DNA of 64,000 nucleotides from Oscillospiraceae bacterium. GTDB taxonomy: Bacteria > Bacillota > Clostridia > Oscillospirales > Acutalibacteraceae. Within the stretch, counting starts at the first letter, position 1; the number at the start of each line of letters is the position of its first letter. Shown here one piece after another: positions 1-64,000 of this stretch. The position numbers and the translations under genes were made by a program. The notes beneath the pieces were generated by a model, which was not told where the DNA came from, did no database searches, and worked only from the letters and a program-made list of their open reading frames with translations. Where the stretch lies: positions 55,434 to 119,433 of the forward strand of contig SVPV01000001.1 of the NCBI GenBank assembly GCA_015065725.1, read 5' to 3'.

Positions 1-1
1 A

Positions 2-154
2 CCTGAGGAAGTAGCACTTCCAAACACCGCCGAGGAATTGGCAGATATCGTTTGGAATAACCTTAACGAAGACAACAAGGTTTCGCTTTTTGTACGCAGT
101 GTACCGCTTGATGGTGGCACACCTACAGAAATAATCATTAATAAAAATAAGTAA
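2..154 (+). CDS. C-terminal end of probable IMP cyclohydrolase (truncated by window start)
   Basis: Open frame from base 2 to TAA at 152-154 (PEEVALPNTAEELADIVWNNLNEDNKVSLFVRSVPLDGGTPTEIIINKNK), directly upstream of a stand-alone AICAR transformylase; identity inferred mainly from context. Confidence 0.55.
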   Translation, partial: PEEVALPNTAEELADIVWNNLNEDNKVSLFVRSVPLDGGTPTEIIINKNK

Positions 155-169
155 TCGGAGTGTTCTAAA

Positions 170-1354
170 ATGAAAGAGTTTGAATTAAAATACGGTTGTA
201 ACCCCAATCAAAAGCCCTCTAAAATATATATGGCAAATGATACCGAGCTGCCTATAGAAATTCTTTGCGGCAGACCGGGATATATAAATTTTTTAGATGC
301 CTTTAACTCTTGGCAGCTAGTAAAAGAGCTTAAAGAGGCTTTAGGTCTTCCTGCTGTTACTTCTTTTAAGCATGTAAGCCCTACCTCTGCGGCAGTTGGT
401 ATTCCTTTAAGCGATAAGCTTAAAAAGGCTTGCTTTGTTGATGATATTGAGGATTTAGATGATTCTCCTCTTGCTTGTGCATATGCCAGAGCCAGAGGCA
501 CCGACAGAATGTGTTCTTTCGGTGACTGGGTAGCTTTGTCTGATACTTGTGACGTTACTACCGCAAAGCTTATTAAGCGTGAGGTATCCGACGGTGTTAT
601 CGCTCCCGACTATACACCCGAAGCACTTGAAATTTTAAAATCTAAGCGTAACGGTAACTATAATATAGTAAAAATTGACCCCAACTATGTTCCCGAAGAA
701 AAGGAAACAAAACAGGTTTTCGGCATTACCTTTGAACAGGGCAGAAACAACTTCAAAATTAATAAAGAACTTCTTTCAAATATAGTAACTGATAGTAAGG
801 AATTGCCTGAAAGTGCAGTACGTGACCTTATAATTTCACTTATAACACTTAAATACACACAGTCTAACTCGGTTTGCTTTGCGGTTGACGGACAGGCTAT
901 CGGTGTGGGTGCCGGTCAGCAGTCAAGAATTCACTGTACCCGTCTTGCAGGCAGTAAGGCTGCTACGTGGTTTTTACGTCAGCACGATAAGGTTTTAAAT
1001 CTTCCCTTTAAGGACGGTATTGGCAGACCCGACCGCGACAATGTAATTGACGGCTACATTAACCGTAATGAAGAGGATGTTTGTGCCGACGGTAATTGGC
1101 AGAAATATTTTAAAGAGCAACCATCCCCCCTTACCGATGCTGAGATAGATGCTTATCTATCTACTATTGACGGCGTATCTTTGGGTAGTGATGCTTTCTT
1201 CCCGTTTGATGATAATATCGAACGTGCAAAGCGTAGCGGCGTTAAGTATATTGCAGAACCAGGCGGCTCTATCCGTGATGACGTTGTTATAAGTACCGCA
1301 AATAAATACGGTATGACAATGGCATTTACAGGAATGAGATTATTCCACCATTAA
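170..1354 (+). CDS. Phosphoribosylaminoimidazolecarboxamide (AICAR) formyltransferase, stand-alone PurH C-terminal-type
   Basis: 394 aa; AICARFT-like motifs (KYGCNPNQKPS, SFKHVSPTSAAVG, SDAFFPFDDNIERA, PGGSIRD); no MGS/IMPCH domain. Confidence 0.9.
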   Translation: MKEFELKYGCNPNQKPSKIYMANDTELPIEILCGRPGYINFLDAFNSWQLVKELKEALGLPAVTSFKHVSPTSAAVGIPLSDKLKKACFVDDIEDLDDSPLACAYARARGTDRMCSFGDWVALSDTCDVTTAKLIKREVSDGVIAPDYTPEALEILKSKRNGNYNIVKIDPNYVPEEKETKQVFGITFEQGRNNFKINKELLSNIVTDSKELPESAVRDLIISLITLKYTQSNSVCFAVDGQAIGVGAGQQSRIHCTRLAGSKAATWFLRQHDKVLNLPFKDGIGRPDRDNVIDGYINRNEEDVCADGNWQKYFKEQPSPLTDAEIDAYLSTIDGVSLGSDAFFPFDDNIERAKRSGVKYIAEPGGSIRDDVVISTANKYGMTMAFTGMRLFHH

Positions 1355-1378
1355 TAAAAAGTTTAAGGAGAGCCTTTT

Positions 1379-2644
1379 ATGAAGGTTATGGTTGTAGGTG
1401 GCGGTGGCAGAGAACACGCCATAATAAAGGGACTTAAAAAAAGTCCTAAAGTAGAAGAAATATATGCACTACCGGGTAACGGCGGTATTGCTAAGGATGC
1501 TACCTGTGTTAATATAGGTGCTAAAGATATTGACGGAATTTGCAAATTTGCAAAGGACAATAAAATAGACTATGCGGTTGTAGCACCCGACGACCCGTTG
1601 GTGTTAGGCTGTGTTGATGCACTCGAAAGTATAGGCGTTTCTTGTTTTGGACCTAACAAGGCGGCGGCTATAATTGAGGGCAGTAAGGTTTTCTCAAAAA
1701 ATCTTATGAAAAAGTACAATATTCCTACTGCCGACTATAATGTTTTTTCAAATGCAGAGGATGCACTCGAATTTGTTAAAACCGCACCCGTTCCTGTGGT
1801 TGTAAAGGCAGACGGCTTGGCACTCGGTAAAGGTGTAATTATTGCAACTACTACCGAGGAAGCGGTAGCGGCTGTTAAGGATATTATGGAGGATAAGGTT
1901 TTCGGAGATAGCGGTAATAATATCGTAATTGAAGAATTTTTGACTGGCCCCGAAGTATCGGTGCTAGCCTTTACCGACGGTAAAACTATAGTACCTATGG
2001 TGTCCTCAATGGACCATAAGCGTGCACACGATAACGATACAGGACTTAATACAGGCGGTATGGGTACTGTAGCACCAAATCCTTATTACACTGACGATAT
2101 AGCAAGCGTTTGTATGGATACAATATTTATTCCTACAATGAATGCTATGAATAGTGAGGGTAGAACCTTTAAGGGTTGTCTTTATTTCGGTCTTATGCTA
2201 ACAGTTAAGGGACCGAAAGTAATTGAGTACAACTGTCGATTTGGCGACCCCGAAACACAGGTTGTATTACCTTTACTTGAGAGTGATTTATTAACCGTTA
2301 TGCAGGCAACCACTAACGGCACACTTGCTGAAACCGAAGTTAAGTTCTCTAGTAAATCGGCCTGCTGTGTAATAATGGCATCAAAGGGTTATCCCGTGTC
2401 TTATGAAAACGGCTTCCCGATAGTTTTCGGGGAGGCAGAGGAAAACATAAGCTACTTTGTAGCAGGTGCAACACTTGAAGATGGTAAGCTTTTAAGCAAG
2501 GGCGGCAGAGTTTTGGGTGTTACCGCAGTTAATGACTGTTTAAAATGTGCTGTTGAAGATGCTTATAAAGCAGTAAAACAGGTTGATTTTTCTAACGGAT
2601 TTTACCGTAACGATATAGGTGCCAAAGCACTAAAAGCACTTTAA
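1379..2644 (+). CDS. purD: Phosphoribosylamine-glycine ligase
   Basis: GGGGREHAI, ADGLALGKGVI, NTGGMGT motifs; RBS-like aaggagagc upstream. Confidence 0.95.
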   Translation: MKVMVVGGGGREHAIIKGLKKSPKVEEIYALPGNGGIAKDATCVNIGAKDIDGICKFAKDNKIDYAVVAPDDPLVLGCVDALESIGVSCFGPNKAAAIIEGSKVFSKNLMKKYNIPTADYNVFSNAEDALEFVKTAPVPVVVKADGLALGKGVIIATTTEEAVAAVKDIMEDKVFGDSGNNIVIEEFLTGPEVSVLAFTDGKTIVPMVSSMDHKRAHDNDTGLNTGGMGTVAPNPYYTDDIASVCMDTIFIPTMNAMNSEGRTFKGCLYFGLMLTVKGPKVIEYNCRFGDPETQVVLPLLESDLLTVMQATTNGTLAETEVKFSSKSACCVIMASKGYPVSYENGFPIVFGEAEENISYFVAGATLEDGKLLSKGGRVLGVTAVNDCLKCAVEDAYKAVKQVDFSNGFYRNDIGAKALKAL

Positions 2645-5600
2645 TGAGGGGTATAAATATGGTATTTAGAATTTTTGTAGAAAAAAAGCCACAGCTTCGT
2701 GCAGAGATGGCAGCATTGGCGTTTGATATACGTTCCTTTTTACAGATAAAGGGACTAGAAAGTATCCGCCTTATAAATAGATATGACGTTGAAAAAATTA
2801 CCGAAGATTTGTTTCTTAAAAGTGTAAATACAGTATTTTCCGAGCCGCAGCTTGACGATACTTACAGTAGTTTTGAGGACGATACTGCTGCCGCAGTATT
2901 TGCGGTTGAGTATCTGCCAGGTCAGTTTGACCAGCGTGCAGATTCTGCCGCACAGTGCATACAGATTATCTCAAGAAGTGAGCGTCCTATAGTTCGCACA
3001 GCGAGGGTTTATGCACTTTACGGTAGCCTTAACGCCGAAGAAATTGAGAAGATAAAGAAGTATCTTATAAATCCTGTTGAGGCTAGAGAAGCTACACTAG
3101 AAGCATACGATACTTTAGAGGCGGATTATGAAATTCCTACCACCGTTAAAACCCTTGACGGCTTTACAAAGCTTGATGATAACGGTCTTAAGGCATTTAT
3201 TGATGAAAACGGTCTTGCAATGGACTTTGACGATATTAAATTCTGCCAAAGTTATTTTGTAAAGGAGGATAGGGACCCCACTATCACCGAAATTAAGATG
3301 ATAGATACCTATTGGTCGGACCACTGCCGCCATACAACCTTCCTTACAACTATAGATAATGTGAAGTTTGAAGACGAGCTTTTGCAGAGTGCCTACGACC
3401 ACTATATTTCTGTACGTAAAGAACTTGGTAGAACAAAGCCTATAAATCTTATGGATATTGGCACACTTGCCGCTAAATATCTTAAAAAGCAGGGTAAGCT
3501 TGATAAATTAGACGAGTCGGAGGAAATCAATGCCTGCACCGTTAAAATCAAGGTTGATGTTGACGGTGAGGAGCAGGATTGGTTACTTTTATTTAAAAAC
3601 GAAACACATAACCACCCCACAGAAATCGAGCCTTTCGGCGGTGCCGCTACTTGTATCGGCGGTGCTATTCGTGACCCGCTTTCAGGTAGAGCTTATGTTT
3701 ACGGTGCTATGCGTGTAACAGGTGCGGCTGACCCGCTTCGTCCTGTAAGTGAAACACTAAAGGGTAAATTACCTCAAAAGAAGATAGTTACTACCGCTGC
3801 TGCAGGTTATAGCTCATACGGTAACCAAATAGGCTTGGCAACGGGTCTTGTTGATGAGCTTTACCACGACGGTTACGCTGCAAAACGTATGGAAATCGGT
3901 GCGGTTGTAGCCGCTGCCCCCGCAGAGAATGTACGCCGCGAATGTCCCGAGGATGGCGATGTTGTAATACTGCTAGGCGGCAGAACAGGACGTGACGGTT
4001 GCGGCGGTGCTACAGGCTCGTCAAAATCTCATAACCTACAGTCGCTTGAAAGCTGCGGTGCAGAGGTGCAAAAGGGTAACGCACCCGAAGAGCGTAAGCT
4101 TCAGCGTTTGTTTAGAAATCCCGAAGCATCACGCCTTATAAAGCGTTGTAATGACTTCGGTGCAGGCGGTGTATCGGTTGCTATCGGTGAGCTTGCTGAC
4201 GGTCTAGAAATCAATCTTAACGCAGTTCCTAAAAAGTATGAGGGACTTGACGGTACCGAGCTTGCAATTTCCGAATCGCAAGAGCGTATGGCAGTTGTTG
4301 TAGAGCCGAGTGACGTCGAAAAATTTATGGAATTAGCCGACAAGGAAAACCTAGAGGCTACCGTTGTTGCAACCGTTAAGGCAGAGCCTAGACTCGTTAT
4401 GAATTGGAACGGTAAGCGTATAGTTGATATTTCCCGTGAATTCTTAAATTCTAACGGTGCTGAAAAGCATATCGATGTAGCACCTAAGGCTCCAGAAGAT
4501 TTCAAAAAGCAAACGAGCGGTGACTTTGCGGCTGAATACAAAAAGCTTGCAGGCGACCTTAATATATGCTCAAAGCGTGGTCTTTCCGAGCGTTTTGACT
4601 CTACAATCGGTGCAGGCACCGTGCTTATGCCATTCGGCGGTAAGAATCAGTTAACACCTATTCAGGCAATGGTGCATAAGGTATCACTTGAAAAGGGTAA
4701 TACCGAAACCTGTTCACTTATGGCTTACGGCTACAATCCGTTTATTGCTGAAAAGAGCCCTTATCATAGTGCATATTTAGCTGTGGTTGAATCGGTAGCA
4801 AAGCTCATTGCTACAGGTGCTAAATTCGAGGATGTATATTTAACATTCCAAGAATATTTTGAAAAGCCAAACAAGGATGCTTCCCGTTGGGGCAAGCCGT
4901 TGGCGGCACTTCTCGGTGCATTTAAGGCACAGACAGAACTAGGTATCGCCGCTATCGGCGGTAAGGATTCTATGAGCGGCTCATTTGAGAATTTGGACGT
5001 TCCGCCTACACTTGTATCATTTGCAGTAACCTGTGAAAAGATAAAGAATATAGTATCCCCAGAATTTAAAAACGCAGGAAATAAGGTTGCTATTCTTTAT
5101 CCCGAATACGATAAAGACGGTATACCTGTAACCGCATCACTTCTTAAAACCTTTGACGAGGTTCGTGCCCTTACCGAAAGCGGCAAGGCAAAGGCAGTTT
5201 ATACTTTAGGTCTTGGCGGTATAGCCGAAGCTGTACTTAAAATGGCTATCGGTAACGGTATAGGTTTTAAGTATAACAGTGAAATTCCTGTTGAGGATAT
5301 GTTCTCTTACGGCTACGGTGCGTTCCTTGTGGAATTGGCTGACGGTGTAGATGCAGGCACCGTTATCGGTGAAACTACTGACGATAATGCAATTTCCTAT
5401 AAAGATATTTCGCTTTCCCTTAGTGAACTTTTAAAGATTTATGAGGATAAGCTAGAGCCTGTATTCTCTTGCAACATTAAGACAGAGGGCAAGGCTATCG
5501 AAAAGATTAGCTTTGACGGCAGAAACACAAAGGCACCCGCAGTTAAAACTGCAAAGCCGCGTGTTATTATTCCTGCATTCCCAGGTACTAACTGTGAATA

Positions 5601-6351
5601 TGATTCGGCACGTGCAGCCGAAGCCGCAGGAGCCGAGGCAGAAATCGTTGTTATCCGCAATCTTACAGCTTCTGCTGTAGCAGAATCGGTTGAATATTTT
5701 GCAAAGCGTGTTGCCGATTCACAAATGATATTTATTCCAGGCGGATTTTCGGGCGGTGACGAACCCGAGGGCTCGGGTAAATTCATTACCGCATTCTTCC
5801 GTAACGATGCCGTGAAACAGGCTACTATGGAGCTTTTAAAGAATCGCGACGGTTTAATGTGCGGTATTTGTAACGGCTTCCAGGCACTTATTAAGTTAGG
5901 TCTTGTACCTTTCGGTGAAATAATCGATACCGATGCTTCTTGCCCGACACTTTCCTTTAACACAATAGGCAGACACCAGTCACGCCTTGTTCGCACAAGG
6001 GTGGCATCCAATAAGTCGCCTTGGCTTAAGGAATGTGAGGTTGGTGATATCTTTACTGTGCCGATAAGTCACGGTGAGGGTAGATTTATAGCAAGCGATG
6101 AACTTGTAGAAAAGCTAAAGGCTAACGGACAGATTATTACACAGTATGTTGATTTGTGTGGTAACCCGACCGACGATATTCGCTTTAACCCCAACAACTC
6201 GGTTTGTGCTATTGAGGGTATTACTTCACCCGATGGCAGAGTTCTCGGTAAAATGGGTCACTCCGAGCGTGTTGGCGACGGTCTTTATAAGAATGTTGAC
6301 GGCAACTACAATATGGGCTTGTTTACAAGTGCAGTTAAATACTTTAAATAA
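2644..6351 (+). CDS. purL: Phosphoribosylformylglycinamidine synthase, PurL-PurQ single-chain type
   Basis: 1235 aa; SDHCRHTTF, KNETHNHPT, C-terminal glutaminase GGFSGGDEPEGSGK / GICNGFQALIKLGLVP; the first in-frame methionine after GTG/ATG overlap may be at 2659. Confidence 0.95.
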   Translation: MRGINMVFRIFVEKKPQLRAEMAALAFDIRSFLQIKGLESIRLINRYDVEKITEDLFLKSVNTVFSEPQLDDTYSSFEDDTAAAVFAVEYLPGQFDQRADSAAQCIQIISRSERPIVRTARVYALYGSLNAEEIEKIKKYLINPVEAREATLEAYDTLEADYEIPTTVKTLDGFTKLDDNGLKAFIDENGLAMDFDDIKFCQSYFVKEDRDPTITEIKMIDTYWSDHCRHTTFLTTIDNVKFEDELLQSAYDHYISVRKELGRTKPINLMDIGTLAAKYLKKQGKLDKLDESEEINACTVKIKVDVDGEEQDWLLLFKNETHNHPTEIEPFGGAATCIGGAIRDPLSGRAYVYGAMRVTGAADPLRPVSETLKGKLPQKKIVTTAAAGYSSYGNQIGLATGLVDELYHDGYAAKRMEIGAVVAAAPAENVRRECPEDGDVVILLGGRTGRDGCGGATGSSKSHNLQSLESCGAEVQKGNAPEERKLQRLFRNPEASRLIKRCNDFGAGGVSVAIGELADGLEINLNAVPKKYEGLDGTELAISESQERMAVVVEPSDVEKFMELADKENLEATVVATVKAEPRLVMNWNGKRIVDISREFLNSNGAEKHIDVAPKAPEDFKKQTSGDFAAEYKKLAGDLNICSKRGLSERFDSTIGAGTVLMPFGGKNQLTPIQAMVHKVSLEKGNTETCSLMAYGYNPFIAEKSPYHSAYLAVVESVAKLIATGAKFEDVYLTFQEYFEKPNKDASRWGKPLAALLGAFKAQTELGIAAIGGKDSMSGSFENLDVPPTLVSFAVTCEKIKNIVSPEFKNAGNKVAILYPEYDKDGIPVTASLLKTFDEVRALTESGKAKAVYTLGLGGIAEAVLKMAIGNGIGFKYNSEIPVEDMFSYGYGAFLVELADGVDAGTVIGETTDDNAISYKDISLSLSELLKIYEDKLEPVFSCNIKTEGKAIEKISFDGRNTKAPAVKTAKPRVIIPAFPGTNCEYDSARAAEAAGAEAEIVVIRNLTASAVAESVEYFAKRVADSQMIFIPGGFSGGDEPEGSGKFITAFFRNDAVKQATMELLKNRDGLMCGICNGFQALIKLGLVPFGEIIDTDASCPTLSFNTIGRHQSRLVRTRVASNKSPWLKECEVGDIFTVPISHGEGRFIASDELVEKLKANGQIITQYVDLCGNPTDDIRFNPNNSVCAIEGITSPDGRVLGKMGHSERVGDGLYKNVDGNYNMGLFTSAVKYFK

Positions 6352-6371
6352 TCTTAAAGTGAGGAATTGTT

Positions 6372-8042
6372 ATGTATAAAACCGACATTGAAATCGCACA
6401 GGAAGCCAAGATGCTTCCTATAACCGAAATTGCAAAAACTGCAGGTATTGACGATAAATACCTTGAACAGTACGGCAAATATAAGGCAAAGGTTGATTTA
6501 AGTCTTTTAAAAGAAAATGATAGAAAAGACGGTAAATTGGTACTTGTAACGGCTATTACCCCCACCCCTGCGGGTGAGGGTAAAACCACCACAACAATCG
6601 GTCTTGCTGACGGACTTAAAAAAATCGGCAAAAATGTAATGGTTGCTTTGCGTGAGCCATCTTTGGGACCTGTTTTCGGTATCAAGGGCGGTGCCGCAGG
6701 CGGCGGTTATGCACAGGTTGTACCTATGGAGGATATTAATCTTCACTTTACAGGTGACTTCCACGCAATAGGTGCGGCAAATAATTTGCTTGCTGCTATG
6801 CTTGATAACCATATTCATCACGGTAATGCACTCGGTATTGATACAAGAAAAATCACTTGGAAGCGTTGTGTTGATATGAACGACAGACAGCTTCGTAATG
6901 TGGTTGACGGCCTTGGCGGCAGAATAAACGGTACTCCGCGTGAGGACGGCTATGATATTACGGTTGCCAGTGAAATTATGGCAGTTATGTGCTTGTCGTC
7001 GAGTATTACCGACCTTAAAGAGCGTCTTTCTAAAATTATAGTTGCTTATAACTATAATGATGAGCCTGTAACTGCAGGACAGCTCAAAGCAGAGGGTGCT
7101 ATGGCGGCACTTTTAAAGGACGCATTGAAACCCAATTTAGTACAGACTCTTGAGGGTACACCCGCATTTGTACACTGCGGACCTTTTGCTAATATAGCAC
7201 ACGGCTGTAACTCTGTTGTAGCTACAAAAATGGCTATGAAGCTAGGCGATTACGCTATTACCGAGGCAGGCTTCGGTGCCGACTTGGGTGCTGAAAAATT
7301 CCTTGATATTAAGTGCCGCTATGCAGGTCTTACACCTTCGGCAGTAGTGGTTGTTGCTACCGTTCGTGCCTTAAAGATGCACGGGGGTCTTGCAAAAACC
7401 GAGCTTGGCAGTGAAAATTTAGAAGCACTCGAAAAGGGTATACCTAATCTGCTTCGCCACGTTTCTAATATTAAAAATGTTTATAAGCTACCCTTAGTTG
7501 TAGCAGTAAACCGTTTCCCGACCGATACCGACAAGGAAATTGAGTTTATTATTGAAAAGTGCCGTGAGCTTGGTGTTAACACCGTGCTTTCAACCGTTTG
7601 GGCAAACGGCGGTGATGGCGGAGTAGAGCTAGCAGAGGAAGTTGTACGACTTTGCGAGGAGCCTAATGATTTTACCTTCTCTTACACAGATGACCAGTCT
7701 TTAGCCGATAAAATCAATGCGGTTGTAACCAAGGTTTACGGTGGCGACGGCGTAAACTTTACCCCTCAAGCCAAAAAACAGATAGAAAGACTAGAGGAGC
7801 TTGGCTTCGCTAAATGCCCTGTATGTATTGCAAAAACACAGTACAGTTTTTCTGACGACCCAACAAAGCTTGGTGCACCCGAAGGCTTTACCGTTACTGT
7901 CCGTAATGTTAAAATTTCTGCAGGTGCAGGCTTTTTAGTAGTCCTTACGGGCGATATTATGACTATGCCAGGACTTCCAAAAGTTCCTGCTGCTGAGAAA
8001 ATCGACGTCAATGAAGACGGCGAAATTAGCGGTTTGTTCTAA
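6372..8042 (+). CDS. fhs: Formate-tetrahydrofolate ligase
   Basis: [56 protein letters not shown]. Confidence 0.97.
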
Positions 8043-8062
8043 AATTAAATATTATGAATTAA

Positions 8063-8109
8063 AACTCTCTGACTTTTTTAAAAAATACTCTTTAAAAAGT
8101 CAGAGAGTT
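8063..8109. terminator. Hairpin between fhs and hprK
   Basis: 16-bp perfect stem aactctctgacttttt / aaaaagtcagagagtt. Confidence 0.7.
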
Positions 8110-8159
8110 ATTGTATAATAAAACCATGTATAGATATTTTAATTTTTGGAGGCGTCTAT

Positions 8160-9125
8160 ATGAAAGCAAATTTTAGTGTTTCCTTAAAAAAGGTGGTTGA
8201 CGAATTTTCGCTTAAAGAGCTTTATCCAGTAGAAAATCTTGAAGAAATTAAGGTTACTACTGCCGACGTAAACCGTCCGGGTCTTCAAATGGCAGGCTAT
8301 TATGAATATTTTGATGCTACACGTATTCAAATAATAGGTAAAAGTGAGCATTGCTTTTTAGAGCGTTTTACACCTGAAAAGGCGATAGATAGAATGAGGG
8401 ATTTTTTTGCTCATAATCCTGTTGCGGTTGTAATCGCTAGAGGACTACCGCTTGAAGAAGCATATATAGAGCTGGCACGGGAATATAATGTTCCTCTTTT
8501 TACTACGAATGATACTACGTCGGAGTTTTCGTCGGCACTTATAGCCTTTTTAAATCTTCACTTAGCACCAAGAGTTACACGCCACGGTGTTTTGATAGAG
8601 GTTTACGGTGAGGGTATATTACTGCTAGGTGAGAGCGGTGTCGGTAAAAGTGAAACGGCTATTGAGCTTGTAAAAAGAGGCCACCGTTTAATCGCTGACG
8701 ATGCGGTTGAAATCAGACGTGTTTCAAGCAAATCTCTAGTAGGCTCGGCACCAGATAATATAAGGCATTTTATTGAGCTTCGCGGAATAGGTATTATTAA
8801 TGCAAGCCGTATTTTCGGTGTAGGTGCTGTAAAGCTTACCGAAAAAATTAATCTTGTTATTAATATGGAGCCTTGGGACGTTAATAAGGCGTATGACAGA
8901 ATGGGACTTGAAAATCAAACTACCGAAATTTTAGGCCTTAATATTCCGTCACTTACAATCCCTGTAAAACCCGGACGTAACCTTGCAGTTATTATCGAGG
9001 TTGCGGCTATGAATAGCCGTCAGAAAAAGCTTGGCTATAACGCGGCTGAGGATTTACTTAAAAAGCTTGGTATGACAGATGATTTTGTGACTAATACTAC
9101 TCAAAAGGTAGAGGCGTTTGAATAG
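8160..9125 (+). CDS. hprK: HPr(Ser) kinase/phosphorylase
   Basis: GESGVGKSETAIELVKRGHRLIADDAV, ELRGIGIINASRIFGVGAV. Confidence 0.97.
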   Translation: MKANFSVSLKKVVDEFSLKELYPVENLEEIKVTTADVNRPGLQMAGYYEYFDATRIQIIGKSEHCFLERFTPEKAIDRMRDFFAHNPVAVVIARGLPLEEAYIELAREYNVPLFTTNDTTSEFSSALIAFLNLHLAPRVTRHGVLIEVYGEGILLLGESGVGKSETAIELVKRGHRLIADDAVEIRRVSSKSLVGSAPDNIRHFIELRGIGIINASRIFGVGAVKLTEKINLVINMEPWDVNKAYDRMGLENQTTEILGLNIPSLTIPVKPGRNLAVIIEVAAMNSRQKKLGYNAAEDLLKKLGMTDDFVTNTTQKVEAFE

Positions 9126-9139
9126 AAAGGAAAAATAAT

Positions 9140-10093
9140 ATGTACAGACTTGGAATAGATTTAGGCGGAACAAATATAGCAGCAGGCGTTGTTGATGAAA
9201 AATTTAATATTATGGGTACTGCATCGGTAAAAACAAATTTGCCACGCCCTGCCGAAGAAATAGCAGACGATATGAAAAAAGCCGCATTTGAGGCTATAAA
9301 AAATGCAGGAATTTCGATTGATGATATAGAATCTGTGGGCATTGGAGCTCCGGGTTCAATAAACAATCAGGACGGAACAATTTCTTACTCTAATAATTTA
9401 GAGTTTTATGATGTTGACCTTGGAAAAATGATGAGTGAGCGTTTAGGCAAACCTGTTTTCCTTGAAAATGATGCTAATGCAGCAGCTTATGGCGAGTTTA
9501 TTGCGGGTGCAGGTAAAGGCACCAAAAACTTCATAGCAATAACACTTGGCACAGGTGTTGGCGGCGGAATAATTATTGACGGTAAAATCTATTCAGGCCA
9601 TAATTTCGCAGGCGGCGAGCTAGGCCATACTGTTATAGCTATGGACGGTGAGTATTGCACTTGCGGACGTAACGGCTGCTGGGAGGCTTATGCTTCGGCT
9701 ACTGCACTAGTAAGACAGAGTAAGCAGGCTATGATTCGTTATCCCGAAACAGTTATGTGGAAGCTTTGCGGTGACGACATCAACCGTGTTAATGGACGCA
9801 CTGCCTTTGATGCAATGCGTCAAGGTGATAAAGCAGGTAAAATGGTAGTTGACAAGTATATTAACTATATAGCCGTTGGAATTTCTAATGTTATAAATAC
9901 ATTCCAACCCGAAGTTCTTTGTATAGGCGGCGGAGTTTCTAAAGAGGGTAAAACTCTAACAGACCCCATTAATGATTTTGTTTCGGGTGAGGACTATGCC
10001 CGTACAAGTAATAAGCGTACTGTTATAAAAACTGCAACTCTCGGTAACGATGCCGGCATAATAGGTGCGGCATATCTTGCAGATTTGCATTAA
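9140..10093 (+). CDS. ROK family glucokinase-like protein
   Basis: GIDLGGTNIAAGVVD, NDANAAAYGE, GTGVGGGIIIDGKIYSG, CxCGRNGCWE ROK zinc motif. Confidence 0.92.
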   Translation: MYRLGIDLGGTNIAAGVVDEKFNIMGTASVKTNLPRPAEEIADDMKKAAFEAIKNAGISIDDIESVGIGAPGSINNQDGTISYSNNLEFYDVDLGKMMSERLGKPVFLENDANAAAYGEFIAGAGKGTKNFIAITLGTGVGGGIIIDGKIYSGHNFAGGELGHTVIAMDGEYCTCGRNGCWEAYASATALVRQSKQAMIRYPETVMWKLCGDDINRVNGRTAFDAMRQGDKAGKMVVDKYINYIAVGISNVINTFQPEVLCIGGGVSKEGKTLTDPINDFVSGEDYARTSNKRTVIKTATLGNDAGIIGAAYLADLH

Positions 10094-10104
10094 TCGGAGT
10101 TTTT

Positions 10105-11055
10105 ATGGATATAACTTCTTTTTTAAACTGTCTTGATAAGTTTAATATAGAATACAGGCTAAATGAGCCTATGGAAAAGCACACCACCTTTAAAACGGGT
10201 GGTGCTGCCGACGTTTTTATATGTGTTAAGGATAGAAAAGAGCTTTCAAATGTTTTAAAGGCGGCAAAGGAAACTTCGGTGCCTTGCTTTATTCTCGGTA
10301 AAGGCTCCAATCTTTTAGTGTCGGATGACGGAATAGAGGGTGCAGTAATAAACCTATCCTTGATGGATGAAATTTCGGTAAACGGTACCGACTTGGTATG
10401 CGGTGCAGGTGCAAATCTTGCGGCAGTTTGCCTAAAGGCTCGTGATAACAGCCTTTCGGGACTTGAATTTGCTTTTGGAATACCAGGCTCTTTGGGCGGG
10501 GCACTCTATATGAATGCGGGTGCTTATGGCGGCGAAATGTCAGAAGTTATAGAATCCGCAGAGGTTATGGATTTTGAGGGAAATGTTTTTGAAATTTTGG
10601 CAAAGGATATGTCCCTTGGCTATAGAACAAGCATTTTTTCTAAGAAAAAATATATAATTTTAAGTTTAACTTTGGGTCTTAAGGTTGCACAAAAGAGTGA
10701 GATTTCCTCTAAAATGGAGGAGCTTTTGTCAAGACGTAAGGAAAAGCAACCTTTAAGTTTCCCCAGTGCAGGCAGCACCTTTAAAAGACCTGAGGGTTTT
10801 TTTGCAGGTGCACTTATAGAAAAAAACAATTTAAAGGGTGTAAGCGTCGGCGGTGCTATGGTGAGCGAACTTCACGCAGGCTTTGTTATAAACTATTCTA
10901 ATGCTACTACCACCGATATTTTAAAGCTTATACGCCATATACAAGAAACTGTCTATAAAAACGACGGTGTTTTAATGAGAACAGAAGTTTTGTTTGTAGG
11001 TAGGCTTCCTAAAGAAGATATTTTACCTTATAGTGAAGAAAAACAAATAATATAA
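10105..11055 (+). CDS. murB: UDP-N-acetylmuramate dehydrogenase
   Basis: HTTFKTGGAADVF, LGKGSNLLVSDDGI, GIPGSLGGALYMNAGAYGGE, PSAGSTFKRPEG. Confidence 0.96.
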   Translation: MDITSFLNCLDKFNIEYRLNEPMEKHTTFKTGGAADVFICVKDRKELSNVLKAAKETSVPCFILGKGSNLLVSDDGIEGAVINLSLMDEISVNGTDLVCGAGANLAAVCLKARDNSLSGLEFAFGIPGSLGGALYMNAGAYGGEMSEVIESAEVMDFEGNVFEILAKDMSLGYRTSIFSKKKYIILSLTLGLKVAQKSEISSKMEELLSRRKEKQPLSFPSAGSTFKRPEGFFAGALIEKNNLKGVSVGGAMVSELHAGFVINYSNATTTDILKLIRHIQETVYKNDGVLMRTEVLFVGRLPKEDILPYSEEKQII

Positions 11056-11067
11056 AGGAAGTAATTT

Positions 11068-11928
11068 ATGAAACTGCTTATAGTTACGGGAATGTCAGGC
11101 TCGGGTAAATCACAAGCAATAAAGGCACTTGAAGATATGGGCTATTATTGTGTTGACAATATTCCGCCCTCTATTATTCCTGCCTTTGTGGACCTTTCAA
11201 ACAAGGGTGCTAGTGAGCTTGAAAAGCTTGCCATTGTTACCGATATAAGAGGCGGCGAAATGTTTGGCGAAATCCCAAAGGTTTTAGAGAGCTTTAGACA
11301 GAATGATGTTGATTATAAAATACTGTTTCTCGACGCTTCGGACGAAACTATTGTACGTAGATATAAAGAAAACAGACGTACACACCCACTTTGTGAGCGG
11401 GCAGATATTACACTTCCCGCCGCAGTTAAAAAGGAAAGAGAGCTTTTATCGAATATCCGCTATGATGCCGATTATGTGGTTGACACCAGCCGTCTTTCTA
11501 TAGCACAGCTTAAAAACCGTATATGCGAAATGGTGCTAGGCGACATAAACGAGGGTATGAAAATAAGATGCAAATCCTTCGGCTTTAAATACGGTATTGA
11601 TGCTGAAGCCGATTTAGTTTTTGATGTTAGATGTCTTCCAAATCCCTTTTATATTGAAGAGCTTAAAAATTTAACAGGTCTTGATGAGCCTGTTAGAGAT
11701 TATGTTATGAGCTTTAAGGAAAGCTGTGAATATAGGGATAAACTAAAGGAGTTTTTTGATTTAACAGTTCCTATGTACGCTAGCGAGGGCAAAAGTCAGC
11801 TCATAATTTCTTTCGGTTGTACGGGCGGTCAGCATCGTTCGGTAACCTTTGCAGAGCTTTTTAACAGTTATCTTAAAGAAAAAGGTTACAATTCGTCTGT
11901 AATGCACCGAGATATACATAAATTATAA
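11068..11928 (+). CDS. rapZ: RNase adapter protein RapZ / nucleotide-binding protein
   Basis: GMSGSGKSQAIKALEDMGYYCVDN; FGCTGGQHRSV. Confidence 0.95.
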   Translation: MKLLIVTGMSGSGKSQAIKALEDMGYYCVDNIPPSIIPAFVDLSNKGASELEKLAIVTDIRGGEMFGEIPKVLESFRQNDVDYKILFLDASDETIVRRYKENRRTHPLCERADITLPAAVKKERELLSNIRYDADYVVDTSRLSIAQLKNRICEMVLGDINEGMKIRCKSFGFKYGIDAEADLVFDVRCLPNPFYIEELKNLTGLDEPVRDYVMSFKESCEYRDKLKEFFDLTVPMYASEGKSQLIISFGCTGGQHRSVTFAELFNSYLKEKGYNSSVMHRDIHKL

Positions 11929-11940
11929 AAGGAGTAGCTT

Positions 11941-12834
11941 ATGTCTTTTTGCAGTGATGTAAAGGATGAATTAGCGATGACAAAAACCTCAAAATGCTGT
12001 GAGCCTTCTCTTGCTTACGGCTTTTTGTTGTTTTCACGCTCTTTTTCCTTTAAAAGAATTTCTATGCAAACGGCCAATTTAATAATGGCACAGTTCTTTA
12101 AAAGACTTATGTCAAGAGTTTTTGGTGCTGATGTTGAACTTTGTTCGGGCGGCGATAAAAAGACAACCTATAGGGCAACCGTAAATTCCGAAGCAGACCG
12201 CCTTAAAATTCTTGCAATTTTAAGCGACGATGAGGGTAGAGGCGGAATTAACAGAGAAATGTTCTCGCGTGACTGCTGTACCGCCGCTTTTGTACGCGGT
12301 GCCTTTTTGGCTTGCGGAAATATAAGCAATCCCGAAACTGAATATAGGGTTGACTTTTCGGTAAAGGACAGGCAGTTAGCAGAGCAATTCTCAGAAATAT
12401 TATTAGAAAACTCTATAAAGGCTAATATATCAAAGCGTGGTAATGGCTTTGTTGTTTATATTAAGAAAAACGAAACAATAGGCGACCTTTTAACCTTTAT
12501 GGGTGCTTCAAAAATCAGCCTTGAAATGCTTGAAACTGCCGTTTTAAAGAGTGTTAAAAACAATATTAACCGTGCAGGCAACTGTGATAGCGGAAATATT
12601 TCAAAAACGGTAGAGGCATCTATTAAGCAGAGAACGGCAATAGAGTATTTTTTGAATAAGGGCATACTTGAAAGCTTGCCTGTAGAGCTTCAAAGTGCCG
12701 CAAAGCTTCGGCTTGATAACCCAAACGCCTCTTTAAAGGAATTGTGTAAAATCAGCACTACACCAATAACCGTTTCGGGTTTAAATCATAGACTTAGTAG
12801 AATAATAGATTTATATAACAACGCAAAAAAATAA
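11941..12834 (+). CDS. whiA: WhiA family DNA-binding regulator
   Basis: SFCSDVKDELA, AAFVRGAFLACGNISNP, C-terminal LRLDNPNASLKEL...ISGLNHRLSRI-type HTH. Confidence 0.95.
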   Translation: MSFCSDVKDELAMTKTSKCCEPSLAYGFLLFSRSFSFKRISMQTANLIMAQFFKRLMSRVFGADVELCSGGDKKTTYRATVNSEADRLKILAILSDDEGRGGINREMFSRDCCTAAFVRGAFLACGNISNPETEYRVDFSVKDRQLAEQFSEILLENSIKANISKRGNGFVVYIKKNETIGDLLTFMGASKISLEMLETAVLKSVKNNINRAGNCDSGNISKTVEASIKQRTAIEYFLNKGILESLPVELQSAAKLRLDNPNASLKELCKISTTPITVSGLNHRLSRIIDLYNNAKK

Positions 12835-12849
12835 TAGGGAGGTACGGCA

Positions 12850-15800
12850 ATGGCTTTTACACATTTACATCTACATACAGAATATAGTCTTTTAGACGGC
12901 TGCTGCCGTATTGATAAACTTATGTCGGCTGTAGCCGAGCGTGGACAGAAAAGCGTTGCTATAACCGACCACGGCGTTATGTACGGTGCAATAGATTTTT
13001 ATAAAGCCGCAAAAAAACACGGTATTAAGGCAATAATCGGCTGTGAGGTTTATGTTGCACCAAGAGGCAGAACAGACAAACAAAAGGGCCTTGATAACGA
13101 TTATAGCCATCTAGTTTTGCTTTGCGAAAATAATGAGGGCTATCAAAATCTTATTAAGCTGGTGTCATTAGGCTTTACCGAGGGGTTTTATTCAAAACCG
13201 CGTGTTGATAGGGAACTTTTGAAAAAATATTCGGGCGGTCTTATTGCACTTTCTGCCTGCCTTGCGGGTGAAATTCCAAAGGCACTTACACGTAAAAATT
13301 ATGAGGCGGCTAAAAACAGTGCTATCTGGTACCGCGAAACCTTTGGTGAAAATAATTTCTTTTTAGAACTTCAAGACCACGGTATTGAAGAACAAAAATT
13401 TATAAATCCGCTTATAGTAAAGCTTTCAAAAGAACTAAACATTCCGCTTGTGGCTACTAACGACGTGCATTATATTGAAAGGCAAGACGCCTTAATGCAC
13501 AAGGTGCTTTTGTGCGTGCAAACGGGTACAACTATCGGCTCTGAAAATTCGCTTGAATTTAAAACAGAGGAGTTTTATCTAAAAAGCGAGGATGAGATGC
13601 GTCAGCTTTTTGGAAATGTCGAGGACGCAATAGAAAACACCGAGCGTATAGCAGAACGCTGTAATGTAGAATTTGAATTTGGCAAAATAAAGTTGCCTTA
13701 TTTTGATACAAAGGGCGAAGACCATTTAGAATATTTTAAAAAACGTTGCTTTGAGGGTATGCACCGTATCTACGGTCAAAATCCGCCAAAGGAGGTTTTA
13801 GACCGCCTAGAGTATGAGCTTTCTGTAATAAACAAAATGGGTTATGTCGACTACTTTTTAATAGTTTGGGATTTTGTAAACTATGCTAAAAGTAACGGTA
13901 TTTCGGTAGGCCCAGGCAGAGGCTCGGGTGCGGGAAGTCTAGCGGCTTACTGTATAGGAATTACGGGTGTAGACCCTATAAAGTATAATCTTTTGTTTGA
14001 AAGATTTTTAAATCCCGAAAGGGTATCAATGCCCGACTTTGATATAGACTTTTGTTATGTTAATCGCCAAAAGGTTATAGATTATGTAACCGAAAAATAC
14101 GGCACCGGCCGAGTAGCACAAATAGTCACCTTTGGTACTATGGCGGCAAGAGCGGCTATACGTGACGTTGGTAGGGCAATGGATATACCCTATAATATTT
14201 GTGATAAAACTGCAAAGCTAGTACCCCACGCTGTTGGTATGACGCTAGAGCGTGCGGTTTCCTCTTCAAAGGAACTTCGCGACCTTTATAATTCCGATAG
14301 TCAAATAACCGAGCTTATAGATATGGCAATTAAGCTTGAGGGTATGCCGCGTCATGCCTCTACCCATGCGGCAGGCGTGGTTATTTCAGATAGACCTGTT
14401 AGGGACTATGTACCCCTTGCTGTTAATGACGAGGCGGTTGTAACACAGTACACAATGACAGCCCTTGAAGAATTAGGTCTTTTAAAAATGGACTTTTTGG
14501 GACTTCGCAATTTAACCGTAATTGATGATACCGAAAAGGAAATCAGAAAAACCGATAAAGATTTTTCAATAGAAAACATTTCGCTAAACGATGCTAAAAC
14601 CTTTTCGCTTATGGCAAAGGGACTTACCGACGGAGTGTTTCAGTTTGAGTCGGACGGTATGAAAAGCGTGCTTCGTCAGTTCTGCCCCGAGAGTATTGAG
14701 GATTTAATAGCAATTCTTTCCCTCTACCGACCAGGACCTATGGACTCGATACCTAAATATATTCATAATAGGCATAATCCTGAGGATATCACCTACGATA
14801 CACCCCTTTTAAAACCGATATTAGAGGTTACTTACGGCTGTATTGTTTATCAAGAACAGGTAATGCAGGTCTTTCGTAGCCTTGCGGGTTATTCATTCGG
14901 TAGGGCGGATATTGTTCGTCGTGCTATGGCTAAAAAGAAGCACGATGTTATGGAAAAGGAACGTAACGCCTTTATTTACGGCGAAAAGGATAATGACGGC
15001 AATGTAATTTGCGAGGGTGCAGTAAATAGAGGTGTACCCGAAGAGGTTGCAAAGAAAATCTTTAACGATATGTCGGCGTTTTCCTCTTATGCCTTTAATA
15101 AATCCCACGCCGCCGCCTATGCTGTGGTGGCGTATAGAACAGCCTATTTAAAGGCACATTATACCGATAAGTATTTTGCGGCTTTAATGACAAGTGTGCT
15201 TGATTCACCCGATAAAATCTCACAATATACCGCCGAATGTAAGCGTATGGGTATAAAAATGCTGCCGCCGTCGGTAAATGAGAGCTTTAATACCTTTTAT
15301 GCTACCGAAAACGGCATACGCTTTGGACTGATGGCGGTTAAAAATTTGGGTAGAGGCTTAATAGATAAGCTAATAGCTGAAAGACAGTCGTGCGGAAAAT
15401 ACACTTCGCTTTACGATTTTTGTAAGCGTAATTATGGTAGGGATTTAAACCGCCGTGCATTAGAGGGGCTTATAAAAAGCGGTGCACTCGATATAGCAGA
15501 CGAAAACCGCCGACAAATGCTTTTTAATCTTGATAACGTGCTTTGTGTGGTTGAGGGTGAAAAGCGGTTTTCGGGTGATGGTCAGCTTGACCTTTTTGGT
15601 GAAGCGGGCGATATAGCCGAATACAAACTGCCCGATATGGAGGATATGCCCGAAGCCGAGCGGCTTTCTATGGAAAAGGAAGCTACGGGACTTTATCTTT
15701 CGGGACACCCCGTTTTTAAATATGAGGGTTATATTAAACGGGCAGGCTTTGCGACGGCACTCGATATACTAAAGCATAAGTACGGGGACGGTAAGCGTAT

Positions 15801-16293
15801 TAGTATAGTAGGCGTAATAAACTCTGTTAGGGTGCGTCAGCTTAAAAATAAAAGTATAATGGCAACTCTAGAGCTTGAGGACGTCACCGCTAGTATAGAG
15901 GTTACGGTTTTTGCCACCGCATATTCGGTTTACCGCACAATGTTTAATGTTGGCGATACTGTGTTGCTTTCGGGCAAGGTTGCCGAACGCGAGGACAGAA
16001 ACCCCGAAATTATATTTGAAAAGGCAGAGCGTGTACCCGACGGTGCAGAAAATATTACCTATTTAAAGGTCAAAGCAGGGCTTTATTTAAGGGTAAAAAA
16101 TACCGATATTCCCGAAATGGATGAGGTTAAGCGGTTGCTTAAAAATTCCCATGGCAATATACCCGTTTATATTGTTTGTACCGATAATGGTAAACGGTTT
16201 GAAGCACCCTCTAATATGCGTGCTAAAAAGGATAACGCTTTAATTGAAAAATTTAAAACCCTTTTAGGTAACGAAAATGTTAAGTTAGTGTAA
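12850..16293 (+). CDS. dnaE: DNA polymerase III subunit alpha, DnaE type
   Basis: HLHLHTEYSLLDG PHP start; GPGRGSGAGSLAAYCIGIT; PDFDIDFC; YRPGPMDSIP. Confidence 0.97.
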   Translation: MAFTHLHLHTEYSLLDGCCRIDKLMSAVAERGQKSVAITDHGVMYGAIDFYKAAKKHGIKAIIGCEVYVAPRGRTDKQKGLDNDYSHLVLLCENNEGYQNLIKLVSLGFTEGFYSKPRVDRELLKKYSGGLIALSACLAGEIPKALTRKNYEAAKNSAIWYRETFGENNFFLELQDHGIEEQKFINPLIVKLSKELNIPLVATNDVHYIERQDALMHKVLLCVQTGTTIGSENSLEFKTEEFYLKSEDEMRQLFGNVEDAIENTERIAERCNVEFEFGKIKLPYFDTKGEDHLEYFKKRCFEGMHRIYGQNPPKEVLDRLEYELSVINKMGYVDYFLIVWDFVNYAKSNGISVGPGRGSGAGSLAAYCIGITGVDPIKYNLLFERFLNPERVSMPDFDIDFCYVNRQKVIDYVTEKYGTGRVAQIVTFGTMAARAAIRDVGRAMDIPYNICDKTAKLVPHAVGMTLERAVSSSKELRDLYNSDSQITELIDMAIKLEGMPRHASTHAAGVVISDRPVRDYVPLAVNDEAVVTQYTMTALEELGLLKMDFLGLRNLTVIDDTEKEIRKTDKDFSIENISLNDAKTFSLMAKGLTDGVFQFESDGMKSVLRQFCPESIEDLIAILSLYRPGPMDSIPKYIHNRHNPEDITYDTPLLKPILEVTYGCIVYQEQVMQVFRSLAGYSFGRADIVRRAMAKKKHDVMEKERNAFIYGEKDNDGNVICEGAVNRGVPEEVAKKIFNDMSAFSSYAFNKSHAAAYAVVAYRTAYLKAHYTDKYFAALMTSVLDSPDKISQYTAECKRMGIKMLPPSVNESFNTFYATENGIRFGLMAVKNLGRGLIDKLIAERQSCGKYTSLYDFCKRNYGRDLNRRALEGLIKSGALDIADENRRQMLFNLDNVLCVVEGEKRFSGDGQLDLFGEAGDIAEYKLPDMEDMPEAERLSMEKEATGLYLSGHPVFKYEGYIKRAGFATALDILKHKYGDGKRISIVGVINSVRVRQLKNKSIMATLELEDVTASIEVTVFATAYSVYRTMFNVGDTVLLSGKVAEREDRNPEIIFEKAERVPDGAENITYLKVKAGLYLRVKNTDIPEMDEVKRLLKNSHGNIPVYIVCTDNGKRFEAPSNMRAKKDNALIEKFKTLLGNENVKLV

Positions 16294-16375
16294 AATATAT
16301 ATTGTTTTCACGAAATTAAAATTAACGGGCGAACATTGTTCGCCTGTTTTGTTTTCACAAAATGATTAATATATC

Positions 16376-16448
16376 GTAGGGACCGGCGTCCTCGACGGTC
16401 CTTTTAACCGCCTATAACATAACGGACCGTCGAGACGCCGGTCCCTAC
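16376..16448. repeat. Imperfect palindromic intergenic element, MITE/REP-like
   Basis: Left arm GTAGGGACCGGCGTCCTCGACGGTCC and right arm GGACCGTCGAGACGCCGGTCCCTAC pair over 25 bp with one bulged C. Confidence 0.85.
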
Positions 16449-16489
16449 AATGTTAAAATATTAATTTATAAAGCAGTAATTTCAAACAC

Positions 16490-16518
16490 TTGACAAATAT
16501 GTTATTATGTGCTATTAT
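16490..16518 (+). promoter_or_regulatory. SigmaA-type promoter of the rimP-nusA-infB operon
   Basis: TTGACA, 17-nt spacer, TATTAT. Confidence 0.75.
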
Positions 16519-16540
16519 ATGCATATACTTTGAATGAAAG

Positions 16541-16562
16541 GTGAGTGGGGCGACCCACTCAC
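16541..16562 (+). promoter_or_regulatory. rimP leader hairpin
   Basis: GTGAGTGGG-GCGA-CCCACTCAC, perfect 9-bp stem with a GNRA tetraloop in the 5' UTR. Confidence 0.7.
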
Positions 16563-16603
16563 TTTTATTATGACATTTAAAGACTTGATAAAACGGAGGG
16601 GTT

Positions 16604-17059
16604 TTGATGGCAGGTATCGCCGATAAGGTGGCGGCAATAATCAAATCTACGGTAGAAAATGAGGGCGTTGAACTTTGGGACGTACGCTATGTTAAAGAGG
16701 GCTCGTCCTACTATTTAAGGGTTTATATTGATAAAGAGGACGGCATTAATATTGATGACTGTACTAATGTTTCCCACGCTATTGACCCTGTGCTTGACGA
16801 GGCAGACCCTATAAAAGATTCGTATTATTTAGAGGTTTGCTCAACAGGTCTTGAAAGGGAGCTTTTAAAGCCCGAACACTTTGAAAAAATGCTAGGCAGA
16901 AAAATAAAGGTCCGCTTGTTTAAAGCACGTGACGGCGTTAAGGAATTTGAGGGTATCTTGGAAGCCTTTGACGGCGGCGTAACGCTTGCTACAGATAGCG
17001 GAAATATCCGTTTTGAAAAGGGTGAGATTGCAAAGGCAAATCTTTGTGATTTTGAGTAA
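16604..17059 (+). CDS. rimP: Ribosome maturation factor RimP
   Basis: DVRYVKEGSSYYLRVYIDKEDGINIDDC; position before nusA. Confidence 0.95.
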   Translation: MMAGIADKVAAIIKSTVENEGVELWDVRYVKEGSSYYLRVYIDKEDGINIDDCTNVSHAIDPVLDEADPIKDSYYLEVCSTGLERELLKPEHFEKMLGRKIKVRLFKARDGVKEFEGILEAFDGGVTLATDSGNIRFEKGEIAKANLCDFE

Positions 17060-17110
17060 CATAAAAAATATAAATGATTCGGTAAAAACCGATTTGGAGG
17101 TATCTATAAA

Positions 17111-18199
17111 ATGGCAAGAAAAATTAAATTGACAGCGAAAGAGAAAAAAGACAACAAGGAGTTTTTTGAGGCTTTAAGGCAGATGGAGGAGGAACGTGGT
17201 ATACCCGTAGAGTTCTTGGCTGAAAAGGTTTCAGAGGCTATAATAGTTGCCGCACGTAAGGACTTTGGTAACCAAGATATCGTTACTTGCAACATTGACC
17301 TTGAAAACGAAATTTTCTATGTAACTGCACGTAAGGAAATAGTTGAGGTTGTAGAAAATCCCTACACACAGATTTCTAAAGAGGAGGCCGCCGCAATCGA
17401 CCCCAAGTCTTTGGTAGATGGCTTTGTTGAGATTAAAATCGACCCCAAGAACTTTGGTAGATTTGTAGCACAAAATTCTAAAAACAACTTCCGTCAAGGC
17501 GTTCGTGATGCACAAAAGGGTCACGCTATAGCAGAATTCCAACGCCACAACCGCGAGCTTTTAACTGCTGTGGTTGAGCGTATTGACCCAAAAACAGGAA
17601 ACGCTATTTTAACAATAGGTCACGGCGAGGCTACCTTACCTAAAGCAGAGCAGGTACCCGACGAGATAATCAACGAGGGCGACCATATTAAAGTATATGT
17701 AGTTGACGTTAAGGAAACCGAGCGTGGACATCGCGTAATGCTTTCCCGTACACATCCGGGACTTGTAAAGCGTCTTTTTGAAACAGAGGTTCCCGAGATA
17801 TTTGACGGTACTATTGAAATTAAGTCGGTAGCACGTCAGGCAGGCTCTAGAACAAAGCTTGCGGTTTGGTCGGCTAACGAGGAAATCGACCCCGTAGGTG
17901 CGTGTATAGGTCCTAAGGGCGTTCGCGTTAACAAGATAGTTGAAATTTTAGGCGGAGAAAAAATCGACATTGTAAAATACAGTGAAGACCCCGTTGCTTT
18001 TGTTTCTGAGGCACTTTCTCCCGCACGTGTTGTGTCGGTTGAAATCGAAAGCACTGAGCCTAAGGTTTGTAAAGCAAGCGTTCCCGAGTCACAACTCTCG
18101 CTTGCAATCGGCAATAAGGGACAAAACGTTCGTCTTGCCGCAAAGCTTACAGGTTGGAAGATAGATATTCATCCCGAAAGCGGATTTTTCGGCGAATAA
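17111..18199 (+). CDS. nusA: Transcription termination/antitermination factor NusA
   Basis: S1 and KH domain motifs; CIGPKGVRVNKIVEILGGEKIDIVKYSEDP. Confidence 0.97.
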   Translation: MARKIKLTAKEKKDNKEFFEALRQMEEERGIPVEFLAEKVSEAIIVAARKDFGNQDIVTCNIDLENEIFYVTARKEIVEVVENPYTQISKEEAAAIDPKSLVDGFVEIKIDPKNFGRFVAQNSKNNFRQGVRDAQKGHAIAEFQRHNRELLTAVVERIDPKTGNAILTIGHGEATLPKAEQVPDEIINEGDHIKVYVVDVKETERGHRVMLSRTHPGLVKRLFETEVPEIFDGTIEIKSVARQAGSRTKLAVWSANEEIDPVGACIGPKGVRVNKIVEILGGEKIDIVKYSEDPVAFVSEALSPARVVSVEIESTEPKVCKASVPESQLSLAIGNKGQNVRLAAKLTGWKIDIHPESGFFGE

Positions 18200-18247
18200 T
18201 TAACTGTTTTAGTTTGATGATATATTTTACGAAGGGAAGTTGATTTC

Positions 18248-18520
18248 GTGGCAGTCAAAAAAATTCCTATGCGAATGTGCACAGGTTGCCGAGAAATGAA
18301 ACCCAAGGTTGAGCTAATAAGGGTTGTAAAAACGCCCGAGGGCGAAATAAAACTCGATTTTAGCGGAAAGCTTAACGGTAGGGGGGCATATATCTGTAAA
18401 TGTACAGAATGTCTTAAAAAGGCAGAAAAAGCCAATGCTTTAGGCAGGGCTTTTGAAATGCCTGTTTCGGCAGAGCTTTATCAAAAACTTCGAGAGGAGA
18501 TAGAGCTGCTTGACAAATAA
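18248..18520 (+). CDS. ylxR: YlxR (DUF448) family RNA-binding protein
   Basis: PMRMCTGCREMKPK; GRGAYICK; located between nusA and infB. Confidence 0.93.
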   Translation: MAVKKIPMRMCTGCREMKPKVELIRVVKTPEGEIKLDFSGKLNGRGAYICKCTECLKKAEKANALGRAFEMPVSAELYQKLREEIELLDK

Positions 18521-18863
18521 GATTTTGACGCTTTTAGGCTTTGCAAGTAAGGCGGGTAAGCTTTCTTGCGGAATGGACGCTTCTGTTGAGGCGGTCAAAA
18601 AAGGTAAATCAAGGCTTTGCTTAGTAGCCAATGATGTATCACCTAAAAGTTTAAAAGAAATCAACTTTTTCGCTATGAAAAATAACGTTCGGGTAGTTAT
18701 ACTTGACGATTGTAATATTGATACACTGTCTGCTGCCATAGGGCGTAAATGCGGAATACTGTCGGTAAATGACAGCTCGTTTGCAGACGGAATAGTCGGT
18801 GAGGTTAAAAAATACAGTGACAGCACCGAAACATCGATTCAAGGAGGAAATGCTAATGAATAA
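18510..18863 (+). CDS. L7Ae-family ribosomal protein (YlxQ-like)
   Basis: [37 protein letters not shown]; context. Confidence 0.88.
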
Positions 18864-21399
18864 TAAATATAAAGTAAGTGAACTGGCAAAGGACTTCGGC
18901 ATTACCGCAAAGGAGGTTACAGCACTTCTTTTAGAGGTTACAGGGGTTGAAAAGAAATCTGCCGCCGCTTTGGGCGAAGAGGAAATAGCCATAGTTTTTA
19001 ACGAGCTTACAAAGAAAAATGCGGTTAAGAACTTTAAAGAGTATTTTGAAACAGGTGCGGCTTCAAGAGCAGAGGCTGCTAAAAAGCGTCAGGATGAAAA
19101 GGATAAAAAGCTTGCAGACCAATTGGCTATATTAGAGCAGTTAAAGGCTGCCGCTGCTGCCGCAAACGGAGAAACTAAAAAGCCTGCTAACAGCGAAGAA
19201 AAGCCTGCTAAAAAGGTACAGGAAGAAAAGACAGAAAAAGCAGCACCTAAAAAGGAAGCGGCTGAAAAGAAAGAGCCTGCTGCCAAAAAAGATGATACTA
19301 AAAAGGATACCACTAAAAAGGATACAAAGCCTGCTAAAAAGACGGTAGAAAAAGAAATTTACACAGGTCCGCTTGTAGCACCGCCTAAAAAGGAAAAGAA
19401 ACACGGTGAGGCACCAAACAGAGGTCCTGCCGAAATCCGCCATGTTGATACTAGGTCATCACATATCAATATGGATAAGTATAATGAAAAGTACGAGAGC
19501 ATAGCTCCTGCAAACTCTATGCGTGATAATTTCTCACGCAAGCAGAAGATTAAGCAAAAGTCACAGGATTATAAACGTCCTCAGGGTGCAAAGCGTGAAA
19601 CCGAGGCAGACAAGATGCGTCGTATACAGCTTGAGCGTATAAAGAAGACACCTATTACCGTAACTGTTGGTGACGAAATCACTGTAGGTGAGTTGGCTGC
19701 AGGTCTTAAAAAGACCGCCGCAGAGATTATAAAGGTACTTTTAAAGCTTGGTATGATGGCAACCGTAAATCAGGTTATCGATTACGATACTGCAGAAATC
19801 GTAGTATCCGAGCTTGGTGCTAAAATTGAGCGTGCAGTAGTGGTTACCATTGAAGAGCAGATTATGGATATTGCCGAGGACGCAGCCGAGGATCTAGAGC
19901 CCCGTAGCCCGATTGTTGTTGTTATGGGACACGTTGACCACGGTAAGACTTCGCTTCTTGATGCTATAAGAAACACCGCCGTTACCGATACAGAGGCAGG
20001 CGGTATTACACAGCATATCGGTGCTTATAGGGTAAACTGTAAGGGACAGGACATCACATTCCTTGACACCCCAGGACACGCCGCATTTACCTCTATGCGT
20101 CAGCGTGGTGCAATGGCTACCGATATTGCAATACTTGTAGTTGCCGCCGATGACGGTATTATGCCACAAACTATTGAGGCTATTAACCATGCTAAAGCCG
20201 CAAATGTACAAATAATCGTTGCAATTAATAAAATGGATAAGCCTGAAGCTAATCCGGATAGAGTTCTACAGCAGTTGACCGAGCATTCTATTGTACCTGA
20301 GGAGTGGGGCGGTGACGTTATTTGCGTACCCGTTTCGGCAAAAACACACGAGGGTATTGATGCCTTGCTTGAAAACGTATTATTGGTTGCCGAAATGGCA
20401 GAATTAAAGGCTAACCCCAACCGTAAGGCAAAGGGTGTAGTAATTGAGGCTCGTCTTGACAAGGGTAGAGGTCCTGTTGCAACATTACTTGTTCAAAACG
20501 GTACACTTAAGACAGGTGATATCGTAGTTGCAGGTACAGCCGTAGGCCGTGTTCGTGTTATGAGCAACGAAAACGGTAAGGTTGTAGATGTTGCAGGTCC
20601 GTCTGTTCCTGTTGAGATTACAGGTCTTGTTGAAACACCTGCTGCAGGTGATAGCTTTGACGCCGTTTCTGATGAGCGTCTTGCACGTCAGCTTGTTGAA
20701 CAGCGTAAGCAAAAGGCTAAGGATGAGCTTAACAATGCACGTCAAAAGGTAACACTTGACAATCTGTTCTCACAGTTAAGTGAAGGTGACCTTAAGGAGC
20801 TTAACATAATTGTTAAAGCTGACGTTCAAGGTAGCGTTGAGGCTGTAAGAGATAGTCTTGTTAAGCTTTCTAATGATGAGGTACGTGTAAATGTTATTCA
20901 CGGCGGTGTTGGTGCCGTTAGCGAAACCGACGTTGTTTTGGCACAAACCTCGGGTGCTATTGTAGTAGGCTTTAATGTACGTCCCGATGCGGTTGCCAAA
21001 GAAACTGCCGAGCGTGAGGGCGTTGATATCCGTATGTACCGCGTAATTTACGATTGCATTGAGGAAATTGAAGCCGCTATGAAGGGTATGCTTGACGCTA
21101 AGGTACGAGAAGTACAACTAGGCTCTGTTGAAGTACGTAACGTTTATAAGATTTCAAACTTTGGTACAATTGCAGGCTCTTACGTTACAAACGGTAAGGT
21201 AACACGTGCTTGTCAAATTCGTGTTGTACGTGACGGTATAGTTATAGCAGAGGACCAAATCGCATCACTTCGCCGCTTCAAAGACGACGTTAAGGAAGTG
21301 GCACAGGGTTACGAGTGCGGTATCGGTCTTGAGAAATTTGCAGATATTAAAGAGGGCGACGTTTTTGAAGCCTTTATTATGGAGGAGTACAGAGATTAA
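18856..21399 (+). CDS. infB: Translation initiation factor IF-2
   Basis: [33 protein letters not shown]; start set at ATG 18856, preceded by aaggaggaa, instead of 18799. Confidence 0.97.
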
Positions 21400-21749
21400 T
21401 GGCAGGATATAAAATAAACCGCGTAACCTCTGATATTAAAATCGCACTGTCAGAATTGTTAAGGGAGGTTAAAGACCCTCGCGTAAGTCAGCTTTTAAGC
21501 ATTGTTAAGGTGGACGTTTCGGGCGATATGTCCTATGCTACCGTATACGTAAGTGCTATTGAGGGTAGCGAAAAAACCGTAGAATCGGTTAAAGCTCTTA
21601 ACAAATCTGTTGCAGGTTATTTGAGAAAGCAGCTTGGTGCCTCGCTTTCACTTCGCAAGGTGCCAGAACTTCGCTTTGTAGCAGACGATTCGCTTGAGCG
21701 TAGTGCCCAAATTTCAAGAATTATAAAATCCTTTGGTGATGAGGAATAA
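21399..21749 (+). CDS. rbfA: Ribosome-binding factor A
   Basis: Size, operon position, LRKVPELRFVADDSLERSAQI. Confidence 0.95.
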   Translation: MAGYKINRVTSDIKIALSELLREVKDPRVSQLLSIVKVDVSGDMSYATVYVSAIEGSEKTVESVKALNKSVAGYLRKQLGASLSLRKVPELRFVADDSLERSAQISRIIKSFGDEE

Positions 21750-21756
21750 AGCAGGC

Positions 21757-21775
21757 TGTCGGCTTTTTGCCGACA
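21757..21775. terminator. Small intergenic hairpin between rbfA and the DHH gene
   Basis: TGTCGGC-TTTTT-GCCGACA. Confidence 0.4.
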
Positions 21776-21811
21776 CCGCCCGCGTTTTTTCTGAAAGGAG
21801 AAACGTTTATA

Positions 21812-22816
21812 ATGCAAAAAAAGATTAAGGACGGTTGCCGTGATTTGTCACTTCGTCGTACAGCACGGTATCTTAAAAAGCATGATAATTATATAATAAT
21901 AACCCATGCTTCACCCGACGGTGATACCTTGGGTGCGGGCTATGCACTTTATTACGGACTTAAAGAAATCGGCAAGCAGGCTTCTGTTATCTGCCCCGAT
22001 GTCATTCCGAAAAAATATGATTATTTTGTACATGAAACCGACCATGTTGATATTAATAATGCTACCGTAATATCGGTCGATGTTGCCGACAAGCGTCTTT
22101 TAGGCTCGCTTTGTGAGATTTTCGGTGATAAAATTGACCTTGCAATAGATCATCATATATCAAATACCCGTTTTTCAAAAAATCTTTATTTGGATGCGGA
22201 TGCTGCGGCTACCTGTCAAATAATTTTTGAACTGTTAACACTTATGCGTGTTAATATAAACACTTTGACAGCCAAGGCTTTGTATACGGGTATTGCTACC
22301 GATACGGGTTGCTTTAAATATTCTAATGTTACTTATAAAACCCACATTATAACGGCACAGCTTTACGAATACCCCATAGATGCGGCAGAAATTAATAAAC
22401 TTATGTTTGATATGAAATCAAGACGTTTATTAGAGCTTGAACAAACAGTGCTCAATACCGCCGAATTCCATTTTGACGATAGGTGTATGCTTTTAACCGT
22501 TACGGCTGATATACAGGAAAAAACGGGCTGTTCAGGTCCTGACCTAGAGGGACTTTCGGTTATTTCCCGAAGTGTTGAGGGTGTAGATGCAGGTGTCACA
22601 ATAAAGCAAACAGATGATAACGAATATAAAATTTCCCTTCGCACATACCCACCTCTTGATGCTTCTTTAATATGCAAGAAACTTGGTGGCGGCGGTCATA
22701 AGGGTGCCGCAGGTGCATCACTAGAGGGAGATTTAGAAAGCGTAAAGGCACAGGTGCTTTCGGCGGTTAGAGAGGTAATGGAGGAAACGTATGCAGGGAC
22801 TGTTACTGCTAAATAA
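21812..22816 (+). CDS. DHH family phosphoesterase / NrnA-like bifunctional oligoribonuclease
   Basis: HASPDGDTLGAG, DHHISN, GGGGHKGAAGA; start at ATG 21812 after gaaaggagaaa. Confidence 0.93.
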   Translation: MQKKIKDGCRDLSLRRTARYLKKHDNYIIITHASPDGDTLGAGYALYYGLKEIGKQASVICPDVIPKKYDYFVHETDHVDINNATVISVDVADKRLLGSLCEIFGDKIDLAIDHHISNTRFSKNLYLDADAAATCQIIFELLTLMRVNINTLTAKALYTGIATDTGCFKYSNVTYKTHIITAQLYEYPIDAAEINKLMFDMKSRRLLELEQTVLNTAEFHFDDRCMLLTVTADIQEKTGCSGPDLEGLSVISRSVEGVDAGVTIKQTDDNEYKISLRTYPPLDASLICKKLGGGGHKGAAGASLEGDLESVKAQVLSAVREVMEETYAGTVTAK

Positions 22817-23690
22817 GCCGTCGGGTATAACTTCTTTTGGGGCAGTTGCCCGTATAAAAAGGCTTGCAGGCGAAAAGCGTGTAGGACATACAGGCACCCT
22901 TGACCCTATGGCTACGGGTGTGTTACCCATATTTTTAGGCCGTGCCACAGCACTCTCTTCCTATTTGCTTGAAGCCGATAAACGCTACATAGCCGAAATA
23001 AAGCTTGGCATTACAACCGACACCTGTGATATTACAGGAAATGTAATCTCTCAAAAATCTGTTGATGTCAAAGCCGAAAAACTCGATGCGGTGCTGGGTG
23101 AATTTAAGGGTGTAATTATGCAAACACCGCCTATGTTTTCGGCAATAAAGCAAAACGGCGTAAGGCTATATGATATTGCAAGAAAAGGCGGTACGGTTGA
23201 TATCCCAAAAAGACAGGTTACTGTTTATTCGCTTGAGGTAATTTCACCGCTTTCTCTTGATAACACCTTTAAAATCGATGTTAAGGTGTCAAAAGGCACC
23301 TATATACGCTCGCTTGCCCGAGATATAGGTGAAGCTCTCGGTTGCGGTGCTACTCTTACTTCACTTGAGCGTACCGAAACTTCAGGTTTTTCTGTTTCGG
23401 ACTGTATAGACCTTGAGTCACTTACAGAGGATAATATAGGAGATTATATAGTAAGTGAGGAAAGGGCAATACCGCATATAAAAGAGCTTTTTGTAACGCC
23501 CCGTCAAGCAGAGCGTTTTTCAAATGGCGGACAGCTTGCATTTGACAGACTGGGTATAGATGCAAACTTTGCTGACGGTGAGCTTTTTAGGGTGAAAGAA
23601 AAGCAAAAGTTTATAGGCATAGGCTATGCAGATTTAAAAAATAGCCAAATTGCTATAAAATGTATTATTAATCACAATTCGAAGGAATGA
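22791..23690 (+). CDS. truB: tRNA pseudouridine(55) synthase
   Basis: LNKPSGITSFGAV, GHTGTLDPMATGVLP. Confidence 0.97.
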   Translation: MQGLLLLNKPSGITSFGAVARIKRLAGEKRVGHTGTLDPMATGVLPIFLGRATALSSYLLEADKRYIAEIKLGITTDTCDITGNVISQKSVDVKAEKLDAVLGEFKGVIMQTPPMFSAIKQNGVRLYDIARKGGTVDIPKRQVTVYSLEVISPLSLDNTFKIDVKVSKGTYIRSLARDIGEALGCGATLTSLERTETSGFSVSDCIDLESLTEDNIGDYIVSEERAIPHIKELFVTPRQAERFSNGGQLAFDRLGIDANFADGELFRVKEKQKFIGIGYADLKNSQIAIKCIINHNSKE

Positions 23691-23696
23691 AAAGGA

Positions 23697-24542
23697 ATGT
23701 TAAACGGGGTTGCACTCGGTACCTTTGACGGTATGCATAACGGACACCGTGCCGTTATTGACGCTATAAAGGACTATAACCGAATAGCTGTTACCTTTAA
23801 AAGACCTCCAAAGACATACTTGGGTGCAAAACAACAGCTTTTAATGACACCTGAGGATAAATATCAAAGTCTGCTCGATTACGGTGTGAACGAGGTGTTT
23901 ATGCCCGAATTTACAGAAATCCGCGATGTATCACCGCTTGATTTTTTGGAAATGATAAGGGAAAAATACAAACCTAAAGCTATTTCCTGTGGGTTTAATT
24001 ATAGATTTGGCAAGAATGCGGAGGGAAACACCGAATTTATAGCCGAATTTTGCCAAAAAAACGGCATAGAATTTAAGTGTGTTCCTGCAGTAAAATATAA
24101 TGGTGAGGCTATTTCGTCCTCAAAAATACGTGCGATGATTACGGACGGAAATGTAGAGGAGGCAAACACCCTGATTTTTGGGGGCTTTGGCTTTTCTGCC
24201 GAGGTAATACACGGCGACCATAGGGGAAGAACAATCGGTTTTCCAACGGTAAATCAAATCTATCCCGTTTGTCTTGTAGAACTCAAATTCGGCGTTTATG
24301 CGGTTGAAATAGAGATTGGCTCTCAAAAATTCAGGGCAATCACCAATATCGGTTACCGTCCTACATTTAAAACACCTATTGTAACGGCAGAAACATATAT
24401 ACCTCATTTTACAGGTGATTTATACGGAAAAAGACTTCGCGTGAATTTACTTAAATTTTTGCGAGAAGAACATAAATTTGACTCGCTTGATAATCTAAAA
24501 ACTGCTATCAAGTGTGATGTTTCATCGCTATTAGGTAAGTAA
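23697..24542 (+). CDS. ribF: Bifunctional riboflavin kinase/FAD synthetase
   Basis: LGTFDGMHNGHRAVI; GDHRGRTIGFPTVNQ. Confidence 0.95.
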   Translation: MLNGVALGTFDGMHNGHRAVIDAIKDYNRIAVTFKRPPKTYLGAKQQLLMTPEDKYQSLLDYGVNEVFMPEFTEIRDVSPLDFLEMIREKYKPKAISCGFNYRFGKNAEGNTEFIAEFCQKNGIEFKCVPAVKYNGEAISSSKIRAMITDGNVEEANTLIFGGFGFSAEVIHGDHRGRTIGFPTVNQIYPVCLVELKFGVYAVEIEIGSQKFRAITNIGYRPTFKTPIVTAETYIPHFTGDLYGKRLRVNLLKFLREEHKFDSLDNLKTAIKCDVSSLLGK

Positions 24543-24650
24543 TAATTCAATTATTATAAAATTGGAATATATTATATAGTATATTTAGTTGACTTTTAGC
24601 TTTTTTACGAATAAAATATAATTAGTAAGGACCGAAAGGGGATTTAACCT

Positions 24651-25406
24651 ATGATATCAACATATATAAAGAAAGTATCAAAGACAACACTTCTTTTGTC
24701 TTTGGTGTTGGTAATTTGTATCGCCTGCGGTTGTGAAAAGCTTGATGAAGATTATGGCGAGAGTATGCCTGTAGAAAGCAGTATATCCGAAACCGAAGAA
24801 ACCAAGCTTATATATCCCGAAATTAAATCTTTTGATGATGTTATGCCAAAATATTTTGATATAAGTCATTTCGATGAGGAAAATTACTCTAAAATTTATC
24901 TTGGTAAAAAGTTTAAGTTTAATATAACCTATGCGGGCAGTGTTATTACAGTACCTACCAGCTATTCTAAAATGCAAAAACTCGGTTGGCAGATTTCACT
25001 TCACAGTAAATACGGCGATGATGCCGTAATTATGGCGGGTAAGAATATTGAGGTCGAGCTTTGTAATGAATACGGTAATCTTATTAATGCGGTTTTTTAT
25101 AATGCTTCAAAATCTTCTAAAAAGCTCGTTAAGTGTAATATCGTAAAATTTATTATTCCTGAAAATTCGCTTAATGTGGATGAGTCCAGTTACGGACAGT
25201 TCTGGATAAACGGTATAAATAATCAGTCTGCAATTAATAACGTTGTTGAGTTTTTTGGCATACCCTCGCATTTTTATAGGGTGTCTGCTAATCATTATTA
25301 TCTTGATTATTTCTTCTCGGATGAAAATAAGCGTAGCGGTATAACCGTTCATGTCGACCCTGAAAACGATATAATTCTTTCGGTTGAATTTTCAAATTAC
25401 GATTAA
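24651..25406 (+). CDS. Hypothetical secreted protein, probable lipoprotein
   Basis: 251 aa; hydrophobic N terminus ending in a cysteine cluster (VICIACGC); no recognised domain; good RBS-like upstream sequence. Confidence 0.7.
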   Translation: MISTYIKKVSKTTLLLSLVLVICIACGCEKLDEDYGESMPVESSISETEETKLIYPEIKSFDDVMPKYFDISHFDEENYSKIYLGKKFKFNITYAGSVITVPTSYSKMQKLGWQISLHSKYGDDAVIMAGKNIEVELCNEYGNLINAVFYNASKSSKKLVKCNIVKFIIPENSLNVDESSYGQFWINGINNQSAINNVVEFFGIPSHFYRVSANHYYLDYFFSDENKRSGITVHVDPENDIILSVEFSNYD

Positions 25407-25410
25407 TTTT

Positions 25411-25439
25411 AGTGTGACAGAGATAAACTCTGTCACACT
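25411..25439. terminator. Intergenic hairpin
   Basis: AGTGTGACAGAG-ATAAA-CTCTGTCACACT, 12-bp perfect stem. Confidence 0.65.
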
Positions 25440-25461
25440 ACTAGCATAGAGAGGTTTTTTT

Positions 25462-26664
25462 ATGAAAAAAAAGAAGTTGTTTTATCCTGCAGATGTCCTT
25501 TTGCCGAAATCTGATTTTGAAAGCTTTTCGGTAATCGCTTGCGACCAATATACAAGCGAGCCTGAGTATTGGCAGGAAGTTAAAGAAAATGTTGGGGATA
25601 AAAAGTCGGCACTAAATATCGTTCTTCCTGAGGTTTATTTAAGTGAGGACGATTCTCCCCGAATCGACCTTATAAATAAAGCCATGGGTGAATATTTGGC
25701 TGACGGAACTTTTGTCGAGTATAAGAATAGCTTTGTTTATCTCGAAAGAACACAACCTGACGGACGTGTGCGTCACGGACTTGTCGGTGCTATAGACCTT
25801 GAGGATTATGATTACCAAAAAGATACAGATGCAATGGTGCGTGCTACCGAGGCTACCATTTTAGAGCGTATTCCGCCGCGTGTTAAAATCCGCAATAACG
25901 CACCGCTTGAGATGCCGCATATAATGCTTTTGGTAGACGACCGTGATAATAAGCTTTTAGGCGGTCTTAAGTCTAAAAAGGATAGTTTTAATAAGCTTTA
26001 TGATTTTACGCTTATGCAAAACGGTGGCAGTATCAAGGGTTGGCAGGTAGGTGAGAACTTGTATGAGGATATCGAAAAAGTTTTAACAGAACTTAAAGAA
26101 AACTCAAATGGACTTCTGTTTTGTGTGGGCGACGGCAATCATTCACTTGCAACCGCTAAACAATGCTATAAAAACAACCCTACAGAAATGAACAGATATG
26201 CACTTGTTGAGGTTGTAAATATCCACGACCAAGCTCTTGATTTTGAGCCGATTTACAGAACAGTTTTTGGCGTAAATCCAGAAACACTAATAAACGCTTT
26301 TGTAGACTACTGTGGCGGTGAATATAAAGGTGCTGATGCACAAAAATTCATTTGTTACTATAACGGCGAGGAGAGAGAGGTATCCGTAAAAGGCACAACA
26401 CCTATTGCCGTTGGTACGCTTCAGCAGTTTTTAGACCTTTATATGACCGATAATAACGGTGTTACAATAGACTACATACACGGTGAGGACTCACTTAAAA
26501 AGATTGCCAATAGGGAATATACGGTCGGCTTTTTGTACGAAGGTATTAAAAAAGACGGACTGTTTGAGGCTGTAAGACTTGGAGGCTCACTTCCAAGAAA
26601 AGCCTTTTCTATGGGCCACGCAGACGATAAACGCTTTTATTTAGAGGCAAGGAGAATTAAATAA
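25462..26664 (+). CDS. DUF1015 family protein
   Basis: N-terminal FYPADVLLPKSDFESFSVIACDQYTSEPEYWQEV; FCVGDGNHSLATAK. Confidence 0.88.
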   Translation: MKKKKLFYPADVLLPKSDFESFSVIACDQYTSEPEYWQEVKENVGDKKSALNIVLPEVYLSEDDSPRIDLINKAMGEYLADGTFVEYKNSFVYLERTQPDGRVRHGLVGAIDLEDYDYQKDTDAMVRATEATILERIPPRVKIRNNAPLEMPHIMLLVDDRDNKLLGGLKSKKDSFNKLYDFTLMQNGGSIKGWQVGENLYEDIEKVLTELKENSNGLLFCVGDGNHSLATAKQCYKNNPTEMNRYALVEVVNIHDQALDFEPIYRTVFGVNPETLINAFVDYCGGEYKGADAQKFICYYNGEEREVSVKGTTPIAVGTLQQFLDLYMTDNNGVTIDYIHGEDSLKKIANREYTVGFLYEGIKKDGLFEAVRLGGSLPRKAFSMGHADDKRFYLEARRIK

Positions 26665-26668
26665 AAAC

Positions 26669-26708
26669 AAAAAGGAAGTCGCAACCTAAAGGTCACAACT
26701 TCCTTTTT
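26669..26708. terminator. Terminator-like hairpin downstream of the DUF1015 gene
   Basis: AAAAAGGAAGT / ACTTCCTTTTT stem followed by T run. Confidence 0.75.
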
Positions 26709-26840
26709 GGCACGCAGAAAGAGATTTCTTCTCGGTGCTGCCCGCACCTATCGCCTCGCTTCGCTCGTTGCCACGTCGGCGAAAACAACCATTTAGGTTG
26801 TTTTCTTCCGCTTCGCTCCCTCCTTGTTCGAATCCCTTTC
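26709..26840. repeat. Small element bounded by degenerate copies of the adjacent tRNA-Arg 3' end
   Basis: ggcacgcagaaagagat at 26709-26725 matches tRNA-end ggcacgctgaaagggat in 15/17 positions; inverted copy gttcgaatccctttc at 26826-26840; internal perfect hairpin GAAAACAACC-ATTTA-GGTTGTTTTC; cgcttcgctc occurs twice. Confidence 0.65.
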
Positions 26841-26852
26841 TTTTATATACAA

Positions 26853-26895
26853 AATTAAAAAGGAACCAATCCTTTGGACTGGTTCCTTTTTAATT
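26853..26895 (-). terminator. tRNA-Arg terminator
   Basis: 16-bp perfect stem aattaaaaaggaacca / tggttcctttttaatt, abutting the tRNA CCA end. Confidence 0.8.
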
Positions 26896-26971
26896 GGCAC
26901 GCTGAAAGGGATTCGAACCCCCGACCCTCTGCTTAGAAGGCAGATGCTCTATCCAACTGAGCTATCAGCGC
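26895..26971 (-). tRNA. tRNA-Arg (anticodon TCT), CCA encoded
   Basis: Minus strand GCGCTGATAGCTCAG...CTTCTAA anticodon loop...GGTTCGAATCCCTTTCAGCGTGCCA; cloverleaf pairs by eye. Confidence 0.95.
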
Positions 26972-27001
26972 GTATACTATGGGAATTCCACAGCGGAAAA
27001 C

Positions 27002-27030
27002 ATTATATCACACTGTTTTAAAAAAATCAA
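27002..27030 (-). promoter_or_regulatory. Promoter of tRNA-Arg
   Basis: Minus strand TTGATT, 17-nt spacer, TATAAT. Confidence 0.7.
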
Positions 27031-27115
27031 GCAAAAATTACAATAATTAAAAATTAAACAAAGCAATAAATCGTTGCAAATCCTTCGTTGCAAAATTCTG
27101 TAAACTAAACCTGTC

Positions 27116-27144
27116 TTGACAGTAATAATATTTTTGTGTACAAT
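27116..27144 (+). promoter_or_regulatory. Promoter of first dockerin/metallophosphoesterase gene
   Basis: TTGACA, 17-nt spacer, TACAAT. Confidence 0.8.
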
Positions 27145-27193
27145 TAAAACAAAATAAAATAAAATGTCTTTTAATTTAGAAAGGGGTAAATCT

Positions 27194-30100
27194 ATGAAAA
27201 GAATTTTTTCACTAATTCTTTCGGTCTGCCTAATTGTGTGTGCGGCACCCATAACAAACGTTACCGCTACCTCGTGGACCATGACCGAAAAGACAGGTTA
27301 TAGTGAAGATGTAACAACACTAAAAGCCAATCAAGCATCGATTGATAAACTGCTGGAAAATGGCGAGGGTATTCTTTCGGGGTTGATTCCTCATACTTAT
27401 GATTATATTAATAATGAGGTAGATCAAACACCGAATTGGACCTACGCTACTGATGGGATTTTAAACGAGTTTTATCCTTGGACGGGACTTTATTCCTATG
27501 TGACCTTCCAGCTTAATGATGTTTACAAAATAAACGAATTCGGTTTGATTTTAAAAAATTCCACTTATAGAAACAGCTATGAGGTTTATATCGGTTCGGA
27601 TTATGACACCCTTTATAGCGGAACGCCTGTATATGTGTTTGACGGTACTGCCGAGGGCTACACCTCTTCAATGGGTCAGTATGTCAAGTTTACTGATGAC
27701 GGAACATATTCGTTGCCACAGGGTTCATTAATTGGTGTAAAGTTTACCGAATGTATGGACAGTTCGGGAGTTATTGCGACTAAAAACCGTGCTGTTCGTG
27801 TTGCCGAAATTTTTGCTAACGGTACCGCCACAAATACCGACGTTGAGGGTATTGGATATGATCCGTATTATGCCCGTTTCGGTGCAATAAGTGAAAATAA
27901 TATTCTAGCAAACGCTACACTGCATTCATATACTGGGTTTAATATATATTATGCTAGCAAGCCCTTAGAATATTTTGACGGTGATGCAAAAACCGAAGCA
28001 TACATATCGTGTACAGGCGAACACCCGACAATAACTTATTCTTTGCGTGCTAATACCGAAATTGATAGCTTTATGATGTATCAGACAGACCCTACTCTCC
28101 ATTCAAGCTATAGCGTTTATTTAGGCGATGATGCGGATACGCTTTATACCGATGCCAATAAAATATATTCGTGGGATGCTGCAGCAAGCACCGAAAAAAT
28201 ACAAGAATACTATTTTAACGCTAATCGAAAAACAGGAAGATACTTGGGTATTTATTTCGATGATATCGTTGCAAATTCGGATAATGTGGGTATTAGAATC
28301 GGTGAAGTGTTTATAGGAGGTGCTGAATTGAATTCAGAAACATATAACAGCACCCGTGATACAGTAGAGACACGTATTTCTGCCGATAACAACCTTTTAA
28401 AAGGCCGCACACCGACAGTTTCTATGGCTTATGTAACCTCTAAAGCTAAGTACGGTTGTTCAAGCGGTAAGAATTTTTCCTATTTGACCGACGGCAGTGT
28501 ATTAAAAACAGGTCACGCCGATATTTACGGATACGGTCATACATATGATGTGTTTGTTTATAGCTTGGGCGGTACTGCTTTAGTAGAGGGCTTTGAACTA
28601 TATAACAGAAGTGCGGCACAAAACACAAGCTATGAGGTTTACCTCTCTGACAGTCCAAACGGTATATTAGAGGGAAAAAATAAAATTTATTCTTATGACG
28701 GCTCAACAGATATAAGTGCCTCATATCGTTGTCAGTACGTGCATTTTGCTACACCTAAAACGGGTTCGTATATTGCGGTTAAGCTACTGGGGACCTACGG
28801 TGCAAATTCTTCTTCCAATAACTACAGAATTTCCGAAATTGCCGCCTACGGCACAGTTATTAATGCTCATCCTTATGAAATATATAGCACAAAAGGCATT
28901 AATGCTTATACCGAAAACAATCTTTTAAAGGATATTTTGGTTGAGCGTACAGGTAGCAACGGCGGAGACTCAGGCTGGGATGTTGCCTTAACCGACGGTG
29001 TTGTAAGTACCAAAGCTGATATTACTAACCTGTCGGGTGACGGTAGCACTTATTTAACTTGGGATTTAGGTTATACTGCGGTTTTTGATAGCTTTATTGT
29101 CGCACAGTATCAGAACTTTGCTACAGGATTTGAATACTATGTTTCGCACGAAAAAGATACCCTTTATAATGCGGAAAATCACGTCGCCACCTATAATATA
29201 ACCGAACTTTTCTCTCAATCATCTGAGAATTACGAAGAAACGGTTGTATTTAATGATGGCTCAAAACCGGTAGGAAGATATGTAGGCGTTCGTATCATTT
29301 ACCTTAGCGGAAATGAAACAAGACTTCGCTTATATGAAATTTCTGCTATCGGTGAAGCTGCACCGCCTGAGCTTATACCCCATAATTATAATGGCTTTGC
29401 TACAGGCTTTGAAGATGGTGACTCCATAAACGGTATCGGCGGTACTGCTTATAATCAGGCAGACAATACAGACACTAATGTTCACACAGGCTCTGCTTCC
29501 CGCGTTCATACTGTAGGTGCCGAGAGTGATGAATGGTCGGTAGACGATTATGCTTTGACAGCGTATAGAACCTACAATATTTCGTTCTGGTATAAGGCAG
29601 ATTCTGCTTCTGATTTAGGCTATGTTACACCGTCAACTGCTCAAAACGGAAATGTTTTTGGTAATTCAAACGGTGAATGGAAGCAATATACCGAAACAGT
29701 TACTGTTTTAGAGGATACAAATGTCAAATTAAACTTCTATTCCGCAGCAGATAGCGGTATACCTGCAGGTACTGCAGTTTATATTGACGATATTTCAATC
29801 GTTCCTGTAATAACAGTTATAAACGACGGTGTTGTAGGCGGAACGGGTACAGTTTCGGTTGATACGGTTGATGATGTTTTAACCGCAACCTTTACTGCAA
29901 ATGACGATTTTGCATATAACCTAGAGTATTGGGTTGATTTAGAGGGCAATATCCTCTCGGAAGACTCGGTTTATACCGTTTATAATCCTTGGCCTGGACT
30001 TACCTTAAAGCCTGTGTTTGAAAAACAACGCATGGTATTTGATTTTGAAAAGGAATTAGACTTTACTGCCGACGGTGCTTTGTGGTACACCCCCGAAACA

Positions 30101-32470
30101 GACGGATATACAGCAAGATATGTACATTCGGGTAACAAGAGTATTGAACAAACGGTTGTTTCAACCGAAGATAGTACATACTCTTTACCTGTAGATTTGT
30201 ATTCGGGTACTGAATATGAGGTTTCCTTTAGATATTTTCTACAGAATAGTGGCTCTACAGTAGATGCATCAGTTGGCTTAAACGGTACTGCTGCTAGTAC
30301 TGCAACACTTGCTTATGCTGACTCTTGGCAGACATATTCTTCAAAAGTAAATGCAACTGCCGATACTGATAGAATTACTATTGCTTTTGGCGGTGCCGAT
30401 ACGGTAGTTTATATTGATGATGTTTGTGTAGAACCTACAGATGATAGCGGTAAAATAACCGTTTCGGTAGGTGCTTGCGAGAATGGTACTGGTACTGTAA
30501 GTGACAGTAAGATTGTTTTAGGAAAACCTGTTATATTTACAGCAACCGCAAATAAGGATTACGTTTTCGATAAATGGATAAATGCAAATAACGAGACCGT
30601 TTCTAATGACCCCGTTTATGTTGCAATGGGTATCAGTGAGGATACTGTTTTAACACCTGTTTTCGTTCAGGTCCCTGAAGATACTGTAGAATACGGTTTT
30701 GAAACTGCAGTTGATGCTAATTACAGTGATTTAGCGGTTCGCTACACACCAAATACTGCATATTATGACAAGGCAAATGTCCATTGGGGTGAAAGCTCTC
30801 TGCGTTTGGACGGTTACGGTAGTTCCTACACCCATCCGGTAACCTTAAAAGCAGGCGGAAACTATAAGATATCCTTCTGGTACTTGTTACGTTCATCTGA
30901 TATCGGTACAATAACAATTAAGTTAGGTAACAATACATATAACGGTTGTTCTGCAAACACTTTATGGTATGAGCGTTATCTAGAAATTACACCTACAACC
31001 GATATGCAACTTACAATTGAGGTTTCTGGCGGTGCAGGTCCTGTTTATATTGATGATATCAGAGTTCTGCAGTATCATACCGCATCAATAGCAGATAGCT
31101 TGAACGCTTTAATCTCAATTCCCACAACTGAGCCTGCTCATAATGATACTGTTGAGGTTGCTGTTAAAAAGATAAACAGCAAAGGAAAGCACTTCTTTGG
31201 CTGGCTTAAAGATGGCGTAGTTACCGAGGCTGACAGTTATGTTAAAGAAATTACGGTGCTTGAAGATTTGACTATTGATGAAAATCTTATCGGCACACCT
31301 GTTTATGCTGACACATACGACACCAACTTCGACGGTAAATCAAACGTGCTTGATTTTATACACACCAGTAAAAAGATAGACTCTACCGCTGGTTATGTAG
31401 TTGGCAGTGATGTTGACAAATCAGGAAGTTTTGATGCTAATGACCTTACAGCAATTAAAAAATCCCTTTTAGGTATTCCATCGCAAAGTAAACGCGACGC
31501 ATATTTATCTCAGACAAAGATTGATATCGTTGGTTCAAGCGATGATTTAAACACTTGGATTTATCAGTTAGGCACTGACGGTGTTATGGTGCGTGAGGCA
31601 GTCTTTGATTCGGGTAAAAATGATAATAACCCCGTTGAAATCGTACAGATTTCGGATACGCATTTTAACTACCTTAACGATAGGGATTTTGAAGAAGCCA
31701 ATCCTACAGTTTTAAGCACCTATGAAAAGCGAGATTTCCAAAAAGACGCCTCATCGGTTGCTAATGCCGAAAAATGTATGGAATATGCAAGTTATTTTAA
31801 TGACCAGACGGTTATAACGGGTGATATATTGGATTATCTCTCATGGGGTTCAATTGAGTTGCTTCAAAAGGTTATTTGGGATAAAGACCCATTGGCACTG
31901 GTTACTCTTGGTAATCATGAGATGTTTATGCAAATGCAGGGCTTGGTAGCAGAAACAACCTCATTAGAGGCACGCTATAACAGATTAATAGATGCTTGGC
32001 GTCATGATGTTTACTATACCTCAAGAGTTATAGACGAAAAGGTAATGGTTATTCAAATGGATAATGCGTTAAGTCATTACTGGGACGGTCAGGAAGAAAA
32101 GCTTGCTGCTGATATACAAAAAGCACGGGAAAACGGCTATATGATTTTACTATTCCAGCATGTTCCGATTATGACTAATAACCCTGCTGAAACAAACCTT
32201 GCACCTATACGTCAAAACGGTGACGGTGCTTACAATTTCTATGCAAAGGGTGTAGGTGCCAACGCAAGCGGCGTAACAAAAGAGGTTTATAACCTTATAA
32301 TCTCTAATGCGGATGTAATTAAGGGTATATTTGCCGGACATTTCCATAGCGATTACTATACCGAAGTTATTGCAAAAAATAGTGATGGCACAGATGCTAT
32401 AATTCCGCAGTATATATTAACTGGTGCTGCTTACGATAAAGGTCACGTTCTTAAAATTACGGTTAATTAA
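27194..32470 (+). CDS. Large secreted multidomain protein: signal peptide, galactose-binding/discoidin-like modules, CBM-like jelly rolls, InlB-type repeats, dockerin-like domain, calcineurin-like metallophosphoesterase
   Basis: Signal MKRIFSLILSVCLIVCAAPITNVTA; dockerin-like DTNFDGKSNVLDF...DVDKSGSFDANDLTAIKKSLLG; MPE motifs QISDTHF, TGDILD, GNHEMF, FQHVP, GHFHSD; start at ATG 27194 after aaaggggtaaa. Confidence 0.85.
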   Translation: MKRIFSLILSVCLIVCAAPITNVTATSWTMTEKTGYSEDVTTLKANQASIDKLLENGEGILSGLIPHTYDYINNEVDQTPNWTYATDGILNEFYPWTGLYSYVTFQLNDVYKINEFGLILKNSTYRNSYEVYIGSDYDTLYSGTPVYVFDGTAEGYTSSMGQYVKFTDDGTYSLPQGSLIGVKFTECMDSSGVIATKNRAVRVAEIFANGTATNTDVEGIGYDPYYARFGAISENNILANATLHSYTGFNIYYASKPLEYFDGDAKTEAYISCTGEHPTITYSLRANTEIDSFMMYQTDPTLHSSYSVYLGDDADTLYTDANKIYSWDAAASTEKIQEYYFNANRKTGRYLGIYFDDIVANSDNVGIRIGEVFIGGAELNSETYNSTRDTVETRISADNNLLKGRTPTVSMAYVTSKAKYGCSSGKNFSYLTDGSVLKTGHADIYGYGHTYDVFVYSLGGTALVEGFELYNRSAAQNTSYEVYLSDSPNGILEGKNKIYSYDGSTDISASYRCQYVHFATPKTGSYIAVKLLGTYGANSSSNNYRISEIAAYGTVINAHPYEIYSTKGINAYTENNLLKDILVERTGSNGGDSGWDVALTDGVVSTKADITNLSGDGSTYLTWDLGYTAVFDSFIVAQYQNFATGFEYYVSHEKDTLYNAENHVATYNITELFSQSSENYEETVVFNDGSKPVGRYVGVRIIYLSGNETRLRLYEISAIGEAAPPELIPHNYNGFATGFEDGDSINGIGGTAYNQADNTDTNVHTGSASRVHTVGAESDEWSVDDYALTAYRTYNISFWYKADSASDLGYVTPSTAQNGNVFGNSNGEWKQYTETVTVLEDTNVKLNFYSAADSGIPAGTAVYIDDISIVPVITVINDGVVGGTGTVSVDTVDDVLTATFTANDDFAYNLEYWVDLEGNILSEDSVYTVYNPWPGLTLKPVFEKQRMVFDFEKELDFTADGALWYTPETDGYTARYVHSGNKSIEQTVVSTEDSTYSLPVDLYSGTEYEVSFRYFLQNSGSTVDASVGLNGTAASTATLAYADSWQTYSSKVNATADTDRITIAFGGADTVVYIDDVCVEPTDDSGKITVSVGACENGTGTVSDSKIVLGKPVIFTATANKDYVFDKWINANNETVSNDPVYVAMGISEDTVLTPVFVQVPEDTVEYGFETAVDANYSDLAVRYTPNTAYYDKANVHWGESSLRLDGYGSSYTHPVTLKAGGNYKISFWYLLRSSDIGTITIKLGNNTYNGCSANTLWYERYLEITPTTDMQLTIEVSGGAGPVYIDDIRVLQYHTASIADSLNALISIPTTEPAHNDTVEVAVKKINSKGKHFFGWLKDGVVTEADSYVKEITVLEDLTIDENLIGTPVYADTYDTNFDGKSNVLDFIHTSKKIDSTAGYVVGSDVDKSGSFDANDLTAIKKSLLGIPSQSKRDAYLSQTKIDIVGSSDDLNTWIYQLGTDGVMVREAVFDSGKNDNNPVEIVQISDTHFNYLNDRDFEEANPTVLSTYEKRDFQKDASSVANAEKCMEYASYFNDQTVITGDILDYLSWGSIELLQKVIWDKDPLALVTLGNHEMFMQMQGLVAETTSLEARYNRLIDAWRHDVYYTSRVIDEKVMVIQMDNALSHYWDGQEEKLAADIQKARENGYMILLFQHVPIMTNNPAETNLAPIRQNGDGAYNFYAKGVGANASGVTKEVYNLIISNADVIKGIFAGHFHSDYYTEVIAKNSDGTDAIIPQYILTGAAYDKGHVLKITVN

Positions 32471-32475
32471 ATTAC

Positions 32476-32506
32476 GGGTTCTGCTTCATAAAACGAGGCA
32501 GAACCC
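32476..32506 (+). terminator. Terminator of first paralog
   Basis: GGGTTCTGCTTC / GAGGCAGAACCC stem (one G-U pair). Confidence 0.7.
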
Positions 32507-32599
32507 ATACTTTATGCAATATTGTTTATAAAACAGTAAAAATAATGAATAAATGTAAAATTTTGCAAAGTGATCAGTACAAAATGTTGTAAACTTCCC

Positions 32600-32628
32600 T
32601 TGACAAGTATAACGTTTTTGTGTATAAT
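32600..32628 (+). promoter_or_regulatory. Promoter of second paralog
   Basis: TTGACA, 17-nt spacer, TATAAT (consensus); matches the layout at 27116-27144. Confidence 0.85.
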
Positions 32629-32672
32629 ATGGATACAATGAAAAGTTTTCGCTTTAGAAAGGGAGTAAATGT

Positions 32673-35600
32673 ATGAAAAGAATGAAAAAAGTTTTTTCAC
32701 TAATTCTTTCGGTCTGCTTAATTGTGTGTGCGGTTCCAATAACAAACGCCACCTTTATGACTATGGCTGAAAATGGAGGTACTGGAGTGGATACCGAAAC
32801 ATATAACAGTACACGTGCCGAGGTTGAAGCACGTATTTCTGCTGATAACAACCTCTTAAAAGGTCGCGAAGCGACCGTTGCTTTGTCACAGAAAACTACT
32901 GAGACAATTTACCGTTATTCAAAAAATTATAATAATAAATTTAGTTTTTTAACTGACGGTACATTAAGCACCGCTCATGCTGATATTAGCGAAGGCGATT
33001 GTACTTATAACGTATTGGTTTATAGTTTGGGCGGCACTGCTTCGGTAGAGGGTTTTGAACTCTTTAACAGAAATGCGGCACAAAACTCAAGCTATGAGGT
33101 TTACCTTTCTGACAGTCCAAACGGTATTTTAGCCGAAGAGAATAAAATTTATTCTTATGACGGCTCAACTGATATATCTGCATCAGACCGTTGTCAGTAC
33201 GTGCAATTTGCCACTGCTAAAACAGGCTCTTATGTTGCTATTAATCTTATTAAGACCTATGGTGCAGATTCTTCCACCAACAATTTCAGAATTTCTGAAA
33301 TTGCTGTTTACGGTACAATTACCGATGCGAATACTTATGAAATATACAGCACTGATGGTGCTAGTGCTTATACCGAAAACAACGTTTTAAAGGGTCGCTT
33401 GGTTGAACGCACAGGTAGTAGCGGCGGCGTTGACGGTTGGGATGTTGCCTTAACCGACGGTGATGTAAGCAATAAATACGACCTTTATAATGTGGGTGAC
33501 GGAAACACCTGCTTGACATGGGATTTAGGTTGTAATGCGGTTATTGATAGCTTTATTGTGGCACAGTATGGACACTTTGCTACAGGTCTTGAGTACTATG
33601 TTTCATACGATAAAGATACCCTTTATAATGTGGAAAATTACGTAGCTACATATAATATAACCGAAGACCTTTTCCCAGGAACATATTCACAATACGAAGA
33701 AAAGGTTGAGTTTAATGAAAACTCAAAACCGGAGGGAAGATATGTCGGCGTTCGTATTAGCTCCCTTAGCGGAGGCGAAACATCACTTCGCGTATATGAA
33801 ATTTCGGCTATAGGTTCTAAACTAGGTACCGAAATCTATAACAGCACACGTGCCGAGGTTGAAGCACGCATTTCTGCTGATAATAACCTTTTAAAAGGTC
33901 GCACAACGACCGTTGCTATGGCACATCAAACTTCTAATGATAAACATCTTTTTTCAAAAACATGGGCAAATTACCCCTATTTGACCGACGGTACATTAAG
34001 CAGCGGTCACGCTGATATTAGCGGAGGCGATCGTACCTTTGATGCTTTGGTTTACAGCTTAGGCGGCACTGCTTTGGTAGAGGGCTTTGAACTTTTTAAC
34101 CGTAATTATGCACAAAACACAAGCTATGAGGTTTACCTCTCTGACAGTCCGAACGGTATTTTAGCCGAAGAAAACAAAATTTATTCTTACGACGGTTCAA
34201 CAGATATAGATGCATCAGACCGTTGCCAGTATGTGCAATTTGCCGAAGCTAAAACAGGCTCGTATATTGCAGTTAAGCTTCTTAAAACATACGGTATGCA
34301 AACCGAATCTAACAATTACAGAATTTCTGAAATTGCCGCTTACGGTACAATTACAGATGCGAATTCTTATGAAATATATAGCACAAAAGGTGTTAATGCC
34401 TATACCGAAAACAACGTTTTAAACGGTCTTTTGGTTGAACGTACAGGTAGCAGCGGCGGAGCTGACGGTTGGGATGTTGCCTTAACCGACGGTGATGTAA
34501 GCAATAAATACGACCTTACAGGCATATCAAGTGACGGTAGTACCTGTTTAACATGGGATATAGGTTACACTGCGGTTATTGATAGCTTTATTGTAGCACA
34601 GTATCCTTTCTATGCTACAGGTGTTGAATACTACGTTTCGCACGATAAAGCCACCCTTTATAATGCGGAAAATCACGTAGCAACTTATGATATAACCGAC
34701 CTTGTAAGCGAGCAATACGAACCTTACGAAGAAAAGGTTGTGTTTAATGAAGACTCTAAACCTGTAGGAAGATATGTCGGTGTACGTATCGTTGATCTTG
34801 ACGGTGAAAGTTCACTTCGCATATACGAAATTTCTGCTATCGGTGAAGTTGCACCACCAGAACTTACACCCCATAATTATAAAGGCTTTGCTACAGGCTT
34901 TGAAGAGGGTGACTCCATAAGCGGTATCGGCGGTACTGCTTATAATCAGGCAGATAGTGCAGACACTAATGTTTACACAGGCTCAGCCTCCCGCGTTCAT
35001 ACAGTAGGGGAAGCGGGTGCTGAATGGACAGTAGACGATTATACCTTGACAGCTTATAGAACCTACAATATTTCCTTCTGGTATAAGGCAGATTCTGCTT
35101 CCAGTTTAGGCTATGTTACACCGTCAGCTACTCAAAACGGAAATGCTTTCGGAGCTTCAAACGGTGAATGGAAGCAGTATACCGAAACGGTTACCGTTTT
35201 AGAGGATACAAACCTTGCAATAAACTTCTATTCCGCAGCAGACAGCGGTATGTCAGAAGGCACAGTAATTTATATTGATGATATTTCGATTGTACCTACA
35301 ATAACGGTTATAAACGACGGTGTTATTGGCGGAACAGGTACAGTTTCACTTGCTACGGTTGATGATGTTTTAACCGCAACCTTTACTGCAAATGACGATT
35401 TTGCATATAATCTGGAGTATTGGGTTGATTTAGAGGGCAATATTATTTCAGAAGATTCAGTTTATACTGCTTATAATCCTTGGCCCGGTCTTACCTTAAA
35501 GCCGGTATTCGAAAAGCAAAAGTTAGCATTTGATTTTGAAAAGGAATTAGACTTTACTGCCGACGGTGCTTTGTGGTACACCCCCGAAACAGACGGATAT

Positions 35601-37973
35601 ACCGCAAGATACGTACATTCGGGCAATAAGAGTATTGAGCAAACAGTCGTTTCAACTAAAGAGAGTACCTATACTTTACCTGTAGATTTGTATTCAAGTA
35701 CTGAATACGAGGTTTCCTTTAGATACTTTGTACAGAAGAGTGGCTCTACAATAGAAGCATCGGTTGGCTTAAACGGTACTGCTGCTGATACTGCAACACT
35801 CGCTTATGCTGATAATTGGCAGACTTATTCCTCGAAAGTGAATGCAACTGCCAACACCGATAAAATTACTCTTGCTTTTGGCGGTGCCGATGCGGTAGTT
35901 TATATTGATGACGTTTGTGTAGAACCTGCAGATGATAGCGGTAAAATAACCGTTTCGGTAGGTGCTTGCGAGAACGGTACTGGTACTGTAAGTGACGGAA
36001 AGATTGTTTTAGGAAAACCTGTTATATTTACAGCAACCGCAAATAAGGATTACGTTTTCGATAAATGGGTAAATGCAAATAACGAGACCGTTTCTAATGA
36101 CCCCGTTTATGTTGCAACAGGTATCAGTGAAGACACTGTTTTAACACCTGTTTTCGTTCGGGTACCTGAAGCTACGGTAGAATACGGCTTTGAAACTGCA
36201 GTTGATGCTGACTATAGTGATTTAGCAGTTCGCTACACACCAGCCACAGCATATTATGACAAAGAAAATGTCCATTGGGGTGAAAGCTCTCTGCGTTTGG
36301 ACGGTTACGGCAGCTCGTACACCTATCCGTTAACCTTAAAAGCAGGCGGCAACTATAAAGTATCCTTCTGGTACTTGTTACGTTCATCTGATATCGCTAC
36401 AATAACAATTAAGTTAGGCGACAATACATATAACGGTTGTTCTGCAAACAGTTTATGGATAGAGCGTTATTTAGAAATTACTCCTACAACAGATACACAG
36501 CTTACAATTGAGGTTAGTGGCGGTGCAGGTCCTGTTTATATTGATGATATCAGGGTTTTGCAGTATCATACTGTATCAATAGCAGATAGCATTAGCGGTT
36601 TGGTTTCAGTTGATAAAATTGAGCCTGCTCATAATGATACTATTGAGGTTGCTTTCAAAAAGCAAAACAGTAAAGGACAATACTTCTTTGGTTGGCATAA
36701 AGACGGTGTTACTACCGAAGCTAATATCTATACTACAACAATTAAAGTAGATAAAGATTTAACTATTGATGAAACACTTATCGGCACACCTGTTTATGCA
36801 GACACATATGACACCGACGGCGACGGTAAAACAAACGTTCTTGACTTCATATACACCAGTAAAAAGATAGAGTCTACTGCTGATTATGTACTTGGCAGTG
36901 ATGTTGATAAATCAGGATGTCTTGATGCTAATGACCTTACATCAATTAAAAAGACCTTATTGGGTATTGCAACAAAGAGCGAACGAGACGCATATTTATC
37001 ACAGACAAAGATTGATATCGTTGGTTCGAGTGATGATTTAAACACTTGGGTTTATCAGTTAGGTACTGACGGTGTTATGGTACGTGAGGCAGTTATTGAT
37101 TCGGGTAGAAATGATAACAACCCCGTTGAAATCGTACAAATTTCTGATATTCATTTTACCTACTTTAACGAAAGAGATTTCAAAGAAGCTAATCCTACAG
37201 TTTTAAGTACCAGCGAAAAGCTAACCTTCCGAAAAGACGGTGAGTCTGCTCCTAATGCCGACAAATGTATGGAATATGCGAGCTATTTCAATGACCAAAC
37301 GGTTATAACGGGTGATACATTGAGTTCTCTTTCATGGGGTACGATTGAGTTACTTCAAAAGCATATTTGGGCTAAAGACCCATTGGCAATGGTTACTCTT
37401 GGTAATCATGAGATGTTTATGAAAATACAGGGCTTGGTAGAAGAAACAACCTCACTAGAGTCACGTTATAACCTATTAACAGAGGTTTGGCGTCACGATG
37501 TTTACTATACTTCAAGGGTTATAGACGAAAAGGTAATGGTTGTTCAAATGGATAATTCGTTAAATTATTACTGGGACGGCCAGCAAACAAAGCTTGCCGC
37601 TGACATAAAGAAAGCACGCGAAAACAATTATACCATTTTACTTTTCCAGCATGTTCCTATTATAACTAAAAACCCTGCTGAAACAAACCTTGCAGCCATA
37701 TATCAAAACGATGGTAATTTTGTGAATTTCTGTGATGGCGTAGATGGGTTGACCGTATTCCCTGACAGAACTAGTGTAACAACAGAGGTTTATGACCTTA
37801 TAACCTCTAACGCAGATGTAATTAAGGGTATATTCTGCGGACATTTACACAGCGATTACTATACCGAAGTTATTGCAAAGAATAACGATGGCACAGATGC
37901 TGTAATTCCGCAGTATGTATTGACCGGTGCTGCTTACGATAACGGTCACGTTCTTAAAATTACAGTTGATTAA
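32673..37973 (+). CDS. Second large secreted dockerin/metallophosphoesterase protein, tandem paralog of 27194-32470
   Basis: Same signal peptide and domain order; dockerin-like DTDGDGKTNVLDF...DVDKSGCLDANDLTSIKKTLLG; MPE QISDIHF, TGDTLS, GNHEMF, FQHVP, GHLHSD. Confidence 0.87.
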   Translation: MKRMKKVFSLILSVCLIVCAVPITNATFMTMAENGGTGVDTETYNSTRAEVEARISADNNLLKGREATVALSQKTTETIYRYSKNYNNKFSFLTDGTLSTAHADISEGDCTYNVLVYSLGGTASVEGFELFNRNAAQNSSYEVYLSDSPNGILAEENKIYSYDGSTDISASDRCQYVQFATAKTGSYVAINLIKTYGADSSTNNFRISEIAVYGTITDANTYEIYSTDGASAYTENNVLKGRLVERTGSSGGVDGWDVALTDGDVSNKYDLYNVGDGNTCLTWDLGCNAVIDSFIVAQYGHFATGLEYYVSYDKDTLYNVENYVATYNITEDLFPGTYSQYEEKVEFNENSKPEGRYVGVRISSLSGGETSLRVYEISAIGSKLGTEIYNSTRAEVEARISADNNLLKGRTTTVAMAHQTSNDKHLFSKTWANYPYLTDGTLSSGHADISGGDRTFDALVYSLGGTALVEGFELFNRNYAQNTSYEVYLSDSPNGILAEENKIYSYDGSTDIDASDRCQYVQFAEAKTGSYIAVKLLKTYGMQTESNNYRISEIAAYGTITDANSYEIYSTKGVNAYTENNVLNGLLVERTGSSGGADGWDVALTDGDVSNKYDLTGISSDGSTCLTWDIGYTAVIDSFIVAQYPFYATGVEYYVSHDKATLYNAENHVATYDITDLVSEQYEPYEEKVVFNEDSKPVGRYVGVRIVDLDGESSLRIYEISAIGEVAPPELTPHNYKGFATGFEEGDSISGIGGTAYNQADSADTNVYTGSASRVHTVGEAGAEWTVDDYTLTAYRTYNISFWYKADSASSLGYVTPSATQNGNAFGASNGEWKQYTETVTVLEDTNLAINFYSAADSGMSEGTVIYIDDISIVPTITVINDGVIGGTGTVSLATVDDVLTATFTANDDFAYNLEYWVDLEGNIISEDSVYTAYNPWPGLTLKPVFEKQKLAFDFEKELDFTADGALWYTPETDGYTARYVHSGNKSIEQTVVSTKESTYTLPVDLYSSTEYEVSFRYFVQKSGSTIEASVGLNGTAADTATLAYADNWQTYSSKVNATANTDKITLAFGGADAVVYIDDVCVEPADDSGKITVSVGACENGTGTVSDGKIVLGKPVIFTATANKDYVFDKWVNANNETVSNDPVYVATGISEDTVLTPVFVRVPEATVEYGFETAVDADYSDLAVRYTPATAYYDKENVHWGESSLRLDGYGSSYTYPLTLKAGGNYKVSFWYLLRSSDIATITIKLGDNTYNGCSANSLWIERYLEITPTTDTQLTIEVSGGAGPVYIDDIRVLQYHTVSIADSISGLVSVDKIEPAHNDTIEVAFKKQNSKGQYFFGWHKDGVTTEANIYTTTIKVDKDLTIDETLIGTPVYADTYDTDGDGKTNVLDFIYTSKKIESTADYVLGSDVDKSGCLDANDLTSIKKTLLGIATKSERDAYLSQTKIDIVGSSDDLNTWVYQLGTDGVMVREAVIDSGRNDNNPVEIVQISDIHFTYFNERDFKEANPTVLSTSEKLTFRKDGESAPNADKCMEYASYFNDQTVITGDTLSSLSWGTIELLQKHIWAKDPLAMVTLGNHEMFMKIQGLVEETTSLESRYNLLTEVWRHDVYYTSRVIDEKVMVVQMDNSLNYYWDGQQTKLAADIKKARENNYTILLFQHVPIITKNPAETNLAAIYQNDGNFVNFCDGVDGLTVFPDRTSVTTEVYDLITSNADVIKGIFCGHLHSDYYTEVIAKNNDGTDAVIPQYVLTGAAYDNGHVLKITVD
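32793..34862 (+). repeat. Two ~1,035-bp tandem intragenic repeats encoding paired galactose-binding-like modules
   Basis: TETYNSTRAEVEARISADNNLLKGR at codon 32793 recurs as TEIYNSTRAEVEARISADNNLLKGR at 33828 (offset 1035 bp = 345 codons); each unit ends RxYEISAIG. Confidence 0.85.
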
Positions 37974-38001
37974 ACACAAAACTAATAAATTGTAAACAAA
38001 C

Positions 38002-38033
38002 TAAGGGTTCTGCTCTTTTGAGCAGAACCCTTA
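38002..38033 (+). terminator. Terminator of second paralog, possibly bidirectional with yebC
   Basis: TAAGGGTTCTGCTC-TTTT-GAGCAGAACCCTTA, 14-bp perfect stem. Confidence 0.75.
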
Positions 38034-38073
38034 AGTTTTAAAAAGTTATTTATAAATTTTATTAAAACCCAAA

Positions 38074-38802
38074 TTATTCGGGCATTTCCCAGTTGTGCCA
38101 AATTGCCTGAACGTCGTCATTTTCCTCCATCATATCGATAAGCTTTTCCATTTTAGCAATCGATTCCTCATCGTCAAGGGTAGAGGTAGTTTGCGGAATG
38201 TACTGTACTTCGGCAGATAAAAAGCCGTAGCCCTTTTCCTCTAAAGCATCACGTACCACACCTAAATCATTCGGTTCGGTAGTGATTTCGTAAACGTCGC
38301 CGTCAAAATTAAAGTCCTCGGCACCTGCCTCTAAAGCAGCTTCCATAACGGTGTCCTCGTCAAGTCCCTCAGCCTCAATTTCAATTACGCCTTTTCGGTC
38401 GAACATAAACATAACCGAGCCGCTTTGACCCATATTACCGCCGCATTTATCAAAATAGTGACGCATTTCGCCTGCAGTTCTGTTGCGGTTATCGGTAAGT
38501 GTTTCAACAACAACGGCTATTCCCGAAGGACCGTAGCCCTCATAAATTAACTCTTCGTAATTAGTAGAGTCGCTGTCGCCGGCGGCTTTTTTAATTATAC
38601 GCTCAATATTTTCGTTAGGCACATTTGCCGCCTTTGCTTTGGCAATAGCATCTTTGAGCTTGCTGTTTTCGGCAGGATTAGGTCCGCCGTTCTTTACTAT
38701 AACCGCAATCTCTCTACCCATTTTGGTAAAGATTTTTGCCTTTGCGGCATCGGTTTTCTCCTTTTTACGCTTTATATTACTCCATTTGGAATGTCCTGAC
38801 AT
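38074..38802 (-). CDS. YebC/PmpR family transcriptional regulator / translation factor
   Basis: MSGHSKWSNIKRKKEKTDAAKAKIFTK...GGPNPAENSKLKDAIAKAKAANVPNENIERIIKKA; start at 38802 with upstream RBS. Confidence 0.95.
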   Translation of the reverse strand: MSGHSKWSNIKRKKEKTDAAKAKIFTKMGREIAVIVKNGGPNPAENSKLKDAIAKAKAANVPNENIERIIKKAAGDSDSTNYEELIYEGYGPSGIAVVVETLTDNRNRTAGEMRHYFDKCGGNMGQSGSVMFMFDRKGVIEIEAEGLDEDTVMEAALEAGAEDFNFDGDVYEITTEPNDLGVVRDALEEKGYGFLSAEVQYIPQTTSTLDDEESIAKMEKLIDMMEENDDVQAIWHNWEMPE

Positions 38803-38841
38803 AATTTTTTCTTCCTTTCGGCATTTTTCCAATCAAATATT

Positions 38842-39813
38842 TTACCACAATTCTTTGTTATCTTCAAGTGCTTTTTCGCATATTCTTTCAATATCTTCAA
38901 AGCAGCTTATTTCGCCGCACATACGGCGAAGCTCGGCGGCACTTTTAAGACCTTTCATATACCATGCAGTATGTTTGCGTGATTCAAGAATTGCATTATG
39001 TGGGTCTTTATAGTTGCACATAAGCTTAATTTGTCGCTTCATAACCTCAAAACGCTTATTGAGGGTTGGATATGAATATTCTTTACCCTCAAAATAAGCG
39101 TTGATTTCCTCAAATACAAAGGGGTTACCCATAGCAGCTCTGCCAACCATTAAAAAATCACAGTTTGTAATTTGCTTAATTTCCTTAGCTGATTTGCCGT
39201 CTACAATATCACCGTTTGCAATAACAGGAATTTTAAGCCGACTTTTAACCTCGGCTATTGTGTTATAGTCAACAGGTGGGGCGTACATTTGCTGTCGGGT
39301 TCTGCCGTGTACTGTAATTGCCGCCGCACCTGCTTTTTCACAAAGCATGGCTAATAGGGGGGCGTTTATGCTCTCTCTATCCCAACCCACACGCATTTTA
39401 ACCGTTACAGGCACATCTACTGCCTTTACTACCGCCTCAACAATGCGTGCGGCGTTGTCGACATCAAGCATTAAGGCACTGCCGCCACCGTTGCCCGCTA
39501 CTTTCGGTGCAGGGCAACCCATATTTATATCAATAAAATCAGGGCTATAGCTAAGAGCCGCTCTTGCTGCCTCTGCCATAACCTTGGGTTCACTGCCGAA
39601 AAGCTGCGATGCACAGGGCTTTACAGTACCCTTAGTTGTAAGCAATGCTGCGGATTTTTTATCTCCGAGGCTTACTCCTTTGGCACTTGTAAGCTCACCC
39701 ACCGTAAAGGCGGCACCCATTTCGGCACATATTTCCCGCATAGCCCTGTCGGCAACACCTGCCATTGGTGCTAATGCGGCATATCCGTCAAGTTCTATAT
39801 TACCAATTCTCAT
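38842..39813 (-). CDS. dusB: tRNA-dihydrouridine synthase (DusB-like)
   Basis: LAPMAGVADRAMREIC, INMGCPAPKVAGNGGGSALM, VTVHGRTRQQMY, GRAAMGNPF. Confidence 0.94.
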   Translation of the reverse strand: MRIGNIELDGYAALAPMAGVADRAMREICAEMGAAFTVGELTSAKGVSLGDKKSAALLTTKGTVKPCASQLFGSEPKVMAEAARAALSYSPDFIDINMGCPAPKVAGNGGGSALMLDVDNAARIVEAVVKAVDVPVTVKMRVGWDRESINAPLLAMLCEKAGAAAITVHGRTRQQMYAPPVDYNTIAEVKSRLKIPVIANGDIVDGKSAKEIKQITNCDFLMVGRAAMGNPFVFEEINAYFEGKEYSYPTLNKRFEVMKRQIKLMCNYKDPHNAILESRKHTAWYMKGLKSAAELRRMCGEISCFEDIERICEKALEDNKELW

Positions 39814-39822
39814 AACTTGATA

Positions 39823-39851
39823 ATTATATATTAAAAATTAATTTATGTCAA
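39823..39851 (-). promoter_or_regulatory. Consensus promoter of dusB-yebC
   Basis: Minus strand TTGACA, 17-nt spacer, TATAAT, ending 9 nt before the dusB ATG. Confidence 0.75.
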
Positions 39852-39871
39852 ATATAGTTTAGGCAACTTGC

Positions 39872-39900
39872 TTGACATAAACTTTATATACAGGTATAAT
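39872..39900 (+). promoter_or_regulatory. Consensus promoter of serpin gene
   Basis: TTGACA, 17-nt spacer, TATAAT. Confidence 0.8.
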
Positions 39901-39942
39901 TATTACAATATAATTTTTATATTAAGTTATAAGGAGAAGTCT

Positions 39943-41316
39943 ATGCAAAATAAATTTAAGTTTTCGGTACCCGCTACGGTTTTGTTGGTAGCAGTTGTTA
40001 CGGTGGCTATAATTTTAGGCATAATTTTTATACCCAATTATAATAAAGAGAAGGAAAATTTAAGTTTTGGAAATCTAACTGCCTATGCGGTAAGCGAGGC
40101 AAAATACCCTGAAACTGTCGATTATCCCGATATTAAAAGTCCCAACTTTTATGAGGAAGAAACAGCGTGGGAGAATAGAAGACTGGAACTTTTAAAGGAT
40201 TATAACAGTAAAACTATGAATACCGATGACTTTTTTAAAAATAGTCTTCCAGTTTTTCTGTCTGGCAGTAAGGGTGAAAACAAGGTGTATTCACCTCTTA
40301 ACATGTATTTTGCACTCGGTATGTTGGCTGAAATCACCGACGAAAACTCTAGAAATGAAATTTTAAAGGCACTTTCAGTTAATGATATAGAAGAACTACG
40401 AAAAACCTCAAACGCACTTTTTAAAGCCAATTACTATAATGATAAAAGGGTAAAGAGTATTCTTGCAAATTCACTATGGCTTAATGATAAAGTGAAGTTT
40501 AATAAAGAAACACTCGAAAAAATTTCTGATGTTTATTACGCTTCCTCTTATAGCGGTGAAATGGGCAGTAAAGAGTTTGACGGTGCTATTGCAACTTGGA
40601 TAAATGAGAACACAAAGAATTTATTAAAAAACCAAACAGGTGACATTAAAACCACAAAATACACTATAATCTCACTTGTAAGTACCATATATTTTAAGGC
40701 ATGTTGGACAGATAAATTCAATGAAATCGCAACAGAAGAGCAGACCTTTTATGCAGAGAATGACGAATATGAGTGCGATTTTATGAATATGTCTCGAGGG
40801 GGTACGGTTTATTACGGAAAAGATTTCAGCAGTGCAAGGCTCTCGCTTGACGGTAGCGGATATATGTATTTTATATTGCCTGATAAAAATTCGTCGGTTG
40901 ATGAAATATTGCGTGGCGATGACCTAGTAAGAGTTATTTCCTCGGGTGATAGCTGGCAAAACAAAACGCAGGCTACTGTGAATTACTCTGTTCCGAAATT
41001 TGACGTTTCTGCTAGTATGGATTTAGAAGACGGGCTTAAAGAGCTTGGAATAAAGGATGTATTCAGCAGATTAGAGTCTGATTTTTCACCCCTTACCAGT
41101 GAAAAAAATCTAGCGGTTTCATCGGCACAGCACAGTGCTAGAGTAATGATTGATGAAGACGGTTGTACGGGTGCAGCTTATACTATGTTTGCAGTAGAAG
41201 GTATGTCGGCACCGCCACCAACCATAATAGATTTCACGCTTGACCGCCCCTTTATTTTTGCGGTAACCTCAAGCACAGGCGATACACTGTTTGCAGGGGT
41301 TGTAAACAAACCGTAA
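39943..41316 (+). CDS. Membrane-anchored serpin family protease inhibitor
   Basis: N-terminal TM helix; serpin body VYSPLNMYFALGMLAEIT, NSLWLN, STIYFKACWTDKF, VNYSVPKFDVSASMDLEDGLKELGI; DRPFIFAV serpin signature; start at ATG 39943 after aaggagaag. Confidence 0.9.
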   Translation: MQNKFKFSVPATVLLVAVVTVAIILGIIFIPNYNKEKENLSFGNLTAYAVSEAKYPETVDYPDIKSPNFYEEETAWENRRLELLKDYNSKTMNTDDFFKNSLPVFLSGSKGENKVYSPLNMYFALGMLAEITDENSRNEILKALSVNDIEELRKTSNALFKANYYNDKRVKSILANSLWLNDKVKFNKETLEKISDVYYASSYSGEMGSKEFDGAIATWINENTKNLLKNQTGDIKTTKYTIISLVSTIYFKACWTDKFNEIATEEQTFYAENDEYECDFMNMSRGGTVYYGKDFSSARLSLDGSGYMYFILPDKNSSVDEILRGDDLVRVISSGDSWQNKTQATVNYSVPKFDVSASMDLEDGLKELGIKDVFSRLESDFSPLTSEKNLAVSSAQHSARVMIDEDGCTGAAYTMFAVEGMSAPPPTIIDFTLDRPFIFAVTSSTGDTLFAGVVNKP

Positions 41317-41361
41317 ATATTTTAGCAAAATAACACTAGGCTTTCTAAAAGGAATGTAAAA

Positions 41362-43761
41362 ATGGATTATTTAACCTTACGAAAAAAGATAATTGAAAAA
41401 GAATTCGGCAGAATGAACGACCGTCAGTTTGAGGCAGTTGTAACGGTAAACGGACCTTTGCTGGTTCTTGCGGGTGCAGGCTCGGGTAAGACAACCGTGC
41501 TTGTAAACCGAATTGCAAATATAGTAAAATACGGTAACGCATATTTTAGTAATGAAACAGGATTTTATACCGATGAGGATATACGTTTAGGTGAGGATTT
41601 CTTGGCGGGCAAACGTGAAGATTTGCCGACAAATGCCTTTTCGGTATCCCCGCCACGTCCTTGGGAAATTTTAGCAATAACCTTTACAAACAAGGCGGCA
41701 GGTGAGCTAAAAGAGCGTATTTCCGCGAAGCTAGGGGAGGCAGGTCTTGACGTCTGGGCAGGCACCTTTCACTCGGTTTGCGGAAAAATTCTTCGTCTCA
41801 ATGCCGAGCATATAGGCTTTACTTCTCATTTTACAATTTATGATACCGATGACCAACGCCGTCTTATGAAAGAGATAATGAAAAGTGCCAATGTTGATGA
41901 GAAAATTTTACCGCTTAAAAGTGTGCTTTCGGAAATTTCTCACGCAAAGGATGAACTTATATCTCCTATAGAGTATGAAATGTCGGCGGGAAGTGACCTT
42001 CGTAAAAAAACCGTAGCAGGACTTTATAAGCTTTATCAAAAAAGGCTAAAGGAAGCCGATGCTATGGACTTTGACGATATGATTGTAAATACAATCGAAC
42101 TGTTCGAACAAAACGAAGAGGTTTTAAGCCGTTATCAGCACCGTTTTAAATACATAATGGTGGACGAGTATCAAGATACCAACCATGCACAGTTCGTGCT
42201 TGTAAGTATGCTTGCAGGCAAAAACGGCAATCTTTGTGTTGTGGGTGATGACGACCAAAGTATTTACCGTTTCCGCGGTGCTACTATTGAAAATATACTT
42301 AATTTTGAAGAGCAATTTACAGGTGCTAAAACTATTAGACTTGAACAGAATTACCGTTCTACTTCAAATATTCTTGATGCCGCAAATGCGGTGATTGCAA
42401 ACAATTTGGGGCGTAAGGGAAAAAATCTTTGGACCGAGAGCGGTCAGGGTGATAAAATCACAGTTTATACCGCTTTGGATGAACGCGGTGAGGCAAGATA
42501 TATTGCCGATAGCATTTTAGAAAGTGTAAGAAACGGCAATAGCTTTTCAAATCACGCTGTGCTTTATAGAATGAATGCACAGTCAGCCTCGCTTGAAGGT
42601 GTTTTTGCACGTAGCGGTATTTCGTATAAGGTTATCGGTGGTTTCCGCTTTTTTGAGCGTAAGGAAATTCGTGATGCTTTGGCATATCTAAATCTTATAA
42701 ATAACCGTAACGACAATGTACGACTTCGCCGTATAATTAATGAGCCAAAAAGAGGAATTGGTGAAACCACCGTAAACAATGCTGCTGATATTGCGGCACA
42801 GTTAGGTATTCCGCTTTTTGAGGTCTTTTCGCGTGCTGATGAGTTTGCGGCAATTTCTCGTGCCTCGACTAAGCTTAAAGAATTTTCTAATATGATAAAC
42901 GATTTAAGGGATTTTTACGAGCAGACAAGCATATCCGAGCTTTATGAAGAAATGCTTTCGCGTACTGGCTATAAAACCGCCCTTATTGCCGCTGGCAAGG
43001 ATGAGCAGGACAGACTTGAAAACGTTGAGGAATTAGGTACCGTAATAAAGCAGTACGAACAGGAAAATGATGAGCCGTCGCTTTCCGCTTTTCTAGAAGA
43101 AATAGCCTTGGTAAGCGATACCGATTCGCTTGACGAGAGTGACGATAAGGTTGTGCTTATGACGGTGCATTCTGCAAAAGGACTTGAGTTTAAAAATGTA
43201 TATATCGTCGGAATGGAGGAGGGAATATTCCCAGGAAACCAATCTATTTACGGCGGGCAAAGTGAAATTGAGGAGGAACGCAGACTTGCCTACGTTGCAA
43301 TAACAAGGGCAAAGCGTAATCTTACAATAACAAACGCTTCTACACGTATGCTTTACGGGGCTACAAACCGTAATCTGCCCTCACGTTTTTTAAAGGAAAT
43401 TCCCGAAGAGCTTTGCGATATATCCTCTGCGTCGGTAAACTTCTATGGTGGCTTTGGCAGTCAACAAGGTTCTTATAAAGATTTTGGTAGAAGTGATAGC
43501 TATAATCAAAAAATCGCGAGTGATTATAGTTTTGGAACTCCCAAAAAATCAAAACCGTTTGGAACCGCCTCTGCGGCGGCACAAAAACCAAGCACATCAC
43601 AAAACTATGTGTCGGGACAAATGGTTGAGCATAAGACATTTGGCAGAGGTATGATAATGTCTGTTATACCTATGGGTGCCGACAGTATGCTCGAAATTGC
43701 TTTTGATACCGTAGGTACTAAAAAGCTTATGGCAGGCTATGCAAAACTTAAAATTATTTAA
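41362..43761 (+). CDS. UvrD/PcrA-type ATP-dependent DNA helicase
   Basis: LAGAGSGKTTVLVNRI, AITFTNKAAGELKERI, VDEYQDTNHAQ, GDDDQSIYRFRGA, TVHSAKGLEF, AITRAKRNL. Confidence 0.95.
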   Translation: MDYLTLRKKIIEKEFGRMNDRQFEAVVTVNGPLLVLAGAGSGKTTVLVNRIANIVKYGNAYFSNETGFYTDEDIRLGEDFLAGKREDLPTNAFSVSPPRPWEILAITFTNKAAGELKERISAKLGEAGLDVWAGTFHSVCGKILRLNAEHIGFTSHFTIYDTDDQRRLMKEIMKSANVDEKILPLKSVLSEISHAKDELISPIEYEMSAGSDLRKKTVAGLYKLYQKRLKEADAMDFDDMIVNTIELFEQNEEVLSRYQHRFKYIMVDEYQDTNHAQFVLVSMLAGKNGNLCVVGDDDQSIYRFRGATIENILNFEEQFTGAKTIRLEQNYRSTSNILDAANAVIANNLGRKGKNLWTESGQGDKITVYTALDERGEARYIADSILESVRNGNSFSNHAVLYRMNAQSASLEGVFARSGISYKVIGGFRFFERKEIRDALAYLNLINNRNDNVRLRRIINEPKRGIGETTVNNAADIAAQLGIPLFEVFSRADEFAAISRASTKLKEFSNMINDLRDFYEQTSISELYEEMLSRTGYKTALIAAGKDEQDRLENVEELGTVIKQYEQENDEPSLSAFLEEIALVSDTDSLDESDDKVVLMTVHSAKGLEFKNVYIVGMEEGIFPGNQSIYGGQSEIEEERRLAYVAITRAKRNLTITNASTRMLYGATNRNLPSRFLKEIPEELCDISSASVNFYGGFGSQQGSYKDFGRSDSYNQKIASDYSFGTPKKSKPFGTASAAAQKPSTSQNYVSGQMVEHKTFGRGMIMSVIPMGADSMLEIAFDTVGTKKLMAGYAKLKII

Positions 43762-43779
43762 AAATTTTGGAGGAAAATT

Positions 43780-44586
43780 ATGGCAATCACAGCTGACGTT
43801 ACAAAAAAAACCGCTAAAGCGGCACTAAAGGGTAATTGGGTTAAAGCCATAGCAATAGGTGCTGTCCTGATTTTTTCGGGATTTATTATTTATATAGCTC
43901 TTTCTTTTATAGGCACTGTTTTTCCGAGCGTTGTAACTGCCTTAATAACACTGTTAATTACAGCACTTGTATTTATACCTCTTTTAATGGGTGCATTAAG
44001 GTCTTATTGGCGTATAATGTGGGACTCATCCGATACTCTTGATTCGGTTTTTTATTACTTTGTTTCGCTTGAGCGTTATAGTAGAGTTGCAAAACTGGTA
44101 TTGGCATTGTTTTTAAAAGCGGTAGGGGTGGGAATTTTACTTTTTATTCCCGCTATTATAACCGACCTTTTTTCCAAAGCGGCATTATATGAGTTCTTCG
44201 GCATTTCGGCACCTGCGTGGGTGGGCAATCTTTGGATAGCTTCGGGATTTTTAAAGGCTGTGGCACTTGTAATTTTAGCGGCTGTAATGCTTAAATACTA
44301 TCTGTCTTTTTTCTTAGTTATTGCCGACGAACAAATGGATGTATATGAAGCAATCCATAAATCCACCTTACTGTCGCGTGCTACCGCAATCGACTTTTTA
44401 GGACTTATTTTAAGCTTTTTTGGTTGGATTTTGATATCTTTAATAGCAATTCCGCTTATATTTACTCTGCCGTATTTTTTGACTTCCTATATGGTACATT
44501 CAAGGTTTGCGGTGGCAAATTATAATAAGGTAGTAAACCAAATGTCTTCAGTAAATGAGCATCAGTTTTCGTCAGACGATATGTAA
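43780..44586 (+). CDS. Integral membrane protein, DUF975-like
   Basis: 268 aa with multiple hydrophobic segments; family assignment tentative. Confidence 0.65.
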   Translation: MAITADVTKKTAKAALKGNWVKAIAIGAVLIFSGFIIYIALSFIGTVFPSVVTALITLLITALVFIPLLMGALRSYWRIMWDSSDTLDSVFYYFVSLERYSRVAKLVLALFLKAVGVGILLFIPAIITDLFSKAALYEFFGISAPAWVGNLWIASGFLKAVALVILAAVMLKYYLSFFLVIADEQMDVYEAIHKSTLLSRATAIDFLGLILSFFGWILISLIAIPLIFTLPYFLTSYMVHSRFAVANYNKVVNQMSSVNEHQFSSDDM

Positions 44587-44609
44587 TTTAAAGATGTTTC
44601 GGGGTATGT

Positions 44610-45959
44610 ATGAAAAAGAATGATATTGTTGAGCTTTATATAGATGCTATGTCGTCAGAGGGTAGCGGTATCGGTAGATATGACGGTATGACCGTGTTTG
44701 TGCCGCTTACCGCAATCGGCGATAGTATTAAGGCACGAATAGTAAAGGTTAAAACGAGCTACGCTTACGGTATTATAGAAGAAATTTTAACACCGTCAAG
44801 TGATAGGATAATGCCAGACTGTAAGTCATTTAAGCAATGCGGTGGGTGTGTTTATAGGCATATTAGCTACGAAAGTGAATGTAAAATAAAACAAAATAAA
44901 GTTTATAATGCCGTAAAACGAATAGGCGGTGTTGATATGTTGCCGAGGCCCATTATTTCGGCAGAAAATACCGAAAGATACCGTAATAAAGCACAGTATC
45001 CCGTAGCGGATACGGGGGATTGCGGTTTTTATGCTACCCATTCGCATAGAATAATACCTACAAGCGATTGTCTTTTAGAGCCAAAAGAATTTAAAGCGGC
45101 TACAAATTTCTTAAAAAAATTCATAAATGATAATAAAATAAGAGTTTATGACGAAAAAACAGGTAAAGGAATCATACGCCATTTTTATATGCGGTGTGGC
45201 TCTCTGACAGGCGAATTAATGGCTGTGCTTGTAATAAATTCTGATAGCTTTAAGTTTGAAAAAGAACTAGTAAACGGCCTTTTAGAAGTGCTTGGCGAAA
45301 ATCTTAAAAGTGTATATCTTAATATTAATAAGGCCGATACAAATGTAATTTTGGGCAAGGAATGTAGGCTTCTTTACGGCAAGGAATATATAACCGATAT
45401 TCTGGCAGGCGTTAAGGTTAGAATTTCGCCGCTTTCCTTTTATCAGGTCAATAGAACAATGGCAGAAAAACTTTATAATAAGGCTATAGAATATGTAGAG
45501 CCTGACGGCAAAAACATATTAGACCTTTATTGCGGTGCGGGTACTATAGGTCTTTCTATGGCTAAAAGGGCAAAATCGGTAATCGGCGTAGAAATTGTGC
45601 CTGAGGCTATAAAGGACGCTAAGATTAATGCTAGTGAAAACGGCGTAGATAACGCGAGATTCATTTGTGCAGATGCAAAATCGGCGGCAAAAATGCTAGC
45701 ACAAGAGGGTATAAAGCCTGATGTGGTGATAGTAGACCCACCGAGAAAGGGTTGTGACAGTGAGGTTATAAGCACAATAGCAAACGACTTTAAACCCGAG
45801 AGTATAGTTTATGTTTCATGCGATGCTGCAACCTTTGCACGAGATTTAAAACTGTTTTGCGAGCTAGGCTATAAATTAGTTGAATATACGCCTGTGGACT
45901 TGTTCCCGAGGACAAGCCATGTTGAGTGTGTATCTTTGCTTTGCAAGGATACACAGTGA
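44610..45959 (+). CDS. 23S rRNA (uracil-5-)-methyltransferase, RlmD/RumA family
   Basis: TRAM-like start; CxxCGGC cluster motif (CKSFKQCGGCVYRH); ILDLYCGAGTIGLSMA; VDPPRKGC; YVSCDAATFARDL. Confidence 0.93.
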   Translation: MKKNDIVELYIDAMSSEGSGIGRYDGMTVFVPLTAIGDSIKARIVKVKTSYAYGIIEEILTPSSDRIMPDCKSFKQCGGCVYRHISYESECKIKQNKVYNAVKRIGGVDMLPRPIISAENTERYRNKAQYPVADTGDCGFYATHSHRIIPTSDCLLEPKEFKAATNFLKKFINDNKIRVYDEKTGKGIIRHFYMRCGSLTGELMAVLVINSDSFKFEKELVNGLLEVLGENLKSVYLNINKADTNVILGKECRLLYGKEYITDILAGVKVRISPLSFYQVNRTMAEKLYNKAIEYVEPDGKNILDLYCGAGTIGLSMAKRAKSVIGVEIVPEAIKDAKINASENGVDNARFICADAKSAAKMLAQEGIKPDVVIVDPPRKGCDSEVISTIANDFKPESIVYVSCDAATFARDLKLFCELGYKLVEYTPVDLFPRTSHVECVSLLCKDTQ

Positions 45960-46032
45960 TATAAATTCCTAACGGAATTTGCGAGATATAATGTATGCGA
46001 TGAAATATCGTATTTAGAGTGGAAAGGTTATA

Positions 46033-46066
46033 TGTCCTAATTGTTGGACAATGCATATGATATAAT
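46033..46066 (+). promoter_or_regulatory. Promoter region of the restriction-modification gene with dyad
   Basis: TGTCC-N8-GGACA dyad at 46033-46050 immediately upstream of TATAAT at 46061-46066. Confidence 0.4.
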
Positions 46067-46103
46067 TAAACAAAGGATACTTAAAAACACGAGGTAGAAT
46101 GAA

Positions 46104-48218
46104 ATGTTTAAGAAACTAAAGTTTATTGACTTGTTTGCTGGTATTGGCGGAATAAGATTAGGATTTGAACGTGCGGGTTGTGAATGTGTGTTTAGTTCGG
46201 AAATTGATAGACACGCTTGTGAAATGTACGAGGCAAATTATGGAGATAATCCTTATTGTGACATTACAAAACTTGATGCAAATGATATCCCAGACTTTGA
46301 TATATTATGTGCAGGTTTTCCGTGTCAATCCTTCTCTATTTGCGGAAGACAAAAAGGCTTTTATGATGAAATACGAGGTACGCTCTTCTTCGATATATGC
46401 AGATTGTTAGAAGCAAAGAAACCGTCGGCATTTATGTTGGAAAATGTTTTTAACCTAGAAAAACACGATAAAGGGAAAACTTTATCAGTTATGCTTGATG
46501 CCCTCAATTCTCTTGGTTATTCGGTGTCTTACAATGTTTTAAATGCTAGAGACTTTGGCGTTCCTCAAAACAGAGAGAGAATAATTATTGTAGGCAATAA
46601 AAAAGGTAGGTTTTTCGATTTTAAAAAACTACAAAAAAACAGGATATCTTCAATGCAAGGCTTTTTGGATAAAGATGGTGTTTTCGAAATATTGTCACCC
46701 GATTCCTATACAATACTTGATAATTCTTTAATAAAAACCCAAAATAAATCAGGGTTGAGATTTTGTGGCTACAGAAATAAAAAAATTAGAACTACAGGAG
46801 TTAGACCAGGAACCGAACATTTATCCAGAGTACATAAGCAACCCAACAGAATATATGATGCAGATGGAACACATCCCACATTGGCTTCACAAGAGTTTAG
46901 CGGTAGATATTTTATTAAAGTAGGTGATACTGTTCGTAAACTTACAATGAACGAATGTTATCGCTTTATGGGTTTCCCAAATAATTTTAAAAGGATAGGA
47001 ACAGACGCACAACTATATGCACGTATAGGAAATAGTGTTTGTGTTCCGATGATTGAGGCGGTTGCAAATCAAATTGTAAAACAATTATTTACAGAAGGAG
47101 TGTATGATATGAATTCAACAAATACTTTTCTCGAAAAAACTTATCAAGAAGCAATTACATTAAAGAGTTTGAGTTCTTTGAACCTATCAAACGAACAACT
47201 TTCTAGATTAGATGTAATAGCACAGAAAGAAGAAACTTTTAAAGGTGTTTTTACGGTTCTGTTTACAAGTTTAACCTATAAGGCATTACATCCTAACCAA
47301 GATGTAAGAAGACATCAAGCAAATATGTACGGTGGATATAGCGGAAGAAGCTTTGATACAAAATATATAACCCCTTTCTTAAAACAAAAGAGATTTCTTG
47401 GAGCAATGAAAGAATCTGGTTGGTTAACAAGAAGCCTTGAACAGAATATTCCCTACGGATTGGACTTTCCTGGAAAAATTCAGAGCAAACAAGTCAAGGA
47501 TGCTTTTTTAAAAACGCTTCACGATGTCGAAGAAAATGGTGTGGATGCAACCTCTCTTTTGAAAGGGTTAATCTATTACAGCAACAAATACAAGGGCGAT
47601 AAAAATGTAATTTTGATTAATCCGATTGAAAAGGAAACTAAAATTACAATAGAAGAAATAATTAGTGCTTTAAAACAACACTTTTATTTTAAATATAAAA
47701 GTCGAGGTGCTTCTATTCTTCCGGTAATTGCTCTTTATAGTATCTATGAGTGTATCACTGACGAGTTGAGGAGATTTGATGGTATGACTTTAGATGAAAA
47801 AGAATCTCACAATAGTTCTGACAGAAGTAGCGGCGAGACGGGCGATATTGTTGTCAGGGATGCTAACGGTGAAATTTACGAAGTAGTAGAAGTGAAGTTT
47901 GAAATTGCTGTAGATTCAATAATGATTGAGGATGCATATAAGAAGATTGCGAATAAACCAGTACAAAGATATTATATTTTAAGCACCAAAACACCTTGTG
48001 AAGATGAACTTGTGAAAATGAATGAAATTATTAGTCGCATAAGAGAAGAACATGGTTGTCAAGTAATTGTTAATGGTTTAATACCGACTATGAAATATTA
48101 TTTAAGATTACTTGATGATACTGACAAATTTGTTTCTAATTATATTAAAAATCTTTCTAATGATACTGAAATCAATTATGAGCATAAAATTGCATGGAAC
48201 ACCATTATGAATGCGTAA
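46104..48218 (+). CDS. C5-cytosine DNA methyltransferase fused to a PD-(D/E)xK-like type II restriction endonuclease
   Basis: N-terminal half has m5C motifs (DLFAGIGGIRLGFE, GFPCQSFS, MLENV, QNRERI, ARIGNSVCVP); C-terminal half (~370 aa) has GDIVVRDANGEIYEVVEVKFE. Confidence 0.85.
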   Translation: MFKKLKFIDLFAGIGGIRLGFERAGCECVFSSEIDRHACEMYEANYGDNPYCDITKLDANDIPDFDILCAGFPCQSFSICGRQKGFYDEIRGTLFFDICRLLEAKKPSAFMLENVFNLEKHDKGKTLSVMLDALNSLGYSVSYNVLNARDFGVPQNRERIIIVGNKKGRFFDFKKLQKNRISSMQGFLDKDGVFEILSPDSYTILDNSLIKTQNKSGLRFCGYRNKKIRTTGVRPGTEHLSRVHKQPNRIYDADGTHPTLASQEFSGRYFIKVGDTVRKLTMNECYRFMGFPNNFKRIGTDAQLYARIGNSVCVPMIEAVANQIVKQLFTEGVYDMNSTNTFLEKTYQEAITLKSLSSLNLSNEQLSRLDVIAQKEETFKGVFTVLFTSLTYKALHPNQDVRRHQANMYGGYSGRSFDTKYITPFLKQKRFLGAMKESGWLTRSLEQNIPYGLDFPGKIQSKQVKDAFLKTLHDVEENGVDATSLLKGLIYYSNKYKGDKNVILINPIEKETKITIEEIISALKQHFYFKYKSRGASILPVIALYSIYECITDELRRFDGMTLDEKESHNSSDRSSGETGDIVVRDANGEIYEVVEVKFEIAVDSIMIEDAYKKIANKPVQRYYILSTKTPCEDELVKMNEIISRIREEHGCQVIVNGLIPTMKYYLRLLDDTDKFVSNYIKNLSNDTEINYEHKIAWNTIMNA

Positions 48219-48314
48219 AAACAATCCAATTTAATAATATTAACCGTAGCGAGTCAAAATAGTGATAGCATCTATTATTTTTCGAGAACGAAAAACACTA
48301 AAGGACCTGATAAA

Positions 48315-49262
48315 ATGTGTACGGCACTCACATATAAAACAGAAAATCACTATTTTGGCAGAAATTTAGATTTAGAGCGGGGATACGGTGAAGAAGTAGT
48401 TATTACTTCCCGTAATTATCCTTTAATGTTCCGTCATACCAAGGTTATAAAAAACCATTATGCACTAATTGGTACGGCGGCGGTAGTAGACGGATATCCG
48501 CTTTATTTTGAGGCAACAAACGAAGCGGGCGTTAGTATGGCGGGGCTTAACTTTCCGCAAAATGCCGTTTACTATGACTTAATGGAAAAAAAGACAAATA
48601 TTGCTTCGTTTGAACTGATACCGTATCTTTTAGGCACTGCCGACAGTATTGATAAAGTGAGGCAAATGCTTTCGAAAATTAATGTAGTAAATACAAGCTT
48701 TGCTGAAAATTTACCTGCTTCACCGCTTCATTGGATTATTGCTGACAAACAAGAATCGGTGGTTTTAGAGTGTACAAAAAACGGTATTACCCTATACGAT
48801 AATCCTTTTGGCGTGCTTACAAACAATCCGACCTTCGATTATCACCTTACAAATATAAATAATTATATGGGGCTTTTTGAGGGTGCGGCAGAAAATAAAC
48901 TTTGTCCCGAGCATCAGCTCAACAATTATAGTTTAGGGTTAGGGGCATTGGGGCTTCCCGGAGATTTTTCAAGCGGCTCGCGTTTTGTAAAAACCGTTTT
49001 TTTAAAGCAAAAATCGGTTTTATGCAGTAGCAATAAGGATAGTGTTAATCAATTTTTTCATATTTTAGATGCCGTTGCTATGCCAAAGGGATGTGTTATG
49101 ACTAGAAACGGCGAATATGAATACACACGATATTCCTGCTGTATAAATACAGATACAAAAGTTTTTTATTATAAAACTTATGATAATAGTACAATAAGAA
49201 ATGTAGGTATGTATTCTGTCGATTTAGACGGCGATAAACTGTATAATTATAAAATGGAATGA
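48315..49262 (+). CDS. Choloylglycine hydrolase family protein, probable bile salt hydrolase
   Basis: N-terminal MCTALTY (nucleophile Cys2), FGRNLDLE, EATNEAGVSMAGLNFP, ASPLHWIIADK, LTNNPTFDYHL, SSGSRFVKTVFLK. Confidence 0.9.
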   Translation: MCTALTYKTENHYFGRNLDLERGYGEEVVITSRNYPLMFRHTKVIKNHYALIGTAAVVDGYPLYFEATNEAGVSMAGLNFPQNAVYYDLMEKKTNIASFELIPYLLGTADSIDKVRQMLSKINVVNTSFAENLPASPLHWIIADKQESVVLECTKNGITLYDNPFGVLTNNPTFDYHLTNINNYMGLFEGAAENKLCPEHQLNNYSLGLGALGLPGDFSSGSRFVKTVFLKQKSVLCSSNKDSVNQFFHILDAVAMPKGCVMTRNGEYEYTRYSCCINTDTKVFYYKTYDNSTIRNVGMYSVDLDGDKLYNYKME

Positions 49263-49269
49263 TAAAAAA

Positions 49270-49300
49270 TTCGCAAATCCGCTAAAAGCGGATTTGCGAA
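49270..49300. terminator. Terminator-like hairpin
   Basis: TTCGCAAATCCGCT-AAA-AGCGGATTTGCGAA, 14-bp perfect stem. Confidence 0.7.
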
Positions 49301-49390
49301 AAAGGTCATAACTAAATTTTATATAGGTAAAAAAAGTAAATTGTATAACAAAAATAGTTTTACATAAATTTAAATTAAGGGGAAATAAAA

Positions 49391-50725
49391 ATGAAACTTA
49401 ATACCAAACGCACTGTTCTTGTAGGCTTTGCATTTTTGGCTATAAGTGCATTTTGGCAAATGTACGATAGTCTTGTACCTATGATTTTAACAGGTACATT
49501 CAAAATTTCCGAAACCGTTTCGGGTACTATAATGGCGGCGGATAATGTTTTGGCACTGTTTTTATTGCCGCTTTTTGGCGGTCTTTCTGATAGGTGCAAA
49601 AGCAGACTCGGTAAACGCCGTCCGTTTATACTTTTCGGCTCTCTTTTGTCGGTTGTTTTAATGTTAGGATTACCCTTGCTTGATAATAGCTATTTTTCGG
49701 CACCAAGTGAAACTAAAACCTTGCTGTTTATAGTAAATTTAGGTCTATTGCTTATTGCTATGGGTACCTTTAGAAGTCCTGCTGTAGCACTTATGCCCGA
49801 CGTTACTCCAAAACCGCTTCGCAGTAAGGCTAATGCTATTATTAACCTTATGGGTGCTGTTGGCGGTATTATATATCTTATACTTACAAGTGTACTTTAT
49901 AGTAAAAGCCGTACCGAAGGTCTTGAGCATATAAATTATCTCCCTATATTTTCTATAGTAGCTGGTATTATGCTGGTTGCTTTGGCGATAATAATGTTTT
50001 GTGTTAACGAGCCAAAGCTTGCAGCCTTACAGTCAGAATACGAAAGGGAACACCCCGAAGAAAATCTTTCTGTCAAAACAGATGATGGCGAAAAAGAGGT
50101 TATGCCTAAAGATGTTAAAAAGAGTCTTATTTTCCTTTTGCTGTCAATTGCGTTTTGGTTTATCGGATATAACGGCATAACTACTTGGTTTACAACATAT
50201 GCTACAAATGTCTGGGATATGGCAGTAGGTCAAGCAACTATGTGTTTGACTGTTGCTACCGCAGGGGCTATTGTTAGCTATATTCCTGTAGGTAATATTG
50301 CAAGTAAGGTTGGCAGACGCCGTACAATTAAGTTCGGTGTTCTTTTACTGGCTTCCTGCTTTGCTGCGGCATTTTTGTACACACTTATATCGGAAAAGTT
50401 TAGCCCGTTACTCTATTTACTCTTTGCACTTGTGGGTGTTGCTTGGGCTGCAATTAATGTAAACAGTCTTCCAATGGTTGTTGAAATGTGTTCGGGCAGT
50501 CAAATAGGCAAGTTTACAGGTCTTTATTATACCTTTAGTATGTCGGCACAGATTGCAACCCCTATACTTGCAGGCTGGTTACTTGAACACATAGGCTATA
50601 AGGCTCTGTTCCCGTATGCCGCAATTGCTGTTTCGTTGGCATTTGTTACTATGAGCTTTGTTAAACACGGGGACAATAAAATTGAGGCAAAAAAAGGACT
50701 TGAAGCCTTTGACACGGACGATTGA
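49391..50725 (+). CDS. MFS family transporter
   Basis: ~12 hydrophobic segments; GGLSDRCKSRLGKRRPFILFG motif. Confidence 0.85.
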   Translation: MKLNTKRTVLVGFAFLAISAFWQMYDSLVPMILTGTFKISETVSGTIMAADNVLALFLLPLFGGLSDRCKSRLGKRRPFILFGSLLSVVLMLGLPLLDNSYFSAPSETKTLLFIVNLGLLLIAMGTFRSPAVALMPDVTPKPLRSKANAIINLMGAVGGIIYLILTSVLYSKSRTEGLEHINYLPIFSIVAGIMLVALAIIMFCVNEPKLAALQSEYEREHPEENLSVKTDDGEKEVMPKDVKKSLIFLLLSIAFWFIGYNGITTWFTTYATNVWDMAVGQATMCLTVATAGAIVSYIPVGNIASKVGRRRTIKFGVLLLASCFAAAFLYTLISEKFSPLLYLLFALVGVAWAAINVNSLPMVVEMCSGSQIGKFTGLYYTFSMSAQIATPILAGWLLEHIGYKALFPYAAIAVSLAFVTMSFVKHGDNKIEAKKGLEAFDTDD

Positions 50726-50741
50726 GAGGAAATCTGATTTT

Positions 50742-51578
50742 ATGGTAAAAATCTTTGCTGTTTGTTTTGTTGCTGTCCTGATTTTTGGCATTTTTTATAT
50801 AATATCACTTCGGGGTAGAATAGGTTATACCGATTGGAAATCTTTTAAAGGATTTTATTTTGCACACAGAGGACTTCATAATAACTCAACTGCACCTGAA
50901 AACAGTATGGAAGCCTTTAGACGTGCCAAAGAAAAAGGCTACGGTGTTGAATTTGATGTACATTTAATGGCGGACGGAAATTTGGCTGTAATACACGATA
51001 ATTCGCTTTTACGTACTGCAGGCGTAGATGTTCAAATTGAAGATTTAACGACTGCCGATTTAAAGAATTATTTTCTTGAGGGTACTGCCGAGACAATTCC
51101 GACGTTTTCACAGGTTTTATCCTTTTTTGACGGAGCGGTCCCGCTTATAATCGAGGTAAAAACAAACGGAAAAAATGCAGCCGCCGTTTCTCAAAAGGTT
51201 AGCGAACAGCTTGAAGATTATAAGGGTAGCTACTGCATAGAAAGCTTTGACCCAAGGTGCGTATACTGGTTCACTAAAAATAAGCCTGAGGTAATAAGAG
51301 GTCAGCTTTCAGAAAATTATTTCAAGAATGATAAAAGTGTATTGTCGTTTCCTTTAAAGACATTAATGACGGGGCTTACTACCAACTTCTTAACTAAGCC
51401 CGATTTTGTAGCATATCGCTTTGCAGATAGAAAGCATATAAGCTATAGGCTTTGTCGAAAGCTTTGGAAAATGCAGGGCGTTGGTTGGACCATAACCGAT
51501 GAAAAGGATTTAAAGACTGCAAACGAGGAAAATATTTTCCCGATTTTTGAAAATATTAATCCAAAGGTTAGAAAATAG
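50742..51578 (+). CDS. Glycerophosphodiester phosphodiesterase family protein
   Basis: FAHRGLHNNSTAPENSMEAFRRAKEKGYGVEFDVHLMADGNLAVIHDNSLLRT; N-terminal TM; start set at ATG 50742. Confidence 0.93.
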   Translation: MVKIFAVCFVAVLIFGIFYIISLRGRIGYTDWKSFKGFYFAHRGLHNNSTAPENSMEAFRRAKEKGYGVEFDVHLMADGNLAVIHDNSLLRTAGVDVQIEDLTTADLKNYFLEGTAETIPTFSQVLSFFDGAVPLIIEVKTNGKNAAAVSQKVSEQLEDYKGSYCIESFDPRCVYWFTKNKPEVIRGQLSENYFKNDKSVLSFPLKTLMTGLTTNFLTKPDFVAYRFADRKHISYRLCRKLWKMQGVGWTITDEKDLKTANEENIFPIFENINPKVRK

Positions 51579-51605
51579 TTTTGAGTTTTTAAAAAGCCTC
51601 GGTGG

Positions 51606-51634
51606 TTGACATTAATAAATTAGTGTGTTACACT
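51606..51634 (+). promoter_or_regulatory. Promoter of DegT-family gene
   Basis: TTGACA, 17-nt spacer, TACACT. Confidence 0.6.
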
Positions 51635-51684
51635 TGTATGGTTAATAGCGTTTAAAACTTTATTTGTAAGTAGGTTTTATTTGT

Positions 51685-52869
51685 ATGAAAAGGTTTGAAA
51701 ACAAGGTTTGGTTAGCGTCTCCCACAATGCATGGGGAGGAAATTAAATATATCAACGAAGCTTATGAAACAAATTGGATGAGTACGGTAGGTGCCAATAT
51801 AAACGAGGTTGAAAAAAGCATTTCTGAAAAGGTAGGCTGTAAATATGCTGTAGCACTGTCTTGCGGTACTGCTGCTTTACATATGGCAGTAAAGCTTGCA
51901 GGCGTTAAAAGAGGGGATAGGGTGTTTTGCTCTGATTTAACCTTTGCAGCAACACTTAATCCTGTGGTTTATGAAGGCGGAATTCCCGTATTTATTGATA
52001 CAGAGTATGATACTTGGAACATGTGTCCTAAAGCACTTGAAAAAGCCTTCCAAATTTATCCTGAGGTAAAGGTTGTGGTTGTGGCACATCTTTACGGAAC
52101 GCCTGCTAAAATGGACGAAATAAGAGCTGTTGCCGACCGGCATAACGCGGTTATTATTGAGGACGCGGCAGAATCTTTAGGTGCTACATATAAAGGTGTT
52201 CAAACAGGAACTTTTGGTACATATAACTGTATTTCATTTAATGGAAATAAAATCATTACAGGCTCTTCTGGAGGTATGCTTTTAACCGATAGTAAGGAAG
52301 CTGCCGAAAAGGTGCGTAAATGGTCTACCCAGTCGCGTGAGAATGCACCTTGGTATCAGCATGAGGAAATCGGCTACAACTACCGTATGAGCAATGTTAT
52401 TGCAGGCGTGGTAAGGGGTCAAATTCCATATCTTGAAGAGCATATTGCTAAAAAGAAAGCAATTTTTGAGCGTTATAAAGAAGCCTTTAAGGATTTACCT
52501 GTTAAAATGAATCCGTTTGATGAGAAAAACAGTGTGCCTAACTATTGGCTTTCTTGTATGATTATTGAGCCAGACGCTATGTGCCGTCAGGAAAGAGTCG
52601 ACTGCGAGGCTTCTTATATCAGCGAAAATGGTAAATCTTGTCCGACTGAAATTTTAGAAAAGCTAGCAGAATATAATGCAGAGGGCAGACCTATTTGGAA
52701 GCCTATGCACGCCCAACCTATTTTCAAAAATCACGGTTTTGTAAATTGCGACGGTAATGACGTTGGTATGGACATTTTCGGTCGCGGTTTGTGTCTTCCA
52801 AGTGATATTAAAATGACAACCGATGAGCAGGATATAGTAATAGAAATTGTTAAGAGTTGTTTTAATTAA
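51685..52869 (+). CDS. DegT/DnrJ/EryC1/StrS family PLP-dependent aminotransferase
   Basis: SCGTAALHMAVKLAGV, VVVAHLYGTPAKMDEI, IEDAAESLGATYKG, FNGNKIITGSSGGML. Confidence 0.93.
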   Translation: MKRFENKVWLASPTMHGEEIKYINEAYETNWMSTVGANINEVEKSISEKVGCKYAVALSCGTAALHMAVKLAGVKRGDRVFCSDLTFAATLNPVVYEGGIPVFIDTEYDTWNMCPKALEKAFQIYPEVKVVVVAHLYGTPAKMDEIRAVADRHNAVIIEDAAESLGATYKGVQTGTFGTYNCISFNGNKIITGSSGGMLLTDSKEAAEKVRKWSTQSRENAPWYQHEEIGYNYRMSNVIAGVVRGQIPYLEEHIAKKKAIFERYKEAFKDLPVKMNPFDEKNSVPNYWLSCMIIEPDAMCRQERVDCEASYISENGKSCPTEILEKLAEYNAEGRPIWKPMHAQPIFKNHGFVNCDGNDVGMDIFGRGLCLPSDIKMTTDEQDIVIEIVKSCFN

Positions 52870-52876
52870 TAATTTT

Positions 52877-52916
52877 ATGCCCCGTCAAAACCTAAACAAA
52901 GGTTTTGACGGGGCAT
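52877..52916. terminator. Bidirectional terminator
   Basis: ATGCCCCGTCAAAACCT / AGGTTTTGACGGGGCAT, 17-bp perfect stem between convergent genes. Confidence 0.8.
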
Positions 52917-52933
52917 TTCTATGCTTTTACCTA

Positions 52934-54121
52934 CTAATTTCTATATTCACGCGGAGATTTACCGTAATGTTTTTGGAATTGCTTAGCAAAATAGCTAGTG
53001 TTATTAAACCCTACAGTAAAGGCTATTTGCTGAATTTGAAGTGTAGAACATTTTAATAATTTTGCAGCCTGTGTTATTCGTTCTTTGTTAACGAAATCTA
53101 TAAAGCTAATTCCCATTTCCTTTTGAAAAATTGTTGATAAATAATTTGCATTTACATTAAGTGCAGCAGCAGTTTCTTTAACCGAAATATTGTCGGATAA
53201 ATGGTCTTTTATATGGGTTACTGCTAAATGAACAAGCGGTTTTAGGTTTGGATAGGCGTTTTCCTGTACAAGTCGGCAATAGCTTTTAAGTATTTCGGTA
53301 GTTAAGGACTCTGCTTTTTTTAGTGAATCAAGCTGTTCAATTTTAATACCTATATTATTTGAAATACGGTCAAGCTGATAGGGGTGAATATGACATTCCT
53401 CAAGAGCGTGGCGAAGCTGTGTGTTAAGAATAATGCAATAATTTTGAAAATTTCTTAACGGTGAGCTGTTACGATGGGAAAAAGCACCCGAAAAATTATA
53501 CTTTGAAAGAATATTTATTGCCATAGAAAAATTGCCCTGTTTTACTGCTTCTGTTAATGCGGCACTTAACTCATATCTTTCTTCAATTTCGCGTATTGAT
53601 GCTGAGGTCAAGTGAACAGGCGATTCCAATAAATTGGGAACATTTTCCTTAAATAAATTAACCGTCTGAAATGAAATAGGAACATTTGACCCAGTGATTT
53701 TCTGGTAAAGCAATAAGCTTAATCTGTTAAGGGTGCTGGTTGGAATGACGGGGAGCGAGGCACCAAACATTAATAGTTGCCTGCTTAAATCTGCGGGTAT
53801 GCCGATTTTATGTATTTTTTCAAGTGCTTGATATTCGGAAAAAGGCTCGTGTAATAAGGGGCCTAATGAATATACTTTACTTGTTTCTTTTGAGTAAAAG
53901 AGAATATGTGCTACACCGAAAAAGGAATTAAATTCATAAATACAATTAGGTCTAAGGCTGCAAAGATGCAATAGGTCATCGGGATTTTTGTAAAAATAAT
54001 TTATAAAGTTTTGATTTTTTTGATTTATATGGTCAAAAATATCTTTTGGGGAATTATTTAGGGTTTTAAATTCAAACCCTGCTATGCATTTTATAATATC
54101 ATTTATAAAATCAAATTCCAT
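52934..54121 (-). CDS. AraC family transcriptional regulator
   Basis: C-terminal HTH SVKETAAALNVNANYLSTIFQKEMGISFIDFVNKERITQAAKLL...IQQIAFTVGFNNTSYFAKQFQKHYGKSPREYR. Confidence 0.93.
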   Translation of the reverse strand: MEFDFINDIIKCIAGFEFKTLNNSPKDIFDHINQKNQNFINYFYKNPDDLLHLCSLRPNCIYEFNSFFGVAHILFYSKETSKVYSLGPLLHEPFSEYQALEKIHKIGIPADLSRQLLMFGASLPVIPTSTLNRLSLLLYQKITGSNVPISFQTVNLFKENVPNLLESPVHLTSASIREIEERYELSAALTEAVKQGNFSMAINILSKYNFSGAFSHRNSSPLRNFQNYCIILNTQLRHALEECHIHPYQLDRISNNIGIKIEQLDSLKKAESLTTEILKSYCRLVQENAYPNLKPLVHLAVTHIKDHLSDNISVKETAAALNVNANYLSTIFQKEMGISFIDFVNKERITQAAKLLKCSTLQIQQIAFTVGFNNTSYFAKQFQKHYGKSPREYRN

Positions 54122-54219
54122 AGAAATAACCTCTCTAGGTGAATATATGAGTTTTGTTTTATAATAACAGAGTTTTGTTGCTTTTTCAAGTGTATATTAT
54201 ATGGTAAAATATAAAAAAG

Positions 54220-54242
54220 AAACTAAAAGGTTAGTTTTTTTT
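54220..54242 (+). promoter_or_regulatory. Terminator-like hairpin in 5' leader of the GPH transporter gene
   Basis: AAACTAA-AAGG-TTAGTTT followed by T run, just downstream of -10-like TAAAAT. Confidence 0.4.
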
Positions 54243-54277
54243 GGAAAATTTGCATATATTAAGAGGAGGATTCTTTC

Positions 54278-55717
54278 ATGGAAAAGAAAAACGGATTTAG
54301 AAAATTCGGTATCCGCGATAGTGTAGCCTATGCGGCAGGCGATTTAGGCTGTAATATGAGTTTTGCACTTAAGGGTACCATGGCACTTTTCTGGACACAG
54401 GTTATGGGACTTGGACTTTACTATTCACTTCTTTTAGTAATAGTTCAGGTTTGGGACGCAATTAATGATCCGCTTATCGGCTCTATTATTGATGCTGACA
54501 GACGCAAATATAAACGCAACAAGTTTTTAACATATATTTGGTTTGGATCAATAGGTCTTATAGTTGGCGGTGCACTTTGCTTCCTTCCTTTCCCGGGTCT
54601 TCAAACATGGGCAAAAATTATAATCTTTATTTGCGGTTATATTATTTGGGATGCTTTTTATACAATAGCCAATGTTCCTTATGGCTCACTGCTTTCGCTT
54701 ATCTCTAAAGAACCAGCTGACCGTGCTTCTCTTTCGGCATGGCGTTCTATCGGTTCTATGTTAGGTAATATGGTACCTATGGTTATTCTTCCATTTATCA
54801 TTTATGAGGCTGACGGTAAAACTCTAAACGGACCGCGTGTTTTCCTTGCAGCACTTATTATGGGTGTGCTTGGTTTCTTCTGCTTCCAATTTATGATTAA
54901 AAACACCGAAATCCGTGTAGAAGAAAACGTTACTTTAAATGAAGAGCAACCGAAATTTAATGTGCTTGAAGCACTTAAAAACTTTGCTAAAAACCGTCCC
55001 GCTGTTGGTGCTACACTTGCAGCTATGGGTATGTTCATTGGTATGCAGGGTGCAGCTACCGCTGTTTCTGTTGTTTTCCAAATTTATTATAACAACGCAA
55101 AAATTTCGGGTATAGTTCAGCTTTTTGCAATGATTCCAATAGTAGTATTCACACCTTTAGCGCGAAAAATGGTTTCTAAATACGGTAAAAAGGAGCTTTC
55201 TGTTTTAGGTGCTATTTGTTCTATTATAGGCGGTATTGCTTTGTTTGTTATTACCCCACAAAATAAGAGCCTTGACCTTGTACTTTACATTTTGGCACAG
55301 CTTGTATATAGCCTTGGTCTTGGTATTTACTCTACAGTTTCTTGGGCTATGATGGGCGATGCCATTGACTATAACGAGTGGAAAACAGGCAAGAGAGAAG
55401 AGGGCGTTGTTTATTCACTTCATTCCTTCTTCCGTAAGCTAGCACAAGGAATCGGTCCTGCAGTAGCTTTAGTTATTATGTCAACTCTAGGCTATGTTAA
55501 TAATGCTGTTGATTCTAAAACAGGTGAAGCTTTTATCGATGTAGCACTTCTTTCCGACGCAGTAGCTTTAAAGCTTCGCATTTTGGTTGCAGTATTGTTC
55601 CTAGTAGCTGCTGTTATGCAGTTTGTAGGTCTTGCACTTATCTATAATCTTGATAAGAAAACACTTGAAAAAATGAATTCAGAGCTTGAGGCACGCAGAA
55701 CAATTGGTGCTGAATAA
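54278..55717 (+). CDS. GPH-type sugar:cation symporter (MFS)
   Basis: Multiple TM segments; YAAGDLGCNMSFALKGTMALFW, WDAINDPLIGSIIDADRRK, SVSWAMMGDAIDYNEWKTGKREEGVVYSLHSFFRK. Confidence 0.92.
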   Translation: MEKKNGFRKFGIRDSVAYAAGDLGCNMSFALKGTMALFWTQVMGLGLYYSLLLVIVQVWDAINDPLIGSIIDADRRKYKRNKFLTYIWFGSIGLIVGGALCFLPFPGLQTWAKIIIFICGYIIWDAFYTIANVPYGSLLSLISKEPADRASLSAWRSIGSMLGNMVPMVILPFIIYEADGKTLNGPRVFLAALIMGVLGFFCFQFMIKNTEIRVEENVTLNEEQPKFNVLEALKNFAKNRPAVGATLAAMGMFIGMQGAATAVSVVFQIYYNNAKISGIVQLFAMIPIVVFTPLARKMVSKYGKKELSVLGAICSIIGGIALFVITPQNKSLDLVLYILAQLVYSLGLGIYSTVSWAMMGDAIDYNEWKTGKREEGVVYSLHSFFRKLAQGIGPAVALVIMSTLGYVNNAVDSKTGEAFIDVALLSDAVALKLRILVAVLFLVAAVMQFVGLALIYNLDKKTLEKMNSELEARRTIGAE

Positions 55718-55742
55718 TTTTTGACTTTATAGGGAGAAACAT

Positions 55743-58013
55743 ATGAGAAATATTTTAAACATAAATGAGGGCTGGTTTTTTTCAAAAGAAGCCACAGGTG
55801 TTCCTACTACTGTAGGCGAGGAGTTTATAGGCGTAAATCTTCCTCATTCATGGAACGCTACCGACGGACAAGACGGCGGTAATGATTACGTTAGATGCAC
55901 CGCATATTATGCAAAAACAATATGTAAAAAGGATATGCCCGACGCTGACCGCTATTATCTTGAAATCCGCGGTGCAAACTCTTCGGCAGATGTTTATATA
56001 GACGGTAAGCATTTAGCACACCACGACGGTGGATATTCTACATGGCGTGTAGATATTACCGACTCATTAACCGACAATAGCTTGCTTGTAATATCGGTTA
56101 ATAATGAACCTAATGATTTCGTTTATCCTCAAATGGCAGACTTTACGTTCTATGGCGGTCTTTACCGTGATGTAAATATTATTGCCGTAAACAACACCCA
56201 TTTTGATTTGGATTATTATGGCACACCCGGTATTAAAATCACACCTGTAATTGACGGTGCTAACGCTAATGTAGAAATTGAAACCTATGTTACAAACGGG
56301 ACAGATAATAATCAAATCAAGTATACTGTTTATGATGCTGATAAAAACGTTGTAGCTACTACTGTTACAAAGGATACAAAATATAACTTTGTAATTGAGA
56401 ATGTTCATAAGTGGCATGGAAGACGTGACCCGTATCTTTACAGTGCTACTGCCGAGCTTTTAGACGGCGATAATGTTATTGATAACATTTCTTCTGATTT
56501 TGGTTGCCGTAGCTTCGAGATTGACCCCGATAACGGATTTATACTCAACGGCGAAGAGTATGCACTTCGTGGTGTTTCAAGACACCAAGATAGACTGGGT
56601 ATCGGTAACGCTTTGCTTCCTTGTCATCACGAGGAGGATATTGACTTAATTATGGAGGTCGGTGCTACTACAATCCGTCTTGCACACTATCAGCACGACC
56701 AGTATTTCTATGACCTTTGTGACCGCAAGGGACTTGTAATTTGGGCAGAAATTCCTTATATTTCAAAGCATCTTCCAAAGGGTAGAGAGAATACAATAAG
56801 TCAAATGAAAGAGCTTATAACCCAAAACTACAACCATCCTTCAATCGTTGTATGGGGACTTTCTAATGAGATTTCTATGAACGGCTCTGATGCTGACCTT
56901 ATCGATAACCATAATGTTCTTAATGATATGGTACACGATATGGATAAAACACGTCTTACCACTATTGCCGCAGTTTCTATGGCAAAGATTGATGACCCGT
57001 ATATTCATATTTCAGATGTTGTTTCCTATAACCATTACTTTGGTTGGTATGGCGGCGATACCTCAATGAACGGTCCTTGGTTTGATAATTTCCATGAAAA
57101 ATATCCTAAAACACCCATTGGTGTCAGCGAATACGGTTGCGAGGCACTTAATTGGCATACCTCAAACCCCGTTCAAGGCGACTATACCGAGGAATATCAG
57201 TCCTATTACCACGAGGAATTAATTAAGCAACTCTTTACACGTAAATATATCTGGGCAACACACGTTTGGAATATGTTTGACTTCGGTGCAGATGCACGTG
57301 CCGAGGGCGGTGAGAACGGTCAAAACCATAAAGGCCTTGTGACTATGGATAGAAAGTATAAAAAAGACTCTTTCTATGCCTATAAGGCATGGCTTTCAGA
57401 CGAGCCGTTTGTTCACCTATGCTCAAAGCGTTATGTTGACCGTGTTGAAGACGTAACAAAGGTTACTGTATATTCAAACTTGCCTGAGGTTGAGCTTTTT
57501 GCAAATGGCGAGAGCCTTGGCGTACAAAAGGCAGACGACCATTTCTTCCGCTTTGAAGTGAAGAATGTTGGTGAGACAACCTTAGTTGCTAAGGCAGGCG
57601 AGTTTACTGATGAGGGTAAAATCCGTAAGGTAGACGAAATGAACCAAGACTACATTCTTAAAGAAAAGGGTGCGGTGCTAAATTGGTTCGACGTTGAAGC
57701 TCCAGAGGGTAGATACAGCCTTAATGATAAAATTTCGGATATTATGAAGTCTACTCGCGGTAAGCTTTGGTTTGCAAAGCTAGGACTTAAGATTAAAAAG
57801 TCTATGTCGGCTAATAGTGAAAATAAAGGCAAGGGTAAAGGCAAAAAGACCGAGGCTATGGGCTTTGAAATTGGACCTGAAATGATGCAAATGATGGGCG
57901 GATTTACCGTGCTTCGTCTTACAAGCCTTATTGGTATGATGAATATCACCTTTACTAAGGAAGACCTGCTTAAGATGAATAAGCAGTTAAATAAAATTCG
58001 CAAACCTAAGTAG
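55743..58013 (+). CDS. Glycoside hydrolase family 2 protein (beta-galactosidase-like)
   Basis: LRGVSRHQDRLGIG, VVWGLSNEIS acid/base, GVSEYGCEA nucleophile; unusual Lys/Gly linker and C-terminal tail. Confidence 0.92.
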   Translation: MRNILNINEGWFFSKEATGVPTTVGEEFIGVNLPHSWNATDGQDGGNDYVRCTAYYAKTICKKDMPDADRYYLEIRGANSSADVYIDGKHLAHHDGGYSTWRVDITDSLTDNSLLVISVNNEPNDFVYPQMADFTFYGGLYRDVNIIAVNNTHFDLDYYGTPGIKITPVIDGANANVEIETYVTNGTDNNQIKYTVYDADKNVVATTVTKDTKYNFVIENVHKWHGRRDPYLYSATAELLDGDNVIDNISSDFGCRSFEIDPDNGFILNGEEYALRGVSRHQDRLGIGNALLPCHHEEDIDLIMEVGATTIRLAHYQHDQYFYDLCDRKGLVIWAEIPYISKHLPKGRENTISQMKELITQNYNHPSIVVWGLSNEISMNGSDADLIDNHNVLNDMVHDMDKTRLTTIAAVSMAKIDDPYIHISDVVSYNHYFGWYGGDTSMNGPWFDNFHEKYPKTPIGVSEYGCEALNWHTSNPVQGDYTEEYQSYYHEELIKQLFTRKYIWATHVWNMFDFGADARAEGGENGQNHKGLVTMDRKYKKDSFYAYKAWLSDEPFVHLCSKRYVDRVEDVTKVTVYSNLPEVELFANGESLGVQKADDHFFRFEVKNVGETTLVAKAGEFTDEGKIRKVDEMNQDYILKEKGAVLNWFDVEAPEGRYSLNDKISDIMKSTRGKLWFAKLGLKIKKSMSANSENKGKGKGKKTEAMGFEIGPEMMQMMGGFTVLRLTSLIGMMNITFTKEDLLKMNKQLNKIRKPK

Positions 58014-58036
58014 TTTGGGAATTTTAAAAACAATAT

Positions 58037-58080
58037 TATAATAGAAGAGGCGGTCGATTTCGACCGCCTCTTCTATTATA
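58037..58080. terminator. Bidirectional terminator (21-bp perfect palindrome)
   Basis: TATAATAGAAGAGGCGGTCGA-TT-TCGACCGCCTCTTCTATTATA between convergent genes. Confidence 0.85.
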
Positions 58081-58092
58081 CAAAAAACAAAA

Positions 58093-58680
58093 TTATTTTT
58101 TAACAGTTGCTTCGCCAAGTGAAATATCGGCAAATACCTCTTTAGCTTCATAGTTGCCAAGCATAGTGCCTTCACCGTCAATGGTTATTTTATACTTGTT
58201 GTCTGATGATGGCTTTTTTACTTTAAAATTAAGGGTTATAACAGTACCATTCTTATTAACATCTTTATTATCAGAAGAATATACTAAAGAAGAAATTTTA
58301 TTATCCTTGACAGCAACTTCGTGTTCTGTATGGATTTCACCATCTTCGTAATCTACGTAAGTAAGAAGTTCAGTATCATACTTAAATACAAATGTACCTG
58401 CACAAAAACCTGGGTTGTCGTTTATTTTTACAGGTATTGAAATAATTGAGTTTTTCTTTGCTTTTTTAGCCTCAACTGTAACCTCGGTATTCGGCTTTTT
58501 GTCTTCGCTTGAAGCATTTTCTGAAGAATCGCCGCTTGAAATAACGCTGGAGGACGGTGTGCTGTCATTATCGTCCTTATCAGTTTTTCCAAAGGTGCCT
58601 GTAATACTAAAAATTGCAATAACTACTGCTAAAAGGGCAAATACGCCAACTACAATTCCTAAAACTAGCTTTTTGTTCAT
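58093..58680 (-). CDS. Membrane-anchored cohesin-like domain protein
   Basis: N-terminal TM (LVLGIVVGVFALLAVVIAIF), Ser/Asp/Glu linker, then cohesin-like VTVEAKKAKKNSIISIPVKINDNPGFCAGTFVFKYDTELLTYVDYEDGEI...NGTVITLNFKVKK. Confidence 0.75.
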   Translation of the reverse strand: MNKKLVLGIVVGVFALLAVVIAIFSITGTFGKTDKDDNDSTPSSSVISSGDSSENASSEDKKPNTEVTVEAKKAKKNSIISIPVKINDNPGFCAGTFVFKYDTELLTYVDYEDGEIHTEHEVAVKDNKISSLVYSSDNKDVNKNGTVITLNFKVKKPSSDNKYKITIDGEGTMLGNYEAKEVFADISLGEATVKK

Positions 58681-58708
58681 TTTGTTTTCTCCTTAATTTA
58701 AAATGTTT

Positions 58709-59593
58709 TTAGATATTATCATATTCGCCATTGTTGATTTTCTCTTTTATTGCGGCTACAACGCTTTCCTTGTCTTCTTTATACGTAACGCCATACCATT
58801 TATCTTCAGCAATAAGTACCTCTACAGCCTTTTCGCCTGTGGTTATGAGCTTTGAAACTACGCTAGGTAAGTAAAATTCAGATTTTGGAACATTTATCTT
58901 TTCGCCTAAAAATTCTTTTAAATCGCGGTCTATATAGCTGAATATATCGGTTGAAAATCCCCACATGTTCATAGATACGACTGTATCGGCAGGTAATTCT
59001 ATCCAATTTTCACCGTCTTCGGTGTATTTGCAGTCTATAATTTTTGTGCGTTCAACAACGCCCAGAAGCTTATTGTTCTCTATAGTGCATACTCCGCGTG
59101 AAACCGAGCCGTTTTCGGTTAGAGTATTCACAAGACGGAAGCCGACCATACAGTAATCCTTTGACTGTTGTTTTAAATGCTCATAAATCTTTTTAAATGC
59201 ATCGGGACCGTAGTAATCGTCAGCATTAATAACAGCAAAGGGTGTATGGACCTTGTCTTTTGCACACCATACTGCGTGAGCGGTACCCCAAGGCTTTTCG
59301 CGGTCCTTGGGACAAGCAAAGCCATCGGGTAGCTTATATGTTTCCTGAAAAGCGTATTCTACATCAATCTGCTTTTCGATACGCTTGCCTACAAGCTCTT
59401 TAAACTCTTTTTCGATTGCTTCTTTAATAATAAATACAACCTTATTAAAGCCTGCTTTTTTAGCATCATAAACCGAAAAGTCAAGTATAGCCTCTCCGTT
59501 GGGGCCTACAGGCTCAACCTGCTTAAGACCGCCGAAACGGCTTCCCATACCTGCCGCCATTACCACTAATGTGGCATTAAATTTATTATCCAT
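58709..59593 (-). CDS. Sugar nucleotidyltransferase (NTP_transferase family)
   Basis: VVMAAGMGSRFGGLKQVEPVGPNGEAILDFSVYDA; PWGTAHAVWCAKD; INADDYYG. Confidence 0.85.
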   Translation of the reverse strand: MDNKFNATLVVMAAGMGSRFGGLKQVEPVGPNGEAILDFSVYDAKKAGFNKVVFIIKEAIEKEFKELVGKRIEKQIDVEYAFQETYKLPDGFACPKDREKPWGTAHAVWCAKDKVHTPFAVINADDYYGPDAFKKIYEHLKQQSKDYCMVGFRLVNTLTENGSVSRGVCTIENNKLLGVVERTKIIDCKYTEDGENWIELPADTVVSMNMWGFSTDIFSYIDRDLKEFLGEKINVPKSEFYLPSVVSKLITTGEKAVEVLIAEDKWYGVTYKEDKESVVAAIKEKINNGEYDNI

Positions 59594-59699
59594 AACAACT
59601 ACTCCGTTAATTCATATATATAATATAAGTATATATTCATATAACACCAAATGTCAAGCAGTATTTTTTTAAGTAAGGCTATTAACAGTGTATAAAAAA

Positions 59700-59731
59700 A
59701 TTACCCCGTAGCGTTTAAACTACGAGGTAAT
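59700..59731 (-). terminator. Hairpin downstream of the 3D/G5 protein gene
   Basis: ttaccccgtag / ctacgaggtaa stem with one mismatch. Confidence 0.5.
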
Positions 59732-59735
59732 AAAA

Positions 59736-60818
59736 TTACTCTAAAATATAAATTTCAACGTTTCTTCTACCAAAGGCTGAACATTCACCACGAGAAGAAA
59801 AGAATAAATCCACATTGTTAGGATATTTTTTTGTAAATCCGCCGGTATCGGCTGCAACGGCATAACCGTATATAAATTTACCGTCACTTGACTTTATATA
59901 CATCTTTGTTCCGTAAGGTATAACGTTAGGGTTAACCGCAATATAACCAGGCTGTGGTGCTACACCGGTTGCACAGTTATGACCGGTATATGTGTAAGCA
60001 GTAGCCTGTACGGTTATGTGCTTTTTATAGTTGGTTGGAACACCGTTCATATCAAGCTCAATGCTAGAGGGGGGAACAAGAGTAGATATTGTTTTAACCG
60101 AAGCACTGGTGGTAACAGCAACACTCGTTTTAACCGAGGTTGTTTTTGTGCCTACAATCTTTTTGGTGTTAACGGGTGCGGTAACAACTTCGCTACTGTC
60201 AATTATGGTTTCAACGGTTTGACCGTTAACTACCTTGTGTGTGCAGTTAATCTGCTGTACACCGTCTGAGCCTTGCTCAATTTTTTGGGTGCCGTTTTTG
60301 TAATCAGAAGAATAAACAGTTATGGTTTTTGCGGGAATGGTTTCGGTATAGCTGTCAGTAATATAATCGATATTTGTATAGTCGATATATATTGTATTCT
60401 TAACAACCGTATCAAGTGCGGGTTCAACCATATCGTAACTGTCAACCGTATAACCTGCATTTTTAAGAATGCTTTCAACGGTTGTATTACCAGTTACCTC
60501 AACCGTTTCGGTTTTATCACCTATTGTAACATAAACAGGGTAGGTATATGCTATGTTGATTTTTCCTGCATTTACTTTAACAATCTTATAATTGTTTGAT
60601 TTAAGGCCTGCTGAATTAAGTTTGTTTTCAAGTCCGGCAAAAAAAGAATTAACTTTGTATGTGCTTTCACCGTCAAATATAACGTATGTTCTTATTGAGT
60701 AGCTAATTAATGTAGTAATAATCATAACTACCGCAGTAAGAAAGGCAATGCAGGGAATTCGCTTCTCGTTTAGCTTTTCATAAAGAGAACAAAAAGCGGT
60801 TTTTATTCCTTTTAACAT
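59736..60818 (-). CDS. 3D domain protein with DUF348/G5-like domains (YabE-like cell wall protein)
   Basis: N-terminal TM; TVESILKNAGYTVDSYDMVEP DUF348-like; C-terminal VQATAYTYTG...AVNPNVIPYGTKMYI...YAVAADTGG...VDLFFSS 3D motif. Confidence 0.88.
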   Translation of the reverse strand: MLKGIKTAFCSLYEKLNEKRIPCIAFLTAVVMIITTLISYSIRTYVIFDGESTYKVNSFFAGLENKLNSAGLKSNNYKIVKVNAGKINIAYTYPVYVTIGDKTETVEVTGNTTVESILKNAGYTVDSYDMVEPALDTVVKNTIYIDYTNIDYITDSYTETIPAKTITVYSSDYKNGTQKIEQGSDGVQQINCTHKVVNGQTVETIIDSSEVVTAPVNTKKIVGTKTTSVKTSVAVTTSASVKTISTLVPPSSIELDMNGVPTNYKKHITVQATAYTYTGHNCATGVAPQPGYIAVNPNVIPYGTKMYIKSSDGKFIYGYAVAADTGGFTKKYPNNVDLFFSSRGECSAFGRRNVEIYILE

Positions 60819-61222
60819 TCAATAACTCCTTTAAAACTTGTTTGAACTTTTTAAACTCTTCAAAACGCCTTGCTATTATATATGCTAAAAAACACTATGT
60901 CAAGGACATCGAAAATCAAAAAATTATTAAAAATGACGAAAAAAACTCAAAAATTCAAAAGGTTACAAAGTTGTAACCAATTTTATTTGTAATTAAATGT
61001 CATTTTATGTTAAAAAACTTGTGCAAACCGACGATTTTGCAGAGTTGGTAATAAACGGGTAGGGTACTCACATCTATATTATATTCGGTTTTTTAAAGAA
61101 ATATGCAAAAACATCAAGGTTTTATAAAATAAAAACTTTACAAAAGTTGTCGAAAATGGTATTATTAATTTTAATGGTAATTTATATGTTATCTACTATA
61201 ATTATTTGGAGGATGAGAAAAA

Positions 61223-62596
61223 ATGAAACTTATCTATGGCGTTAAGGACAAACCGGCGTTTGGACAAATGATTGTCTTTGCAATTCAACAGTTGCTTGCA
61301 ATTATGGCGGCTACCATTGCTGTTCCTGCTATTGTTGGCAATGGTATGAGTGCTTCGGCAGCACTTTTCGGTGCAGGTGTGGGAACTATTGTTTACCAGC
61401 TTTTCACCAAATTTAGAAGTCCAGTATTCCTTGGATCTTCTTTCGCGTTTATCAATTCTATGCTTGCAGCTTTTGCAGGCGGCGTTTCAATGAGCCTTGG
61501 TATGCTAGGTCTTGTTATCGGTGCTATTTTAGCAGGTCTTGTTTATGTTTTTATAGCGATTATTGTAAAACTAGTAGGTGTTAAGTGGATTAATAATTTA
61601 ATGCCACCCGTTGTTATTGGACCTACAGTTGCTATTATCGGTCTTTCTCTTGCAGGTGCCGCTATTAACGATGTTTTCTCCTATGGTGAAAAAAGTGGAG
61701 CCGGCGGATTTATTATGAACGGCTTTACTTGGGTTTCTTTTATTTGTGCATTGGTTACCTTGGTTGTGGTTGTTCTATGCTCAACCTACGGTAAGAAGAT
61801 GGCTAAGCTTATTCCTTTTATTATAGGTATTCTTGCTGGTTACGCATTAGCACTAATTTTTACACTTATTGGTAGTGCTACAGGAAATGAATCTCTTATG
61901 ATTTTGGATTTTGCTCCCTTTAAGGCTCTGGTTTCTGACGGCGTAACTCTTAAGACCTTCCTTTCTGTTCCTGAGTTCACATTCTTAAATGCTTTTGACG
62001 GTATTAAGGAATTCAAGTGGTCTTATGTTGCAACTATTGCTGTGGCTTACGTTCCGGTTGCATTTGTTGTTTTTGCGGAGCATATTGCTGACCACAAAAA
62101 TCTTTCTTCTATTATTGAAAGCGACCTTCTTGAAGACCCAGGTCTTTCAAGAACCCTTTTAGGTGACGGCGTAGGTTCTATGGTTGGTGCTTTCTTTGGC
62201 GGATGCCCTAACACGACATACGGTGAGTCTGTTGGATGCGTTGCTATTACAAGAAACGCCTCGGTTGCTACCATTACTTCAACAGCTATTTTAGCAATTC
62301 TTATCTCTTTTGTATCACCTTTCGTTGCTTTCCTTGACTCTATTCCAGGTTGCGTAATGGGCGGCGTTTGTATCACCCTTTACGGCTTTATTGCTGTTTC
62401 AGGTCTTAAAATGCTTCAAAAGGTTGACCTTGAGCAGAATAAGAACCTATTTACCGCCTCGGTTATCCTTATTGCAGGTATCGGCGGTATGGCAATGTCT
62501 ATAGGTAAGGTTACTATTACCTCAATTGCTTGTGCTTTAATTCTTGGAATTATTGTTAATATTATACTTTCCATCAAAAAGACTGATGCAGAATAA
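61223..62596 (+). CDS. Uracil/xanthine permease, NCS2 family
   Basis: VFAIQQLLAIMAATIAVPAIVG, PPVVIGPTVAIIGLSLA, GDGVGSMVGAFFGGCPNTTYGESVG. Confidence 0.92.
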   Translation: MKLIYGVKDKPAFGQMIVFAIQQLLAIMAATIAVPAIVGNGMSASAALFGAGVGTIVYQLFTKFRSPVFLGSSFAFINSMLAAFAGGVSMSLGMLGLVIGAILAGLVYVFIAIIVKLVGVKWINNLMPPVVIGPTVAIIGLSLAGAAINDVFSYGEKSGAGGFIMNGFTWVSFICALVTLVVVVLCSTYGKKMAKLIPFIIGILAGYALALIFTLIGSATGNESLMILDFAPFKALVSDGVTLKTFLSVPEFTFLNAFDGIKEFKWSYVATIAVAYVPVAFVVFAEHIADHKNLSSIIESDLLEDPGLSRTLLGDGVGSMVGAFFGGCPNTTYGESVGCVAITRNASVATITSTAILAILISFVSPFVAFLDSIPGCVMGGVCITLYGFIAVSGLKMLQKVDLEQNKNLFTASVILIAGIGGMAMSIGKVTITSIACALILGIIVNIILSIKKTDAE

Positions 62597-62620
62597 TTAA
62601 TTCCTAAACAGTTATAAATT

Positions 62621-62648
62621 AAAGGCTCACACCGAGGTGTGAGCCTTT
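62621..62648. terminator. Bidirectional terminator
   Basis: AAAGGCTCACACC-GA-GGTGTGAGCCTTT, 13-bp perfect stem between convergent genes. Confidence 0.8.
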
Positions 62649-62665
62649 TGCTATCTACATATATA

Positions 62666-63616
62666 TTATCCTAATAACATAGTGAACAAAGCGTACATTA
62701 TAGGCATTGTAATTATTGAAAAAGTGTGGGAAATTATCGACATTGAGGCACCAAGTGAGGCGTCATGACCTGAGCTTGCTGGGTAAACTACCGTGTTAAG
62801 ACCGTGCGGTGCAGAGAATGCGAATAATATTAATAAAAGAGCGGTTTTACTACAGCCTAAAACTGCAAAAACAGCAACAATAATTGTAGGGGCTATAATC
62901 AATCTCATAATCGATGCATAATAAGCTTTTTTATTTGTTAATATCTCTTTTAAATTGTACTGACCTACAACTACACCTAAAAGTAACATCGCTATAGGCC
63001 CCATACAACCGCCGAGACTTGAAAGCGTTTGACTGATGAATTGGGGTAAAACATTAATAAGTCCCGTTATACCGATTAAGACACCTGTAAGAGCCATTAC
63101 CGTGGGGAATTTTACGGCATTTTTAAGAAATAGCAGCTTGCCTTTAACTCTTTTCGTGGGTATAAGTATCGAAACACCCCAAGTGGTAACAAGAATTGTT
63201 AATGGCATTGTGAAAACTATATATTTATATAACATTTCGTCGCCAAAAATAGCAAGAACCAAGGGCTGACCCATATATGCAAAATTCCCAAAAGCAATAG
63301 CATATTTATAAACGCGGTTTTGGTAGCCATCTTTTGCAAAAAAACCTGCCACCAAATAGGAAATAAATATAGCTAATATACCTGCTGCCAAACCGTAAAG
63401 GATTAAAACATATTCCTTTGAGATTGACTCTGGTGTGCAGTTTTTTGAAAGAGAACTAAGGCTTAAAGCGGGTCCTAAAATATAGTATTCAAGTCTTGAT
63501 AGAGCGGTAGCGGTATCCTTGGGTAAAAGCTTAAATTTAGACATTGCATACCCAAACAAAATGCATGTAAATAATACAAGCATAGGGGATAAAGTAGCAT
63601 AAAAGGTTGACAACAT
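62666..63616 (-). CDS. AEC (auxin efflux carrier) family transporter
   Basis: ~10 hydrophobic segments; LLLGVVVGQYNLKEIL, FAYMGQPLVLAIFGDE, SAPHGLNTVVYPASSGHDASLGASMSIISHTFSIITMP. Confidence 0.88.
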   Translation of the reverse strand: MLSTFYATLSPMLVLFTCILFGYAMSKFKLLPKDTATALSRLEYYILGPALSLSSLSKNCTPESISKEYVLILYGLAAGILAIFISYLVAGFFAKDGYQNRVYKYAIAFGNFAYMGQPLVLAIFGDEMLYKYIVFTMPLTILVTTWGVSILIPTKRVKGKLLFLKNAVKFPTVMALTGVLIGITGLINVLPQFISQTLSSLGGCMGPIAMLLLGVVVGQYNLKEILTNKKAYYASIMRLIIAPTIIVAVFAVLGCSKTALLLILFAFSAPHGLNTVVYPASSGHDASLGASMSIISHTFSIITMPIMYALFTMLLG

Positions 63617-63748
63617 ATATTAATACACCTTTCATTGTTGTAAAGAAATTCATTTTAAACAAAATTATACAGTAATAAGCAGAGAAAAGCAAGCCAAAAG
63701 AATTAAAAACAAATTTATAAAAAAGTTTAAATTATTCTAAAAAAGGTC

Positions 63749-63777
63749 TTGCAATATTTAAATGTTTATGCTATAAT
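63749..63777 (+). promoter_or_regulatory. Promoter of initiator tRNA
   Basis: TTGCAA, 17-nt spacer, TATAAT. Confidence 0.7.
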
Positions 63778-63808
63778 AATTTGGCAGTAAAAAGCATAAA
63801 CTAAATAT

Positions 63809-63884
<76 letters not shown>

Positions 63885-63920
63885 ACATTGCGAACCGAAA
63901 AAGATATCGGTTCGGAAAAC

Positions 63921-63951
63921 CCAGAAACCACAACGGTTTCTGGGTTTTTTC
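63921..63951 (+). terminator. Terminator downstream of tRNA-fMet
   Basis: CCCAGAAACC-ACAAC-GGTTTCTGGG followed by TTTTTT; preceded by another hairpin CGAACCGA/TCGGTTCG. Confidence 0.85.
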
Positions 63952-64000
63952 GTGCCATTTTTCAAGGTGGAATTCAAAAGATATCATTTCCCAAAAACGA

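Follow-up and report, generated by a model that had tools for sequence, protein, structure and literature searches.

Tandem dockerin proteins with a predicted phosphodiesterase-type metallophosphoesterase domain in an Oscillospiraceae genome

The window analyzed here is a 64,000-nucleotide stretch of contig C13 from a 1.46-Mb Oscillospiraceae genome (97.6% complete, 22 contigs). Positions 27194–37973 are filled by two tandem open reading frames (ORFs), in keeping with the original prediction of two large ORFs. Each encodes, in order, a signal peptide, two pairs of discoidin-type modules, three CBM_4_9-type modules interspersed with InlB-like repeats, a dockerin, and, at the C-terminus, a metallophosphoesterase (MPE) domain. 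The features are as follows:

27116–27144, forward strand: promoter-like site of gene 1, TTGACA-17-TACAAT (11/12), conserved at gene 2
27194–32470, forward strand: gene 1 (P0001), a 1758-aa predicted secreted protein, its start backed by promoter and ribosome-binding site
27194–27268, forward strand: signal peptide of gene 1, MKRIFSLILSVCLIVCAAPITNVTA, by sequence inspection
27305–28327, forward strand: discoidin-type pair 1 of gene 1 (res. 38–378), divergent, 27% identical to pair 2
28328–29377, forward strand: discoidin-type pair 2 of gene 1 (res. 379–728), from a low-confidence model and repeats
29378–29809, forward strand: CBM_4_9 module 1 of gene 1 (res. 729–872), Pfam
30032–30448, forward strand: CBM_4_9-type module 2 of gene 1 (res. 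947–1085), Pfam
30458–30664, forward strand: InlB-type repeat of gene 1 (Flg_new_2, res. 1089–1157, 31.1 bits)
30674–31072, forward strand: CBM_4_9-type module 3 of gene 1 (res. 1161–1293), Pfam
31316–31471, forward strand: dockerin of gene 1, two Ca-binding loops (res. 1375–1426), Pfam and profiles
31490–32467, forward strand: MPE domain of gene 1, by Pfam, motif alignment, model, and fold search
32476–32506, forward strand: terminator-like hairpin directly after gene 1
32600–32628, forward strand: promoter-like site of gene 2, TTGACA-17-TATAAT (12/12)
32673–37973, forward strand: gene 2 (P0002), a 1766-aa tandem duplicate of gene 1
32784–33833, forward strand: discoidin-type pair 1 of gene 2, 70% identical to gene 1 pair 2
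33834–34862, forward strand: discoidin-type pair 2 of gene 2, 74% identical to gene 1 pair 2
36243–36467, forward strand: CBM_4_9 module of gene 2 (best stretch), Pfam
36807–36962, forward strand: dockerin of gene 2, Pfam and profile
36981–37970, forward strand: MPE domain of gene 2, by Pfam and motif alignment
58093–58680, reverse strand: single-cohesin protein with an N-terminal membrane segment; cohesin at 58162–58485, 57.4 bits in Pfam

Both promoter-like sites are sigma-70-like and lie a short way 5' of the start of each gene. Because a near-consensus promoter and a ribosome-binding site (AGAAAGGGG) precede position 27194, and both elements are conserved at gene 2, we place the start of gene 1 at 27194, as proposed earlier; the longer ORF starting at 27164 was rejected on these grounds. 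The two proteins are 70% identical overall, with identity unevenly distributed along the chain. It amounts to 24–26% between the first discoidin pairs and 73% between the second, rises to 82–95% from the CBM modules through the second InlB-like repeat, and then drops to 68% for the third such repeat; the dockerins are 77% and the MPE domains 79% identical. With the two MPE domains placed as sisters with full support in a tree of 25 such domains, the gene pair is, on this phylogeny, a tandem duplication. A third MPE paralogue in the genome (C17:56970–57986), a lipoprotein without dockerin or CBM, falls in a separate well-supported clade.

The genes flanking the pair are housekeeping (IF-2, TruB, RibF, YebC, Dus, UvrD) and give no hint of a substrate. 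An operon with these neighbors was rejected as a substrate clue, since both genes are separately promoted and those around them are housekeeping. Elsewhere in the window, the serpin gene at 39868–41313 was considered as a dockerin-serpin like that of Ruminococcus flavefaciens and rejected; its product has a membrane segment at the N-terminus but lacks a dockerin. A 704-aa C5-cytosine DNA methylase (46104–48218) has a long C-terminal part without an assigned domain, and a choloylglycine hydrolase family gene (48315–49259), of the bile-salt hydrolase or penicillin-acylase type, adjoins an MFS transporter.

The N-terminal two thirds of both proteins consist of putative binding modules behind export-type N-termini. 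The signal peptides of both were assigned by eye. CBM_4_9, Flg_new_2 (InlB-type), and Metallophos score above the Pfam cut-off in both whole proteins, bearing out the CBM-like and InlB-type modules of the original prediction; of the InlB-type modules, Pfam scores one in each protein, and two further copies were recognized by eye. The modules first described as galactose-binding-like fare less evenly. They give no match in Pfam, and the likeness comes from one pair, whose low-confidence model (pLDDT 57) resembles tandem F5/8 type C (jelly-roll) folds (E about 1e-9), with matches to fucolectin, DDR1, the factor VIII C1–C2 domains, and CBM32. A single module measures ~170 residues, and the fold of the divergent first pair of gene 1 was assigned via its homologues.

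The mid-chain segment is, by its sequence, a genuine dockerin, as the original reading of a double EF-hand had it. In searches with the whole proteins, Dockerin_1 scores 18.2 and 17.7 bits, below the Pfam cut-off of 22.9; the isolated segments score above it, with 33.1 bits (E 6.6e-8) for 31286–31489 and 28.3 bits (E 2e-6) for 36777–36980. A profile of the genome's 11 other dockerins, which excludes both window dockerins, scores them at 29.0 and 27.7 bits, against a best score of 10.0 bits among 2000 shuffled copies. A single-sequence search reaches C. thermocellum dockerins at E 0.005–0.013, and an eight-dockerin profile that includes both window dockerins matches solved dockerins at E 7e-13. 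Dockerin similarity is thus found at 31290–31482, where its absence would have spoken against the idea. Two F-hand loops follow the type I pattern (PF00404; D-x-N/D-x-D-G-x-x-N/D-x-x-D), with Ser rather than Asp at position 5 of the second loop. The AlphaFold model leaves the dockerin below pLDDT 50, its helices not clearly formed, so the fold is assigned from sequence.

The C-terminal MPE domain is modeled by AlphaFold at a pLDDT around 90 across most of its length. The D-x-H, GD, GNHE, H, and GH-x-H motifs of PF00149 are intact in both copies, and every ligand whose loss had been named as a possible objection is kept; in protein 1, the metal ligands and catalytic His are D1488, H1490, D1544, N1574, H1575, H1656, H1716, and H1718. 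The single sequence has no direct match in the PDB, a profile matches only weakly, and NCBIfam offers no informative family. Fold ranks 1–20 comprise SMPDL3A/B, Lmo2642, GpdQ, Rv0805, and acid sphingomyelinase (ASMase), at 12–17% identity and modest TM-scores of about 0.4 by query length, a similarity that places the domain with the Class III phosphodiesterase branch (GpdQ/ASMase-like). Nearly all of these proteins are phosphodiesterases and not phosphomonoesterases; GpdQ is a glycerophosphodiesterase. Because the nearest folds are phosphodiesterases, the modeled structure favors a phosphodiesterase over a phosphomonoesterase; of the "phosphatase or phosphodiesterase" first suggested, the fold points to the second.

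The genome encodes at least 13 dockerin proteins (12 and gene 1), on contigs C4, C5, C13, C17, C20, and C21, as counted by a Pfam search in which weak copies may be missed. In 11 of the 13, including both MPE proteins, the dockerin pairs one half of the type N-V/I-L-D-F/Y-I with one of the type N-D-L-x-x-I/L-K-K-x-L-L, although the letters vary; this shared asymmetric pair is as expected for one recognition group. The first kind of half leads in six and the second in five; that the NILDFI and NDLxxIKKxLL halves occur in either order could be relevant to whether cohesin binding is single- or dual-mode. Domains of the remaining dockerin proteins are of the BspA-type LRR, WG, RCC1, discoidin, SGNH, transglutaminase, hydrazine-synthase-alpha-like, and SagB-like glucosaminidase types. 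A SagB-like glucosaminidase domain is found on two of these proteins, two SGNH domains on one, and a transglutaminase core on one. The hydrazine-synthase-alpha-like domain (PF18582) lies in the middle of a 2223-aa dockerin protein (L067:11045–17713, C21) that also has cytochrome-like CxxCH motifs and discoidin modules.

Four cohesin proteins are present, with one recognized cohesin each. The cohesin in the window, expected at 58093–58680, was recovered there, and its membrane-anchored protein is a candidate docking partner of the window dockerins. The second is secreted and adjoins the transglutaminase-dockerin gene (C17), the third is an LRR-cohesin-dockerin adaptor (C21), and the fourth (C13:37530–39041) is weak, membrane-anchored, and adjoins a glucosaminidase-dockerin gene. 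Directly before the convergent cohesin gene of the window lie a sugar MFS transporter and a GH2 enzyme (54278–58010), with an AraC-type regulator on the other side. Among the genomes of the genus, 69 of 70 have dockerins and 65 of 70 have cohesins; the window cohesin has relatives in 45 of 70, several of which carry a full-length one.

This inventory does not bear out the fibre-degrading, cellulosome-like setting originally envisaged. No fibre-degrading glycoside hydrolase was recognized on any of the 11 remaining dockerin proteins, neither GH9 nor GH5 was detected in the genome, and there is no multi-cohesin scaffoldin, the four cohesin proteins having a single cohesin each. A GH48 search of the genome carries no weight, since its controls gave no match either. 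Cellulosome membership was therefore rejected. Because the 11 other dockerin proteins lack a recognizable fibre-degrading enzyme, the system is classed from its gene content as a non-cellulosomal cohesin–dockerin system that includes a putative phosphodiesterase.

Relatives of the MPE domain were collected with a four-sequence alignment, a nine-sequence one being too diverse. Close relatives (E below 1e-30, among 149) occur in six genomes of the genus. In one of these (G061), the MPE domain of two proteins is immediately preceded by a dockerin, scoring 23.2 and 25.0 bits where shuffled copies reach no more than 6.0. In another (G045), both MPE genes lack a dockerin, and a secreted 225-aa dockerin gene lies immediately upstream of each (Pfam, 39.7 and 43.7 bits). 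The predicted dockerin–MPE linkage thus recurs in the genus, fused or adjacent. Two G045 homologues are single chains with both SGNH and MPE, recognized in one by Pfam and in the other by eye; at their paralogous loci (L058, L060), a small secreted dockerin gene accompanies the SGNH-MPE giant, and the gene downstream of the giant is GH3-like by eye. Dockerins suggested by eye in a G055 homologue and in a small gene upstream of a G022 homologue were discarded, as neither profile nor Pfam gave support.

Outside the genus, most MPE relatives are fused to other repeats or stand alone, without a dockerin, so the enzyme family can do without docking. Named carriers of the family are MAGs of gut and hindgut Clostridia; they include Oscillospiraceae bacterium SIG695, Candidatus Ornithomonoglobus, and Clostridia from water-buffalo colon and horse feces. 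The horse-feces record (JAKSQF010000018, L081) encodes the same 1252-codon ORF as contig C90 of G061. No relatives were found in viral contigs. Some members have damaged motifs, such as GSHE for GNHE on contig C193 of G061, and the family may for this reason include inactive copies. The window MPEs are nearer to proteins from other families of the class than to those of G061, which suggests patchy inheritance; the tree is poorly resolved at depth, so we claim no number of origins. Elsewhere, MPE genes adjoin genes of GH10, GH29, GH20, GH106, trehalase/MGH1-like, and ADP-ribosylglycohydrolase families.

We judge the chances to be about even that the pair works as glycan-binding, cohesin-docked surface phosphodiesterases acting in or near the bound glycan. 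The discoidin, CBM_4_9, and InlB modules would bind glycans, and the dockerin would plug the protein, in a Ca-dependent manner, into a cell-surface cohesin, most simply the membrane-anchored 58093–58680 protein or the secreted C17 cohesin. The C-terminal two-metal enzyme would then cut phosphodiester bonds in or near the glycan; possible targets are phosphoglycans, glycerol- or ribitol-phosphate polymers, and other cell-envelope or host phosphodiesters. Because MPE genes elsewhere adjoin glycoside hydrolase-type genes, while the window flanks are housekeeping, we favor a glycan-linked phosphodiester as the substrate.

Other readings share parts of this evidence. The docked glucosaminidases, SGNH esterase, and transglutaminase core, the rank of GpdQ among the best MPE folds, and the SGNH-MPE chains of G045 would all suit a complex for cell-wall remodeling or attack on bacterial envelopes, with the MPE as a teichoic-acid or glycerophosphate phosphodiesterase. 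Discoidin and CBM_4_9 modules, however, more often bind glycans that lie outside the wall, and Pfam found no LysM, SH3, or SLH wall-binding module in the MPE proteins; we consider this reading unlikely. The top folds (SMPDL3A, Rv0805, Lmo2642, GpdQ) and the stand-alone lipoprotein paralogue without binding modules would fit a scavenger of nutrients or signals that hydrolyzes small extracellular phosphodiesters (nucleotides, cyclic nucleotides, glycerophosphodiesters, or lipid head groups), its modules serving only to keep the cell attached to mucus or to particles of food. For a soluble substrate, a chain with at least seven binding modules would be costly, and MPE relatives often adjoin glycoside hydrolase genes, which makes such a role improbable.

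The docking step itself would fall if the double EF-hand were a Ca-stabilized spacer within the chain, as its position directly before the catalytic domain, weak whole-protein Pfam score, and poor modeling might suggest. Against this stand the score of the isolated segment above the dockerin cut-off, the half-type signature common to the genome's dockerins, the retention of the segment at the same place in G061, and the presence of cohesins in the genome, and we regard a mere spacer as very unlikely. A bolder form of the docked-phosphodiesterase reading, which we offer tentatively and consider unlikely, is a "phosphoglycan" counterpart of the cellulosome: a cohesin–dockerin surface assembly whose cargo would be envelope- or glycan-modifying enzymes in place of glycosidases, the docked phosphodiesterase removing groups that are phosphodiester-linked to teichoic acids or to the bound glycans.

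If docking and activity hold true, cohesin–dockerin assembly would bring phosphodiester chemistry to a surface, beyond glycosidases, proteases, and esterases. This would widen the purpose of dockerin systems for gut bacteria whose genomes are very small and provide a tractable glycan-guided phosphodiesterase. The case also shows that the co-occurrence of cohesins and dockerins in one genome is not enough to infer breakdown of fibre or mucin.

The catalytic domain shares with the calcineurin-like Class III phosphodiesterases (GpdQ, Rv0805, Lmo2642, SMPDL3A/B, ASMase) the PF00149 fold, seven metal ligands, and the catalytic His. It differs from them in its low identity (12–17%), in a lineage-specific insertion after D-x-H, and in its fusion to binding modules and a dockerin. 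The MPE fusions of gut Clostridia MAGs likewise have the domain as the C-terminal part of a large secreted protein, at 49–55% (L074–L080, L084) and 34–38% (G045) identity to the window domains, but have no in-chain dockerin and carry beta-helix-like repeat or SGNH modules at the N-terminus.

Calling the locus an undescribed system, as was first done, goes too far, for dockerins on non-CAZyme proteins and dockerin complexes of a non-cellulosic kind have been described before. About 85 of 212 dockerin proteins of B. cellulosolvens are non-CAZyme (PMC5590126), and Ruminococcus flavefaciens FD-1 has such proteins with transglutaminase, LRR, serpin, and peptidase domains (PMC2930009). The latter, like ours, are secreted modular proteins that join a two-loop dockerin to a non-glycosidase partner, and LRR and transglutaminase dockerin proteins occur in the window genome too; the FD-1 survey mentions no phosphoesterase, and that organism docks many fibre-degrading enzymes (PMC2930009). 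The mucinolysome of Limousia, a mucin-degrading cohesin–dockerin complex (PMC12997984), resembles the present system, as do other non-cellulosic complexes, in using cohesin–dockerin assembly in gut Clostridia for a purpose other than cellulose. Its docked proteins are mostly glycoside hydrolases (PMC12997984), whereas the window genome has no recognized fibre- or mucin-degrading glycoside hydrolase on its dockerin proteins and has a dockerin-bearing putative phosphodiesterase. Among the open-access papers searched, none brings together a dockerin and a metallophosphoesterase or calcineurin-like phosphoesterase, although database annotations with this architecture may exist. What appears to be new here is the joining of a dockerin to a phosphodiesterase-type MPE and sugar-binding modules, which would extend the assembly principle of fibre degradation to phosphate chemistry.
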